Part shown: piece after piece, positions 1-64,000 of the stretch
Layout: every line of letters begins with the position of its first letter
Numbering within the stretch: position 1 is the stretch's first letter
Source: Hydrogenophilus sp.
GTDB lineage: Bacteria; Pseudomonadota; Gammaproteobacteria; Burkholderiales; Thiobacillaceae
Direction: 5' to 3'
Length of the DNA stretch: 64,000 bases
NCBI GenBank assembly: GCA_020725265.1
Contig: DYFK01000008.1
Coordinates: 87,846 to 151,845, forward strand
Position numbers and translations under genes: made by a program
Notes under the pieces: model-generated
What the model saw: only the letters and a program-made list of their open reading frames with translations
What the model was told of the DNA's origin: nothing
Databases searched by the model: none

Positions 1-1
1 C

Positions 2-364
2 ACCAACGGGCCGGCCGCGTTCCTGCTCTACAAGATCAAGGATGTCTGCGAATGGTCGGACGTTGCCTTCAACGTCCATCTGGTGCCGGAAGCCGAACGC
101 GAGCTGCCAACCGAGCCGGCCGGCGATCGCGGCCGCCTGCGCATGACCCTGGTCGACGCCGATGGCGGCGTCATCCGCGCCAAGCGCATCGTCTCGCTGG
201 ACAAGGTGATGACCCAGGCGCTCAAGCACGCCATGACCGAACAGGCGGCGGCGCCGTTCAACCGCGTCCTCTACGAGGCTGCGGTCCAGGAAGTACATGG
301 CCGCCATGCCGATTCCGACGCGCTTGCCCAGGTCGCGGAAGTCATCGAGGCGACGCTGGGCTGA
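2..364 (+). CDS. Hypothetical protein, 5' truncated by window edge
   Basis: Frame is open from base 2 (TNGPAAFLLYKIKDVCEWSDVAFNVHLVPEAER...) through the listed ORF at 83..364 to its stop. Confidence 0.6.
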   Translation, partial: TNGPAAFLLYKIKDVCEWSDVAFNVHLVPEAERELPTEPAGDRGRLRMTLVDADGGVIRAKRIVSLDKVMTQALKHAMTEQAAAPFNRVLYEAAVQEVHGRHADSDALAQVAEVIEATLG

Positions 365-374
365 TCCGCGCGCG

Positions 375-1763
375 ATGATCACCGGGGAAGTCCTTCAGGC
401 GTTGCGCGAACTGCTCGGCGCCGAACGCGTGTTCCGCGATGACGCCACGCGCGCGCTCTACGCCACCGACGAAACGCCGAAATCCTACCTGCCCGAGGCG
501 GTGCTGTTTCCGACCACGCACGAGCAGGTGGTCGGCATCGTGCGTCTCGCCAACCGTCATCTTCTGCCGCTGGTGCCGCGCGGCGCCGGTTCCGGCAACG
601 TCGGCGGCGCGCTGCCGGCGCCCGGCAGTCTGGTGGTCAGCTTCGAATGCATGAACCGCATCCTGGAATTCGATCCGGCCGACCGCCTGATCGTTACCCA
701 GCCGGGCGTGGTCACCGACGACATCGATGCGCTCGCCGCCAGCGCCGGCCTGATGTACGCGCCCGATCCCGGCTCCGGCGGCTACTGCCGGATCGGCGGC
801 AATCTGGCCATGAACGCGGCCGGGCCGCGCGCGGTGAAATACGGCGCCACCCGCGATCATGTGCTCGGTCTGCGCGCGGTCACCGGCGACGGCCGCGAGA
901 TCCGGGTCGGCGCGCGCACCACCAAATACGCCACCGCCTACGACCTCAGCCGCCTGCTGGTCGGTTCGGAAGGCACCCTGGCGCTGATCACCGAAGCCAC
1001 GCTGCGCCTGCTGCCGGCGCCGGAGGCGGTGGCCAGCCTGCGCGTCTGCTTCGACAGCGATACCGCCGCCTGCGCCGCCGTTGGCCGGATCATGGCCCAG
1101 CCGGTGCTGCCCTGCGCGCTGGAATTCATGGACCGGCGCGCGATCGACGCGATCCGCGAATACGGCGTCGCCGACGGCCTGCCGGCCGGTACCCGCGCCT
1201 TGCTGATGGTCGAGGCGGACGGCGCCGCCGATCAGTTGCCACGCCAGATCGCCGCGCTGGAAGCAGCGCTGGCCGGCGCCGGCCTGCTGGAAATCCGCAG
1301 TGGCTTCACGCCGGCCGACATCGCCCGGCTGTGGACCGCGCGCAAGTCGTTGTCGCACGCGGTCAAGAAGATCGCGCCGCTCAAGATCAACGAGGACGTC
1401 GTCGTGCCGGTCTCGCGTCTGGCCGAACTGGTCGGCGCCATCGACGCGCTGGCGGCGACCTGGCGGCTGCCCATTGTCAGTTTCGGCCACGCCGGCAACG
1501 GCAACCTGCACGTCAACCTGATGGTGCATCCGGACGACGCCGACGAAATGGCGCGCGCCGGCGCCTGTCACGATGCCTTGATCGAAACCGTGCTCGGTCT
1601 CGGCGGCAGCCTGTCCGGGGAGCATGGCATCGGCAGCGAGAAACGCCGTTACGTGGCGCGTGAACTGGACGCCGAGACCCTGGCCCTGATGCGCGACCTG
1701 AAGCGCTGGTTCGATCCCAACGGCATCCTCAATCCGGGCAAGAAACTGCCTGACCCGTCCTGA
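375..1763 (+). CDS. FAD-binding oxidase, glycolate oxidase GlcD / D-lactate dehydrogenase family
   Basis: PRGAGSGNVGGALP, GGNLAMNAAGPRAVKYGATRDHVLGL, FGHAGNGNLHVN, SGEHGIGSEKRRY; internal ATG at 375. Confidence 0.9.
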   Translation: MITGEVLQALRELLGAERVFRDDATRALYATDETPKSYLPEAVLFPTTHEQVVGIVRLANRHLLPLVPRGAGSGNVGGALPAPGSLVVSFECMNRILEFDPADRLIVTQPGVVTDDIDALAASAGLMYAPDPGSGGYCRIGGNLAMNAAGPRAVKYGATRDHVLGLRAVTGDGREIRVGARTTKYATAYDLSRLLVGSEGTLALITEATLRLLPAPEAVASLRVCFDSDTAACAAVGRIMAQPVLPCALEFMDRRAIDAIREYGVADGLPAGTRALLMVEADGAADQLPRQIAALEAALAGAGLLEIRSGFTPADIARLWTARKSLSHAVKKIAPLKINEDVVVPVSRLAELVGAIDALAATWRLPIVSFGHAGNGNLHVNLMVHPDDADEMARAGACHDALIETVLGLGGSLSGEHGIGSEKRRYVARELDAETLALMRDLKRWFDPNGILNPGKKLPDPS

Positions 1764-1856
1764 GCGTCCGGCGCCGCGCGCGCCCCTTTACAGGGCTGGG
1801 GTATTCCCCGATATTGCGACGTGGTTTTGAACAGACACGAGAATCGAGGAGACGAC

Positions 1857-2594
1857 ATGAAATCCCTGAACAGAATGATCCTGTTGGTCGCGGCGGCGGT
1901 TTCGGTGCTCCTGGTGTTCGGTATCTACCTGCTGTTTTCCGGTTTCGGCGATCGCATGATGCAGAAGGCCGCGTTCTCGCAATCCGCCGTGGTCGCCAAA
2001 CTCACGTTTTCCAGCATGTTCCAGCTCATGAACCAGGGCTGGACGCGCGATCAGGTTATCGCCTTCACCGACAGCGCGGTGGATTCGCTCGGAGAATCGC
2101 CGATGCGCATCGAGTTCCATCGCAGCGAACTGGTCAGCCGCCAGTATGGCGAAGTCCCCCAGGCGGCGATGAACGACGACCTCGCCAAGGTCATGGCCAG
2201 CGGCCGTCCGCGCGAGGTGGCGGGCGACAAGGGCGGCCGCTACTTCTACCCGCTGGTCGCCGACGAGCGCTGCCTGTCCTGTCACGCAGGCATCAAGAAG
2301 GGCGACGTGCTCGGCGCCATCACCGTCGAAGCCAGCTTCGACCGCTTCATCGACGACACCCGCAAACTGTTGATGATGATCCTGCTGCTGATGACGCCGG
2401 CACCGTTCCTGGCCGCCTGGCTGGTCACGCTCTACATCGACAGCCGCGTCAACCGCTTCACCGGCGACCTCGACGCGGTCCTCGACGAAGCCGGGAAAAC
2501 CGGCCAGCCCCCCGATTTCACGCGCATCCGCCCAGCCTGGCACGAGCTCGACGATATCCTGGAGCGCATGAAACGCCTCGTCGGACCGCGCTGA
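1857..2594 (+). CDS. Membrane-anchored heme-c sensor-like protein (DUF3365/Tll0287-like) with no output domain
   Basis: N-terminal TM, CLSCH heme motif followed by GDVLGAITVEASFD, second TM; ends soon after. Confidence 0.65.
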   Translation: MKSLNRMILLVAAAVSVLLVFGIYLLFSGFGDRMMQKAAFSQSAVVAKLTFSSMFQLMNQGWTRDQVIAFTDSAVDSLGESPMRIEFHRSELVSRQYGEVPQAAMNDDLAKVMASGRPREVAGDKGGRYFYPLVADERCLSCHAGIKKGDVLGAITVEASFDRFIDDTRKLLMMILLLMTPAPFLAAWLVTLYIDSRVNRFTGDLDAVLDEAGKTGQPPDFTRIRPAWHELDDILERMKRLVGPR

Positions 2595-2697
2595 CGCGCG
2601 CGGCCGTCATGGCCGGCCGATTGCGGACCGGCCCCGTCCTGTTATCCAGCAATATCCGGCGCGGGATCGGGAGATGACGTGCTATGTGTCGCTTGAC

Positions 2698-2713
2698 TAG
2701 ACCGACCGGTCAA
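2698..2713. promoter_or_regulatory. Putative TetR operator TAGACCGACCGGTCAA
   Basis: Near-identical to the site at 3403-3418; lies just upstream of the TetR start. Confidence 0.75.
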
Positions 2714-2718
2714 CTACA

Positions 2719-3330
2719 ATGCGAGCCATGCAACCCGAAACCGACACCCGCACCCGCATCCTGACCACCGCCCGGGAGATGTTCCACGGCCGCAGCTATG
2801 CCGACGTGGGCATCCAGGAGATCTGCGAGGCGGCCAAGGTGCGGAAGGGCAGCTTCTATCACTTCTTCCCGTCCAAGCGCGATCTGGCCCTGGCGGTGAT
2901 CGACGACATGGCGGAGGACTGGGCTCACGGTTTCGTGGCCGAGGCCTTCGACCAGGATCTGCCGCCCATGGACCGGCTGGATTACATGATCGACGCCGCC
3001 TACTACTGGCAGAAGGCCACCGCCGACCTGGACGGGCGCATGCGCGGTTGCCTGTTCGGCAATCTGGCCCTGGAGATGAGCACGCGCGACGACGTCATGC
3101 GCGCCAAGCTCAACTACGTTTTCGACAAGGCGCGCGACCGTTTCCGCGCCACCCTGGACGAGGCGGTGGCCACCGGCGCCCTGGCGGCGCTGGATGCCGA
3201 AGCCACGGCCACGGCCATGCTGGCCTATCTGGAAGGCGTCATCCTACTGGCCAAGACCCGCGCCGATCCGGACCTGATCCTGCGCCTGGGACCGGCCATC
3301 AAGACCTTGAGGATCGAGATGAGTCACTGA
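2719..3330 (+). CDS. TetR/AcrR family transcriptional regulator
   Basis: N-terminal HTH (TRILTTAREMFHGRSYADVGIQEICEAAKVRKGSFYHFFPSKRDL). Confidence 0.92.
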   Translation: MRAMQPETDTRTRILTTAREMFHGRSYADVGIQEICEAAKVRKGSFYHFFPSKRDLALAVIDDMAEDWAHGFVAEAFDQDLPPMDRLDYMIDAAYYWQKATADLDGRMRGCLFGNLALEMSTRDDVMRAKLNYVFDKARDRFRATLDEAVATGALAALDAEATATAMLAYLEGVILLAKTRADPDLILRLGPAIKTLRIEMSH

Positions 3331-3339
3331 GTTTTTTCC

Positions 3340-3365
3340 GTCATTCCCGCTCAGGCGGGAATGAC
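3340..3365. terminator. Hairpin GTCATTCCCGC-TCAG-GCGGGAATGAC (REP-like/terminator)
   Basis: Perfect 11-bp stem, 4-nt loop, just after the TetR stop; T-run at about 3386-3392. Confidence 0.6.
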
Positions 3366-3402
3366 CCCACCCGCCCATCCGGGCTTTTTTTTGAGTTAGC
3401 AC

Positions 3403-3418
3403 TAGACCGACCGGTCTA
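3403..3418. promoter_or_regulatory. Putative TetR operator TAGACCG-AC-CGGTCTA
   Basis: Perfect 7-bp inverted repeat with 2-bp spacer, 20 bp before the TusA-like start. Confidence 0.8.
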
Positions 3419-3437
3419 CTCAATAAGGAGAAGCACC

Positions 3438-3665
3438 ATGGATTCGAACCAGACCCTCGACGCCCGCGGCCTCAACTGCCCGCTGCCCATCCTGCGCACC
3501 AAGAAATCGCTGAACGCCATGGCGTCCGGCGACACCCTCAAGGTGGTCGCCACCGACCCCGGTTCGCTCAAGGACATGCAGGCCTTCTGCGCCCAGACCG
3601 GCAACACGCTGCTGTCGTCGCAACAAAGCGGCGACGACTATGAATTCATGATCCGCAAGGCCTGA
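3438..3665 (+). CDS. TusA/SirA-like sulfur carrier protein
   Basis: 75 aa; DARGLNCPLPILRTKKSL CPxP motif. Confidence 0.92.
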   Translation: MDSNQTLDARGLNCPLPILRTKKSLNAMASGDTLKVVATDPGSLKDMQAFCAQTGNTLLSSQQSGDDYEFMIRKA

Positions 3666-3675
3666 GGAGACCGCC

Positions 3676-4299
3676 ATGAGCGTCGCGAAACTGCATGCCG
3701 TTCAGGACAACGCCGCCATGCCGACAGTTCTGGCCGGGCTGGAAGCCTGGTTCGACCGCCGCCTGGACGAGAAACTGGCCGAGCGCGAGGCCAACAGGAT
3801 TCCGTCCCTGGCCATCATCGCCACCAAGGGCACCATGGACATGGCCTACCCGCCCTTCATCCTGGCCTCCACCGCCGCCGCCCTGGGCTGGAACGCGTCC
3901 ATCTTCTTCACCTTCTACGGCCTGGAACTGGTGAAGAAGGAGCTCGACATCAAGGTCTCGCCCCTGGGCAACCCGGCCATGCCCATGAAAATGCCGTTCG
4001 GTCCGGACTGGCTGAAGCGCATCAACATGCCGGTGCCCACCCTGGCCGCCAACCTGCCCGGCTTCGAGAGCCTGGCCACGGCCATGATGGAACAGACCGT
4101 GAAGGCCAAGGGCGTGCCCAGCATCCAGGAACTGCGCGACATCTGCGTCGAATCCGGCGTGCGCCTGGTGGCCTGCCAGATGACGGTGGACCTGTTCAAT
4201 TACAGCCAGGACGAGTTCATCCCGGAAATCGCGGAATGGATCGGCGCCACCAGTTATCTGGGCGAGGCGAAGAACGCCGACATCTGCCTGTTCGTTTGA
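3676..4299 (+). CDS. DsrE/DsrF/DrsH-like protein (DsrE2 type)
   Basis: ATKGTMDMAYPPFILASTAAALGW...FFTFYGLELVKK; Cys in VACQMTVDLF. Confidence 0.85.
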   Translation: MSVAKLHAVQDNAAMPTVLAGLEAWFDRRLDEKLAEREANRIPSLAIIATKGTMDMAYPPFILASTAAALGWNASIFFTFYGLELVKKELDIKVSPLGNPAMPMKMPFGPDWLKRINMPVPTLAANLPGFESLATAMMEQTVKAKGVPSIQELRDICVESGVRLVACQMTVDLFNYSQDEFIPEIAEWIGATSYLGEAKNADICLFV

Positions 4300-4306
4300 G
4301 GCGGCC

Positions 4307-5320
4307 ATGACCACGGTCCTGATCACCGGCGCCACCGGCTTCGTGGGCAGCCACGCCCTCGAAGCCCTGATGCGCCGGCCGGCCTTGAAACGGGTCGCGG
4401 CTTGCCGCGATCCCGCCCGTTTGCCGAAAGACTTCACGGGCGAAGTACGCGCGGGCGACCTGCGCGACCCGGACTGCCGCGAACGCCTGCTCGACGGCGT
4501 CGATGTGGTCTGCCACGCCATGGCCTGGACCGCCCTGTTCGGCCATGGCGAACGCAGCCGCGACCTCTACCGGGAACCGACCCTGGCCCTGCTGGAGCGG
4601 GCCGTGGCGCGCGGCACGCGCCGCTTCATCAACGTCAGCACCACCTCGGCCGCCGCGCCGGAACACTCGGCCGACCCCATGAGCCGGGGCATCCCGCGCC
4701 CGTTCTGGCCGCATCTGGCCAGCGTGGTCGCCATCGAGGACGCCCTGCGGGCGTGGGCCGGCGGCGCCACCACGATGGTCAACCTGCGCTTCGGCATCTT
4801 CGCCGGGCGGCGCTACGGCCTGGGCCTGTTGCCCATTCTCGCGCCGCGCCTGAAGGCCCATCTGGTGCCCTGGGTGGCGGGCGGCCGCAGCGGCCTGCCC
4901 ATCACCGCCGGCGAAGACATCGGCGAAGCCATGGCCCTGGCCGCCACGGCGCCGGACCTGTCCGGCTACGAAGGCTTCAACATCGTCGGCCCGACCGTCC
5001 CGACGGTGCGCGAAGTGATCGACTTCCTGCACGCGGAATACGGCCTGCCCCGGCCGCATTTCTCCGTACCCTTCGCCGTGGCCTATCCCTTCGCCTGGCT
5101 GATGGAACAACTCGACCGGATTGCCCCCTGGCCGCCCCTGGTTACCCGCAGCGTCGTGCACCTGCTGGAAGAAACCGGAGCCGATAACCAGCGCGCGGAG
5201 GCAAGACTGGGCTACCGGCCGCGCGTCGGCTGGCGCGACGCCATCCGCCAGCAGATGATGGAAATGGCCAGCCGCCAGCGGCGGCCGATGGCCATGCACA
5301 AGGCCTTGCCGCCGTCCTGA
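4307..5320 (+). CDS. NAD-dependent epimerase/dehydratase (extended SDR)
   Basis: TVLITGATGFVGSHALEAL. Confidence 0.88.
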   Translation: MTTVLITGATGFVGSHALEALMRRPALKRVAACRDPARLPKDFTGEVRAGDLRDPDCRERLLDGVDVVCHAMAWTALFGHGERSRDLYREPTLALLERAVARGTRRFINVSTTSAAAPEHSADPMSRGIPRPFWPHLASVVAIEDALRAWAGGATTMVNLRFGIFAGRRYGLGLLPILAPRLKAHLVPWVAGGRSGLPITAGEDIGEAMALAATAPDLSGYEGFNIVGPTVPTVREVIDFLHAEYGLPRPHFSVPFAVAYPFAWLMEQLDRIAPWPPLVTRSVVHLLEETGADNQRAEARLGYRPRVGWRDAIRQQMMEMASRQRRPMAMHKALPPS

Positions 5321-5664
5321 AAGGGGTAACGGCATGGTGAGCCGTTGTCAGCCGAAACAGTGGCAGGGGATGTGAAGATTCCGAGGGAGAGGTCGGGGGC
5401 GGTTGGAGGTTGCTTTCGGCTTGAACCGACATCCAGATTGGCCGCGCAATTCGTATTGAACGTCTGCTTTGTGGGCGCGTCGGAAATGCTACTGTCGGCC
5501 AGAAGCCGACGGTTGGTGGGGCGTGTTTTAATGTCCCCTATTGCTGGTGAACAGCTTTTCACACCCCGGCGCATTACCGAGGCTGGTCCTAATTTCCAGC
5601 AGAGAGAAATATTTGTTTTGCCACAAATGATATATGCATGAGAATCCAGCCACAGGAGTCATCC

Positions 5665-5895
5665 ATGAATCGTCAAAGATTAGAACGCATCACCCTGGAG
5701 TCCGGTAAGTGTGGAGGGCGCCCCTGTATCCGTGGGTATCGCATCCGTGTTAGCGACATCCTCAGCCTGCTGGGCGCCGGCGCTTCCCATGCCGAAATCC
5801 TTGAGGACTACCCCTTCCTCGAAGACGAAGACATCCTCGCCGCCCTCGACTACGCGGCCATCCAGACTGATCACGCCATTTTGACCGTAGCATGA
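5665..5895 (+). CDS. DUF433 antitoxin
   Basis: ITLESGKCGGRPCIRGYRIRVSDILSLLGAGASHAEILEDYPFLEDEDILAALDYA; overlaps the next ORF by 4 nt. Confidence 0.88.
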   Translation: MNRQRLERITLESGKCGGRPCIRGYRIRVSDILSLLGAGASHAEILEDYPFLEDEDILAALDYAAIQTDHAILTVA

Positions 5896-6224
5896 AGCTG
5901 CTGGTGGATAACCAGTTGCCCCTTGCCTTGGCGAAATTCCTGGCTGCCAACAGTTTCGATTGCCAGCATGTCCAGGACCTCGGCATGGGTGCGACGGATG
6001 ATTGGGTGATCTGGGAATACGCGAAGGTCCATGACATGGCCATCGTCACCAAGGATGAAGACTTCCCATTGATGGCGGACAGACAGGGAAGCATTCCGCC
6101 TCGGGTCGTGTGGGTACGTTTGGGTAATTGCCGCAAGGCAGCCTTGCTGCAAGCCTTCGCCACTTTGCTGTCCGACTTGCGGACATTGCTGGATGACGGT
6201 GGGAGCGTCATCGAGATTCGATAA
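5892..6224 (+). CDS. DUF5615 PIN-like toxin
   Basis: MKLLVDNQLPLALAKFL...IVTKDEDF. Confidence 0.88.
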   Translation: MKLLVDNQLPLALAKFLAANSFDCQHVQDLGMGATDDWVIWEYAKVHDMAIVTKDEDFPLMADRQGSIPPRVVWVRLGNCRKAALLQAFATLLSDLRTLLDDGGSVIEIR

Positions 6225-6275
6225 TCCTGGCGAAAGCACGCCAATTCTCGCCGTGGATAACACCTAACAACAATC

Positions 6276-6512
6276 ATGCGAGTCACCAGCTCCCATATCG
6301 TCGAATGGGCCAACACCCAGGCCAAGCAAGCCCAGACCGAGTTGCCGCGTCTGGTCCGGTGGCTTTGTTTCCTCGCCGGCTCGACCCGCCAGATCGCCTT
6401 TCCCGCTGGGGACTCGACCTACCTTCCAGGCTGGGACGGCAGGCTGTTCAGCGAGCAGGGCAATACCTGTATCACCGGCTACCCGTATAGACAGAATACT
6501 CGTCGGTTCTGA
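6276..6512 (+). pseudogene. Truncated N-terminal remnant of a large, defence-type protein
   Basis: MRVTSSHIVEWANTQAKQAQTELPRLVR...FPAGDSTYLPGWDGRLFSEQGN reads like the start of a long protein; stops at 78 aa followed by non-coding sequence; family recalled, not searched. Confidence 0.4.
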
Positions 6513-6747
6513 GTTTCAGACGGTCGACTACCCCTCACCAGTGACGGCGTCGGCTCGGAAAGAGCCAGCCGAGGATCAAGGAAGCGGACATTCCCGAACG
6601 GTCGCCATGTAGCAGCAGCCACTGACCGTTCAGGCCGTCAGCAGCCAGCCAACATGGGCACAAAGCCCATGCCCCCCGCGGTTCCCCAGCGCACCGTACG
6701 GCCTCCCGGTCCTCGATCACTCAAGGCCCGTTATCCCCGATTCCGCG

Positions 6748-7488
6748 TCACATCTGCCTGAACAGGTGCGCGTAGGTCCGGCTCACGGCCAGTTTCTCGG
6801 GCCGGTTTTTCAGGCTGAGGCTGACCTTGCCGAGCAGGTCGTGGTGGGCGGCGGCGATCAGGCGCACGTTGACCACGGTGCCCCGGTGTACCTGCCAGAA
6901 CTCCGCCGGGTCGAGCCGGGCGATGAGTTCCCTGAGCGGGGTGCGCAGCAGCAGTTCGGCGTCGCGGGTCGCCACGCTGGTGTATTTGTCGGCGGACTGG
7001 AAATAGCACACTTCGTCCACCGCCACGAGGTGTACGTTCTGCCCCACCTGGGCTTTCAGCCAGCGTAGCGGTTCCGGCCGGTCGTGGCCGGCGAGCAGTT
7101 GTCGCAGGCGGGCCAGCAGCGCGTCCGGGGCGGTTCCAGACTGGCGGCGCAGGCGTTCCACGCAGCGGGCCAGGCGTTCGTCCGATACCGGTTTCAGCAG
7201 ATAGTCCGCCGCCGCCTGGTCGAAGGCCCGCACGGCGTGTTCGTCGTAGGCGGTGACGAAGACGATCCGGCAATCCGGCGCGGCGGTGGCCGCCACGTCG
7301 AGGCCGTTCGGGCCGGGCATGCGGATGTCGAGGAAGGCGATGTCGGGGCGCAGGCCGGCCAGGGCTTCGATGGCGGCCTGGCCGTCGTGGGCCAGGGCGA
7401 CGATTTCCAGTTCCGGCCACAGGCGCGCCAGGCGCCGCCGCAGGTCTTCGGCCAGGTGGGGCTCGTCTTCGGCGATCAGTGCCTTCAT
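6748..7488 (-). CDS. LytTR-family response regulator
   Basis: MKALIAEDEPHLAEDLRRRL receiver; C-terminal LytTR domain (VHLVAVDEVCYFQSADKYT). Confidence 0.93.
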   Translation of the reverse strand: MKALIAEDEPHLAEDLRRRLARLWPELEIVALAHDGQAAIEALAGLRPDIAFLDIRMPGPNGLDVAATAAPDCRIVFVTAYDEHAVRAFDQAAADYLLKPVSDERLARCVERLRRQSGTAPDALLARLRQLLAGHDRPEPLRWLKAQVGQNVHLVAVDEVCYFQSADKYTSVATRDAELLLRTPLRELIARLDPAEFWQVHRGTVVNVRLIAAAHHDLLGKVSLSLKNRPEKLAVSRTYAHLFRQM

Positions 7489-8507
7489 CGCGGAATCTCC
7501 AGCGTGGCGGTGACGCCGTGTCCGGGGTTGGCGGACAGGGTGAGGCGGGCCTCTTCGCCGTACAGAATCCGGAGGCGGGCGCGTACATTGTCCAGGCCGG
7601 CGCCGCCGCCGCTGTCCCGCAGGCCGGCGCCGTCGTCCGTGACCCGGATGGTCAGGCGGCCGTCTTCGCGGCGCGCCCGGATGAGCAGGGCGCCACCGCC
7701 CGGCTTGGGTTCGATGCCGTGACGCACCGCGTTTTCCACCAGCGGTTGCAGCAGCATGGGCGGCCAGGGCAGGTCCCGCAGATCGTCCGTCACGTCGATG
7801 CGCCAGCGCAGCCGGTCGCCGAAACGCACGGCCAGGATGTCCAGATAGCGGGTCAGCAGGTCCAGTTCGTCGTCCAGGGTGCCCCGATCGCTCCGGGCGC
7901 GGGCCAGGGCCACCCGCAGCCAGTCGTTCAGGCGTTCGAGCAGGCGGCGGGCGAGGGCCGGGTCGGCGTCGATCAGTCCGGCCACGTTGGCCAGGGTGTT
8001 GAACAGGAAATGCGGTTCGATCTGGGCCTGGAGCATGCGCAACCGCGCCTCCAGTTCCCTTCGTTCCATTTCGCTTTGCCGGAGCTGGCGTTGCTTGACC
8101 TCGGCATCCAGCCGCTGCACGCGCTCGTTGAGGTAGAAGGCGATGCCGCCGAGGCCGCCGAAGAACAGGCCGATCAGCACGGCGGTCCAGGCCCTGGGAT
8201 CGCTCCAGCCGCCTTCGCCGGTGACCCAGGCGCCCAGGCTGACGCCGAACAGGACGCTGGCGGGGAACGTGAAGGCCAGCAGGGGCCAGCGGCGCCAGTC
8301 GCGCACCCGCAGCATCACCGCCGCGTTGGCGGCGCAGATGGACAGGCCGATGCTTTGGGAATAGCTCCAGTTGACCCAGAAACCGTAACCGAATCCGACC
8401 TGGGTCAGCAGACCCGCGATCGCGGTGTTGAAGACCGCCGTCGCCAGCAGGGAGATCAGCCAGTAGCGCGGGGGGGCGGTCATCGGGAGCTGGGTCATGA
8501 CGCTCAT
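7485..8507 (-). CDS. LytS/AlgZ-like sensor histidine kinase
   Basis: QIEPHFLFNTLANV, LQPLVENAVRHGIEP, ATP-binding domain; 4-nt overlap with response regulator. Confidence 0.93.
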   Translation of the reverse strand: MSVMTQLPMTAPPRYWLISLLATAVFNTAIAGLLTQVGFGYGFWVNWSYSQSIGLSICAANAAVMLRVRDWRRWPLLAFTFPASVLFGVSLGAWVTGEGGWSDPRAWTAVLIGLFFGGLGGIAFYLNERVQRLDAEVKQRQLRQSEMERRELEARLRMLQAQIEPHFLFNTLANVAGLIDADPALARRLLERLNDWLRVALARARSDRGTLDDELDLLTRYLDILAVRFGDRLRWRIDVTDDLRDLPWPPMLLQPLVENAVRHGIEPKPGGGALLIRARREDGRLTIRVTDDGAGLRDSGGGAGLDNVRARLRILYGEEARLTLSANPGHGVTATLEIPR

Positions 8508-9730
8508 GGTAGTGCGAGCTTCACGCCCAGGGTAAGGCTGGATGCCACGATGGCGGCGAATTCGCCGCGTGCTCCGTCGTGGTCGCCGCCATCGGCCAGC
8601 CGGGCCAGGATGAAGACCGAGGCGCGGTCGTCGAGACTGCGTTCCGCGTAGCCCGCCAGTTCGTGGCTGCCGTCGGTGAGGTTGCGGGTGAACATGAGGC
8701 GCCAGTAGCCGTCCATGTCCATGAGATTGCTCTGCCAGACCAGGTGGAGGTAATCCCGGCCCAGCAGGGGCGGAGCGTGGCCCAGGGCCAGGCCGGCCAG
8801 GGCCGGCGCGGCGGCGGCGCGGCTGAAATAGGCGGCCTCCTCTCCCGCCCGGTAGCCGTGGCCGTCGTGCAGGTATTCGAGATTCAGGGTGCGGCCGTTC
8901 TCGAAGGTGTAGGTGGCGCCCGCCAGAAAGGTGCCGTGGCGGGGCGAGCGGGGCGCCAGCCGAAAAGGCTGGCCGGCATCCGCCGGGGAGACCAGGGCGT
9001 CGGCCCGGGTGGAACTGGCGAACTCGCCGTAGAGGAGCAGGGCGTCGCTGTAGGTATGGCGGGCATGCAGCCCGGCGAACAGCCCCTGGCCCGGCGTCTT
9101 CGCCAGGGCCAGGCCGGCGGCCCAGTCGCCGCCACGCTGTTCCCCATGCAACAGCCAGCTTCCGCGCAGCCCGTGGGCGTCGTGGCCGTCACCGGCCAGA
9201 TAGGCCAGGGCCAGGCCGCGCTCCGTATCCGGCGTCCAGGCGAGCTTCAGGGCGTCCACGCCGGACAACTCCGCCAGGGGGTTGCCCCGGCCATTGTCGA
9301 AATAGAACGGGCTGGACGGGGAACGGAACTGGGCTGGCCCCCAGTTCAGCACCTCCCGCCCAGCGGCCAGGTTCCAGGCCTCGTCCAGACGCCAGCGCAC
9401 CTGGCCCTGGCCGAGCCAGGCCTCGCCGGCGGCCCGGTCGCCGGACGAGTCGGCTCGGACGCCGAGGATGGGGCGCAGGGTCAGGCGCACACGGCCGCTT
9501 TCCGCCTTCAGGTCGAGACGGACCTCGGCCACGCCATCCCGTTCGGACAGATCGGCGAGGCGGTTGTCTGGATTCAGCACGCTGGTACGGTTCAGGTCCA
9601 GGGTGGTGCCGTAGCCGTACAGGGTGGCGTTCCAGCCAACTTGCCAGTCGCTGGTCTGGGCCCGGGACGTCGGATTGACGAACAGACCGGCCATCAGGAC
9701 GGCCGTCCAGACCGAGATGGGCATATTCAC
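8504..9730 (-). CDS. Outer-membrane beta-barrel-like protein
   Basis: Signal peptide, alternating aromatic/charged strands, no TM helices apparent. Confidence 0.6.
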   Translation of the reverse strand: MNMPISVWTAVLMAGLFVNPTSRAQTSDWQVGWNATLYGYGTTLDLNRTSVLNPDNRLADLSERDGVAEVRLDLKAESGRVRLTLRPILGVRADSSGDRAAGEAWLGQGQVRWRLDEAWNLAAGREVLNWGPAQFRSPSSPFYFDNGRGNPLAELSGVDALKLAWTPDTERGLALAYLAGDGHDAHGLRGSWLLHGEQRGGDWAAGLALAKTPGQGLFAGLHARHTYSDALLLYGEFASSTRADALVSPADAGQPFRLAPRSPRHGTFLAGATYTFENGRTLNLEYLHDGHGYRAGEEAAYFSRAAAAPALAGLALGHAPPLLGRDYLHLVWQSNLMDMDGYWRLMFTRNLTDGSHELAGYAERSLDDRASVFILARLADGGDHDGARGEFAAIVASSLTLGVKLALP

Positions 9731-10590
9731 TACATCTGCCCCAAATCGAACTCGGCGGCCGGGATGTCCCGCACCGTCACCGCGCTGTACTCCATGACGG
9801 TTTCGGCGTCGGTGAGGGCGTCGCGGATAACCATGCGGCTGACGAAGGGGAGGGATTTTCCCCGGTAGGCGATGCGGTTGCCGTAGGTGAAGCTGGCGGT
9901 CTTGAGCAGTTTGCCGGACACGGAGCGGAACTCCGCCTTCAGCCCGACCTGGCGCTTTTTCGATACCCAGTAGCGCACCTGGTCGTAGGTGGTGCGCTTG
10001 TGCTTCGAACGCAGCTCCAGCACATGGCAGGCCTCACCCTCCAGGACCGCCTCGCCGGCCAGCGCGGCGTCGTAGTCCTTGGCGTAGTTCGTGGCGGCGA
10101 TGTCGCCGTTGGCGGCCTGGCCGCTCATGCGCTGGCGGGGCGAGATGGGGATGGGCTTGGCCAGGCCGGGCCGGGTGAGCCACATGTTGCGGCCCACCTG
10201 GAGCAGTTTCGAGCCCTTGAAGCGGGCGGGCTCCAGGGTTTCCGCCACGCTGGCGTCGGCCACGGCGCGCACTTCCAGGCGTTGTTCGTCCGGGGCCTTG
10301 TCGCCGTCCCGGGAGACCAGGTCGATGCGCCAGGCGATGCCCGGCAGGCCGCCGCCCCGGGCCGTGTCGGCATCCTTCAGCAGGGTCTGGGGGTCGGGGT
10401 CGGCCAGGACGGGGGGGCTGAGCAGGGTGGCCAGGATCAGAAGCAGGGTGGGGACTAGGCCAAAGGCACCCTCTCCCCCGGCCCCTCCCCCGCAAGCGGG
10501 GGAGGGGTGCGCGGCAGCGCGGGAGAGGGTCTGGTTTTGCAAAGCAGATAGCCAAGAGCGCATCGTCATTTCTCCTCTACCAGTCCTCAC
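9730..10590 (-). CDS. Outer membrane lipoprotein-sorting (LolA/LolB-like) protein
   Basis: IDLVSRDGDK..., GEAVLEGEACHVLELRSKHKRTTYDQVRYWVSKK. Confidence 0.75.
   Translation of the reverse strand: MRTGRGEMTMRSWLSALQNQTLSRAAAHPSPACGGGAGGEGAFGLVPTLLLILATLLSPPVLADPDPQTLLKDADTARGGGLPGIAWRIDLVSRDGDKAPDEQRLEVRAVADASVAETLEPARFKGSKLLQVGRNMWLTRPGLAKPIPISPRQRMSGQAANGDIAATNYAKDYDAALAGEAVLEGEACHVLELRSKHKRTTYDQVRYWVSKKRQVGLKAEFRSVSGKLLKTASFTYGNRIAYRGKSLPFVSRMVIRDALTDAETVMEYSAVTVRDIPAAEFDLGQM
10469..10529. repeat. REP-like palindrome inside the N-terminal coding region of the LolA-like gene
   Basis: CCCTCTCCC...CCCCTCCCCCGCAAGCGGGGGAGGGG...GGGAGAGGG. Confidence 0.75.
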
Positions 10591-11846
10591 ATATGCCCCA
10601 GGGCATCGATGATGGGTTGCCGGGCGGCTCGGCGCGCGGGCAGCAGGGCGGCCAGGGTGCCCACGGCCAACATCATGGCCAGGGTCAGCAGCATGCGTGG
10701 CGGGTCCAGGTCCACCAGCAGGGGCACGAGGCGCACCGAGTTGGGCGGGATGTAGGCGATGTCGGCGGCGTTGATGCCCCAGCGCGCCGCCAGGGTGATC
10801 AGTACGCCGACACCGCAGCCGATCAGGGCCAGGAACAGCGATTCGGTGGCGAACAGACGCACCACGCTCGGCCGCTTCAGGCCGATGGCGCGCAGGGTGC
10901 CGATCTCCCGGGTGCGTTCCACCACGGCCATGCCCATGGAGTTGGCCACGCTCATCACCACCACCGTGAGCACGATGGCGAAGATGAAACCGAAGATCAT
11001 GTCGAACATGCCGCGCACCTGGCGGTAGAAGGCGGACAGGTCCACCCAGGTCTTGATCTCCACGTCGAAGCCGGCGGCTTGCAGCGTTTCCCGCAGGCGT
11101 TCCGCCATCGGGCCGGTCTGGTCGATGTCGTCCAGCAACACGGTCAGGCGGTCGGCCCGGCCCTCCGCGTCCAGCAGGTTCCGGGCCAGGGCCAGGGGCA
11201 TGAAGATGAACTTGTCGTTGGTGCCGGCGTTACCGGTGTTGAAGCCGCCGCCCACGCGCACATCCAGGGCGTTGGCCTGGCCGGTGAGGGTGTTCACCAG
11301 CAGCGCCGCGTCGCCGCCGGTTTCCAGGTCGAGCAGTTCCAGCAGGCCGTCGCTCACGTTCACCACCTGCACCCGTTCCGGGTCCAGTTTCCTGGCGATG
11401 AGCGTGTCGAAGCCGTGTTCGATTTCGTACTCGGTGAGACCGCCTTCCTGAAGCGCGGCCATGGCCTCCGGGGTGATGCCCTCGGCCAGGAAAATGGTGC
11501 TGGCGCGGCCGTTGCTGGCCAGGCCGGACAGAGCCAGGCGGGGCGTCGCCAGTTTCACGTGCGCCTCCGCCTCGATCAGGGCGGTCATGCGGGCGACCTC
11601 GTCGCCGGTGAGCAGGTAGCGTTCCGGGTCCAGCTTGCCGGCCGTGTCCATGCCGCGCTTCTGGATGGTGAGGTGGCCCAGCAGTTCGCCGTAGATGGCC
11701 TGGCGGGAAAGGCCGTCGTAGACGTTGTGGGTGTAGCCGGCGAACAGGCTGATGGCGGCGAAGCCGAAGGCCATGGCCAGCAGGGTCACCAGGGAGCGGT
11801 TGCGGTTGCGGGCCAGGCCGCGCAGGGCGAGCTTGCGCGCGTTCAT
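10587..11846 (-). CDS. ABC transporter permease (FtsX/MacB-like)
   Basis: ALRGLARNRNRSLVTLLAMAFGF, ERTREIGTLRAIGLKR. Confidence 0.92.
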   Translation of the reverse strand: MNARKLALRGLARNRNRSLVTLLAMAFGFAAISLFAGYTHNVYDGLSRQAIYGELLGHLTIQKRGMDTAGKLDPERYLLTGDEVARMTALIEAEAHVKLATPRLALSGLASNGRASTIFLAEGITPEAMAALQEGGLTEYEIEHGFDTLIARKLDPERVQVVNVSDGLLELLDLETGGDAALLVNTLTGQANALDVRVGGGFNTGNAGTNDKFIFMPLALARNLLDAEGRADRLTVLLDDIDQTGPMAERLRETLQAAGFDVEIKTWVDLSAFYRQVRGMFDMIFGFIFAIVLTVVVMSVANSMGMAVVERTREIGTLRAIGLKRPSVVRLFATESLFLALIGCGVGVLITLAARWGINAADIAYIPPNSVRLVPLLVDLDPPRMLLTLAMMLAVGTLAALLPARRAARQPIIDALGHM

Positions 11847-12583
11847 GCCATCGCCTCGTCGCTGACGACGAGACCGTCCCGGAGCAGGATCCTGCGGTCC
11901 ACGTGTTCGAGCAGGCGGGGGTCATGGGTGGTGAACACGAAGGTCACTCCCTTGGCGCGGTTCATGTCCCGCATCAGGTCGACGATCATGCGGCTGTTCT
12001 CCGAATCCAGATTGGCGGTCGGCTCGTCGGCGATCACCAGGCGCGGCTCGATGACCAGGGCGCGGGCGATGGCCACGCGCTGGCGCTGGCCGCCGGACAG
12101 CTTGTCCGGCCGCGCGGCGACGAAACGCTCCAGACCCACGTCGGCCAGGGCCGCCAGGGCGCGTTCCCGCGCGTGCCGTTCCGTCACGCCGCGAATCTGC
12201 AACGGCAGCATCACGTTCTCCAGCGCCGACAGCACCGGCACCAGGTTGAAGCTCTGGAACACGAAGCCGATCCGGTGGCCCCGAAAATCGGTGAGCGCGC
12301 CGTCGTCCAGAGCGGTCGTATCCAGCCCTTCGAAATGGAGGGTGCCGGCGGTGGGGCCGTCGATCAGGCCGATCAGGTTCATCAGGGTGGATTTGCCGCT
12401 ACCGGACGGTCCCCACACGGCGAGGAACTCGCCGGCGTGGATGTCCAGCGAAATGCCGTGCAAGGCGTCGATGGCGGTTTCCCCCAGCATGAAGCGGCGG
12501 CGGATGTCGCGCAGGCGGATCAGGGCGTCGATGCTGGTCACCGACGAGATGCCGCTGGCCGGTGTGCTGGCGTGTCGGTTCAT
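11843..12583 (-). CDS. ABC transporter ATP-binding protein (LolD/MacB-like)
   Basis: GPSGSGKSTLMNLIGLID, LSGGQRQRVAIARALV, LVIADEPTANLD. Confidence 0.95.
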   Translation of the reverse strand: MNRHASTPASGISSVTSIDALIRLRDIRRRFMLGETAIDALHGISLDIHAGEFLAVWGPSGSGKSTLMNLIGLIDGPTAGTLHFEGLDTTALDDGALTDFRGHRIGFVFQSFNLVPVLSALENVMLPLQIRGVTERHARERALAALADVGLERFVAARPDKLSGGQRQRVAIARALVIEPRLVIADEPTANLDSENSRMIVDLMRDMNRAKGVTFVFTTHDPRLLEHVDRRILLRDGLVVSDEAMA

Positions 12584-12904
12584 GGCCTCTCCTTGGCGAT
12601 TGGATGGGCCTACGATAGGAGGGAAGCCCTTTCAGTCGTCAGTGTGTTGCGACGAATTGCGCATTTCGTGGAGTGAACCGAAGGATGGGGGCGCGATTCG
12701 ACGGATGCGCGCGTCAGAATCAGCGAAGATGCGGCCGGATCGGCATCCTTCGTGGCGCGCGCGGGGGCCGCCGACTCGGGATGCCGGGCGTGGAAGCCGG
12801 CCGGGACCAGCAGGCGGGCAGTGGCGCATGGGAGTTGGAGGACGCTGGCCAGGTGACTCCGGGGCCGCCTCCGCAGCAAAAGACACAGTTGCCGGGCGTG
12901 GTTC

Positions 12905-13225
12905 TCAGAAACCGTACTCCCGCTCCACCCGGCAAACCCGCACCCGGAAGGTGGCATACCACTCCCCCGCCCGGGCCTGGGCCAGACGGTGCTCGGCGTT
13001 TTCCTTCCAGGCCCGGATGGCCTCCAGGCTTTCCCAATAGGACACGGTGATGCCCAGGCCGTCGCGCACCGACTCGACCCCCAGGAAACCGGGCTGTGCC
13101 CTGGCCAGTTCCAGCATGCGTCGCGCCGTTTCGGCATAGCCCTGGTCTTCCGCCGTACGCAGGGAGGTGAAGATGACGGCGTAATAGGGCGGCGCGGGTG
13201 TGGCGGCGGGGGTGTGCATGGGCAA
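12905..13225 (-). CDS. Antibiotic biosynthesis monooxygenase (ABM) domain protein
   Basis: PGFLGVESVRDGLGITVSYWESLEAIRAWKENAEHRLAQ. Confidence 0.85.
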   Translation of the reverse strand: MPMHTPAATPAPPYYAVIFTSLRTAEDQGYAETARRMLELARAQPGFLGVESVRDGLGITVSYWESLEAIRAWKENAEHRLAQARAGEWYATFRVRVCRVEREYGF

Positions 13226-13354
13226 CTCCTTTCAGGCGGTGGGCGACAAGAACCCACCCGTATGGAAGCACGGTGGACGGACGATTGAAATCGGATAACG
13301 CAGGCGGCGGCGACCCCCGACAGCCTGGCCCAAGGAATGGTGTGACGGAACGAC

Positions 13355-14290
13355 TCAGCGCCCGGGCCGCAGCACCAGGGCCAGACCGGCGATGATAGGC
13401 ACCACCCCCGCCAGGTCCGAGGCGGGCACGGCCTCCCCCAGCAGGGCCATGGCCAGCAGGGTGGCGAACACCGGGTTGAGCAAGTGGAAACCGCCGGCCC
13501 GGGCGGCGCCGCCGTGGCGCACCAGCCAGAGCAGCATCAGGGTCGTGCCGATGGACACCACCGTAGCCTGATAGACCAGGCTGCCGAAGAAGGCGGCATC
13601 GAAGCGGATGGCCAGGCCTTCGTGCCACCAGGCCAGGGGCAGCAGGATCAGGCCGCTGGCCGGCAGCTGGATGAGGGCGATGCGAACCGGGTCCAGACCG
13701 CCCGCCACGGCCCGCCGATTGAGCAGGGTGGAAGCCGCCAGGGCCAGGGTGCCCGCCAGGATGAGCGCCGCGCCCAGACTGTCCACCCCGGCATCCACGG
13801 CCGCCGAGGCCCGCCCGCCCATGATCCAGACCACGCCGATGAAGCCCGCCAACAGGCCCAGGGCGCCCCGCCAGCCGAAGGGCTCCCGCAGCCACAGGGC
13901 CGCCAGGGCGGCGGTCCACAGGGGGCTGGTGCTGGCCAGGATGGCCGTCAACCCGGCGGGCACGGTCCGCATGCCTGTGTAGGCCAGGCCCAGGTACACG
14001 GCGTTGGTGAGCACCCCGGCGGCCAGGGCCGCGCGCAAGGCGGAGCGGTCCGCCGGGGCCTGCCGACGCCCCCCGCCGAGCCAGAAATACAGCGGCACCA
14101 GCAAAGCCCCCGCCAGCAGGAAACGCAGGGAAAGCAAGGTCAGAGGACCGGTGGCGGTCATGCCGATCTTGCCGGCGATGAAGGCCGAACTCCACACCAG
14201 GCTGAACAGCCCGCCCACCAGAGCCAGGCGAGGCAAGGAGACGGGAACGGGACTCAGGGACAGGCTGGGGGCGGACATGGCCATCTCCAA
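13355..14290 (-). CDS. EamA-type (DMT) transporter
   Basis: Multi-TM; FSLVWSSAFIAGKIGM and duplicated DMT pattern. Confidence 0.9.
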   Translation of the reverse strand: MEMAMSAPSLSLSPVPVSLPRLALVGGLFSLVWSSAFIAGKIGMTATGPLTLLSLRFLLAGALLVPLYFWLGGGRRQAPADRSALRAALAAGVLTNAVYLGLAYTGMRTVPAGLTAILASTSPLWTAALAALWLREPFGWRGALGLLAGFIGVVWIMGGRASAAVDAGVDSLGAALILAGTLALAASTLLNRRAVAGGLDPVRIALIQLPASGLILLPLAWWHEGLAIRFDAAFFGSLVYQATVVSIGTTLMLLWLVRHGGAARAGGFHLLNPVFATLLAMALLGEAVPASDLAGVVPIIAGLALVLRPGR

Positions 14291-14334
14291 AAGCGGTTGG
14301 GATTGCCGTCAGGGTAGGGATGGGCGCATGATTT

Positions 14335-15273
14335 GTGAAATTCATATATATCAATCCAACATTTACGAATGCAATGATCGATCCTGTGCCGGCCCCCATT
14401 CCCCGCACCCTGGACATGGACTTGCTGCGCGCCCTGGTGGCCATTGCCGACAGCGGCGGCTTTTCCGCCGCCGCGAGCCGGCTGGGTCGCACCCAGTCGG
14501 CGGTCAGCCTGCAGATCAAACGATTGGAGGACGCCCTGGGGCAGCCCCTGCTGGAGCGCAGCCAGGGCCGGGTGGTCGGCCCCACCGCCGAAGGCCGGTT
14601 GCTGCTGGACTACAGTCGCCGCATCCTGCGCCTGAACGACGAGGCCTGGGCCTGCTTCGCCCGGCCGGACCTGGCTGGCCGCTTGCGCCTGGGGCTGCCG
14701 GAGGAGCTGATGGAAAGCGTATTCCCCCGGGTGCTGGCGGACTTCAGCCGGGACTATCCCCGGGTGGAACTCAGCGTGCGCTGCGACCTGTCCGCGCGCC
14801 TCACCGTCCTGGCGGACGCCGGCGAGCTGGATCTGGCCATCGCCAAGCGCATGCCCGACGGCAAGGAGGCAGAAGCATCTCTCCACTGGCGCCGCCTGAG
14901 CCGGGACCCCCTGGTCTGGCTGGCCGGCGAAGGCAGCAACGCCCCGGACCGGCGCCCCCTGCCCCTGGCCGTGTTCCACGAAGGCTGCGTGTTCCGCATG
15001 GCCGCCATCGCCACCCTGGCCAACGCCGGCATTCCCTGGCGGGCAGCCTTCGTGGCCAGCAGCTACACCGCCCTGCGCCACGCCGTCGCCACCGGCCTGG
15101 CGGTCACGCCCCTGCCCCGCAACCTGCTGGCCCCAGGCTTGGTGGAAGCCGGCGCCGGCCTGCCGGAACTGCCTGTCTCGGAGCTCATCGCCCGCTTCGG
15201 CCCCGGCGAGGTACTGCCCTCGGCCCGGCGGCTGCTGGCGTTGTTCGAGGCCGGTCTGCTTCAGCGCGACTAG
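14335..15273 (+). CDS. LysR-family transcriptional regulator
   Basis: MDLLRALVAIADSGGFSAAASRLGRTQSAVSLQIKRLEDALG; an internal start is possible. Confidence 0.93.
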   Translation: MKFIYINPTFTNAMIDPVPAPIPRTLDMDLLRALVAIADSGGFSAAASRLGRTQSAVSLQIKRLEDALGQPLLERSQGRVVGPTAEGRLLLDYSRRILRLNDEAWACFARPDLAGRLRLGLPEELMESVFPRVLADFSRDYPRVELSVRCDLSARLTVLADAGELDLAIAKRMPDGKEAEASLHWRRLSRDPLVWLAGEGSNAPDRRPLPLAVFHEGCVFRMAAIATLANAGIPWRAAFVASSYTALRHAVATGLAVTPLPRNLLAPGLVEAGAGLPELPVSELIARFGPGEVLPSARRLLALFEAGLLQRD

Positions 15274-15291
15274 CGTGCTACAGCGCACACC

Positions 15292-15372
15292 AGTGCTTAC
15301 TTGCGGAAGTCTCACTACATTCGAGCCGCCTGGCATCCCCACTCGCAACGCGGACTTCCGCACGTAAGCACT
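15292..15372. repeat. Inverted repeat, 20-bp arms (19/20), about 41-bp loop
   Basis: AGTGCTTACTTGCGGAAGTC (15292-15311) versus GACTTCCGCACGTAAGCACT (15353-15372), between convergent genes. Confidence 0.8.
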
Positions 15373-15446
15373 AGCAACCGCGGGTGCCCACGCTCCGGTA
15401 ATGAACCTCGCCGCAGGGGTTCTGGAACCGTATCCGCCTTGTCGGA

Positions 15447-16643
15447 TCAGGCCCCCAGGTCCATCTCGCCGACCAGATAGGTCACCGCCTGGCCGGCCAG
15501 GAACACCCGGTCGCCCTCCAGCCGGCAGGTGATCTCGCCGCCCCGGCGGGAAACCTGGCGGGCGGACAGCGCGGTCCTGCCCAGGCGCCCGGCCCAGTAG
15601 GGGGCCAGCTCGCAATGGGCCGAGCCGGTGACCGGGTCTTCCGGGATACCGAGACGGGGCGCGAAGAAGCGGCTGACGAAGTCTGTTTCCATCCCCGGGG
15701 CGGTGACGCAGACGCCACGCCGGTCCAGGGCGGCCAGCCGGACCAGGTCGGGGGCCAGGGCGCGCACGGCGGCCTCGTCCGCCAGCACGGCGATATAGTC
15801 GTCAGCGGCCAATACGTCCAGGGGCTGGCAGCCCAGGCCGGCGACCAGCGCCTCCGGAGCCGGACAGGGGACTGGCGGCCGGGCAGGGAAGTCCATCACC
15901 AGCCGGTCCGCCTCTCGCCAGACCGTGAGGCGGCCGCCGCGGGTCTCGAAAGTGACCTCCGGGCCGGCATGGCCCAGATGGTTGAACAGCACGTGGGCCG
16001 TTGCCAGGGTGGCGTGACCGCACAGGTCCACCTCGGCCACGGGGGTGAACCAGCGCAGCCGCCAGCCGCGCCCTTCGGCGACGATGAAAGCCGTCTCCGA
16101 CAGGTTGTTCTCCGCCGCGATGGCCTGTAGCACGGCATCCGGCAGCCAGCGCGGCAGGGGGCAGACGGCGGCCGGATTGCCCGCGAACACCCGGTGGGTG
16201 AAGGCGTCCACCTGATAGAGGGGGAGTCTCGTGGCCCCCGGCCCCCCGGGTCTCACTGCCTCGCCACAGCCACAGCCGGCGCCCGGGGCGCCGCCCTCCA
16301 GCGGATGGCCGTCCCGGCGCCACCAGTCCAGGCCGCCGATCAGCTCCTTCACCCGGAAACCCAGCCGGGCCAGGTTCAGCGCCCCCTTGGTGGAGGCGTT
16401 GCAGCCGATGCCGTCGCAGTAGGTGACGATCAGCGCCTGGCGGTCGAACCCGGCGGTGCTGGCCGCGTCCATGGCGCGGTGGGGCAGCGACAGGGCGCCT
16501 GGGATGTGTCCCGCGGCAAAGGCCTCGGGCGAGCGGGTGTCGATGACGATGACGTTTTCGCCCCGCTCCCGGGCCTGCATCAGGTCCCAGGCATCGATCT
16601 CGTAGGCCAGCTTGTCGGCGTAGTGCTTCTGTTGGTCGTCCAT
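15447..16643 (-). CDS. Rhodanese domain fused to PhzF-like isomerase
   Basis: IVIDTRSPEAFAAGHIPGALSLPH and TYCDGIGCNAS, then YQVDAFTHRVFAGNPAAVCPL, NLSETAFIV, DPVTGSAHCELAPYW in one ORF. Confidence 0.88.
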   Translation of the reverse strand: MDDQQKHYADKLAYEIDAWDLMQARERGENVIVIDTRSPEAFAAGHIPGALSLPHRAMDAASTAGFDRQALIVTYCDGIGCNASTKGALNLARLGFRVKELIGGLDWWRRDGHPLEGGAPGAGCGCGEAVRPGGPGATRLPLYQVDAFTHRVFAGNPAAVCPLPRWLPDAVLQAIAAENNLSETAFIVAEGRGWRLRWFTPVAEVDLCGHATLATAHVLFNHLGHAGPEVTFETRGGRLTVWREADRLVMDFPARPPVPCPAPEALVAGLGCQPLDVLAADDYIAVLADEAAVRALAPDLVRLAALDRRGVCVTAPGMETDFVSRFFAPRLGIPEDPVTGSAHCELAPYWAGRLGRTALSARQVSRRGGEITCRLEGDRVFLAGQAVTYLVGEMDLGA

Positions 16644-16893
16644 GCGGTTCTCCCAATTGCCGGCAAACCATGCCGACCCGGTAAAAGCATAGCGCGGCTG
16701 TCCGGGCGGATAACCGGACAGTTCGGGCCGTTCCGGGCAATACAGTTGATGCCATTCGCACGGGCTTGCCTCAGCGGCCCAGGGCCTGCACCGCCTGCGC
16801 GGTAGTCAAAACACCGTTGGCGATCATGCCTTTCCTGAAAATTGTGGAGGGTGTCGCCAAGCATCCGGGTCGGAGCACGGCGACGGCTCCATG

Positions 16894-18216
16894 CTAGGAA
16901 GCCCGCCCCGGGCGGTATGTACCTTTGGCTACACTGGCCGCCGCCAGGTGTGCGCTGCCCAGTGCTTCCAGGAAAGCGGCAATGTCGCGGATGTCCGCCT
17001 CGGTGAAGCGCCGGCCGTTGCGGACCTCTCCCACTTCCAGGCCCAGCTGGGCGGCGGCCATGATCCGCACGGCGTCTTCCAGGCGCGTCACCGCGCCGTT
17101 GTGGAACCAGGGCCCGGTGAGGGCCACGTTGCGCAGGGAAGGCACCCGCCACAGGCCCCGCCCCGCTCCCGCGGGCAGGCGGCCGCCGTCCTCGTCCAGG
17201 CGGTAGCGCCGTACCAGCGCGGCCCCGGATTCAGGCCGCCCCGCACCGCCGGAGAAGGCGGGAAACAGCCGGTAGGGGGCCCGGGGGTCGAAGTGGCTGG
17301 CGCTGCTGAAATTGGGGCCGAGGTGGCACACCACGCAGCCCAGTTCGGCAAAGCGCGCCATGCCCCGCTTCTGGGCCGGGTTGAGGGCGGCCGTGTCGCC
17401 GCGCACATAACGGTCGTAGGGGGTGTCCGGCGTGACCAGGGTGCGCTCGTAGGCTGCGATGGCGGTGACAATGGCCTCGATGTCGATGCCCGACGCGCCG
17501 TAGGCCAGGGCGAACTCACGGCGATAGGAGACCCGCGCCGCCACCCGGGCGGCCACGTCCTCCAGGCTGTGCATGCCCATTTCCACGGGATTCACCGGCG
17601 GTCCCTTGGCCTGCGCCTCCAGGGATGGGGCGCGGCCGTCCCAGAACAATCTGGCCTGGTAAGCGACGTTCCATACCGTGGGGGCGTTGCGGTCCCCCAA
17701 CTGGCCGCCGATGCCCCGGGAGGTGGGCCGGCCGTCCGTCCCGGCGCGACTCTCCACGTCGTGGCAGGAAGCGCAGGCCACGGTGCGGTCCAGGGAAAGA
17801 TCGGCATCATGGAACAGGCGCTTGCCCAGGGCCGCCCGCGCCACCGCCAGCGGCGTCACCTCCGTCGCCACAGACCCGGGCAGGGCGCGCCAGACATAAT
17901 GTGGCCGGAACAGCAGCAGTTCCGGCGACGTGACCTGTTCCCGCGGGCGGGGCGGGCCATGGCGGACGGCCTCGTGGAGGGTGCTCAGGGGTGCCAGGGT
18001 GAGGTGCGGCGCTGCCGACATCACCGCCAGGACCGCCACCTTGGCGGCGAAGGCCAGCACCCCCAGGCCCACCGCCGCCGTGAGATACACCCGGCCCCGG
18101 CCCCCCAACTCTCCCGTGGGCGCCAGCTCCCGGTAAACCATGAACAGCAGGGCCATGCAGGCCAGCAGGGTGATGCCCGCGCCCATGCCCACATGCCACA
18201 ACAAATCCGTGTCCAT
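16894..18216 (-). CDS. Di-heme cytochrome c peroxidase (MauG/CcpA-like) with N-terminal TM helices
   Basis: CASCHDVESRAGTDGR and CVVCHLGPNFS; two hydrophobic segments at the N-terminus. Confidence 0.9.
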   Translation of the reverse strand: MDTDLLWHVGMGAGITLLACMALLFMVYRELAPTGELGGRGRVYLTAAVGLGVLAFAAKVAVLAVMSAAPHLTLAPLSTLHEAVRHGPPRPREQVTSPELLLFRPHYVWRALPGSVATEVTPLAVARAALGKRLFHDADLSLDRTVACASCHDVESRAGTDGRPTSRGIGGQLGDRNAPTVWNVAYQARLFWDGRAPSLEAQAKGPPVNPVEMGMHSLEDVAARVAARVSYRREFALAYGASGIDIEAIVTAIAAYERTLVTPDTPYDRYVRGDTAALNPAQKRGMARFAELGCVVCHLGPNFSSASHFDPRAPYRLFPAFSGGAGRPESGAALVRRYRLDEDGGRLPAGAGRGLWRVPSLRNVALTGPWFHNGAVTRLEDAVRIMAAAQLGLEVGEVRNGRRFTEADIRDIAAFLEALGSAHLAAASVAKGTYRPGRAS

Positions 18217-18273
18217 GACTCGTCTCCTGTAAGTAAGGGTGGAGCCATGATGGGCAAGGCAGAGGGCGCCATC

Positions 18274-18289
18274 TGTAGCAATCGCTACA
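18274..18289. promoter_or_regulatory. Perfect palindrome TGTAGC-AATC-GCTACA, putative Crp/Fnr-family site
   Basis: 6-bp arms, 16 bp total, centred about 65 bp upstream of the start at 18216. Confidence 0.65.
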
Positions 18290-18307
18290 CAAGGCCGGGC
18301 AGGCGGC

Positions 18308-19360
18308 TTAGCGCCGGGCGGCCACCAGCCGATCGCTGCTCAATGCTTCCAGGAAGGCCACGATGTCCGCCACGTCCCGCTCGGAAACCGTGTTGCGATC
18401 CAGGCGGTCCGTGGGCCGGCCCAACTGGGCCGCGGCCATGATGCGCACGGCATCCTCCAGGCGGGTCACGGCGCCGTTGTGGAACCAGGGCCCGGTGAGC
18501 GCCACGTTGCGCAGGGAAGGTACCCGCCACAGCCCCTGGCGGCTGCCCGGCGGCGCCCGCCCCGGGTCATCGGCCAGACGGTAGCGGGCCACGAAGGCCG
18601 TGGCGAACATGGGCAGGGCGGGGAAAGCGCGGTAAGGCTGGGCGGTGTCGAACACGCTGGCGCCGCTGAAGTTGGGCCCGGAATGGCAGATACGACAGCC
18701 GTAGGATTCAAACAGGGCCATACCCCGCCGCTGAGCCGGGCTCAGGGCGTCCGCGTCACCCCGCACATGGCGGTCATAGGGCGTATCCGGCGTGATCAGG
18801 GTGCGCTCGAAGGCGGCAATGGCGGCGGCGATGTTGTCCATGCGCACCGGCCGGGGGCCGCCGAATATCCGGGCGAAGGCGCGCCGGTAATCCGCCCGGG
18901 CGGCCACCCGGCGCTCCACAGCGGCGGCATCCGGCAGGCCCATTTCCACCGGGTTGGTGAAAGGCCCCAGAGACTGCTCCTCCAGGCTCCCGACCCGTCC
19001 GTCCCAGAACAAGCGGGCCTGGAAGGCGGCGTTCCACACCGTGGGCGCGTTGCGCGTGCCCCGCCGCCCGCCCACGCCCGTGGACACTGCCCGGCCGTCC
19101 GCCCCCGCCCCCCGCTCCAGGTCATGACAGGAGGCGCAGGCCACCTTGCCGTCCCGGGACAAGGACTTGTCGAAAAACAACTGTCGCCCCAGGGCGGCCC
19201 GGGCCGCGGACATGGGCTTGCCCGCGGGCACCGGCGCCACCTGGGGCAAGGCCTGCCAATCGGCCAGGGCGGGAGCGGCCGGCAGGCTCGCAGCCAGAAA
19301 GAACCAAGCCAGGCCCAGGCCGCCAGCCCGGCGGCGGGGAAGAAGAAACACCGAAGTCAT
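18308..19360 (-). CDS. Di-heme cytochrome c peroxidase (MauG-like), secreted
   Basis: Signal peptide; CASCHDLERGAGADGR, CRICHSGPNFSGAS. Confidence 0.9.
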   Translation of the reverse strand: MTSVFLLPRRRAGGLGLAWFFLAASLPAAPALADWQALPQVAPVPAGKPMSAARAALGRQLFFDKSLSRDGKVACASCHDLERGAGADGRAVSTGVGGRRGTRNAPTVWNAAFQARLFWDGRVGSLEEQSLGPFTNPVEMGLPDAAAVERRVAARADYRRAFARIFGGPRPVRMDNIAAAIAAFERTLITPDTPYDRHVRGDADALSPAQRRGMALFESYGCRICHSGPNFSGASVFDTAQPYRAFPALPMFATAFVARYRLADDPGRAPPGSRQGLWRVPSLRNVALTGPWFHNGAVTRLEDAVRIMAAAQLGRPTDRLDRNTVSERDVADIVAFLEALSSDRLVAARR

Positions 19361-19421
19361 GCCCAGCCCTTCCGTGGAGGTGATCAACGGCGGCAGGATG
19401 GGACGGGTGGATCAGGGGATC

Positions 19422-19437
19422 AGTAGCAAAAGATACG
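19422..19437. promoter_or_regulatory. Imperfect site AGTAGC-AAAA-GATACG, same motif family as 18274-18289
   Basis: GTAGC-N4-GATAC core, centred about 69 bp upstream of the start at 19360. Confidence 0.5.
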
Positions 19438-19624
19438 GAGGGAGGAGGAAAGGCGGGCTGTGGTCGGAGTTGCTGTTGGCGGCGCTGGATTACTTTTCGC
19501 GGAACTGCATGGGTGGCGGTTGTTCGGCCAAGGCTGACCTTGAGTCTACGACGGTCTCTCTTGACCTGAAATGCATTGCTTTGCGGTCTTTCGGCTTCAT
19601 ACGATGATCAGCGCAGACGATTTA

Positions 19625-22315
19625 TCAAGTGCAACCAAACCGCGCCGCCACGCCCTCAAGCGTCATGTTCTCAGCAATCTCATCATGGGGAATCAGCACA
19701 TAGCGCCACGGCTTGCCGCTGTAACTCGCCGCATGATCTGAAGCATTCGCGCACCACTGCACAGCCACCTCTTTCTTGGCCAGAACAATGGGGTCTTCCA
19801 GCTCCGTGCGCTTCTTGGGTTCTAGCATATAAATTGCGTCGGTCGTCTCGGCAACGAAATCCGGCTGGTATTCCCGATGATCCGCCCCATCCCGGTAATA
19901 AATCTGGAACTGTCCCTTCGCAGGCTTGAACCACTTGATCGCGTCCCGCTCCAGAATCACCGCCAGCTTGCGTTCTGAGTCCGAATCGAACTTCTGCACG
20001 GGGTACAGGCATTTCTCGAAACCGCCGTAGAGGTACTTCGCCATGTTGCTTTTGTCCGCCGGCTCGACCCGGTAATTGGCGGGCGGTTCCTGCATCGAAT
20101 AGGTGTAGGCGCTCTGCTTCAGCTCGGAGAAGCCCTTGTTGATCTTCACCTCGTAGCCGGCCACATCCTCCCAGTAATGGACCTGCATCTGGGCGTGGAT
20201 GAAACGGGCGATGTCTTGTTGGTAACAACGCAACACCTTGCGCGCGTCGTCTTCGGAAAGATAGGTCCGGAAGTGGGCCACGGTCTGCGTTGCCAGGTCA
20301 TAGAGCAAGTTGGCGTGGTGGTCGTAGGAAATGTCGTCAAAGTCCACCAGACCACTCACCACGTAGTCTTCCAGACGGGCTTCCTCGATGCCGCCACGGC
20401 CCAGGGAAACCACTTCAAGCTGATTCGTGCGCAGGTGTTGAATCCAAAGTTCGTCGGATACCGCCGGATACTTCAGCGTGGCCAGGTCAAGTTCGAATGG
20501 CTTGAAGCCTGATTTCACCTCACCTTTGGGCACCACCAGAATGCGGGGAATATCGATGGTTTGCTGGGTGACCAATTCCACCGTCTTCGCCACTACGGCG
20601 GCGATGTCGGGTTTCTCGGCTACCCCTTCCAGTTCCAACTGCGTCGGCTGGTGCTGTTCTTCTACAGCCTTGATGATGGCGGCCTGGATTTCGGGCTTCT
20701 TCAGGTATTCGACGGTAGGCAGCGTCTGCGGCTGGTTTTCCAGCTTGCGGATGACCTCGTAGGTGATCTGCGCCACTTTTTGATCTTCGGGCTTGGTGAA
20801 AACAGGCACGGTGTCGCCACCCGCCACCACGGTGCTACTGGTTACCTGGGCGGGTTTCAGGCCCAGCTTGGAGGCCAATTGGGATTGCGACACCACCGTG
20901 GCCGTCTTCTGGCCCAGGTCTTCGGAATCCAGTACCACCGCCTGCAAGTGAATCGCCGAATCCGGCTTGTTGGCCTCGGTGATGATCTCCTGAAACTTGT
21001 CGTGGGCAACGATGTTCAACCGGTCCACCGCCATGACGCCGGTGCGCTTGCCATAGGGCAGACGCAGACCGCGCCCGATGGATTGCTCGATGAGGATGCG
21101 GGCATTGGCTGCGCGCAGCGGCACGATGGTGTAGAGATTGGTTACGTCCCAGCCCTCCTTGAGCATGTTGACGTGAATCACGATCTCCGTCGGCTCGTCG
21201 GTGTGCTCCACCTTGAGCAGACGAGAAATCATCTCCTCCTCTTCCGCGCCGGTCTTGCTGGAATCCACCTGGATGACCTTGTCCCGATAGCGCCCCTCAA
21301 AGAAGTTATCGGACTTGATCAGCTCGGTCAGTTGCCCGGCGTGGGTGGTGTCGCGGGCAATCACCAGCAGGAACGGCTTGACGATGGGGTTCTCACTCTC
21401 GCGGGCGTAGGTTTCCAGTTCCACCTTCACGGACTCATGCAGACGCACCCCGTCTTCCAGTTTCAGCCGTTCAATCTCCTCCACCGACATGCCCGCCGGA
21501 TTGAAATTCTTCCGAGTGACCACCGCCGGCTCCTTGACGAAGCCATCGGCCATGGCCCGGCCCAGCGGGTAGTCAACAATCACGTTCTTGAAGGCCACCG
21601 CGCCCCGGCTGGTCTCGACGAACGGCGTGGCGGTCAGCTCCAGCCCGAGGATCGGTTTCAGCTCATTGATGGCGCGCATGCCCGCATTGGCGCGGTAGCG
21701 GTGCGACTCATCCATCAGCATCACCAGGTCCGGTAGCCCGGCCAGGTAATCGAAATAGCTCTCACCGATGTATTCCGACAGCCGCTTGATGCGCGGCGAC
21801 TTGCCGCCGCGCACTTCGGCCGCAATCTTTGAGATGTTGAAGATGTTGATCCGTACCCCACCGAACAGGGTGCCGCTCATGGGGTCGCGTTGGTCGTAGT
21901 TGTCGCCGGTAATGATGGAAGGTGCGTCGATGGCGAACTCGGCGATGCCCCGGAACACGTACTTGGGATGGTTGCGGTCGCTGAAATCGGCGATCAGCTT
22001 GTTGTAGATGGTCAGGTTGGGCGCCAGCACGAAGAAGTTGTTGATGCCGTGGGCCAGGTGCAGATAGGCGATGAAGGCCCCCATCAGGCGGGTCTTGCCC
22101 ACGCCCGTGGCCAGAGCGAAACACAGGGATGGAAACTCCCGCTCGAAGTCCGTCACTGACGGAAACTCGCTCCTGATGGTCTCCAACACCGCCGCCAGGT
22201 CCACGCCCTTGCCCGGCGGGGCAATCTCGGTGATGCGGTCCAGGATTTCCAGCGAGCGACGCTGGGGCGGACGCAGGCTCAGGCGGCCGGCGATGGCGTT
22301 GACGTGGCGGTTCAT
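19625..22315 (-). CDS. res: Type III restriction enzyme, Res subunit
   Basis: FALATGVGKTRLMGAFIAYL, LMDESHRYRA, IGRGLRLPYGKRTG, C-terminal YQPDFVAETTDAIYMLEPKK (PD..ExK). Confidence 0.9.
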   Translation of the reverse strand: MNRHVNAIAGRLSLRPPQRRSLEILDRITEIAPPGKGVDLAAVLETIRSEFPSVTDFEREFPSLCFALATGVGKTRLMGAFIAYLHLAHGINNFFVLAPNLTIYNKLIADFSDRNHPKYVFRGIAEFAIDAPSIITGDNYDQRDPMSGTLFGGVRINIFNISKIAAEVRGGKSPRIKRLSEYIGESYFDYLAGLPDLVMLMDESHRYRANAGMRAINELKPILGLELTATPFVETSRGAVAFKNVIVDYPLGRAMADGFVKEPAVVTRKNFNPAGMSVEEIERLKLEDGVRLHESVKVELETYARESENPIVKPFLLVIARDTTHAGQLTELIKSDNFFEGRYRDKVIQVDSSKTGAEEEEMISRLLKVEHTDEPTEIVIHVNMLKEGWDVTNLYTIVPLRAANARILIEQSIGRGLRLPYGKRTGVMAVDRLNIVAHDKFQEIITEANKPDSAIHLQAVVLDSEDLGQKTATVVSQSQLASKLGLKPAQVTSSTVVAGGDTVPVFTKPEDQKVAQITYEVIRKLENQPQTLPTVEYLKKPEIQAAIIKAVEEQHQPTQLELEGVAEKPDIAAVVAKTVELVTQQTIDIPRILVVPKGEVKSGFKPFELDLATLKYPAVSDELWIQHLRTNQLEVVSLGRGGIEEARLEDYVVSGLVDFDDISYDHHANLLYDLATQTVAHFRTYLSEDDARKVLRCYQQDIARFIHAQMQVHYWEDVAGYEVKINKGFSELKQSAYTYSMQEPPANYRVEPADKSNMAKYLYGGFEKCLYPVQKFDSDSERKLAVILERDAIKWFKPAKGQFQIYYRDGADHREYQPDFVAETTDAIYMLEPKKRTELEDPIVLAKKEVAVQWCANASDHAASYSGKPWRYVLIPHDEIAENMTLEGVAARFGCT

Positions 22316-23358
22316 TGGCCGTCCCCCTTGTTCTTCTCGTTCTGTTCCAACTGCCGCACCAGTCGATCGAAATCGCTCTCGTACAGCCTGTCCTGCACGA
22401 TGCGGTATTTCTCGAATTCGCTTTCGGCATGGGCCTTGGCGATTTCGGCCGTCACGCGGCCCGCGTCCTGCAACACCGCCCGGTCGGTGGCCTCGATGAA
22501 GCGGTTCAGGCGCGTCTCCCAGTCCTGCATGGTCATGGGCATCTTGCGTAACGCCATATCCTCGGCCACGTCCAGATAGGCATTGACCAGCCGGGAAAGC
22601 TGGGCCAGTTCAGATTCCGTCAGGTAATTCTTGGCCACCGACACATCGAACTTCTGGATTTTTCCGCGCGGCGCATCCTTCCAGGTCGTCAGGCCCATGT
22701 TTTCCTGCGTCGCATCGGCGCGGGTGAAGACGACTTCCGCCGCCGTCTGCCCATGAATAGCCCAATGCAGTTTGTTCTGCACCGTGGCGAAGAACCGCTT
22801 GGTGGCTTGGGCCGTGACGTCGTAGTCGATGGCGGTGGCGTAGATATCGGTGATCTTCTGGTAGAACTTGCGTTCAGACAGGCGTATCTCGCGGACGCGC
22901 TGGAGCTGTTCTTCAAAGTACTGATCCGCCAGGACGGAGCCGCCGCTTTTCAGGCGCTCGTCGTCCATCGTGTAACCCTTGATGGCGAATTCCTCGACGA
23001 TGCCGGTGGCCCATTTGCGGAACTGCACCGCACGTTCCGAATTGACCTTGTAGCCCACGGCGATGATGGCGGCCAGGTTGTAATGGCGGGTGTCGTAGGT
23101 CTTACCGTCGGCGGCAGTTATCCGAAAATTTCGGATAACTGCTTCCTCTTGTAACTCGCTGTCGGAAAAGACTTTCTTCAAGTGGTAGTTGATGGTTCGC
23201 ACATCCACGTCGTAGAGCTGCGCCATCATCTTCTGGCTGATCCAGACGTTTTCATCGGCATACACCGCCTCCACGCCCCCCTGCCCGGTGGCCGCTACAA
23301 AGGTCAGGTACTCCGCCGCCGAAGAGCGAACCAGCGAGACCTCCTTCTTCTTGTTCAT
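22312..23358 (-). CDS. RhuM-family protein
   Basis: VYADENVWISQKMMAQLYDVDVRTINYHLKKVF...YNLAAIIAVGYKVNSERAVQFRKWA. Confidence 0.9.
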   Translation of the reverse strand: MNKKKEVSLVRSSAAEYLTFVAATGQGGVEAVYADENVWISQKMMAQLYDVDVRTINYHLKKVFSDSELQEEAVIRNFRITAADGKTYDTRHYNLAAIIAVGYKVNSERAVQFRKWATGIVEEFAIKGYTMDDERLKSGGSVLADQYFEEQLQRVREIRLSERKFYQKITDIYATAIDYDVTAQATKRFFATVQNKLHWAIHGQTAAEVVFTRADATQENMGLTTWKDAPRGKIQKFDVSVAKNYLTESELAQLSRLVNAYLDVAEDMALRKMPMTMQDWETRLNRFIEATDRAVLQDAGRVTAEIAKAHAESEFEKYRIVQDRLYESDFDRLVRQLEQNEKNKGDGQ

Positions 23359-25124
23359 GGTTCTCCCCCATCGAACAGCGATTGCTGCCCCGGTGCCCTT
23401 CTCCCCTCCCCCGCAAGCGGGGGAGGGGCCGGGGGAGAGGGGGGTTCCGGCGCCGCCGGCAGGTTCTCCACCCGCAACGAATAATCGTCATGCCCCCACT
23501 CGCAGCGCGACAGCACCTGCTTCGGGATTTTCTTCACCGTGAGATTGGCGAACTCCTCCCGGCTGCGGAAGGCCGGACACAGCACCAGCAAAGTCCGCTC
23601 CGGCCCCACCTCGTCGGCAAGCTGCTGCAACTGCTCATGGCTCAGGGTGGCGGTGGTGACGTAGATGAAATCCCGCTCTGTGGAATGGCCGTGCTGCCAG
23701 TACACCGCGTCGGAGGGCGCATAGGTGAAGCCCTCCAGCTTGCACAACGCCTCCGCCAGCATGGCGGCGTTGTAGTCTCGGTGGATGACCCAGTTGCCCC
23801 ACTTGTCCTTTTCCAGCAGCGACGGCGCCAGCCGGTAATAGCGGAACCCGCCGCCGCCCTTCCAATTCACCGCCTTGCTGATGCCGCCCTGGTCTTCGCC
23901 GTCGATGACCTTCTTCAGGCGCGGAATGATGTGGGTGTGACAGTGCCCCCCCAGTTCCACCATGATCCAGCGCCGCCCCATCTTGTGGGCTACGGCACCG
24001 GTGGTGCCCGAACCTGCAAACGAATCAAGAACAATATCCCCTGGTTTCGTTGCTAGGTCGAAGCACCGCTTGATCAATGCCTCAGGTTTCTTTCCTTTTG
24101 GAAATTCAACACCACCTTCGTTGTGAAGGTTATTGGACAGAATGTCATCCCAAAGACTGGTGAGCGGCTCGCCTGCCACATATTGGCCGTCAATCAGCTT
24201 TAGCTTGTCAGAATAGAAGAGGATGCGTTCGCCATTCGTGAAGTACATGTTTGAATGAGCATCACGTTCGAGCAGGAGAACTTCGTTAGGCGTGGCTTTT
24301 GACTGGTCTATCATGCCGCGTGCTTCACTGCTTACTGCGTTGTAATCAGGACGAGCAAGACGAACCACTTGCTGCGCGTGAGTCATCACGAAATCAGAGA
24401 GCAGATCTTCGTACTCGTCGCCGAGGGCCTTCTTGATGCCTTTTTCTGAAATGCCAAGGCTCTGTGCGAAAGCCCTTGTTAGCGTCGTGAAGCGCCACAT
24501 CGCATAGGGATCAGCGAAATTTTCAATGAACTGGCCATATCGCTTATCTCGCTCGGCACGCGCTGTGAAAACACGATTGGGAGCCCACGCCGACCTATTC
24601 TTTGCGTAAATCAGGATGAAATTGGTGGTGCTGACAACACCAGGATTGATCGACTTATGCCCGGTCGCTGATCCCTGTTTAAACGAGACGACTGATACCC
24701 GATTGGCCCGTCCGAAAACTTCGTCAAGCAGGACGATCAGGTAGCCAAGTTCGTTATCGTCAATATGGACGAACAGCGTGCCGTCATCAGACATCAAGCG
24801 GCGTAGGGACTCAGCGCGATCTCGAATCAAGCCGAGCCAGATCGAGTGCTCGTAACCATCGTCATAATGCTCAAAGGCCTGCTGGGTATTGAATGGGGGG
24901 TCGATATACACGCACTTCACCCGCCCCGCGAACTCCGCCTCCAGCGCCTTCAAGGCCAGCAGGTTGTCGCCGAAGATCAGCCGGTTGTCGAAGAGGTCGT
25001 TGTCGCTCACCCGATGCCCGGCGTGATAACTCCGCGCCGGCTCTTCCAGCAGGATGCGCGGCTCCAGCCGAGGCCGGCTCTCCTTGCCGATCCAGGTGAG
25101 TTCGAGTTTTTGCTTGTTTTTCAT
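23355..25124 (-). CDS. mod: Type III site-specific DNA methyltransferase, Mod subunit
   Basis: YIDPPFNTQQAFEHYDDGYEHSIWL then DIVLDSFAGSGTTGAVAHKMGRRWIMVE. Confidence 0.92.
   Translation of the reverse strand: MKNKQKLELTWIGKESRPRLEPRILLEEPARSYHAGHRVSDNDLFDNRLIFGDNLLALKALEAEFAGRVKCVYIDPPFNTQQAFEHYDDGYEHSIWLGLIRDRAESLRRLMSDDGTLFVHIDDNELGYLIVLLDEVFGRANRVSVVSFKQGSATGHKSINPGVVSTTNFILIYAKNRSAWAPNRVFTARAERDKRYGQFIENFADPYAMWRFTTLTRAFAQSLGISEKGIKKALGDEYEDLLSDFVMTHAQQVVRLARPDYNAVSSEARGMIDQSKATPNEVLLLERDAHSNMYFTNGERILFYSDKLKLIDGQYVAGEPLTSLWDDILSNNLHNEGGVEFPKGKKPEALIKRCFDLATKPGDIVLDSFAGSGTTGAVAHKMGRRWIMVELGGHCHTHIIPRLKKVIDGEDQGGISKAVNWKGGGGFRYYRLAPSLLEKDKWGNWVIHRDYNAAMLAEALCKLEGFTYAPSDAVYWQHGHSTERDFIYVTTATLSHEQLQQLADEVGPERTLLVLCPAFRSREEFANLTVKKIPKQVLSRCEWGHDDYSLRVENLPAAPEPPSPPAPPPLAGEGRRAPGQQSLFDGGEP
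23397..23444. repeat. REP-like palindrome at the 3' end of mod
   Basis: CCCCTCCCCCGCAAGCGGGGGAGGGG core (23403-23428), same core as 10469-10529. Confidence 0.75.
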
Positions 25125-26404
25125 GGGAAAAATAGTGACCGCTGGGGCGGCGCAATAATTTGATCGCTCGATTTTATTTGCTGGGCAGAACGGCGTTTCA
25201 CCCCCCCCGGACTGATGATCTCAACCACTCTCCCCTCAAGCTGTTGCCCCAAGGAGTCCCGATAAATAATCGCCGAAGCTGGCGACTCATTGCAGGTCGT
25301 GGCAAACAACTCACCAAAGCTGAGGCCTTCAGCATTGGCATAAACAAGGCGGGGTATCTGTTCATTCAAAGCGGCAATGCTGGCTTTGCGGGCGACATCG
25401 TCGAACTCGAACCCCAAACAGGTTTGGCCCTTGCGTTCATCGTCATGATCCGGGTCGTAGCCGACCATCTGGAACATCTCCAACCCTGGACCACCATAGT
25501 GGATAAAGTAATTGTTGTTATTCCAGTGCACCTCGGTCATGACGTCGCGTGCCCGGTGATGCTGCGAAAGGTGGATAAGCCAGTAATCGCCATGCCCTTT
25601 CTTGTTCCGGATGAAAAAGGGCGTGTAGTACTTGGCACCACATCGATTTACCAATGAGCGGTAAAGTCCGCTTTGTATGAACAGACGCCAGTCTTTTTCG
25701 GAGTTTTTGATCTCATCGATAGAGCGGCCTTGCAGGATGTCCGGTATGCCGATTTCATCAAGCAACGACTGCGTGAGTTCGCCTACGCCGGCGAAATTCA
25801 GGAATGAGTCGACGCCGAAAGTCAGGATGACTTCGGCGCTTGGTAATTGGGCAAAGATCTTTCGGACCAGTGGAGCCGGTATGTCTTTGTAACCATATTG
25901 ATCCAGTGCGAAGATCGACCGGCCATTTTTTGGGCTTTTCCGTTTAATGAAATCGATGATGTCGTCAGCTTCGTCCTGAAATTTGGCATGGCGGAGCTGG
26001 ATGTTGTTTCCGATATGACCGCCATGTCCTTCTTCCCGCAACACCTTGTCGAGATGCGCGTGAGCATGGCGATCGGCTTCGATGAAAAAATAGTCAACCT
26101 TCAGGTCAACGGGCTTCCTGCGCCCCTGGTTGATCAGAAAATCCGCCTCGCGGGTAGCATCGAGAAAGATGAAGGGGGAACCCTTGACGAGTTCACCGGT
26201 ATCGCTGTGGACGTATTGACCACCACCGGCGAAACCATCCACAAGTGTGAGTCGAAGAACATCCTGATTGGGCGAGCTGACCAAGGTCTGGAAATACGCG
26301 GCCAGATACGACTGCAGTATCCGGTGTTTGGCAATACTATGCGGTTGTATGAGATCGGGCCCATTTTTCCAGTTGTATGGCTTGCGAGACATAACTTCCT
26401 TCAA
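25121..26404 (-). CDS. tcmP: Three-Cys-motif partner protein TcmP
   Basis: Next to a DUF5131 gene; KHRILQSYLAAYFQTL, LVDGFAGGGQY, IFALDQYGYKDIP. Confidence 0.85.
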   Translation of the reverse strand: MKEVMSRKPYNWKNGPDLIQPHSIAKHRILQSYLAAYFQTLVSSPNQDVLRLTLVDGFAGGGQYVHSDTGELVKGSPFIFLDATREADFLINQGRRKPVDLKVDYFFIEADRHAHAHLDKVLREEGHGGHIGNNIQLRHAKFQDEADDIIDFIKRKSPKNGRSIFALDQYGYKDIPAPLVRKIFAQLPSAEVILTFGVDSFLNFAGVGELTQSLLDEIGIPDILQGRSIDEIKNSEKDWRLFIQSGLYRSLVNRCGAKYYTPFFIRNKKGHGDYWLIHLSQHHRARDVMTEVHWNNNNYFIHYGGPGLEMFQMVGYDPDHDDERKGQTCLGFEFDDVARKASIAALNEQIPRLVYANAEGLSFGELFATTCNESPASAIIYRDSLGQQLEGRVVEIISPGGVKRRSAQQIKSSDQIIAPPQRSLFFP

Positions 26405-27147
26405 GGCAAGGCGGATACTGCGGGCATGTCATCCCAAGTACGGCCTGCGAGTAGCCGTCCATTGGCTTTCTTGGAGCGCCGCTTGCCATCGGCCCCCCAC
26501 CCTCCCCATTGTTTGAAAAAGAACTGCACTTTCTGTGCTTCGCATTGCTGGCGGATATTTTCCACCCATTCGACCTTCATCGGCCTGGCCTTCGGCCCTG
26601 ATTCCCCTCCCACGATTACCCAGTGGATGCCGTCAAGATTTAGCTTGCCCAGATCTTCTAGTAGCGGCTCAATCGATAGGAAGCGTATGCGCGCTTCCAC
26701 TTTCCTTAGGCAATCGATTCGCGCTAGGCCACTCAATTTGTCTTCAACTGTCACGCCAATCCATGCATTGGATGGCACGGTACGAGGCCTGAAATACGAG
26801 GCCAGCCGCTCCGCACGTTTGGTGAGTATCTGGAAAGTATGTTGAGGGCAACGCTCAATGACATCGAAGACCTGTTCGATGTAGGTGTCGCTAACCTTCT
26901 TATGGAAAAGGTCCGACATTGAGTTAACAAAATAGACGGCGGGTTTTTTTCGATTGATCGGTTCCGATAATCTGTTCGGCAAGAGTGTCAGCTGGAAACC
27001 GTTCTCGTAGCCGGGCGTTCCCATGGCCTTGAGCCGCTTGGCCATGGCCTCCGCATAGCAGTGCTTACAGCCAGCGGAAATCTTGCTGCAACCCACGGTC
27101 GGGTTCCAGGTCGCTTCAGTCCACTCGATACGGCTGGTTTGTGACAT
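26401..27147 (-). CDS. DUF5131 (Gp37/Gp68-like) three-Cys-motif protein
   Basis: IEWTEATWNPTVGCSKISAGCKHCYAEAMAKR (C-x6-C-x2-C), WIGVTVED, WVIVGGESG. Confidence 0.93.
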   Translation of the reverse strand: MSQTSRIEWTEATWNPTVGCSKISAGCKHCYAEAMAKRLKAMGTPGYENGFQLTLLPNRLSEPINRKKPAVYFVNSMSDLFHKKVSDTYIEQVFDVIERCPQHTFQILTKRAERLASYFRPRTVPSNAWIGVTVEDKLSGLARIDCLRKVEARIRFLSIEPLLEDLGKLNLDGIHWVIVGGESGPKARPMKVEWVENIRQQCEAQKVQFFFKQWGGWGADGKRRSKKANGRLLAGRTWDDMPAVSALP

Positions 27148-27168
27148 GGCGTATGCGCTAATTAGCGG

Positions 27169-27666
27169 TCAGAACGTCCAGCCTTGCTGGTGCATGAATT
27201 CTTCCAGGTCGATGCAGGGAATCTTGAAGTGGGCACAGACGTTGGGAATTTTGGCCGCATTAGGCTTGAGGGTGAGCGGCTTGCCGCCGCGCTGCCAGCC
27301 TTCCTCGGTGACCACCGTTGCCCCGTTGATCCGGGCGCAGGCGATGACGAAGGGGTCGGCGACGGGCGTGCCCTTGAGCCGCTGCTGGGCGCCGATCAAG
27401 CCCTGGAAGTGCTTGATCTTGAATATTTTGGCCACGAACAGCAGTTCGGGCCCGGTCGGCGTGGTGAATAAAGCCTTGTTGCCCTTCACCCATTTCATGA
27501 CTTCTTCGCTGACCGCCTGCCGTTCCAGTTCGTTGTACACCTCGCGCGTGGAGAGGAGTTCTTGCCAGGCAACGAGGTCGTCCAGGCCATCCCAGATGCT
27601 CTTGAAGACGCGTGGGTAGAAATGTTGGAGGGAGCGAATGGAACTAGTGTCGAAGACATAGCTCAT
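27169..27666 (-). CDS. DUF4411 PIN-fold protein
   Basis: MSYVFDTSSIRSL...; 4-nt overlap with the upstream ImmA gene. Confidence 0.88.
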   Translation of the reverse strand: MSYVFDTSSIRSLQHFYPRVFKSIWDGLDDLVAWQELLSTREVYNELERQAVSEEVMKWVKGNKALFTTPTGPELLFVAKIFKIKHFQGLIGAQQRLKGTPVADPFVIACARINGATVVTEEGWQRGGKPLTLKPNAAKIPNVCAHFKIPCIDLEEFMHQQGWTF

Positions 27667-28835
27667 GCCTCGGCCCCTTGCAGAATCCGCTCTTCGAAAC
27701 CGGCGTAGTTCTTAGGCTTGATGCCCAAAAGATCGGCGGCCTGCTCAAGGCTAATCTGGTGTCGGTAATGGCGGCTGACCACTTCCTTGGCGAAACGGTC
27801 GCTGATGTAAGCGCCCTGGTTGAGATACCAGTTGCCGCCACCGGCTTCTTTTTTCTGGGCGGCCCAATACTTGGCCTTGCGTTCATAAAACGCTTGGCCA
27901 ACCCTGCCCTGATCGAGAAAGCGACGCAGGATGGCTTCCCTGCTGACTCCGTAGCGATTGGCGAGGGCGGCAAACTGGGCCTCCGTGGCCTGCTCCAAGT
28001 TCGCGGGAAACTGTTCTGCCTGGTCTGCGAAGTCCTGTGCCGGAATGAGGACTTCCGCGGCGATGGCATTACAGAACTGCTCGACCTTCCGTTCATTGCG
28101 CGGCAATTGCTCAATGTAGGCGGTGTCGAACTTGCTCAAGCCGTTCATGCTCAGGAGCAGATGGGCGAGTTCGTGGAGCAGGCTGAATATCTGTCGGGTC
28201 TTGGTGGTGCTGTTGTTGAGATATACAACCGGCAAATGCTCGTCCATCAAGCAAAAGCCGGAGATGTCCTTCTGTTTGAACGCGGCCTTGAAAACGAAGA
28301 TGCCGCAAGCCTCGATGGCACTCCGCCATGCCTTGAGGGCTTGCTCGTCAGTTTTCCAGGCGGCCTGCTGTTCAAGCGTGATGCCCAATTGCTCGCGAAT
28401 GGCCTGGGCCTGGCCGGCAATGTCTTTTGACAGCGAAAGAGATACGGTTTTCCAGATATGCCGCTCGGCGGGGTTGTGTCCGTCGAACAGGTCACGCAAG
28501 GCAAGTTGGTAGGCGTGGGCGCGGCGGATGTGCAGATAGGTATCGCGTTGAAGCGTCTGCAAATCCGCCTCCGGTAACGTCCGGAACTCGCGTTGCGGAA
28601 GAGTTTCCTCCGGAGGGGTCGGCAAGAAAAACACCGCCAATGGCCGTTTATATATTTCGTATGCCAGTTTTTCCAATTGCGGATAAGTGGGTGCGGCGGT
28701 CCCATCTTCCCAGGCCTCGATCTCCTCGGGTTGCCGCTTTAACTTGCTGGCAACATCAATGATATCTAGCCCGACTGACTGCCTGGCCCACCGGAAAATT
28801 GCGGGCTGGATGCCCATGACAGGTTCGTGTTTCAT
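27663..28835 (-). CDS. XRE HTH - ImmA/IrrE metalloprotease protein
   Basis: N-terminal HTH; SLLHELAHLLLSMNG (HExxH). Confidence 0.93.
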   Translation of the reverse strand: MKHEPVMGIQPAIFRWARQSVGLDIIDVASKLKRQPEEIEAWEDGTAAPTYPQLEKLAYEIYKRPLAVFFLPTPPEETLPQREFRTLPEADLQTLQRDTYLHIRRAHAYQLALRDLFDGHNPAERHIWKTVSLSLSKDIAGQAQAIREQLGITLEQQAAWKTDEQALKAWRSAIEACGIFVFKAAFKQKDISGFCLMDEHLPVVYLNNSTTKTRQIFSLLHELAHLLLSMNGLSKFDTAYIEQLPRNERKVEQFCNAIAAEVLIPAQDFADQAEQFPANLEQATEAQFAALANRYGVSREAILRRFLDQGRVGQAFYERKAKYWAAQKKEAGGGNWYLNQGAYISDRFAKEVVSRHYRHQISLEQAADLLGIKPKNYAGFEERILQGAEA

Positions 28836-28868
28836 CGTTCGGTTCCTCCTCCCCAGGGCGTCTCATCG

Positions 28869-29855
28869 TTATGTAATAGAAGAAAAAGCCGATTCCCTTT
28901 CCCTGGCTTTGGTCAAATCCTTGAGTGCCAGGAATTCCTGGTTGCGCAAAATCATGCGCTTGATGGCGCGTCGAGCGATACGCTCGATGTCCGCCGGGCT
29001 GAGCCCTTTGAATATTTTCAGCAAGGATTGGGAGTCGGTCTCGAACTGGCGCCGCACCCCACGCAGCTTCAATTGCAGTATCTGGGGCAGCAAATCAGTT
29101 CCAGGCACGGGAAATTCGAGGGTGTCGTCGAAACGTCGCCATACGGCACTGTCCAGTATTTGCTCGTGATTGGTGGCAGCGATGAGCAGGCTCTTGCCGC
29201 GATAGCCATCCATCATTTGCAGGACGGCGTTCACCACTCGCCGGAGTTCGCCATGCTCGCTGCTATCCGCGCGCTCCTTGCCCAATGCATCGAATTCGTC
29301 GAATAGGGCCACTACCTCGTTCTGGTCGATGAAGTCGAATACCTTGCGCAGATTGGCGGCGGTCTCGCCCAAATAGGAGGAAACCAGGGCGTCGAGACGG
29401 ACAATTGCGAGAGGCAGATCCAATTCCGAGGCGATCACTTCCGCCGCCATGGTCTTGCCGCACCCAGGGGGGCCGAAAAACAGCACTTTGGATGCCGGCT
29501 GCAAGCCATAGGAACGGAGGACGTCCGCACGCCGGTGCTCTTCAAGCAAATCTTCGATGGCGGACATTCCCGCCTTGGACAAAACAAGCTCTTCAAGGGA
29601 GCGTTGGGATTGCCGGATATCCAATAACGGGAGGCCGCGTTCCTTGTCAGTCGGGACGCTGGACGGAATGCGCAGGAAGGAGGCGGGGGCAGGTTTAGAC
29701 TCGCCATACAGAATCCGCTCCAAATCGTTGGCCAGCAGATGGTGCTGCTTTTGCCGTTCTTCCTCGATGATGGATTTCGATGCCGCTTTGAAGGCGGCGA
29801 GATCACCCCCGGCCCCGGCCTTTATCAATTGCCGCAATACCTTACCGCTCGCCAT
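28869..29855 (-). CDS. AAA ATPase
   Basis: FFGPPGCGKTMAAEVIASEL, VVALFDEFDALGKER, ATNHEQILDSAVWRRFD. Confidence 0.92.
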   Translation of the reverse strand: MASGKVLRQLIKAGAGGDLAAFKAASKSIIEEERQKQHHLLANDLERILYGESKPAPASFLRIPSSVPTDKERGLPLLDIRQSQRSLEELVLSKAGMSAIEDLLEEHRRADVLRSYGLQPASKVLFFGPPGCGKTMAAEVIASELDLPLAIVRLDALVSSYLGETAANLRKVFDFIDQNEVVALFDEFDALGKERADSSEHGELRRVVNAVLQMMDGYRGKSLLIAATNHEQILDSAVWRRFDDTLEFPVPGTDLLPQILQLKLRGVRRQFETDSQSLLKIFKGLSPADIERIARRAIKRMILRNQEFLALKDLTKARERESAFSSIT

Positions 29856-29950
29856 GATGTTCTCCTCGCATTGTCGGCACCCTTATCATCCCCACGAATT
29901 TGCCCGGACGCCGCAGTTTATATGATCCAAATGGTAACCAGCCCTCAGGC

Positions 29951-32932
29951 TCAAGACGCGAGCCTCCAGCGCAGGCAAAACAAATTTTCCGTGACGGTTT
30001 GCTGGCCTAACTTGCGTTCAATCTGCTCGATAAGTTCATCACGCTGCCTGTCCACCTGATCCTGAGCATCGAACAATGCCCGGCGTTTCTGGTTGCGTTG
30101 AGCCTCCAAGACCTTGATCTGCTTCTGACCGGCGAGCTTTTCTTCCAGTGTCAGCGCGGTGGTGGCCGCGCGGCGGGCTTCCTTGATCTGGCGGTCGATC
30201 TCCTTGATTTCCCGCTCCAGACCCACCTTGAGGTCATCCGCCCAGCCGTCGAGCTTGTCGGCTTCGGCCTCGAAAATACGGGCGTTGCGTTCGGAGATGG
30301 TGCGCTGGATGGCGGCCTGGCGGTTCTGGGCATGCCGCCCGATGGATTCGTTGATTTCCGCCTCTACCGCGCATGGTTGGGGGGTGGAGACGCAAGGCAA
30401 TGTCAACAACCGCTGCGCGACCTCCTCCTCCAGCATCTGGCCTTCGTCGGTGATGGCGGAAAAGATCAAGTGGTCTTCCGCCTGGTCAAGTGATTCCACA
30501 CTGAACTGGGTCAGGGCAAGCCAGCCGGATTTGTCGATGAATGGCTCAAGCGTCGTGACCTTGCCATCATGCCGGCCGTAATCGAAGTGGATCTCGGCGG
30601 AGGGCAGGTCGCGGCCCTTCGCCTGGGCGACGATGGCCTCGGCCAGGGGGTGGTTGAGGCGGTATAGATGGGCTTCGCCGGTGCGGCGCGGCAGTTCGTA
30701 CAGGCCCAGGGGGATGGCGTCGGCCTGCTCGGGGAAGGGGTTGGCGGCAAGCCGGAAGGATGCATCGTCCACGAACTCGGCCAGGCCATCCAGTTCGTGC
30801 CGGGTGAGCTGCATGAGCAGGCGTTCATAGCGGTTCAGGTACGCCTTGGAGGTTTCATCGCGCACCTTGAGCTTTTCGCGCACTTCGTCGTCGAAGTTTT
30901 CCAGCAGCTTTTGCCGGGTGCGGGTCATGGACTCGTTGATTTCCAGGCTCAGTTCGAGCTGGAGCTGGTTGAAGGCGGTGGCTATCTCGTCGGGCTTGCG
31001 GCAGGTCTGGTAGATGGCGGCGATGCGTTTCTCGAAATCGACGCCGGATTCGATGGCACCCAGCACTTCGTCGCTGGCTCCGAAGACGCCCTCGAAGAGC
31101 TGGAACTTGTCGCGCAGCAGTTCAAAGACGCGCTGGTCGGCAGCGTTCTTGCGGTTGAGAAAGTTGACCACCACCACGTCATGCTTTTGGCCATAGCGAT
31201 GGCAGCGGCCGATGCGCTGCTCGATACGCTGGGGGTTCCAGGGCAGATCGTAGTTGACCACCAGCGAGCAGAACTGGAGGTTGATGCCTTCGGCACCCGC
31301 CTCGGTGGCAATCATGATGCGGCCCTGCTCGCGGAAGTAGTCCACCAGGGCCGAGCGCATGTCGGCGGTACGCGATCCGGTGACCCGGTCGCTGCCCTGG
31401 TGGCGTTCCATCCACTGGCTGTAGATGAGCTTGGAGCCTTCGTCGGTGTTGGAGCCGTTGAACAGGACGACGCCCTCGGCGAAGGGGCTGTCCGCCAGTA
31501 CGCGCAGCAGGTAGTTCTGGGTGCGGCGGGACTCGGTGAAGATGATGGCCTTCTGCGCCGCGCCGATTTCCTCCGCCTTGGCGAAGGCAATGCGTAACGC
31601 CTTCAACAGGGCCTTGCCCTTGGCGTTGGATTCGATGGAGGCGGCCAGTTGCGCGAATGCGTCGAGGTCGGCGATTTCACGCTCGATGGCCTGGCGGTCG
31701 GCTTCGCTCAGGTATTCGCCGGAATCGTCTTCCGTCCATTCCTCAGCGGTCTCATCCAGGGCTTCGTAGTCCTGGTCCAGCTCATCTTCAAGAGATTCGG
31801 CGGGTTCCTGCTTGCGCAGCTTGGCCTTGAGCCGGTTGGAAATGGAAGTGAGCGCGCCGGCGATGGCAAAGGTGGACGAGGCCAGCAGCTTGCGCAGCAC
31901 CAATGTCATCAGGGAGCGCTGGCTGGCTGGCAGGGCTTGGAGGTTTTCCCGTTGCAGGTACTCGGAAACAAGATGGTAGAGCCGGTCTTCACTTTCTTCC
32001 GGGGTGAACTCCTCCACCAGCGGCAGGCGCTTGGTATAGGGAATGTAGGCGGTGACCTGGCGGCGAAGCGTGCGGTGGCAGACGGGCTTGAGGCGGGCCT
32101 TGAGCGTTTGGAATACCCGTTCCTGCTCCAGGTTGGCGAACTGCTCGCGGAAACTCTTCAGGTCGCCAAAGGTGTGTTCGTCGATGAAGCTCACCAGGCC
32201 GAACAGCTCCAGCAGTGAGTTCTGTAACGGCGTGGCGGTGAGCAACAGCTTGTGTTTGCCGGCGAGCGCCAGCTTGAGCGTGTTGGCAATGACGTTGGAC
32301 GGCTTGTAGACGTTGCGCAGCCGGTGCGCTTCGTCGATGACCACCAGGTCCCAAGGTACGGCATGAACATCGCCGGCCTTGCTCTTGGCGAACTGGTAAG
32401 AGCAAATAACGATCTCGAGCGCCTCGAAGGGGCGGAAATGGCCCTGCCGGATGGCAGCGTTGTAGGACTTGGCTTCGAGGATGCGGCAGGGCAGGAAGAA
32501 TTTCTCGGCCAGTTCCTGATACCACTGCTTGCGCAGGTTGGAGGGCGTAATGATGAGGATGCGTCGTTTGCGCTCCGCCCACTTCTGAGAGAGAACCAGG
32601 CCTGCTTCGATGGTCTTGCCAAGGCCAACTTCGTCGGCCAGCAGGGCACCCTTGGATAGCGGCGACTGAAAGGCGAACAGCGCGGCATCGACCTGATGCG
32701 GGTTGAGGTCCACCTGGGCATCGACCAAAGCGCCAGCAAACTTCTCGACGCTGTCGGGCGGGCAGCGGCGGGTTAGCTCATAGGCGAGATATTTGGTGTG
32801 GTAGCTGGAAATCACTGCCTGATTGTTATTGGGGTTTTTGCGATTGTCCTGCAACGTTCTGGAAAGACAAAGATGGGCTTGATGGATAGCCCTTGCACGC
32901 GAAGGCTGGGCCATGATCGTTACTAGCCGCAC
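29951..32932 (-). CDS. SNF2/DEAD-box family helicase
   Basis: GALLADEVGLGKTIEAGLVL, VIDEAHRLRN, EAGAEGINLQFC, IGRCHRYGQKHDVVVVNFL. Confidence 0.93.
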   Translation of the reverse strand: MRLVTIMAQPSRARAIHQAHLCLSRTLQDNRKNPNNNQAVISSYHTKYLAYELTRRCPPDSVEKFAGALVDAQVDLNPHQVDAALFAFQSPLSKGALLADEVGLGKTIEAGLVLSQKWAERKRRILIITPSNLRKQWYQELAEKFFLPCRILEAKSYNAAIRQGHFRPFEALEIVICSYQFAKSKAGDVHAVPWDLVVIDEAHRLRNVYKPSNVIANTLKLALAGKHKLLLTATPLQNSLLELFGLVSFIDEHTFGDLKSFREQFANLEQERVFQTLKARLKPVCHRTLRRQVTAYIPYTKRLPLVEEFTPEESEDRLYHLVSEYLQRENLQALPASQRSLMTLVLRKLLASSTFAIAGALTSISNRLKAKLRKQEPAESLEDELDQDYEALDETAEEWTEDDSGEYLSEADRQAIEREIADLDAFAQLAASIESNAKGKALLKALRIAFAKAEEIGAAQKAIIFTESRRTQNYLLRVLADSPFAEGVVLFNGSNTDEGSKLIYSQWMERHQGSDRVTGSRTADMRSALVDYFREQGRIMIATEAGAEGINLQFCSLVVNYDLPWNPQRIEQRIGRCHRYGQKHDVVVVNFLNRKNAADQRVFELLRDKFQLFEGVFGASDEVLGAIESGVDFEKRIAAIYQTCRKPDEIATAFNQLQLELSLEINESMTRTRQKLLENFDDEVREKLKVRDETSKAYLNRYERLLMQLTRHELDGLAEFVDDASFRLAANPFPEQADAIPLGLYELPRRTGEAHLYRLNHPLAEAIVAQAKGRDLPSAEIHFDYGRHDGKVTTLEPFIDKSGWLALTQFSVESLDQAEDHLIFSAITDEGQMLEEEVAQRLLTLPCVSTPQPCAVEAEINESIGRHAQNRQAAIQRTISERNARIFEAEADKLDGWADDLKVGLEREIKEIDRQIKEARRAATTALTLEEKLAGQKQIKVLEAQRNQKRRALFDAQDQVDRQRDELIEQIERKLGQQTVTENLFCLRWRLAS

Positions 32933-33133
32933 ACGGCGATTTCCAGGGAATTATTGATGTTCTAAACGCGGGGGCTTGTAACCGCTAATTTTTAGGCGCC
33001 TGTACTGCCGGGAGCCAAGGGCTGCTCAGGCCGACAACCCGCCCCCCGATTCACGCCCCCCCGCCAGACTAGAACACACCAGCCGCAAGAACGTACAACG
33101 CCGGCATCAAGCGACAGTGCTTCACCAAGCCCC

Positions 33134-33805
33134 TCACCCCAACGACTCCGCCACCACCCGCCGCAAGCCAAACAAATCCTGAATCGTTACCGCCCCCCGC
33201 CGGGTACGCACCAGGCCGGTGGCGACGAATTCCCCCAGCAGGCGGGCCACTACTTCCCGGGTGGTGCCCAGGTGCTGGGCCAGTTGCTGCTGGGTCATGC
33301 GCAGCACGCCGTCCGAGGCGGCCTGGATGAGGATGAAGTTGGCCAGCCGCTGCTTGTGGTGGCTGGAGTGGATCAGCTCCAGTTCCGACATGAGACGGAA
33401 GACCAGGGTGGAGAGGGCGTGCACGGTGAGGTTCTGGATGGCGGGTTCCCGCTCGAACAGCTTGCGGTACACCGGACCGGGGATGAGGGCGATGGTGGCG
33501 GGGGTTTCCGCTTGCACCCAGGCGGGGTAGAGCAGGTCGTTGAACAGGCAGTTGAGGGCCAGCACGCAGGTTTCCCCGGGCTCGATGAAGTACAGGGTGG
33601 CTTCGGTGCCGTTGGGGGCCAGGGTGAACACCCGCAGCCGGCCCGCCAGGACCACGTAGGCGCCGGACACGGGCTGGCCCTTGTGCAGGGCCACTTCGGC
33701 CCGGCCGCAGGCCTTGCGCGCCAGGCCCTGGGCCAACAGACGCCGGCCTTCCTCGCTGAGGGCGTGGAAGGGTTCGAAACGCTGGATGTCGGCGAGCGCG
33801 GTCAT
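33134..33805 (-). CDS. Crp/Fnr-family transcriptional regulator
   Basis: cNMP-like N-terminal domain; HTH MTQQQLAQHLGTTREVVARLLGEF. Confidence 0.92.
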   Translation of the reverse strand: MTALADIQRFEPFHALSEEGRRLLAQGLARKACGRAEVALHKGQPVSGAYVVLAGRLRVFTLAPNGTEATLYFIEPGETCVLALNCLFNDLLYPAWVQAETPATIALIPGPVYRKLFEREPAIQNLTVHALSTLVFRLMSELELIHSSHHKQRLANFILIQAASDGVLRMTQQQLAQHLGTTREVVARLLGEFVATGLVRTRRGAVTIQDLFGLRRVVAESLG

Positions 33806-33888
33806 GTCGGGTGTGCCTCGATGCGTGTTGAGTGTTCCCCCTCCCCCTGTCTTTTGGCCCCTCCGGGAGGCGGGGGGAGGGAGCCGGT

Positions 33889-34194
33889 TCAGGCGCGGTG
33901 GCGCTGGAAGAACATGTCTCCCGGCGTGGCCGAGGTGACTTCGGTGATGGCATCGTAGGGCAAACCCACCTTCTGGTGCACCCGGCGCACGGCTTCCGCG
34001 TCGGGGGCCAGGTTGAGGCAGAAGGCGCGGCCGTCGGCGAAGCCCACGTGGGTGCTCAGGGGCACCACGCCTTCTTCCTGGCACGCGGCCTCGTACTGGG
34101 CATAGAAACCCTTGAAATCATCCACTGACAGTTGCTCCGGGAAAGTGCCGGTGGCGCGGTCGTGGGTGTCGATGAAAAAGCGCATCTGTTGCAT
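33889..34194 (-). CDS. DUF4242 protein
   Basis: MQQMRFFIDTHDRATGTFPEQLSVDDFKGFYAQYEAACQEEGVVPLSTHVGFADGRAFCLNLAPDAEAVRRVHQKVGLPYDAITEV. Confidence 0.8.
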   Translation of the reverse strand: MQQMRFFIDTHDRATGTFPEQLSVDDFKGFYAQYEAACQEEGVVPLSTHVGFADGRAFCLNLAPDAEAVRRVHQKVGLPYDAITEVTSATPGDMFFQRHRA

Positions 34195-34264
34195 GGTGTT
34201 CTCCTGGGTTGACGCTGCGGTATTGGCAGCGGTGCCCAGGCTAGCCAGCGCCGGCCCGGCGGTC

Positions 34265-34280
34265 CGTAGCAAAAGCTACA
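34265..34280. promoter_or_regulatory. Palindrome CGTAGC-AAAA-GCTACA, putative Crp/Fnr-family site
   Basis: Perfect GTAGC-N4-GCTAC core, centred about 78 bp upstream of the DUF4242 start. Confidence 0.65.
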
Positions 34281-34301
34281 CAGGGCGGCGCGGCCCCGCC
34301 C

Positions 34302-35075
34302 TCAAGCCGCCGCGCCCATGCCCAGAGCCGACTCCAGCCAGGCCACGTCGAAGTCGAAGGAACCGTCGGGGCGGACGCGGAAGTAGTCCCTTGCCTCGGT
34401 CGGAGCCCGGGCGAAGACGTCCAGGATCGCCCGAGTCCGGAGTTCCGGCGTGCGCATGCGCTCGATCCAGGAGGCGAAACCGGCGGTGAGGGACCAGGCG
34501 TGGGAGGCCGGCGTCTGGAAGCCCGCCTCCTGGAACAGCGTCCGCCATTCGGATACCCGGTAGTCGCGCACGTGCGAGGGGTCGCGCAGGATCTCCACCG
34601 TCTGCAGGAGCGTGTCCAGCAGGGGCGCCTCCGGCGCCACCACGTCGATGAGGATGAGGCGCCCGCCCGGCTTCAGCACCCGGGCGATCTCGGCCAGGGC
34701 GGCCGGCACGTCGGCCCAGTGGTGGGCGGAATAGCGGCTCGCCACCAGATCGAAGCCGGCGTCCGCGAAAGGCAGACGTTCGGCCGGGCCTTGCCGGGTA
34801 CGCAGGCTCAGGCCGCGCCGGGTGGCCTCGGCGGCCACCACGGCCAGCATCTCCGGCGCCAGATCGTAGGCGGTCACGTCGGCGCCGCCCTCGGCCAGGG
34901 CATAGGCGACGTGGCCGGCGCCGCAGCCCAGGTCCAGCGCCACCAGGCCCGGCGCGGCCCGGGCCAGTTCGCCCAGGCGCTCCAGGTCGGCGCCCCGGGC
35001 ATGCACGGGGCTGGCGAGGTAGTCGGCGGCGGCGCCACCGAACTGGCGGGCGACGAGGGCGGGTTGGTCCATCAT
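34302..35075 (-). CDS. Class I SAM-dependent methyltransferase
   Basis: [33 protein letters not shown]. Confidence 0.9.
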
Positions 35076-36763
35076 GCCGCCTTGCTTGCCCGGGTTTCGG
35101 CTATGCCGAGCCGGGTCCCGGCGCCGATCAAGGCCTTGATGGACGCGGTCACGATGTTGTCGTCGATGCCGACGCCGTAACGTTCCGTCCGGCCGCCGCC
35201 GTGGGCCACCTCGACGAAGGCGCAGGCGCGGGCATCGCCGCCGTCCACGCTGTCGCTCATGGCGCGTTCCTCGTAGCCGCGCACCTGGAGATCGATGCCG
35301 AGGCCGCGCAGGGCATGCACGGCGGCGTCGATGGGGCCGTTGCCCTCGCCGGCGAGGAGGTGGGTGACGCCGTCCTTCTCCACGCTCAGGCGGATGCCCT
35401 GCTTGCCGTCATGTTCGAACAGGTGGTGCTCCACGTAGCGCATGCCCGCGCCCGATTCGAGATAGGTCCGCGAGAACAAGGCCCAGATGTCGGCCGCGCT
35501 CATCTCGCCGCCGTGGGCATCGGTGTGGCGCTGCACCACGGCGGAGAACTCGATCTGCAAACGGCGCGGCAGGACCACGCCGTATTCGGTTTCGAGGAGA
35601 TAGGCGATGCCGCCCTTGCCGGACTGGCTGTTGACCCGGATCACCGCGCCGTAGCCACGGCCGAGGTCGGCCGGGTCGATGGGCAAATAGGGCACATTCC
35701 ACGGCGCATCCGGCCGCTGGGCGGCGAAGCCTTTCTTGATGGCGTCCTGGTGGGAGCCGGAGAAGGCGGTGAAGACGAGGTCGCCGACATAGGGGTGGCG
35801 CGGATGGATGGGCAAGCGGGTGCAATGCTCGGCGGTGCGGGCCACGGCGTTGATGTCGGAGAAATCAAGCCCCGGATGGATGCCCTGGGTGTAGAGGTTC
35901 AACGCGAGGGTGACGAGATCCACGTTGCCGGTGCGCTCGCCGTTGCCGAACAAACAGCCTTCCACCCGGTCGGCGCCAGCCAGCATGGCCAGCTCGGCGG
36001 CGGCCACCGCCGTGCCCCGATCGTTGTGGGGATGCACGCTGAGGATGACGCTGTCACGGCGGGCGAGGTGACGGTGCATCCACTCGATCTGGTCGGCGTA
36101 GATGTGCGGCGACGACACCTCCACCGTGCTGGGCAGGTTGAGGATCACCTTGTTCGTCGGCGTGGCGCCCCACTCGGCGGTGACGGCATCGCAGACTTCC
36201 CTGGCGAAGTCGAGCTCGGTGGCGGTGAAGGTCTCCGGGCTGTATTCCAGCACCCATTCGGTTTCCGGCTGCTCGGCCGCCAACTCGCGGATCAGGCGCA
36301 CCGAGGCCACGGCCATGTCGATCACCTGGTCCTTGGTCATGCCGAAGACGATGTCGCGGAAGGGCTGCGAGGTGGCGTTGTAGACGTGCACGATGGCCCG
36401 GCGGGCGCCGCGCAAGGATTCCATGGTGCGGCGGATGAGGTGTTCCCGGGCCTGGGTGAGCACCTCGATGGTGACGTCGTCCGGCACGTGGCCGCCCTCG
36501 ATCAACTCGCGCACGAAATCGAAGTCGGTCTGGGAGGCGGACGGGAAGGCCACCTCGATCTCCTTGAAGCCGATGGCGCAAAGGGCGCGGAACATGCGCA
36601 TCTTGCGCTCGCCGTTCATGGGCTCGAACAAGGCCTGGTTGCCGTCGCGCAGGTCGGTGCTCATCCAGATCGGCGGCGCGGTGTGGACCCGGTTCGGCCA
36701 CTGCCGGTCGGCGAGGTTGACGGGCTGGAAGGGGCGGTATTTGCGGGCGGGGTCTTGCATCAT
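35072..36763 (-). CDS. leuA: 2-isopropylmalate synthase
   Basis: [66 protein letters not shown]. Confidence 0.95.
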
Positions 36764-36925
36764 TTCGGGCCTCCGGGGGACGGCGATTTCGATGGCGAAA
36801 TCTTAGCCGGGGCGGCGAGGCGAATGATTGCAAAAATAGCCAGTATTCCAGCCTGGAAAGCTATTTAATGCCAAATTCAAGTTATGCGTTGGCATATAAT
36901 TTCACGAATTCGGCGGAAACCAATG

Positions 36926-36993
36926 ACGTCGTTCCCGCGCGGGCGGGAACCCAGTCCGCAAAAAACTGGATCCCGCCCGCGCGGGGATGGCGC
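36926..36993. repeat. REP-like double hairpin element
   Basis: GTCGTTCCCGCGCGGGCGGGAACCCAG...CTGGATCCCGCCCGCGCGGGGATGGCG; shares the TTCCCGC/GCGGGAA core with 3340-3365. Confidence 0.7.
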
Positions 36994-37031
36994 CCCCTAC
37001 GGTACCGCACGTTGACTGGAGACCGCCGCCA

Positions 37032-37502
37032 ATGGAACTCGACCGCTACGACCGCCAGATCCTGCGCCTGCTCCAGGACAACGGCCGCCTCACCAACCAG
37101 GAACTGGCCGACCGCATCGGCCTGTCGCCGTCGCCCTGCCTGCGCCGGGTGCGGGCCCTGGAGGAAGCCGGCCTCATCACCGGCTACCGCGCCATGGTGG
37201 ATGCCAAGGCCCTGGGCCTGAGCCTGATGGCGCTGATCCAGATCTCCATGGACCAGCACACGCCGGAACGCTTCGAGGGCTTCGAGAAGGCCGTGCGGGA
37301 CATCCCGGAAATCCTGGAATGTCTGCTCATCACCGGTCAGGCCGCCGACTACCAGCTCAAGGCCGTGGTGCGCGACATGGATGCCTACCAGGACCTGCTG
37401 CTCAATCGCGTCACCCGCATCCCTGGGGTGACCGGGGTGCATTCCAGCTTCGTGCTGCGACGGGTGATGGACCGGACGGCGCTGCCGGTGGGCGACCACT
37501 GA
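37032..37502 (+). CDS. Lrp/AsnC-family regulator
   Basis: MELDRYDRQILRLLQDNGRLTNQELADRIGLSPSPCLRRVRALEEAGLI. Confidence 0.94.
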   Translation: MELDRYDRQILRLLQDNGRLTNQELADRIGLSPSPCLRRVRALEEAGLITGYRAMVDAKALGLSLMALIQISMDQHTPERFEGFEKAVRDIPEILECLLITGQAADYQLKAVVRDMDAYQDLLLNRVTRIPGVTGVHSSFVLRRVMDRTALPVGDH

Positions 37503-37820
37503 TCGCCGGGCTGGCGTCGGGACTCCGGTGGGCTTTCGGATGCCCGGTCACGGTGGTCGCGGGAAGGCGCCGGATCGGCGTGGCCGGAGTCCGCGCCGGG
37601 GAAGCCATCGGCGGCTCGTCGGCGTCCGAATCGCGCGGGTGACCGAACCATGTTTGACCTTCCCGAAACGGGCTACCATGCCGGCCGCGCGGACATCCGC
37701 CAGCGCCGTGGAGGCTACGCCGGATCGAGGTCGGCGAGCGACCGGCTCGATCCCACGGATGGCCGGAATCGGTCCGCGCCGACGTCGCGCGGCTCAAGAA
37801 CAACCGCTGGAGATGCACCG

Positions 37821-39989
37821 ATGAGAAGCCATCCGTTTCGGCCCGCCCGCGCATCCGCGCTGCTGGCGACCCTGCTCGCCGGCGCCATGGCCGGACTGTC
37901 CGCGCACGCGGCGCGGATCGTGGTGAACAGCGCATCGGATGTGGTCGCCGACGATGGCGTCTGCACCTTGCGCGAGGCCATCGTCAACGCCAACCAGGAC
38001 AGCCAGGCCGGTTCGGTGGATTGCGTCGCCGGCGCCGGCGACGACACGATCAGCTTCGCCGCGCCGTACACCATCACGCTCGCCGGCAGCCAGCTTCCCG
38101 CCGTGACCGGCACCATCGTCATCGAGGGCCTGGGCGCCGACAACACCCTCATCCAGGCCTCGGTCAACAACCCGGTGACCCAGTCGCCCGCGACGGCGAC
38201 GCACGAATACCGCGTGTTCGAAGTCGCCGCCACCGGCAATCTGTCGCTGGACGGAGCCGCCGTGCGCCATGGTCGCTGCTCCGGCGGTTGTTTGCCGAAC
38301 CCGGCCGGCGGCGGTGGCGGCATCATCAACAGCGGCGTGCTGAGGATCAGCAACGCCAAGGTGACCGGCAACGATTCCTCGGCCCTCGGCGGCGCGGTGC
38401 GCAATGAACCGGGCAGTATTTCCGAGTACGTGAATGTCGTTTTCCAGGGCAACAAGGCGAATTTCGGCGGCGGGATGTTCAACAACCAGAACAGCATTCC
38501 GGTGCAGACGGGCGTGACCTTCGACGGCAATGCCGCGAATTTCGGGGGCGGCGCCTACAACTACAACACCTCGGCGGTGACCTATGACGGCGTCACCTTC
38601 AGCAGCAACAGCGCGGTCAACTCTGGGGGTGGCATGGCCAATGAAAATGCCAGCCCGGCCATCGTCAACACAACCTTCAGCCACAACACCACCAGCGGCC
38701 AGGGTGGCGGCATGGAGATGCTGGGCGGCGTCGTCACCCTGCTCAACGTCACGTTCACCGGAAACACGGCCGCCGCCAACAAGGGCGGCGGCATCAACAA
38801 CATCTTTGGCACGATGCGACTGGACAATGTGATCATCGCCAACAGCACCGGCGGCGATTGCATGTCCGACACCAGCTTCGGCGGCGCCGGGCTCGATGCC
38901 GCTTCCAGTTACAACCTGATCGAGGACGCGGCCCACGCCTGCGGCGCGCAGAACGGGGTCAACGGCAACCTCGTCGGCGTCGATCCCCAGTTGGGCGGCC
39001 TGGCGAACAACGGCGGTTCCACGCTCACCCATTCCCTGCCGGCCGGTTCGCCGGCGGTCAACGCCGGCGCGCCCATCGGTTGCGCCGCCAGGGATCAGCG
39101 CGGCGTGACGCGTCCGCAACTGGGCACCTGCGACATCGGCGCCTTCGAATACAAGCCGCCGACGCCGCCGGTCGTGACCGGCCTGACCCTGCCCGGCGCG
39201 ATTCCGGTGCTGGAAAACCAGCGCATCACCACCGGCGTCACGCAACTCATCGTTGATTTCGACCAGGAAGTACTCGCCGACGGTGGCGCCGGCGCGGCCA
39301 ACAATCCCGCCAACTACCTGCTGGCGCGCGCCGGCGGCAACGGCTTTCAGACCGGCGCCTGCGCGGGCGGCGTGGCCGGCGGCGACGTGGCGGTGACGAT
39401 CGACAGCGTCGCGTATGCCGACGGCGGCGGCTCGGGGCCGTTCCAGGCAACCCTGAACCTGAACGGTGGCGGCGCCTTGCCGGCCGGCGCGTACCGGCTG
39501 TTCGTCTGCGGGACCACGTCGATCCACAATGCCAACGGCGATGGGCTCAACGGCGGCCTGCTGGATTTCGGCCGGAGCTTCATGGTCGCCGACAGCGTCA
39601 CGCCGTTGACGGTGAGCAGCCTCGTCGTCGACGCGACGGCGCCGGCCACCCTGTACAGCGCGATCCACGGCGCCGGCATCTTCAAGAGCACCGATGGCGG
39701 CGGTCAGTGGAGCGCGGCGGCCACCCAGCCCACCCACCTCGACATCAGGGCGCTGCTGATGGAAAGCGCCACCGTGCTGTATGCCGCCAGCCACGGCGGC
39801 GGCGTGTTCAAGAGCGGCAATGCCGGCGTCGACTGGACCGCCTGCGTCACGCAGCCCGGCAATCTCAACCTGTTGTCCCTGGCCCGGAGCGGTAACGGCA
39901 CGCTGTACGCCGGCAGCGAGGCGGGCGTGCATGCCAGCGCCGACGGCTGCGCCACCTGGACGGCGATCAACAACGGTCTGCCGAACTGA
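37821..39989 (+). CDS. CSLREA-domain secreted beta-helix-like protein with Asp-box-like C-terminal repeats
   Basis: VVADDGVCTLREAIVNAN; repeated GGG(I/M)xN; C-terminal GIFKSTDGGGQW / GVFKSGNAGVDW / GVHASADGCATW. Confidence 0.75.
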   Translation: MRSHPFRPARASALLATLLAGAMAGLSAHAARIVVNSASDVVADDGVCTLREAIVNANQDSQAGSVDCVAGAGDDTISFAAPYTITLAGSQLPAVTGTIVIEGLGADNTLIQASVNNPVTQSPATATHEYRVFEVAATGNLSLDGAAVRHGRCSGGCLPNPAGGGGGIINSGVLRISNAKVTGNDSSALGGAVRNEPGSISEYVNVVFQGNKANFGGGMFNNQNSIPVQTGVTFDGNAANFGGGAYNYNTSAVTYDGVTFSSNSAVNSGGGMANENASPAIVNTTFSHNTTSGQGGGMEMLGGVVTLLNVTFTGNTAAANKGGGINNIFGTMRLDNVIIANSTGGDCMSDTSFGGAGLDAASSYNLIEDAAHACGAQNGVNGNLVGVDPQLGGLANNGGSTLTHSLPAGSPAVNAGAPIGCAARDQRGVTRPQLGTCDIGAFEYKPPTPPVVTGLTLPGAIPVLENQRITTGVTQLIVDFDQEVLADGGAGAANNPANYLLARAGGNGFQTGACAGGVAGGDVAVTIDSVAYADGGGSGPFQATLNLNGGGALPAGAYRLFVCGTTSIHNANGDGLNGGLLDFGRSFMVADSVTPLTVSSLVVDATAPATLYSAIHGAGIFKSTDGGGQWSAAATQPTHLDIRALLMESATVLYAASHGGGVFKSGNAGVDWTACVTQPGNLNLLSLARSGNGTLYAGSEAGVHASADGCATWTAINNGLPN

Positions 39990-40073
39990 GCCGACGCGCG
40001 CGGCCGCCCGACATCCGCCCGACTGCCGCCGCCAGCTTTGGCCAGGGCGCGCGCGAAGGCCGCCGGCGCCGGG

Positions 40074-40355
40074 TCAACCCTTGTCGCCCATGCGCCCGAT
40101 GGCGCAACTGACGAAGGAGGTGGCCTTGGCCTTCAGCGAGGCTACGCCCTGGGCGCTGCCGGTTTCCGGATAGCCGGCCTGGAGCAGGCTCTCGACCACG
40201 GCGGCGCGTCGGGAATCGTCGGCCTCCACCCGTACCTTGCCTTCCTCGATCATGACCTCGACCGCGTCCACGCCGGGCAGGGCCTGGAGACGCTTGCGGA
40301 TGGTGTTGGCGCAGCCGCCGCACTTGATGTTGTCCACTTCGATGATGAATGCCAT
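40074..40355 (-). CDS. Heavy-metal-associated (HMA) domain protein
   Basis: IEVDNIKCGGCANTIRKRLQALPGVDAVEV. Confidence 0.88.
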   Translation of the reverse strand: MAFIIEVDNIKCGGCANTIRKRLQALPGVDAVEVMIEEGKVRVEADDSRRAAVVESLLQAGYPETGSAQGVASLKAKATSFVSCAIGRMGDKG

Positions 40356-40516
40356 GAGATTTCTCCTTGACGGGGTGGTCCATTCTATCGCCGGCGGCTG
40401 GGGTGGACCGGTCGGCCCGGTCGATGGCCGGCGAGGCGACGCCGATCAAGCCATGTCGACGCTGACGGGCGTTTTGATGGTAACGTCGGCGTGTCTCTTT
40501 GCTTAGGACTCGCGAC

Positions 40517-41980
40517 GTGGCGGAACTGCGCGCTCTCGTGGTCGACGACTCGAAAGTCGGTCGACTGACCATGCGGAAGAAACTGGAGGCGATCGGCATC
40601 CAGGTGGATATGGTGGAATCCGGCCCGGAGGCGCTGGATTACCTTGGCCGTCAGCGACCGGACCTGATCTTCATGGATCACATGATGCCGGAGATGGACG
40701 GCTTCGAGGTCACCCGGCGGATCAAGGCGACACCGATCATTCAGGATCTCCCGGTGATCATCGTCAGCGGCAACGATGAGCCGGCCTTCGTCGAGCAGGC
40801 CCGTGCCGCCGGCGCCATCGACGCCATCACCAAACCGCCGCCGCCAGGCGTCCTGGAAGCCATCCTCGCGGATCTCGCCAGCGCCGCGTCGCGGCTGGCG
40901 GCCGCGCCACCTCCGGTTGCCCAGCCGGCGCCGTCGACGCCTGCTCCGACGATGGCGATGGACCGGGCCGCCGTGCAGTCGTTGGTCGAGCAGCTGCTGG
41001 GCGCCGCCGTGGAGCCGTTGCGCGAGGAGTTGCTGGCCGAATTCGATGTCCGGCTGGAAGCGCGGCTCGTTGGTCATCGTCCGGGTGTCGATCCGGGCTT
41101 CGAGACGCGCTTCGAGACGCGCTTCGAGACGCGCCTGGCCGATCTGGAGACGAAAATCGCCGCGCCCGGCCCGGATGTCGATGGCCTGCGCGCCGGGCTT
41201 GCGGCGGACGTCGCCTCGATGGCCGCCGAACTGGATGCGACCTGGCGGGCCAGGCTGGACGAACTCTCCACCCGGGTCGACTCCGGGCTGGCCGCGCTGG
41301 ATGCCCGGCTCGGCGAAGGCATCGCCGGATTGGATCGCCAGCGGGAAGAAGCACGGGCCGAGCTGGCCGGGCGGTGTCAGGTTCTGGAGCAGCGGTTCGC
41401 CGCGATCGCGGATGCCAGCGCCGGAACCGATGCCGAAGCCCTGCTGGCCGCGTTCGACCAACGGCTGTCGGCGCGGCTGGAGGAAACCCGGGCCGAGTTG
41501 CTCGCCCATATCCGGGAACGTGCGTCACCGCCGTCCGAGACCGCGCGCGAGGAGGCTTCGGCCGAGATCTCCGTGGCGCTGGCCGATTTGCGTGTCGAAT
41601 TCGCCGCGTTGCGTGATCAGGCCGAGTCGGCGAGGCGGGACCAGCATGCCTTGCGCGCCGATCTGTCCGCCCAGGGAGAGGCCGTGCGCGCCATTCTTGA
41701 AGACGATCGTGACCCGCGCCTGGACCGTCTCGCCGAGCAGCAGGCGAAACTGGCGGGTGATCTGGAATCCCTGGCCGGAAAGCTGGACGGTGTCGAATCC
41801 GTCGACGCCGGAGAAGCCGTGACCGAGGCGGCCACGCCATCGGCCGGCGCGCCCATTGACGCCGGTCTGGCCGATGAAATCGCGCGTTTGCGGGCCAGGG
41901 TGAAAACCCTGACGCTGGCGCTGGCGGTCGGCGGAGGCGCGTTGCTGGTCGCCGTCGGCGCGCTGTTCCTCAGGGGTTGA
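40517..41980 (+). CDS. Receiver domain - coiled coil - C-terminal TM anchor protein
   Basis: LRALVVDDSKVGRLTMRKKLEAIG, LIFMDHMMPEMDGFE; long Ala/Glu/Arg-rich coiled coil; ends TLALAVGGGALLVAVGALFLRG; GTG start inferred. Confidence 0.75.
   Translation: MAELRALVVDDSKVGRLTMRKKLEAIGIQVDMVESGPEALDYLGRQRPDLIFMDHMMPEMDGFEVTRRIKATPIIQDLPVIIVSGNDEPAFVEQARAAGAIDAITKPPPPGVLEAILADLASAASRLAAAPPPVAQPAPSTPAPTMAMDRAAVQSLVEQLLGAAVEPLREELLAEFDVRLEARLVGHRPGVDPGFETRFETRFETRLADLETKIAAPGPDVDGLRAGLAADVASMAAELDATWRARLDELSTRVDSGLAALDARLGEGIAGLDRQREEARAELAGRCQVLEQRFAAIADASAGTDAEALLAAFDQRLSARLEETRAELLAHIRERASPPSETAREEASAEISVALADLRVEFAALRDQAESARRDQHALRADLSAQGEAVRAILEDDRDPRLDRLAEQQAKLAGDLESLAGKLDGVESVDAGEAVTEAATPSAGAPIDAGLADEIARLRARVKTLTLALAVGGGALLVAVGALFLRG
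41099..41134 (+). repeat. Three perfect tandem copies of TTCGAGACGCGC (FETR)
   Basis: Direct inspection. Confidence 0.9.
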
Positions 41981-42000
41981 GCGGCGGCGTTGCGCGCGCT

Positions 42001-42621
42001 TCAGTCCGCGTACTTGATCGAGCAACCGTAGGGTCTGGTGTTCGACCGCGCGATCTTCCTGCCACTGGCCAGATCGTCGAGGGCCAGTTTCACGTAATTG
42101 TCGGCCTTGGCGATGTCTTCCTTCCTGGCCGACGGGATGCTGTCGATTCCGCCCTTGTAGACCAGCCGGCCGGTCGGATCGATGATGAACATGTGCGGGG
42201 TGGTGCGTGCCTCGTACAGCCGGCCGATCCGGCCATCCGGGTCGAGGATCGCTCCGGCCGGCTGGGCGTCGCGCTCCGCGTTGAGCTTGCGCGCGGTCGG
42301 TCCGTCGACATGGCCTTGCGTGCCGGGCGCCGACGAGATGACCTGCAACCAGACGATGCCCTTGCCGGCGGCCTCCTTCTGCATCGCCGGGATATTGCCG
42401 CTGTCGTAATGCTTCCTGACGTATGGGCAGTCATGGTTGGTCCATTCGAGCACGACGGTCTTGCCGCGATACTGTTCCAGGCTGGCCATGCCGCCGCCGG
42501 CCAGCGTACCGGTGAACGCCGGCGCCGGTTGATCCAGATTGGCGGCGGCGCCGGCGCCGCCGGCCAGCAGTCCGAGCGCGAGGCCGAGGACGGCCGACGG
42601 GATGAATGGGCGCGATTTCAT
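42001..42621 (-). CDS. Thioredoxin-like/AhpC-TSA-family periplasmic protein
   Basis: Signal peptide; VVLEWTNHDCPYVRKHYDSGNIP, TPHMFIIDPTGRLVYKGGID. Confidence 0.85.
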   Translation of the reverse strand: MKSRPFIPSAVLGLALGLLAGGAGAAANLDQPAPAFTGTLAGGGMASLEQYRGKTVVLEWTNHDCPYVRKHYDSGNIPAMQKEAAGKGIVWLQVISSAPGTQGHVDGPTARKLNAERDAQPAGAILDPDGRIGRLYEARTTPHMFIIDPTGRLVYKGGIDSIPSARKEDIAKADNYVKLALDDLASGRKIARSNTRPYGCSIKYAD

Positions 42622-44792
42622 GAAGACTCCTTCGGATCGGGGGGTGGAGAAACGCCGGCGGCGGGGAACAGATGGTCGCGGACGATGCGTGGCGTCAGCA
42701 GTTGTGGCAGCACCACCGGCTCGCCACCGTTGGCCGGGTAATAGACATACAGCGGTACGCCGCCGCGGCCGAATTCGCCGAGATAGCGGCTGATTTCCGG
42801 ATCCCGGTTGGTCCAGTCGCCCTTCAGGTACGCGATGCCGCGCGCCTCGAAGGTGTCGACGATGTCGGCGTCGCGTAGCGCGACGCGTTCGTTGACCAGG
42901 CAGCTGATGCACCAGGCGGCGGTCATGTTCACGAACACCGGCGTGCCGTTCTGACGCAGCTCGGCGAGACGTTCGGCGGAATAGGCCCGCCATTGCGCGC
43001 CTCCGTCCGTCGATGCGGCGTCGCGGGCCGTCTCGCGCCAGCCATCGAGGGCAAGTGCGCCGCCAAGCAGCGCGGTGGCGACCGCCAGTCCGGCACCGAT
43101 GGTCCCACTCAGACGTACGCGCGCGCAGCCTTGCCGGGTGATCGAGTACAGCCATCCGGCCAGCGCGATCAGCAGCATGCCGGTCAGCGCCACCGGCACG
43201 GCATCGGCGCCAGCCTGCCTGGCCAGCACCCAGACCAGCCAGATGGCCGCGCCATACATCGGAAATGCCAGCGTCTGTCTGAGCCGTTCCATCCATGGGC
43301 CGGGCCGTGGCAGCAGGCGTTGCAGTCGCGGCCATGCGCTGAGCAGCAGGTAAGGCAGCGCCAGGCCCAAGCCGAGGCTGAGAAACACCGCGAACAGGAT
43401 CGCCGTCGGCTGGCTGACCGCGTATCCGATCGCCGCGCCCATGAACGGCGCGGTGCATGGCGTGGCGACGACGGCGGCCAGCACCCCGGTGAAAAAGCTG
43501 CCGGTGTAGCCACCGCGGCCGGCCAGCGACGAGCCGACGCCGGCCACCGAGGCGCCGATGGTGAACAGGCCGGACAGGTTGAGCCCGACGGCGAACATCA
43601 GGTAGGCGACCAGCACGACGAATACCGGCGACTGATACTGGAATCCCCAGCCGATCGCCTGGCCGCCCGCCCTGAGCGCGATCAGCGCCAGCGCCAGCAG
43701 CGCGAAGCTGGCCAGCACGCCGGCGGCATAGGCCCAGCCCAGCCGGTGTGTTCGCGCGGGCGTGTGTCCGGTGTGCCCGAGCAGGGACAAGGCCTTGATC
43801 GACAGCACCGGGAACACGCAGGGCATCAGGTTGAGAAGGATGCCGCCGAGGAAGGCGAGCGCCATCGCCATGACCGGCGCCGGTTGTCCGCCATGAGCGG
43901 CGGGTATGACGGCGTGATCGGCGGAGATCTCGTAGCCGACGGATGCGTCGTCCGCGCCGCCATCCGGAGTCAGCGCCAGGACACCGCGCAGGCGTTCGCC
44001 GTCGGCGGGTGGGGTTTCGCCGGGGGGCAGTTCGAGCGTCAGCCGTCCATCGTTCAGCGAAAAGACCTGGGTGGCGCTCTGGTCGATCGCGCCCCACTGA
44101 TCCGGGTAGAACCAGGCGCTGGCGGGGCGGCCGATATCCAGGCCGTCGAGATGCAGGCGCAGACCACCGTCGGCGGTTCGTCGGAAGGAGGCCGGCCCCG
44201 GCGCTGGCCGCGGCAGGCGCGCCAGCGCCTGTTCGATGGCCGGATCACCCGGACCCGGCCGTGCCTCGGCGCCAAGTACCGGCAACCGGATGGCGAGTTC
44301 GACCTCCTCGGGAATGCATTCTTCCCGACAGACCAGCCAGCTGACCGTGGCGCGCGCCACGAACGGCCGGTTGTCCGGCAGCGTTTCCGGCAGCCTGACC
44401 GGCGTCAGCAGCGTGACTTCATTTTCGTAGCCGTAGTTGGTGATCGGCCCCAGCGTGATGCGTCCGGGGGTGGGCCAGCGGATGTCGCCGGCCTCGACGC
44501 CCTCGGGCAGGCGCCAGGTGATGGTGGTCGGCGAGCCGGAGTCGCCGGGGTTCTTCCAGTAGGTATGCCAGTGAGGAATGATCCGCTGTCGTACACCCAG
44601 CAGGATTTCCCGGCCCGGCCGGACGGCATCGGCGGAGGCCAGCAGCGTGGCCGTGACATGCGGCGTTGCCGCCGCCGGGCCCGGCTCGACCACCGTCGCG
44701 CGGGCGCCGGACAGGGGCAGGGCGCAGACGGCCAGAACTCCGAGCAAGCGTCGGTGGCGACGGAGAAAAAGCCCTGGCGACCCAGGCATCAC
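42618..44792 (-). CDS. dsbD: Thiol:disulfide interchange protein DsbD-like
   Basis: FLGGILLNLMPCVFPVLSIKAL, VATPCTAPFMGAAIGYA, AAWCISCLVNERVAL. Confidence 0.9.
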   Translation of the reverse strand: MMPGSPGLFLRRHRRLLGVLAVCALPLSGARATVVEPGPAAATPHVTATLLASADAVRPGREILLGVRQRIIPHWHTYWKNPGDSGSPTTITWRLPEGVEAGDIRWPTPGRITLGPITNYGYENEVTLLTPVRLPETLPDNRPFVARATVSWLVCREECIPEEVELAIRLPVLGAEARPGPGDPAIEQALARLPRPAPGPASFRRTADGGLRLHLDGLDIGRPASAWFYPDQWGAIDQSATQVFSLNDGRLTLELPPGETPPADGERLRGVLALTPDGGADDASVGYEISADHAVIPAAHGGQPAPVMAMALAFLGGILLNLMPCVFPVLSIKALSLLGHTGHTPARTHRLGWAYAAGVLASFALLALALIALRAGGQAIGWGFQYQSPVFVVLVAYLMFAVGLNLSGLFTIGASVAGVGSSLAGRGGYTGSFFTGVLAAVVATPCTAPFMGAAIGYAVSQPTAILFAVFLSLGLGLALPYLLLSAWPRLQRLLPRPGPWMERLRQTLAFPMYGAAIWLVWVLARQAGADAVPVALTGMLLIALAGWLYSITRQGCARVRLSGTIGAGLAVATALLGGALALDGWRETARDAASTDGGAQWRAYSAERLAELRQNGTPVFVNMTAAWCISCLVNERVALRDADIVDTFEARGIAYLKGDWTNRDPEISRYLGEFGRGGVPLYVYYPANGGEPVVLPQLLTPRIVRDHLFPAAGVSPPPDPKESS

Positions 44793-44838
44793 CGCGAGTT
44801 TCCGTCCGAGGGCGTGACCGGCCGCCGGCGGCGGGGGT

Positions 44839-46811
<1,973 letters not shown>

Positions 46812-46880
46812 GATCGCCGGGATTCTAGCGCGAGTCGCCATCCGCCCGGCGGGCCAAGGCCGGGCGCGCCGGACGCGGGG

Positions 46881-48497
46881 TCAGATCCGGAACTGGCCGA
46901 CCAGCTCGTCCAGTTCGCGCGCCAGGGTGTCGAGCTTGCGGCTGGCGTCCTGGGTGTTGTGGGCGTGGCCTGTGGCTTCCCGGGCGACGCTGCCGATGTC
47001 GCCGATCTTCCGGCTGATGTTCTCGGCCACCGAGCTTTGCTCGCCGGAGCGCGCGGCGATGCCGGTATTGAGCTGGCTGATGGTGTCGACCGAGGCGGCG
47101 ATGGTGCCGAGCGCCTCGGCGGTTTCCTCGACACTGTGGACACTGAACTCGGTTTTTTCCTCGGCGTTCTGGATGGCGCCGACGGCTTCCTGGGCGCGGC
47201 CCTGGACCTTGACGATGATGGTCTCGATTTCCTCGGTGGCGGACTGGGTGCGTTGCGCCAGGGTGCGCACCTCGTCCGCGACCACCGCGAAACCGCGGCC
47301 CTGTTCGCCGGCGCGGGCGGCCTCGATGGCGGCGTTGAGGGCGAGCAGGTTGGTCTGTTCGGCGATCTCGCGGATCAGGCCGATGACGCGGCCGATGTCG
47401 CGGCTGTCGGTGTCCAGCCGCTGGATCACGGCAACCGCCTGTTCGAGTTGCTGCGACATCGCCGAGATCGCGCCGAGCGCGTTGGTGGCGGTGTGCGCGC
47501 CTTCCCGCGCTTCGCCGTTGGCCTGGTCGGCGGCATTGGCGGCCTCGCGGGTGTTGCTGGCGACTTCCTGGACGGTGCCGGCGAGCTGATGCAGGGCGCC
47601 GGCGAGTTCCTCGGTGTCCGACAACTGCCGTTCGACGCCCTGCTGGGTCTGGGTGGATACCCGCACCAGTTCGCTGGCGACCTGGGTCAGGTTGTGGGTG
47701 GCGCCGCGCACCTGGCCAAGAATGCCGGAGAAGCGTTCGAGCATGGTGTTGAAGGCGGTGGCCGCGCAGGCGATCTCGTCCTGGCCTTCGATGGGCGCGC
47801 GCAACGACAGGTCGGATTGCTGCTCGACCCGGTTCATGTGGTCGGTGAGCCGGTTGATCGGCTGGGCGACCACGCGCTTGAGCGCGGCCGACAGCAGCGC
47901 CATGCCGATCACGAACAGGGCCAGGTGGATGGCCAAGCTTTCCAGGCCGGAGTTGCGGATGCCGGCGTCGGCCGGTTTCAGGTCGTAGCTGACGCGGATG
48001 GCGCCAAGCACGGTGCCGGACGGTACCGTGTGGCAGCCCATGCAGTTGGCGCCACGGGTGTTTTCAGTGGCGCGGTAGGGACGCACCACGGTCAGCCGCC
48101 GGCCGTCGGCGGTGCTTTCGATACGGACCACGTCCTCGCCGCCAAGCGCGGCGCGGTCGAGATCGTCGACGGGTTTCTCGTCTTCCTTGCCGGGACCGTA
48201 CTGGCCGGCCACGGCGTCGCCGCGCATGACCCGGGCCTCGATGACGTTGTCCTGGGCGGAGATCTGCTCTCGCAGTTCGTGCCGGCTGTCCATGCCGCCG
48301 GTCAGCATCAGCTTGTTGAGACCGTCGAAATAGCCGTCGGCGATGGCGCGGGTCTGGTCGGTGGTGAAGCGCTCGGCCATGCCCTTTTCGCTGAAATAGG
48401 CATGCATCAGCGAAGCGGTCAGCAGAACCAGGAACAGCATCGCCGTGAAAACGAGTATCTTGGATGTAACCGTGCGGGCGCAGGATTTGAGTCTCAT
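46881..48497 (-). CDS. Methyl-accepting chemotaxis protein with heme-c (CxxCH) periplasmic domain
   Basis: [60 protein letters not shown]. Confidence 0.93.
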
Positions 48498-48660
48498 CGG
48501 GGTCTCTCTCATCCGTGTTCTATTGATGCGGGCTTTACGGCAATTCCATCGCGAACTTGAACGGTTTCGAAGTGGAATCGCGGAAATCTCCGGGAACCCT
48601 GGTGATCCTGGCGGCACTGAAAGCGGATGTCCGCGCGGACGGTACTGGAATCGGGACGGA

Positions 48661-49761
48661 ATGCCCATGGAATACCAATTGAATCGACTCGCCGAGGCGC
48701 TGGGCCTTGGTTTTCTTGCCGGCCCCTGGTTGTGGCAGGTGGCGACCGTGGTCGTGGCGGTGCTGGCGATCAACGTCGGCGCCTATTACCTGCTGCGCCA
48801 CATCGAGAAGGTGGCCGCGCGCACCGCGGCGGTCTGGGACGACGCCCTGATCCGGGCGTCGCGGCGGCCGCTGACCCTGATCCTGTGGGTGGTCGGCGCC
48901 GCCTACGCGCTGGCCATCGTCAATCGCCACGTCAGCCTGCCGTATTTCGATCTGGTCGCGCCGGCGCGGCTGGTGGTGGTCATCGCCGCGCTGGCCTGGT
49001 TCCTGATCCGGCTGATCAACTACATGGTCGAGAACATCGTCACCAACCGCCTGCGTCTGGCCGACAGTGTCGACCGCACCACGCTCGACGCCATGAGCAA
49101 GCTGGGCCGGGTCTCGGTGGTGATCATCGCCAGCCTGCTGATCCTGCAGAACCTGGGCGTCAGCGTCACCGGCGTGCTCGCCTTCGGCGGCATCGGCGGC
49201 ATCGCGGTCGGTTTCGCGGCCAAGGACATCCTGGCCAACTTCTTCGGCGGCCTGACCATCTACCTGGACCGGCCGTTCGTGGTCGGCGAGTGGATCCGGT
49301 CGCCGGACAAGAACATCGAGGGCACGGTCGAGTACATCGGCTGGCGCCACACCCGGGTGCGCGCGTTCAACCGCAATCCGATCTACGTGCCCAACGCGCT
49401 GTTCACCAACATCGTGGTGGAGAACCCGTCGCGCATGACCCATCGGCGCATCAAGGAGACCATCGGCATCCGCTACCAGGATGTCGGCAAGATGGCGGCG
49501 ATCGTCGCCGACGTGAAGGCGATGTTGCGCGCGCATCCGGACATCGACGCGAACACCACGCTGATCGTCAATTTCAATACCTTCGGTGAATCCTCGCTGG
49601 ATTTCTTCATCTATACCTTCACCCGCACGATCGACTGGACCACGTACCACGGGATCAAGCAGGATGTGCTGCTCAAGGTCGCCGACATCATCGCCGGGCA
49701 CGGCGCCGAGATCGCGTTCCCGACCCGCACGCTGCATGTCGAGCCGGCCACCGAGCATTAA
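48661..49761 (+). CDS. Mechanosensitive ion channel (MscS) family protein
   Basis: [41 protein letters not shown]. Confidence 0.94.
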
Positions 49762-49787
49762 CATCGCCGCAAATTCAGGAGCATTCG

Positions 49788-50324
49788 ATGCGCGCATGGT
49801 TGTGGATGGGGCTGTTGCTGCCGACGCTGGCGCTGGCCCAGGACTGGAAACTGGATCCGGCGCGCGGCCGGATCGCCTTCACGATCAAGCAGATGAACGT
49901 GCCGATGGAGGGCGGTTTCCGGCGTTTCAGCGCGCGCGCGGCGTTCGATCCGGCGCGGCCGGAGGCCGGGTCGTTGCGGATCGAGGTCGATATCGCCGGC
50001 ATCGATACCGGTACCGCCGAGGGTGACGCCGAGGTCCGGCGGCCGATCTGGTTCGACAGCGCGCGTTTCCCCAAGGCGGTGTTCGAATCGCGCCGGATCA
50101 CCCGGCTGGCCGATGGCCGTCTGGCCGCCCACGGCGACCTGACCGTGAAGGGTCGCGCCAGGGCGATCACCGTGCCGTTCACGCTGACCCGCGAGGGCAA
50201 CGGTTGGCTGGCGGAAGGCGGCTTCCCGTTGAAACGTTCGGATTTCGGCATTGGCGCCGGCGAATGGAACGATGTGGTCGCCGATCAGGCCGATATTCGC
50301 TTCCGCTTCCTGCTCACCCCCTGA
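49788..50324 (+). CDS. YceI-family protein
   Basis: WKLDPARGRIAFTIKQMNVPMEGGFRRF. Confidence 0.88.
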   Translation: MRAWLWMGLLLPTLALAQDWKLDPARGRIAFTIKQMNVPMEGGFRRFSARAAFDPARPEAGSLRIEVDIAGIDTGTAEGDAEVRRPIWFDSARFPKAVFESRRITRLADGRLAAHGDLTVKGRARAITVPFTLTREGNGWLAEGGFPLKRSDFGIGAGEWNDVVADQADIRFRFLLTP

Positions 50325-50335
50325 GGAGTCGCCCA

Positions 50336-50910
50336 TGCAAACGCAGTCGATGCGCGCGTTCGCGCTGTTCGCGGCATTCGCCGCCGTGGTCCCCGCCGGC
50401 GCCGCCGAGCGTTACGTGCTGGACCCGGAACACACCTTCCCGAGTTTCGAAATCCGCCATCAGCACGTGTCCTGGTTTCGCGGCAAGTTCAATCGCAGCC
50501 AGGGCCGGGTGGCGCTCGATCCGGGCGGCACGGAGAACCTGATCGAGGTGGTGGTCGACCCGGCCTCGGTCGACAGCGGCCATGACGGCCTCAACGCCAA
50601 GCTGCTCGGCGCCAACTTTTTCCAGACCGCCCGGTTTCCGGAAGTCCGTTTCGTCGCCCGCGACATCGAGTTCCGCGATGGCAGGCCGGTGCTCGCGCGT
50701 GGCGAGCTGACCCTGCTCGGCGAGACCCGTCCGGTCATCCTGGAAATCCGCGAGTTCGCCTGTGGCCGGCATTTCCCCAGCTTCCGGCATTTCTGCGGCG
50801 CCGACGTCCATGCCGTGATCCGCCGCTCCGAGTTCGGCATGAACTACGGGATTCCGCTGATCGGCGACGAGGTTCGGCTGGCGATCGAGGTGGAGGCGTT
50901 CCGCGAGTAG
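50336..50910 (+). CDS. YceI-family protein
   Basis: YVLDPEHTFPSFEIRHQHVSWFRGKFN. Confidence 0.9.
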
Positions 50911-50975
50911 CCCGGCGTGGCGGCGGGAGTAGAATCGGCGCCGCTTAGACCAGAAGCCACCGGGAGACATCGAGC

Positions 50976-51551
50976 ATGGAAGCCAGCGTTCCACCCAACC
51001 ATATCGTTCCGCCGTCCTCGGCCGCGCATCCGGACCTGGACTGGAGCCAGGTGCGCGAAACCATCCTGATGCTCAATCTGGCGGTCGCCCAGATCGAACT
51101 GGCGTTGCGCGATTCCAACGGCTCGGTCGATGTCCTCACCGATTCGTTCACCGGCATGTACGGCAACCTGATGGCGCTGGTGGAGGCCGCCGGGGCGTTG
51201 CCGGATTCACCGGTGAAGGTGGCGATCGAGGAAAGCGGCGCCAGCGTCTCGCGCCAGATGAGCCAGGCCATCGTCGCCTTCCAGTTCTACGACCGCATGA
51301 GCCAGCGCCTGACCCATGTCTGTCGTGGTCTGGACGAGCTCGGCGACATCGTCAGCAAACCCGAGCGACTCTACAGTCCGTTCGCCTGGCACGCCCTGCA
51401 ACAGAAAATCCGGGCCAAATACACGATGGAGGAAGAACGGGCGATGTTCGACGAAGTCGTGCGCACCGGCGATGTCCAGGCCGCCCTCCAGCACTATGCC
51501 CGCGACCGCCAGGACCGGGCCGGCGGCGCTTCCGACGTCGAGCTGTTCTGA
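50976..51551 (+). CDS. CheZ-like putative phosphatase
   Basis: AIVAFQFYDRMSQRLTHV (D-x3-Q), C-terminal DVELF. Confidence 0.55.
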   Translation: MEASVPPNHIVPPSSAAHPDLDWSQVRETILMLNLAVAQIELALRDSNGSVDVLTDSFTGMYGNLMALVEAAGALPDSPVKVAIEESGASVSRQMSQAIVAFQFYDRMSQRLTHVCRGLDELGDIVSKPERLYSPFAWHALQQKIRAKYTMEEERAMFDEVVRTGDVQAALQHYARDRQDRAGGASDVELF

Positions 51552-51931
51552 TGTGGGTCACCGCGCTCGATCATGTCGTGCTGACGGTGGCCGATGTCGA
51601 GGCCAGCGCCGCGTTCTACCAGCGCGTGCTCGGCCTGGAACGGGTGGATTTCGGCGCCGGCCGGGTCGCGCTGCGATTCGGCGACCAGAAGATCAACCTG
51701 CATCCGGCCGCGCACCCGCTGGCGCCGCACGCCAGCCGGCCGACACCGGGAGCCGCCGATCTCTGTTTCGTCAGCGCCTTGCCGGTGGCGGCCTGGTTGG
51801 TCCGCCTGGCGGCGGCCGGCGTCGCCGTCGAGGCCGGGCCGGTGCAGCGCACCGGCGCGCGCGGCGCCATGATTTCGCTGTATTTCCGTGATCCGGATGG
51901 CAACCTGATCGAGGTCGCCGAGTATCCCTGA
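51551..51931 (+). CDS. VOC-superfamily protein
   Basis: LDHVVLTVADVEASAAFYQRVLGL...ISLYFRDPDGNLIEVAEY. Confidence 0.92.
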   Translation: MWVTALDHVVLTVADVEASAAFYQRVLGLERVDFGAGRVALRFGDQKINLHPAAHPLAPHASRPTPGAADLCFVSALPVAAWLVRLAAAGVAVEAGPVQRTGARGAMISLYFRDPDGNLIEVAEYP

Positions 51932-51966
51932 CGCCTAAGGCACGCGCCGCCGAGCGGCCGCCAGCC

Positions 51967-52410
51967 ATGTACAAGATTCCCGTTTCCGTCCTGGTCGTCA
52001 TCCATAGCCCGGATGCCCGCGTGCTGCTGCTGGAGCGCGCCGACGCGCCCGGCTACTGGCAGTCGGTGACCGGCAGCCAGGATGCCGGCGAGTCCTTGCG
52101 CGAGACCGCGATCCGCGAGGTGGCCGAGGAAACCGGCCTGGACGCGGAGGCGCACGCGCTGACCGACTGGGGCATCGAGAACCGCTACGAGATTTTCGAA
52201 CGCTGGCGGCACCGCTACGCGCCCGGTGTCACGCACAACACCGAGCACGTGTTCGGCCTGTGTCTGCCTGAACCGGTGACGGTGAGGCTGGCGCCGCGCG
52301 AGCATTTGGCCCAGGTCTGGCTGCCCTGGCGGGAGGCGGCCGAGCGGTGTTTTTCCTGGAGCAACGCGGCGGCGATCCGCCGGCTTGGCGCCGGCCCGGC
52401 CGAATCCTGA
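51967..52410 (+). CDS. nudB: Nudix hydrolase (dihydroneopterin triphosphate diphosphatase-like)
   Basis: GSQDAGESLRETAIREVAEETGL Nudix box. Confidence 0.88.
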   Translation: MYKIPVSVLVVIHSPDARVLLLERADAPGYWQSVTGSQDAGESLRETAIREVAEETGLDAEAHALTDWGIENRYEIFERWRHRYAPGVTHNTEHVFGLCLPEPVTVRLAPREHLAQVWLPWREAAERCFSWSNAAAIRRLGAGPAES

Positions 52411-52423
52411 TTCCGGGGCCGCG

Positions 52424-53167
52424 CTACAGCGTCCGCGCCACCACCCAGGCCTCGACCTCGACGGCGCCGGCCCGACGCGCTTCGCGCGCGAGTTCGTCGA
52501 GGCTGGCGCCGCTGGTCATGACGTCGTCGACCAGCGCGACCCGGCGGCCGGCCAGATCGATCCGGCATTCGAAGGCGCCGCGCAGGTTGCGGCGCCGGCC
52601 GGCCAGATCCAGGCCGGCTTGCGGCGGTGTGTCGCGTACGCGCCGGCAGGCGTCCGGCCGCCAGGCGATGCCGGTGGCCGCGGCCAGACGGCGACCGATC
52701 TCGATGGCCTGGTTGAAGCCGCGTTCGGCCAGGCGTTTCGGATGCAGGGGCATGGGCAGGATCAGGTCGGGCGGCCCGGCGTCGATCGGTTGGTTCGCCC
52801 GCGCGTCGGTCAGCATGTCGGCCAACAGCACGGCGAGCAGATCGGCGATGGCGAGACGGCCCCCGTATTTGCAGGCTTGCACCAGCGCATCGAGCGGGAA
52901 ATCGTAGGCCAGCGCGGCGCGCGCGCGGGTGAAGGCGGGAGGCCGTCGCAAACAGTGGCCACACACCTGGCCGGTGGCCGATGGCAACGCGCAGACCGGG
53001 CAGCGCGCGGTCGGCAAGCGCGGCAGGTCGGCCAGACAGTCGGCGCAGATCAGGGCGTGGCTGTGCCCGCCATGGGTTGCCGCCGCGCACAGCAGACACG
53101 CTTGCGGTAGCCGCCTTTGAATAAATTTCACGCACTTGTTCAAAACATCGTTGTTCAAAATTGACAT
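52424..53167 (-). CDS. comF: ComF-family phosphoribosyltransferase-like protein
   Basis: CLLCAA...CADCLADLP...CPVCALP...CGHC; RVALVDDVMTSGASLDELA. Confidence 0.92.
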   Translation of the reverse strand: MSILNNDVLNKCVKFIQRRLPQACLLCAAATHGGHSHALICADCLADLPRLPTARCPVCALPSATGQVCGHCLRRPPAFTRARAALAYDFPLDALVQACKYGGRLAIADLLAVLLADMLTDARANQPIDAGPPDLILPMPLHPKRLAERGFNQAIEIGRRLAAATGIAWRPDACRRVRDTPPQAGLDLAGRRRNLRGAFECRIDLAGRRVALVDDVMTSGASLDELAREARRAGAVEVEAWVVARTL

Positions 53168-53222
53168 GTCTGGCGCCCTCCCGCACCATCGCCGGCTCGC
53201 TTCGCACCCTGACGGATTGATC

Positions 53223-53669
53223 ATGGCGGAAACCCGGATTCTCACGGCCGCGTCCTGCAAGCTCAGCGCACGGCTCTTCAACATGCTGGCGGTCGCCACC
53301 ACGCTGCTGGCGGCGTCGCTGTTCGGCCTCGGGCAACTGATCGCCGACAAGAAGATGGCCTTTTTGCCGATGGCGATGTCGCTGCCGCCGATCATGATCT
53401 GGCTGGCGGCCTCCATCTTCGTCTATGCCTCGATCGCGCACCACCCCGACCTGACCGTGCGCCATTACAACAAGTGGGCCGGTTACCGCTATTACGCGGT
53501 GGTCGGCACCCTGACCATCCTGTCCAACGATCTTGCCCAGTTGCCCACCGGCTGGACCGGCGTCTGGGGGTTGATGCTGCTGGCGCTGATTCCGTGGGCG
53601 CTGTTCGACATCTGGAAAGCCGGCAAGGAAGACTGGCGTGACATCACGATCGAAAAGGAAGCGCATTGA
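53223..53669 (+). CDS. Small multi-TM hypothetical protein
   Basis: Several hydrophobic helices; 4-nt overlap with the bioB ORF. Confidence 0.75.
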
Positions 53670-54694
53670 TGAGTGATCTTTCGCAAGCCCGGGCCGGCGT
53701 GGCCCGGCATTGGAGCCTGGCCGAGGTCGAGGCGCTGTTCGCGCTGCCATTCAACGACCTGATGTTCCAGGCGCAGACCGTGCACCGCCAACATTTCGAC
53801 GCCAACGCGGTGCAGTTGTCGACGCTGCTGTCGATCAAGACCGGCGGCTGTTCCGAGGATTGCGGCTATTGCTCGCAGTCGGCGCGTCACGACACCGGCC
53901 TGGAGCGCGAGAAACTGATGGAAGTCGACGAAGTGGTCGCCGCCGCGCGCGCCGCCAGGGACGCCGGCGCCACCCGGTTCTGCATGGGCGCGGCCTGGCG
54001 CGGCCCCAAGGACAAGGATCTCGACGCGGTCGCCGGGATGGTGCGCGAGGTCAAGGCGCTCGGTCTGGAGACCTGTGTCACCCTGGGCATGCTCAAGCCC
54101 GGCCAGGCCGAGGCACTGAAGGCGGCCGGCCTGGATTACTACAACCACAATCTTGATACCGCCTCCGAGTTCTACGGCCAGGTCGTCACCACCCACACTC
54201 ATGCCGATCGGCTGGACACCCTGGCCAAGGTGCGCGACGCCGGCATCCACGTCTGTTGCGGCGGCATCGTCGGCATGGGCGAATCGCGCCGGGTGCGCGC
54301 CGGCCTGATCCTGGAACTGGCCAACCTCGACCCGCAGCCGGAATCGGTGCCGATCAACATGCTGGTGAAGGTGCCGGGCACGCCGCTCGCCGACGCTGCC
54401 GAACAGGGGGGCGAGGGGGCATTGAATGGCGATCTCGACCCGTTCGAATTCGTGCGCACCATCGCCGTCGCCCGCGTCACCATGCCGGCCTCGCACGTAC
54501 GCCTGTCGGCCGGCCGGCATGAATTGGGCGAGGGCGTGCAGGCGCTGTGTTTCCTGGCCGGCGCCAATTCCATCTTCCACGGCGACAAGCTGCTCACCAC
54601 CGGCAATCCGGACGTGACCGCCGATCAGGCGCTGTTCGCCAGGCTGGGCTTGCGCGCCGAGCCGGTGAGCGGACGGCGCTGCGCCGGACATTGA
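53669..54694 (+). CDS. bioB: Biotin synthase
   Basis: [36 protein letters not shown]. Confidence 0.97.
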
Positions 54695-54743
54695 CCAGGG
54701 CAGCCCCGTCCGCGCGCGGGCATGGCCGACGCGAGCGCGCCGC

Positions 54744-55907
54744 ATGACGCCTGATCGCATTGCCGCCGCGTTGTCGGAACTCGCGGAACTCGGACTCGCG
54801 CGCCGACGCCACGTGCTGGACGGCGCCCAGGGCGCCCGCGTGAGCCTGGATGGCCGCGCCTGCCTGTCGTTCGCCAGCAACGATTACCTTGGCCTGGCCG
54901 GTCATGCCGACGTCGCCCGCGCCGCCATCGCGGCGATCGAACGGGTCGGCGTCGGCGCCGGCGCGGCGCATCTGCTGACCGGCCATCACCGGCTGCATCA
55001 CGATCTGGAAACCCGTCTGGCCGGCTTCGTCGGCCTGCCGGCGGCCTTGCTGTTCTCGACCGGCTACATGGCCAGTCTGGGCGTGCTGCCGGCCTTGCTG
55101 GACCGCCATGCCGAAGTGTTCGAGGATCGTCTCAACCATGCCTCGCTGATCGACGGCGCGATCCTGGCGCGCGCGCGGCTGACCCGCTATCCGCATCTCG
55201 ACCTGGACTGGCTGGACCGCAAGCTCGGCGAGAGCACGGCGTCCACCAGACTGATCGCCACCGATACCGTGTTCAGCATGGACGGCGACCTGGCGCCGGT
55301 GCCGGCGCTGCTGGAACTGGCGGAAAAGCACGATGCCTGGCTGTATCTCGACGATGCCCACGGCTTTGGCGTGCTCGGCGACCAGGGGCGCGGCATCCTC
55401 GAACATGCCGGGCTGGCGTCGCCGCCGCGCCGCCTGATCTATCTCGCCACCCTGGGCAAGGCGGCCGGCGTCGCCGGCGCCTTCGTCGCCGGCTCGACGG
55501 AGCTGGTGGAATGGCTGGTCAACCGGGCGCGCACCTGGATCTACACCACCGCCCAGCCGCCGTTGCTGGCGGCGGCGGTCGGTGCCAGCCTGGATCTGAT
55601 CGCCGGCGAGCCCTGGCGCCGTCGGCATCTGCGGGCGCTGATCGCCCGGTTCAGGGCCGGCGTCGCCGATCTGCCATGGCCGTCGCCGGTTTCCGATACA
55701 CCGATCCAGCCGTTGCTGGTGGGGACCAGCCAAGCCGCCGTGGCGCTGGCGGAGGGGCTGCGCGCGCGCGCCATCCTGGCGCCGGCGATCCGGCCGCCGA
55801 CGGTGCCCCATGGCGAAGCGCGCCTGCGCGTATCGCTATCCGCCGCGCACACGCCGGACGATGTCGACGAACTGCTGGCCGCGTTGCGCGAGCTGGCGCG
55901 CGGGTGA
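54744..55907 (+). CDS. bioF: 8-amino-7-oxononanoate synthase
   Basis: FASNDYLGLAGH, DDAHGFGVLGDQGRGI, YLATLGKAAGVAGAFVAGS. Confidence 0.96.
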   Translation: MTPDRIAAALSELAELGLARRRHVLDGAQGARVSLDGRACLSFASNDYLGLAGHADVARAAIAAIERVGVGAGAAHLLTGHHRLHHDLETRLAGFVGLPAALLFSTGYMASLGVLPALLDRHAEVFEDRLNHASLIDGAILARARLTRYPHLDLDWLDRKLGESTASTRLIATDTVFSMDGDLAPVPALLELAEKHDAWLYLDDAHGFGVLGDQGRGILEHAGLASPPRRLIYLATLGKAAGVAGAFVAGSTELVEWLVNRARTWIYTTAQPPLLAAAVGASLDLIAGEPWRRRHLRALIARFRAGVADLPWPSPVSDTPIQPLLVGTSQAAVALAEGLRARAILAPAIRPPTVPHGEARLRVSLSAAHTPDDVDELLAALRELARG

Positions 55908-55914
55908 GGTCGGA

Positions 55915-56655
55915 ATGGCGCATTCCCGGTCCACGCCCCCCCGCGTTTTCCTGCATGGTTGGGGCCTGCATGGCGGCATCTGGGCCGAGACCCTGGCCGC
56001 GCTGCCCGGCGCGGCGCCGGACCTGCCCGGCTACGGCGCCAGTCCGATGGTTGCCCCGTACCACGCCGAGACCCTGGCCGACGCGCTTGCCGTCGGCCTG
56101 GACGCGCCGGTGGAACTGATCGGCTGGTCGATGGGCGGCATGGTCGCGCTGGCGCTGGCGGCACGGCACCCGGACAAGGTGGCGCGGCTGGTGCTGGTCG
56201 GCGCCAGCCCGGCCTTCCTGCGTCGGCCGGACTGGCCGGACGGCCTGGACGCCGGCGTGCTGGCCGGTTTCGCCGCCGCCCTGCGCGACGATTACCGAGG
56301 CACGTTGCTACGTTTCCTGGCCTTGCAGGCACGTGGCGACGACGCCGCGCGCACGGTGATCGGTCGACTGCGCGAGACCGTGTTCGCGCGTGGCGAGCCG
56401 TCGCCGGCCACGCTCGCCGCTGGCCTGGAACTGCTCGCCAGCGTCGATCTGCGCGCGCTGGCGGCGCGCGTGCGTTGCCCGACCCTGGTCACGCACGGTG
56501 CCCACGATGGGCTGTGCCCACCCGGGGCCGGGCGTTGGCTGGCCGAGCACATTCCGGGCGCGCGTCTGGCCCTGCACGCCCATGCCGCGCACGCGCCGTT
56601 CCTGTCGCACCCCGACTGGTTCGCGCGTGAAATACGGGAGTTCGCCCATGGATGA
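55915..56655 (+). CDS. bioH: Pimeloyl-ACP methyl ester carboxylesterase
   Basis: VFLHGWGLHGGIW, LIGWSMGGMVALALA; position in bio operon. Confidence 0.92.
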   Translation: MAHSRSTPPRVFLHGWGLHGGIWAETLAALPGAAPDLPGYGASPMVAPYHAETLADALAVGLDAPVELIGWSMGGMVALALAARHPDKVARLVLVGASPAFLRRPDWPDGLDAGVLAGFAAALRDDYRGTLLRFLALQARGDDAARTVIGRLRETVFARGEPSPATLAAGLELLASVDLRALAARVRCPTLVTHGAHDGLCPPGAGRWLAEHIPGARLALHAHAAHAPFLSHPDWFAREIREFAHG

Positions 56656-57541
56656 AGCGCGCCGGCGCGCGATCCGGCGCGCGTTCGAGCGGGCCGCGAC
56701 CAGTTATGACCGGGCCGCGTTCCTGCAACAGGAAATCGCCCGGCGACTGGACGAGCATCTGGACGGCATGAAGATCGCGCCGGCCCGCGTTCTCGACATC
56801 GGTTGCGGTACCGGTTTCGGCGCCGGCCTGCTGCGCGCGCGTTATCCGGAGGCCACCGTCATCGGCCTCGACATCGCCGAATCCATGCTCCGGGAAGCGC
56901 GTCACCGGCACGGCGCGCGCGCCGGCTGGCGTGGCCTGCTGGCGCGGTTGCGGGGCACGGCCGAGCGTTTCGCGCCGGTGCGCGCGGACATGCGCGGCCT
57001 GCCGCTGGCGCGCGCGTGCTGCGACATGGCCTGGTCGAACCTGGCACTGCAATGGACCGACGATCTCGCCGCCACTTTCGCCGAAGTGCATCGGGTGCTG
57101 AGACCGGAAGGGTTGTTCCTGTTCGCCAGCTTCGGTCCCGATACCCTGACCGAATTACGCGCCGCGTCGGCGGATCTGGATGGCTACAACCACGTCAACC
57201 GCTTCGTCGACATGCATGACGTCGGCGACGCCCTGGTGCATGCCGGCTTCGCCAATCCGGTGATGGAGATGGAGCGCGTCACGCTGACCTACGCCGATCT
57301 GCCGGCGTTGCTGCGCGAGCTCAAGGCCATTGGCGCCGATACCGTGGTGGAGGGCCGGCGCGCCGGCCTGATGGGCAAGGCCACCTGGCGGCGCCTGAGC
57401 GCGAATTACGAGCGCTTCCGCCGCGACGACGGCCGTTTGCCGGCCACCTACGAGGTGGTCTACGGCCATGCCTGGGCGGTGCCCAGGCGAACCATCGAGG
57501 ACGGCCGCCAGATCATCGAGTTTCGCGGGCGCCCGAGGTAA
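56648..57541 (+). CDS. bioC: Malonyl-ACP O-methyltransferase
   Basis: FERAATSYDRAAFLQQEIARRL, VLDIGCGTGFGAGLLRARYP. Confidence 0.93.
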   Translation: MDEARRRAIRRAFERAATSYDRAAFLQQEIARRLDEHLDGMKIAPARVLDIGCGTGFGAGLLRARYPEATVIGLDIAESMLREARHRHGARAGWRGLLARLRGTAERFAPVRADMRGLPLARACCDMAWSNLALQWTDDLAATFAEVHRVLRPEGLFLFASFGPDTLTELRAASADLDGYNHVNRFVDMHDVGDALVHAGFANPVMEMERVTLTYADLPALLRELKAIGADTVVEGRRAGLMGKATWRRLSANYERFRRDDGRLPATYEVVYGHAWAVPRRTIEDGRQIIEFRGRPR

Positions 57542-57544
57542 CCG

Positions 57545-57572
57545 CCGCATCCGCCCGGTCGGGCGGATGCGG
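57545..57572. terminator. Bidirectional terminator-like hairpin
   Basis: Perfect 13-bp arms CCGCATCCGCCCG-GT-CGGGCGGATGCGG between convergent genes. Confidence 0.75.
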
Positions 57573-57583
57573 GGTGCCGGGAC

Positions 57584-57928
57584 CTAGCGAATCACGATCG
57601 GCGGCAGGTTGATGATCAGCGACGGTTCCGGCCCATACCGGTAATAGGTGGCGGGATGGTAGCCACGATAGCCGGGGTAGTAGGGCGGCGGGCCATAAAA
57701 GTACACGTGCTCGCGGACGATGGGGGGCCTGCTCGAGCGCCGTTCATCCCGCCAGCGTGGGGGAATGCCGCGGCGGTGATCGTCACGATCCCAGTGGCGT
57801 TGATGGTTCCAGGTCGGCGGTGGCGACGACCAGCGATGGTCGCGATCGAAATCGCGCGCCTGGGTGGCGGTCGACAGGGCCAGGACGGCGATGCCGAACA
57901 ACGTGCCGATCAGGGTATGCGTGCGCAT
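57584..57928 (-). CDS. Small secreted His/Arg/Tyr-rich hypothetical protein
   Basis: Signal peptide plus low-complexity DRDHRW, GYRGYHP. Confidence 0.6.
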   Translation of the reverse strand: MRTHTLIGTLFGIAVLALSTATQARDFDRDHRWSSPPPTWNHQRHWDRDDHRRGIPPRWRDERRSSRPPIVREHVYFYGPPPYYPGYRGYHPATYYRYGPEPSLIINLPPIVIR

Positions 57929-58117
57929 GATGGACTCCTTTCCTTGCTGGCGAGTCCCGCCGGATGGCGGTGGGCTGCTCATGCTTCATGCTAGGCGGAC
58001 GGCGCCGGTCGCCGGGTTTCAAGGCGTAACCATTTGTTACGGTGGCCCGGTTTTTCCCGATGGCGTCGCCGAAGTACCATCCCATATTCACGCCGCCAAC
58101 CCAACCTGGAGTCCGCA

Positions 58118-59755
58118 ATGCCGCACCCGCTCGCCGGCCAGCCCGCGCCCGCCGAATCCCTGACCGACATCGTCGCGCTGCTGCGCGCCTATCATGAAGC
58201 GCCGGACCCGGCCGACCCCGCCCAGCGGGTGGCGTTCGGCACCAGCGGCCATCGTGGCAGCGCGCTCGCCGGCGGCTTCAACGAGGCGCACATCCTGGCC
58301 ATCGTCCAGGCGGTTTGCGAGTACCGCGCCGGCCAGGGCATCGACGGTCCGCTGTTCCTGGGCATGGATACCCATGCCCTGTCGGCGCCGGCGCAGGCCA
58401 CGGCGCTGGCGGTGCTCGCCGCCAACGGTGTCGAGACCCGTTACCAGCGCGACGGCGGCTACACGCCGACGCCAGTGATTTCACACGCCATCCTGGCGCA
58501 CAACCGCGAATCCGGCGCCCGCCGCGCGGATGGCATCGTCATCACGCCGTCCCACAATCCGCCGCGCGATGGCGGCATCAAGTACAACCCGCCGCATGGC
58601 GGGCCGGCCGATACCGACGCCACCGGCTGGATCGAGCGGCGCGCCAACGCGCTGATGGAAACGGGCAATCGCGAGGTACGCCGGCTGCCGCTGGAACAGG
58701 CGCTGGCGGCGTCCTGCGCGCGCGCGATTGATTTCGTCATGCCCTATGTCGAGGATCTGGAAAACGTCATCGACATGGCCGCGATCCGCGCCGCCGGCCC
58801 GCGCATCGGCGTCGATCCGCTCGGTGGCGCGGCGGTCGCCTACTGGGCACCGATCGCGGAGAAATACGGATTGAACATCGAGGTGGTGAATCCGAAGGTG
58901 GACCCGGCCTTCGCCTTCATGACCCTGGATCACGACGGCAAGATCCGCATGGACTGTTCCAGTCCGTACGCGATGGCCAGCCTGGTCGGTCTGAAGGACC
59001 GGTTCGACATCGCCTGGGGCAACGACGCCGACGTCGACCGTCACGGCATCGTCACGCCCTCGGTCGGTCTGCTCAATCCCAACCACTATCTGGCGGTCGC
59101 CATCCGTTACCTGCTCGGCCACCGGCCCGGCTGGCCGGCCGACGCGGCGGTCGGCAAGACCCTGGTGTCGAGCGGCCTGATCGACCGGGTGGTGGCATCG
59201 CTCGGACGCCGGCTGATGGAAGTGCCGGTCGGCTTCAAGTGGTTCTCGCCCGGTCTGCTCGACGGTTCGATCTGTTTCGGCGGCGAGGAGAGCGCCGGCG
59301 CCAGTTTCCTGCGCCGTGATGGCACGGTCTGGACCACCGACAAGGACGGCATCATCCTCGGCCTGCTGGCGGCGGAGATCACCGCCGTCACCGGCAAGGA
59401 CCCGGGCCGGCACTACCAGGAACTCACCGCCGAGCACGGCACGCCTTGCTACGTGCGCATCGACGCGCCGGCGACGCCGGCGCAGAAGGCGGCGTTCAAG
59501 GGACTGACCGGCGAGCGGGTCGGCGCCGCGACCCTGGCCGGCGATCCGATCACCGCGCGTCTGACCCGGGCGCCCGGCAACGACGCGCCGATCGGCGGCC
59601 TCAAGGTGACCACCGACCACGGCTGGTTCGCGGCGCGGCCGTCCGGCACCGAGGATATCTACAAGCTGTACGCGGAAAGCTTCCTGAGCGAGGCGCACCT
59701 GGCCGAGATCGTCTCGGAGGCGCAAGGGATTGTCAGCGACGCGCTGGCGGGATGA
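58118..59755 (+). CDS. pgm: Alpha-D-phosphohexomutase (phosphoglucomutase)
   Basis: [68 protein letters not shown]. Confidence 0.95.
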
Positions 59756-59770
59756 GGACGCGAGCACCGC

Positions 59771-59795
59771 GGCCCGGGGCATGGCGCCCCGGGCC
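59771..59795. terminator. Terminator-like hairpin GGCCCGGGGC-ATGGC-GCCCCGGGCC
   Basis: Perfect 10-bp arms between convergent genes. Confidence 0.7.
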
Positions 59796-59803
59796 GGTCG
59801 GGT

Positions 59804-60481
59804 TTACTTGCAGTGCGATTTGGCGGGCGCGACCAGACGCGACATGTAGTCGCTGACCGCATCGATGTCCTGGTCGGAATACGGCTTGATCACCTTGACC
59901 ATTTCGGCGTTGGCGTTGCGCCGGCCAAGATCACGGCTTTCCACCGACTCCCGGCGCAGATAGGCGTAGTGCTGACCGGCCACGACCGGATAGAAGCGGG
60001 CGGCGTCGCCTTCGCCCTGATCGCCGTGGCAACTGGCGCAATCGCGTTGATACAGGGTCTTGCCACGCGCCAGATCGCGGCCACTGCCCTTGCCATTCTC
60101 GGTCGGCGTCGGCAGACAGCTCAGATAGGTGGCGATGTGGGTGATCTGGCCACCGGGCACGGTGTCTTCCTCGATGAACGGATCCATCTTGTGGCTGTCG
60201 CGGCGGCCGGCGCGCACGTCGAGTACCTGTTTTACCAGCACCGAGGCATGCTGGCCGGCCAGTTGCGGGTAGATGCCATCGGTGCGGCCACCGCCGTCGG
60301 CCTTGTGGCAACCCCGGCAGGTCCGGTAGGCGGTTTCGCCCTTGGCGCGGTCGCCGGGCGCGGCCAGCGCGGCGATCAGGTTGCCGTCCGGGCAGGGTGA
60401 AGCGGCTGGCGCGGTCGGCTGGGCCGAGACGGGCAGGGTGGTCAAGCCAAGCAATATCAGGGGGAGCAGGTTGCGTTTCAT
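59804..60481 (-). CDS. Di-heme cytochrome c (c4-like)
   Basis: CRGCHKADGGG and CASCHGDQGEG; signal peptide. Confidence 0.9.
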   Translation of the reverse strand: MKRNLLPLILLGLTTLPVSAQPTAPAASPCPDGNLIAALAAPGDRAKGETAYRTCRGCHKADGGGRTDGIYPQLAGQHASVLVKQVLDVRAGRRDSHKMDPFIEEDTVPGGQITHIATYLSCLPTPTENGKGSGRDLARGKTLYQRDCASCHGDQGEGDAARFYPVVAGQHYAYLRRESVESRDLGRRNANAEMVKVIKPYSDQDIDAVSDYMSRLVAPAKSHCK

Positions 60482-60494
60482 GGTCGGTTGGTCC

Positions 60495-61112
60495 TCAGGG
60501 CATGCTGGCCAGGTATTCGGCGAGGGCGAGGGTTTCTTCCTCGCTCAGACGGCTGGCGATGGTGCGCATCACGCGCTTGCCGTTCATCCGCTTGTTGCCG
60601 GCGTACAGCTTGAACTGTTCCAGCGTGTAGTCGACGTGCTGGCTGGCGATGCGTGGGAAGCCACCGTTGTTGGCGCCGGCGCCGTTGGCCTCGTGGCAGG
60701 AGTCGCAGGATGGCACGCCGCTATCGGGATTGCCCTCGAAGTACAGCTTCTTGCCACGCGTCAGCAGCTCCGGCCGGGTGACCGTGCCGGGCGCCGGTTT
60801 CTGGGTGGAAAAATGCGCGGCGAGGTTGGCGATGTCGGCGTCGCTCAGGGACGCGGCGAACGGCGCCATCACCTCGCTGGCGCGTTTGCCGCTCTTGTAA
60901 TCCTGCAATTCCTTGGTCAGGTAACTGGGTTGCTGGCCGGCCAGATTGGGGAAGGTGGGCACCGGGCTGTTGCCGTCGGCGCCATGGCAGGCGGCGCAGA
61001 CATTGGTGGCGATCTCGGCGCCCTTGCCGGCGTCGGCCGCCGGGGCGCCGGCAGCCATTCCGAACAGGAGCAGGGCCAGGGTGGGGGCGGTCAGGCGTTG
61101 CGGGTATGTCAT
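60495..61112 (-). CDS. Di-heme cytochrome c (c4-like)
   Basis: CAACHGADGNS and CDSCHEANGAG; signal peptide. Confidence 0.9.
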   Translation of the reverse strand: MTYPQRLTAPTLALLLFGMAAGAPAADAGKGAEIATNVCAACHGADGNSPVPTFPNLAGQQPSYLTKELQDYKSGKRASEVMAPFAASLSDADIANLAAHFSTQKPAPGTVTRPELLTRGKKLYFEGNPDSGVPSCDSCHEANGAGANNGGFPRIASQHVDYTLEQFKLYAGNKRMNGKRVMRTIASRLSEEETLALAEYLASMP

Positions 61113-61221
61113 CGTGTCCTCATGGGTCATGCCAAGCCGGCGTAGCTTACAAGCGGGTATCACGGTCTGGCGGCGGACGACGCGGAATTCTTGTCCGGGA
61201 TCAAGAATTTCCCGCCTGTCT

Positions 61222-61881
61222 TCAGGGTGTTCTCGACTTGTGCAGTTTTTCCACCGCCCAGACCGCCGCTTCCACGCGCGAACGCAGGCCGAGCTTGCGC
61301 AGGATGTGCTTGACGTGGACCTTGACGGTACCTTCGGTGATGTCGAGTTCCTTGCCGATCACCTTGTTGCTGAGGCCGTTGGCGATCAGGTCGAGGATGC
61401 GCGTCTCCTGGTCGGTCAGCCCCGCTTCCAAAGGCGATCCGGGTTGTTGCTGGCGTCGCAGCGCGGCGGCGAGCAGGTGGGTGAGGGCATCGGAGACGAT
61501 GACCCGGCCGTGCGCCGCCGCTTCGATGTTCTCGACCATCCGCTCCGGCTCCATGTCCTTCAGCAGATAACCGTCGGCGCCGCCGCGCAGGGCCGCGACC
61601 AGATCGTCGGCCAGATCGGAGACCGTGATCATGACCACGCGGGTTTCCAGATCGGTGGCGCGGATCGCCTTGAGTACATCGAGGCCGCTCATGTCCTTCA
61701 TGTTCAGATCCAGGAGGAGCAGGTCGGGCCGGGCCTTCTTGACCAGCGCGATGCCTTCCCGGCCATTCGATGCCTCGCCGACGAAATCGAAACGCTCGGC
61801 GGCGTTCAGCAACTGAACCAGACCCCGCCGGAACAGCGGGTGGTCGTCAACGATGACGGTGCGGAATTTTCCTGGGCTCAT
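61222..61881 (-). CDS. narL: NarL-family response regulator
   Basis: VIVDDHPLFRRGLVQLL; LTDQETRILDLIANGLSNKVIGKELDITEGTVKVHVKHILRKLG. Confidence 0.92.
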   Translation of the reverse strand: MSPGKFRTVIVDDHPLFRRGLVQLLNAAERFDFVGEASNGREGIALVKKARPDLLLLDLNMKDMSGLDVLKAIRATDLETRVVMITVSDLADDLVAALRGGADGYLLKDMEPERMVENIEAAAHGRVIVSDALTHLLAAALRRQQQPGSPLEAGLTDQETRILDLIANGLSNKVIGKELDITEGTVKVHVKHILRKLGLRSRVEAAVWAVEKLHKSRTP

Positions 61882-63806
61882 GTCGTGGAGATCGGGGTTG
61901 ACGGGGAAATCGGGGAAATCGCGCCGAACGGGTCGGAGACCGGTTCCGCGCGGAAGCGCAGGGTCACGCGCGTGCCGGCCTCCTCGCGCGGCGTCGTCGC
62001 AACGGAACCGCCCAGGGTCAGCGCGCGCTCGCGCATGATCGCCAGACCGTAGTGGCCGGCGCCATCGGTCGCGGGCGGATTGTCCAGACCGATGCCGTCG
62101 TCCTCGATGCGGACGATCATGTCGCCATCGCCGGCATGACGCAGGCTGACCCAGGCCTGTCGGGCATGGGCGTGCTGGAGGACGTTGGACAACGCCTCGC
62201 GCACGACCTGCAGGGTGTGGATTTCCTGGTTCGGCGACAGATGGCAACCGGCCAGATCGGTTTCCAGATGGATGGGCAGGCCGCCGCGATGGCTGTATTC
62301 GAGCACCGTATTGGTCAGCAACGCCAGAAAGTCGCCTTCCATCTTCAAGCGGAAGGTGGCCAGCAGTTCGCGCAACTGCCGGTAGGCGGCGCTGATGCCT
62401 TCGCGCAAATCGTTGAGGATGACCCGTGCCTCGGCCAGACGCGGCGGCTCGGCCAGGGTCGGTTGCAGCAGACTGGTCTGGATCTTCATGTAGGACAGGG
62501 ATTGCGCGATCGAGTCGTGCAATTCCCGGGCGATGACCGAGCGTTCTTCCTGAAGCGCGAGCAGACGCTCCTGTTCGGTCTTGAAGGAGGTGCCAAGGGC
62601 GGTGCCGATATGACGCGCGAGCGCCTCCAGCAATTGCGTCTGCCAGTCCTGGAGGCGCGCGGATGCCGGCAGGGTGAGGCGCAGCACGCCATACAGGCCG
62701 TCGAGATCGCGCAGCGGTACGGTCAGCATGTGGTCGCCACCGACGAGCCGGTATTGCCAGAACTCATCCCGATCCGGCTGGCGCGCGCAATGCGGACAAT
62801 CGCCATGATCCCGCTCCCGGCAGGCCGGCAGCGACGAAGCCAGCACGCGCGCCGGGCCGCCATGCTTGGGCAGCAGGCAGACCATGCCGCCATTCAGATG
62901 CATGACCTGCTCCATCTCGGCGAGCATCTCGCGGTAGGTTTCCGGCGCCAGCGGCGCCTTGTGCAGCCGGGCGATCGAGCGATAGAGCAGGTCCAGGGAC
63001 TGATTGCTGCGCGTCAGCTCGGTGGTTTTCTCGGCGACTCTCAGCTCCAGACCGCGATAGAGCTTCGACAGATCCTCGGCCATGAAATTGAAGGCCTGGC
63101 CGAGCTGGCCGAGTTCGTCGCGGCCGACGTGGCGCGCGCGCGCGGAGAAATCGCCGCGCGCGATCCGGCGGGCATTGGCGAGCAGGTCCGCGAGCGGCCT
63201 GAGGACGCCGCGATGGACGCCGGCCATCACGCCAAGCACCGCGACCAGCGTCAGTATCAGCGCCGCGCCGAGGATGTTGCGCAGATGCCGGATGCGTCTT
63301 TCGGTATCGGCTTCGAGTTGGGCGACCATGGTGTCGATGTCGTCGACGAAGGCGTCGATGGTGCGCAACAGATGGTTGTGACGGGCCACCGGATGCAGGT
63401 CATTGCCCGGCAGTGCCTCCTCCATCAGCAGGGGCTTCAGTTGTTCCAGCCAGGCCAGGCGCACCGCCTGATAGCGGCGCGCGAGCGCGCCATCGGGAGG
63501 TCGGCCGACCGCGCGCAGCAGAGCCTCGTTGGCCAGACTCAGTTCGAAGCGGTCGATCGCGGCCAGCAGATAGCGATGCTCGACGGTGTCGTTCTCGGCG
63601 TCGGACAGCACCATGCTGCCCATCCGGTGACTCTGCATGCGCAGGCTGCCGGCGACGTTGATGGCGCTGCCGCTGCCCTGCACCTGTTCGGCGACGAATA
63701 CCGAGGTGGCGATGCCGCCGACGCCGATGGTGGTGATCACGAACAGGGCGAAGGCCAGCCCCAGCAGGATCGACCGTCCGAACATGATTTCCCAGATCTT
63801 GCGCAT
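61878..63806 (-). CDS. narX: NarX-like nitrate/nitrite sensor histidine kinase
   Basis: Type IV pili/NarX P-box (GSAINVAGSLRMQSHRMGSMVL), HAMP, GAF, HisKA_3 (ERSVIARELHDSIAQSLSYMKIQ); 4-nt overlap with narL. Confidence 0.9.
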   Translation of the reverse strand: MRKIWEIMFGRSILLGLAFALFVITTIGVGGIATSVFVAEQVQGSGSAINVAGSLRMQSHRMGSMVLSDAENDTVEHRYLLAAIDRFELSLANEALLRAVGRPPDGALARRYQAVRLAWLEQLKPLLMEEALPGNDLHPVARHNHLLRTIDAFVDDIDTMVAQLEADTERRIRHLRNILGAALILTLVAVLGVMAGVHRGVLRPLADLLANARRIARGDFSARARHVGRDELGQLGQAFNFMAEDLSKLYRGLELRVAEKTTELTRSNQSLDLLYRSIARLHKAPLAPETYREMLAEMEQVMHLNGGMVCLLPKHGGPARVLASSLPACRERDHGDCPHCARQPDRDEFWQYRLVGGDHMLTVPLRDLDGLYGVLRLTLPASARLQDWQTQLLEALARHIGTALGTSFKTEQERLLALQEERSVIARELHDSIAQSLSYMKIQTSLLQPTLAEPPRLAEARVILNDLREGISAAYRQLRELLATFRLKMEGDFLALLTNTVLEYSHRGGLPIHLETDLAGCHLSPNQEIHTLQVVREALSNVLQHAHARQAWVSLRHAGDGDMIVRIEDDGIGLDNPPATDGAGHYGLAIMRERALTLGGSVATTPREEAGTRVTLRFRAEPVSDPFGAISPISPSTPISTT

Positions 63807-64000
63807 GCCCACTCCGATGGCCGCCGGGCGGCCGCTGGTTATGTGTGCTTCTGGCCCGGAAAGCCACCCGGGCCGCCTCTCTCCATGGGCGGGCCGTTGC
63901 CCGGGCGCCGCCCGGCGAACGACTCGAAGGGATTGAGTGATACCACTAACAGGCCGTTGAAAAAGCCATGATCAACACCCCCAACCCATTTCTGAACGGT

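Follow-up and report, generated by a model that had tools for sequence, protein, structure and literature searches.

A probable SNF2-led type III restriction-modification core with exchangeable defence cargo in Hydrogenophilus sp.

Nine open reading frames, all on the minus strand, span positions 19625-32932 of the 64,000-nt stretch of Hydrogenophilus sp. DNA that was analysed, here called the window (Table 1). Counted from the Res end to the SNF2 end, the intergenic distances are -4, -4, -4, -4, 21, -4, 33, and 95 nt. The co-oriented arrangement with five 4-nt overlaps and gaps of 21, 33, and 95 nt, as described in the original prediction, was thereby reproduced, and the gene families named there were upheld when assigned with three libraries, Pfam, PADLOC, and NCBIfam. 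All nine genes are present, but the predicted extent up to 32932 is probably too long. Homology of the SNF2 protein to its relatives begins only at residue 39-40 of the longer reading frame, and therefore the gene most likely starts at the downstream GTG and specifies about 954 amino acids. The GC content of the block, 0.52-0.62 compared with 0.64-0.71 in the flanks, is consistent with horizontal acquisition. Scans for promoters and terminators at the locus gave results at chance level. Left and right flanks were also searched in relatives for an empty site marking the island boundary, and the left flank was not conserved in those examined.

Table 1. Genes of the nine-gene block, with proposed roles and supporting matches
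Gene product and proposed role	Position	Strand	Supporting evidence
SNF2 (RapA/DrmD_b-like) helicase, core gene 1	29951..32815	-	PADLOC DrmD 690 bits; best PDB match RapA; probable start GTG 32815, not GTG 32932
IetA-type AAA ATPase, slot-1 cargo, without IetS subtilase	28869..29855	-	PADLOC IetA 345 bits; NCBIfam IteA 262, cut-off 510
HTH + ImmA/IrrE (M78), likely antitoxin, slot-1 cargo	27663..28835	-	Peptidase_M78 83 bits; HELAH
DUF4411 PIN-like, likely toxin of the ImmA pair, slot-1 cargo	27169..27666	-	PF14367 105 bits; 4-nt overlap with ImmA
DUF5131 (Gp37/Gp68, three-Cys motif), slot-1 cargo	26401..27147	-	PF07505 364 bits; PADLOC PDC-M30B/M41B
TcmP three-Cys-motif partner with GMT-wHTH, slot-1 cargo	25121..26404	-	TIGR04474 237 bits
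Mod, type III adenine methyltransferase, core gene 2	23355..25124	-	PADLOC MTase_III 655 bits; PDB match EcoP15I Mod
RhuM family, slot-2 cargo	22312..23358	-	PF13310 358 bits; PADLOC PDC-S05 502 bits
Res, type III restriction helicase with C-terminal PD-ExK nuclease, core gene 3	19625..22315	-	PADLOC REase_III 709 bits; PDB match EcoP15I Res

Mod and Res display the features expected of a type III restriction-modification system. Mod is a beta-class N6-adenine methylase, in which DPPF at residue 75 (motif IV) precedes FAGSGTT at residue 369 (motif I) with a variable recognition region between them. Res combines an SF2 helicase (GVGKT at 71, DESH at 202) with a PD-(D/E)xK nuclease (PDF..EPK, 818-834). 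GLGKT and DEAH are present in SNF2, HELAH in ImmA, and GPPGCGKT in the AAA protein. The catalytic motifs of Mod, Res, SNF2, and ImmA, which had been described as intact, are indeed so and are also conserved in relatives: GVGKT was found in 29 of 29, DPP[FY] in 28 of 28, and Y.PDF...E.K in at least 90%. According to a variability profile, the target-recognition region of Mod (residues ~151-345) is hypervariable, with 9-32% identity among loci, while its flanks reach up to 94%. The C-terminal tail of Mod in the window contains in frame a GC-rich short palindromic repeat (23385-23455), of which about ten other copies in both orientations occur in the genome; a resembling insert is located near the N-terminus of Mod in another locus, L047.

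The SNF2 protein matches NCBIfam DISARM_DrmD_b with 695 bits over 634 positions, the curated cut-off being 950, and its PADLOC score is 167 bits for HmaA versus 690 bits for DrmD. Small genes of 65-85 codons for helix-turn-helix proteins are located 5' of SNF2 in five plasmid loci (L095, L096, L097, L099, and L217), and a WYL regulator gene in L212. No small helix-turn-helix gene was found upstream of SNF2 in the window.

SNF2 homologues were collected from the order (33 of 398 genomes positive), the class (24 of 332), plasmids, and IetA-bearing contigs, and their neighbourhoods were read. The resulting census comprises about 70 related loci, many of them from draft genomes and metagenome-assembled genomes. 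Besides the window, 60 loci contain a full-length SNF2 gene. It is followed by mod and then res in 47, and 11 of the other 13 run off the contig. Where enough downstream DNA is available, the order SNF2-Mod-Res is thus kept in 47 of 49 full-length loci. The two real exceptions are L124, which has only a mod stub, and L216, in which SNF2 and Res are fused. In the latter, on a Thioclava plasmid, one reading frame (8580-12281) consists of SNF2 and the C-terminal half of Res, and neither mod nor cargo is present. Six loci (L095, L099, L115, L118, L214, and L215) are bare SNF2-Mod-Res arrangements devoid of cargo. The three-gene core was detected in Deinococcota (Deinococcus), Planctomycetota, Bacteroidota (Hymenobacter), and Proteobacteria, and three type III Mod/Res lineages (PADLOC 03636/03648, 03634/03647, and 03646/03654) accompany one SNF2 family.

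SNF2 and Res distances, compared across 29 loci, are strongly correlated (Spearman 0.88, Mantel p 0.0005), and 14 of 26 tree splits are common to both. The agreement of the two trees indicates that the helicase has been inherited together with the nuclease. At least one clear exchange between SNF2 and Res is apparent: L047, L108, and L109 join L107 and L114 by SNF2, but the window by Res. The grouping obtained from either data set is rejected by the other (p-AU 4e-5 and 5e-39), with groups that were picked after the trees had been seen. Within Mod, the recognition region shows little correlation with SNF2 and Res (0.22-0.24), whereas the C-terminal part follows both (0.72-0.75). At the genome level, SNF2 is present in 15 of 20 Res-bearing genomes versus 33 of 398 overall (Fisher p 2e-14), and since the loci are phylogenetically non-independent, these p-values overstate the significance. 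Two loci show internal deletions of SNF2, covering residues 161-922 in L162 and 78-882 in L166, and their Res proteins are 84% and 93% identical to that of the window. It looks as if the helicase had been lost first, and with Res intact in both cases SNF2 may be dispensable.

The gap between SNF2 and mod (slot 1) contains in the window IetA, HTH-ImmA/DUF4411, and DUF5131/TcmP, and the gap between mod and res (slot 2) contains RhuM. Among the full-length loci, slot 1 is filled in 37, slot 2 in 26, and both in 17. Hardly any two loci have the same genes between SNF2 and Res. By Pfam, cargo elsewhere includes Schlafen-AlbA_2, YhcG nuclease, KilA-N, Bro-N, GmrSD, DUF2130, SIR2, PLD, OLD-TOPRIM, TIR/SEFIR, DarT, HerA, Fic, HipA, AbiEi, DUF3800, IetAS, AIPR, and SMC-like and AAA_21 ATPases with DUF4276. 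Several families are restricted to one slot. RhuM (7/7 other loci) and YhcG (6/6) occur only in slot 2, together 13 of 13 (Fisher p 1.5e-9, shared ancestry not corrected for), and Schlafen-AlbA (7/7), AIPR (5/5), KilA-N (4/4), and Bro-N (4/4) only in slot 1. When slot 2 is empty, an overlap of exactly 4 nt between mod and res is common, and where RhuM or YhcG occupies the slot, 4-nt overlaps with both neighbours are often retained.

Four loci contain an additional copy of the 5' end of mod upstream of the cargo, and this copy begins at the mod start. These direct repeats measure 319 bp (93% identity) in L047, 101 bp (96%) in L104, 130 bp (89%) in L162, and 140 bp (81%) in L103; shorter mod 5' stubs are present in L011 and L124. 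Copies of other core-gene ends are rarer and do not exceed 71 bp. The repeats around the cargo suggest that the 5' end of mod is a site of homologous recombination, and they could also serve to remove cargo; they are static sequences, several of which come from draft assemblies. A search for such repeat scars in the window locus revealed none.

The AAA gene had been predicted simply as an AAA ATPase, which is correct and can be sharpened: it is specifically IetA, 84-89% identical to IetA of similar loci, and its PADLOC match extends over 314 positions. In the known IetAS system this ATPase is accompanied by a subtilase, IetS, which adjoins IetA in 43 relatives and thus in nearly all for which downstream DNA is available; most of the remainder lie at the edge of a contig or represent distant AAA proteins. 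Beside the IetA gene of the window IetS is absent, and ImmA begins 33 nt after it. One locus, L011, combines IetA with a truncated IetS. A distant IetAS pair is located elsewhere in the host genome (L175, G000:C17:108000-126000, positions 7122-10600), with identities of 38% for the AAA protein and 26% for IetS; the nearest IetS of the genome, on another contig, was recorded as a 29% match. The dN of the orphan IetA to the outgroup, 0.243 versus 0.257-0.261 for IetA with IetS, gave no sign of relaxed constraint, although with dS saturated this is a weak test.

HTH-ImmA and DUF4411 are likely antitoxin and toxin, since both the gene arrangement and the families fit a type II system of the HTH-ImmA/PIN kind. 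The overlapping order of an HTH-M78 gene followed by a PIN-like gene is that of known Xre-ImmA/DUF4411 pairs, but here it is embedded in a restriction-modification operon. At the similarity level of the window, HTH-ImmA was found in only two of the 398 genomes, in each as part of an SNF2-Mod-Res locus, and more distant HTH-ImmA/PIN (DUF4411) pairs stand alone on plasmids. The pair also occupies slot 1 of L109, which has Mod, RhuM, and Res in common with the window. In L222 (5668-9500), another HTH-M78 (ImmA-like) gene is situated in slot 1 directly before a complete IetAS, so that ImmA-like and IetA genes are found together for a second time. All eight genomes of the order that contain TcmP have DUF5131 next to it, none of the other carriers having the two in an SNF2-Mod-Res operon, and the pairing recurs in the four plasmids examined. 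Their adjacency agrees with the PADLOC PDC-M30 pair, the M30A score being weak and partial (83 bits).

From these analyses it appears probable that the region is composed of a type III core, SNF2, Mod, and Res, with interchangeable defence cargo in two internal gaps, and is not a fixed nine-part machine. The original prediction had joined all nine genes in one composite system, with the helicase, AAA, and ImmA-PIN parts modifying or guarding a type III core. In a fully integrated system of this kind, AAA, ImmA-PIN, DUF5131/TcmP, and RhuM would regulate or guard the restriction-modification core and be needed for it. The single orientation with 4-nt overlaps at five junctions speaks for such integration, as do the recurrence of ImmA/DUF4411 in slot 1 of L109 next to window-type Mod, RhuM, and Res, and, in slot 1 of L222, the presence of a different HTH-M78 gene beside IetAS. 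However, the search for the complete set yielded none among the other 397 genomes of the order, 331 genomes of the class, and the plasmid loci examined. Six loci have just the three core genes, and each cargo module exists alone elsewhere or is replaced by unrelated defence genes, which makes a nine-component system very unlikely. The part of the claim linking SNF2 to type III Mod/Res stands, based on gene order, congruent trees, and co-occurrence in genomes. Smaller independent modules elsewhere, which were to count against the prediction, are indeed what was found for the six cargo genes; SNF2 does not behave in this way.

The opposite extreme, a plain type III Mod/Res pair around which unrelated defence genes including SNF2 have accumulated by chance, is unlikely as well. 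Every gene belongs to a family found in defence islands, SNF2 has decayed in some loci with intact Res, and the variability of the genes between SNF2 and Res would suit a random collection; yet neither the constancy of the SNF2-Mod-Res order and the congruence of the SNF2 and Res trees, nor the bare three-gene loci and the slot specificity, would be expected from it. A third possibility is suggested by the DrmD_b match: SNF2 could be a true DrmD and Mod could take the DrmMI role in a DISARM variant. DISARM of the class with DrmD likewise has a DrmD_b-related SNF2-like helicase beside an adenine methylase, but the score obtained here is below the cut-off, the operon lacks drmA, drmB, and drmC, and it specifies a complete type III Res nuclease, a component not required in DISARM. 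No match to PF09369 (DUF1998/MZB of DrmB) was obtained in the whole genome, control genomes being positive. Such a variant is therefore extremely improbable; the missing drmABC refute membership in DISARM, although the helicases could still share a biochemical role. BREX was ruled out, as the genome has no match to PglZ (PF08665). Judged by the features tested in its sequence, the locus belongs to type III restriction-modification and is neither DISARM nor BREX.

Compared with EcoP15I-like systems, the order of the Mod motifs, the variable central recognition region, the helicase motifs and C-terminal PD-ExK of Res, and the neighbouring position of the two genes are alike. The locus differs in that an SNF2 gene co-inherited with Res leads the operon, and in the cargo that separates SNF2 from mod and mod from res. 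Defence genes embedded in immune operons have been described as 'guilt by embedding' (Payne et al. 2024, preprint, as cited in PMC12255303 and PMC12988326). DarTG2 has been found inside a type I operon (PMC12255303), and RhuM in restriction-modification loci was noted earlier (PMC3710099). The present locus resembles such operons in having unrelated defence genes between restriction-modification genes; RhuM corresponds to PDC-S05, TcmP/DUF5131 match PDC-M30/M41, and YhcG of the relatives is PDC-S02. It differs in its host operon, which is of type III, led by SNF2, and provided with two slots whose cargo repertoires are distinct. The set of Payne et al. may already include SNF2 type III hosts. 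No description of an SNF2-led type III system was found in a search confined to open-access papers.

A mechanism can be proposed in which Mod would methylate one strand of an asymmetric site, marking self DNA, and Res together with Mod would cut invading DNA that has oppositely oriented, unmethylated sites. The RapA-like SNF2 translocase would work with Res and Mod on incoming DNA, most likely by moving along the duplex and displacing bound proteins. Backup layers expressed from the same operon would be provided by the slot-1 cargo (the IetA ATPase, the HTH-ImmA/PIN pair, and DUF5131/TcmP) and by RhuM in slot 2. While the core order, the co-inheritance of SNF2 and Res, the slot-specific cargo, the hypervariable specificity region of Mod, and the mod 5' duplications in some relatives can be read from the sequences, we infer that the helicase acts in restriction, that the cargo may protect independently, and that cargo could be exchanged by recombination in conserved core genes. 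Tentatively, and with considerable doubt, the locus might represent an undescribed type III subclass with an SNF2 translocase as obligate partner of Res. The operon would then be a cassette platform, in which conserved SNF2 and Res ends and a recombination site at the mod 5' end let cargo and DNA specificity swap around a persistent core, each slot following rules of its own.

What could be addressed only vaguely as a defence island becomes a defined three-gene chassis with two slots, which about 8% of the searched genomes of the order possess. If the chassis reading holds, SNF2 should participate in type III restriction. The contents of the slots are candidate defence genes, for which the identity of the slot is informative, and the duplicated mod ends make the acquisition of embedded defence genes by an operon directly testable.
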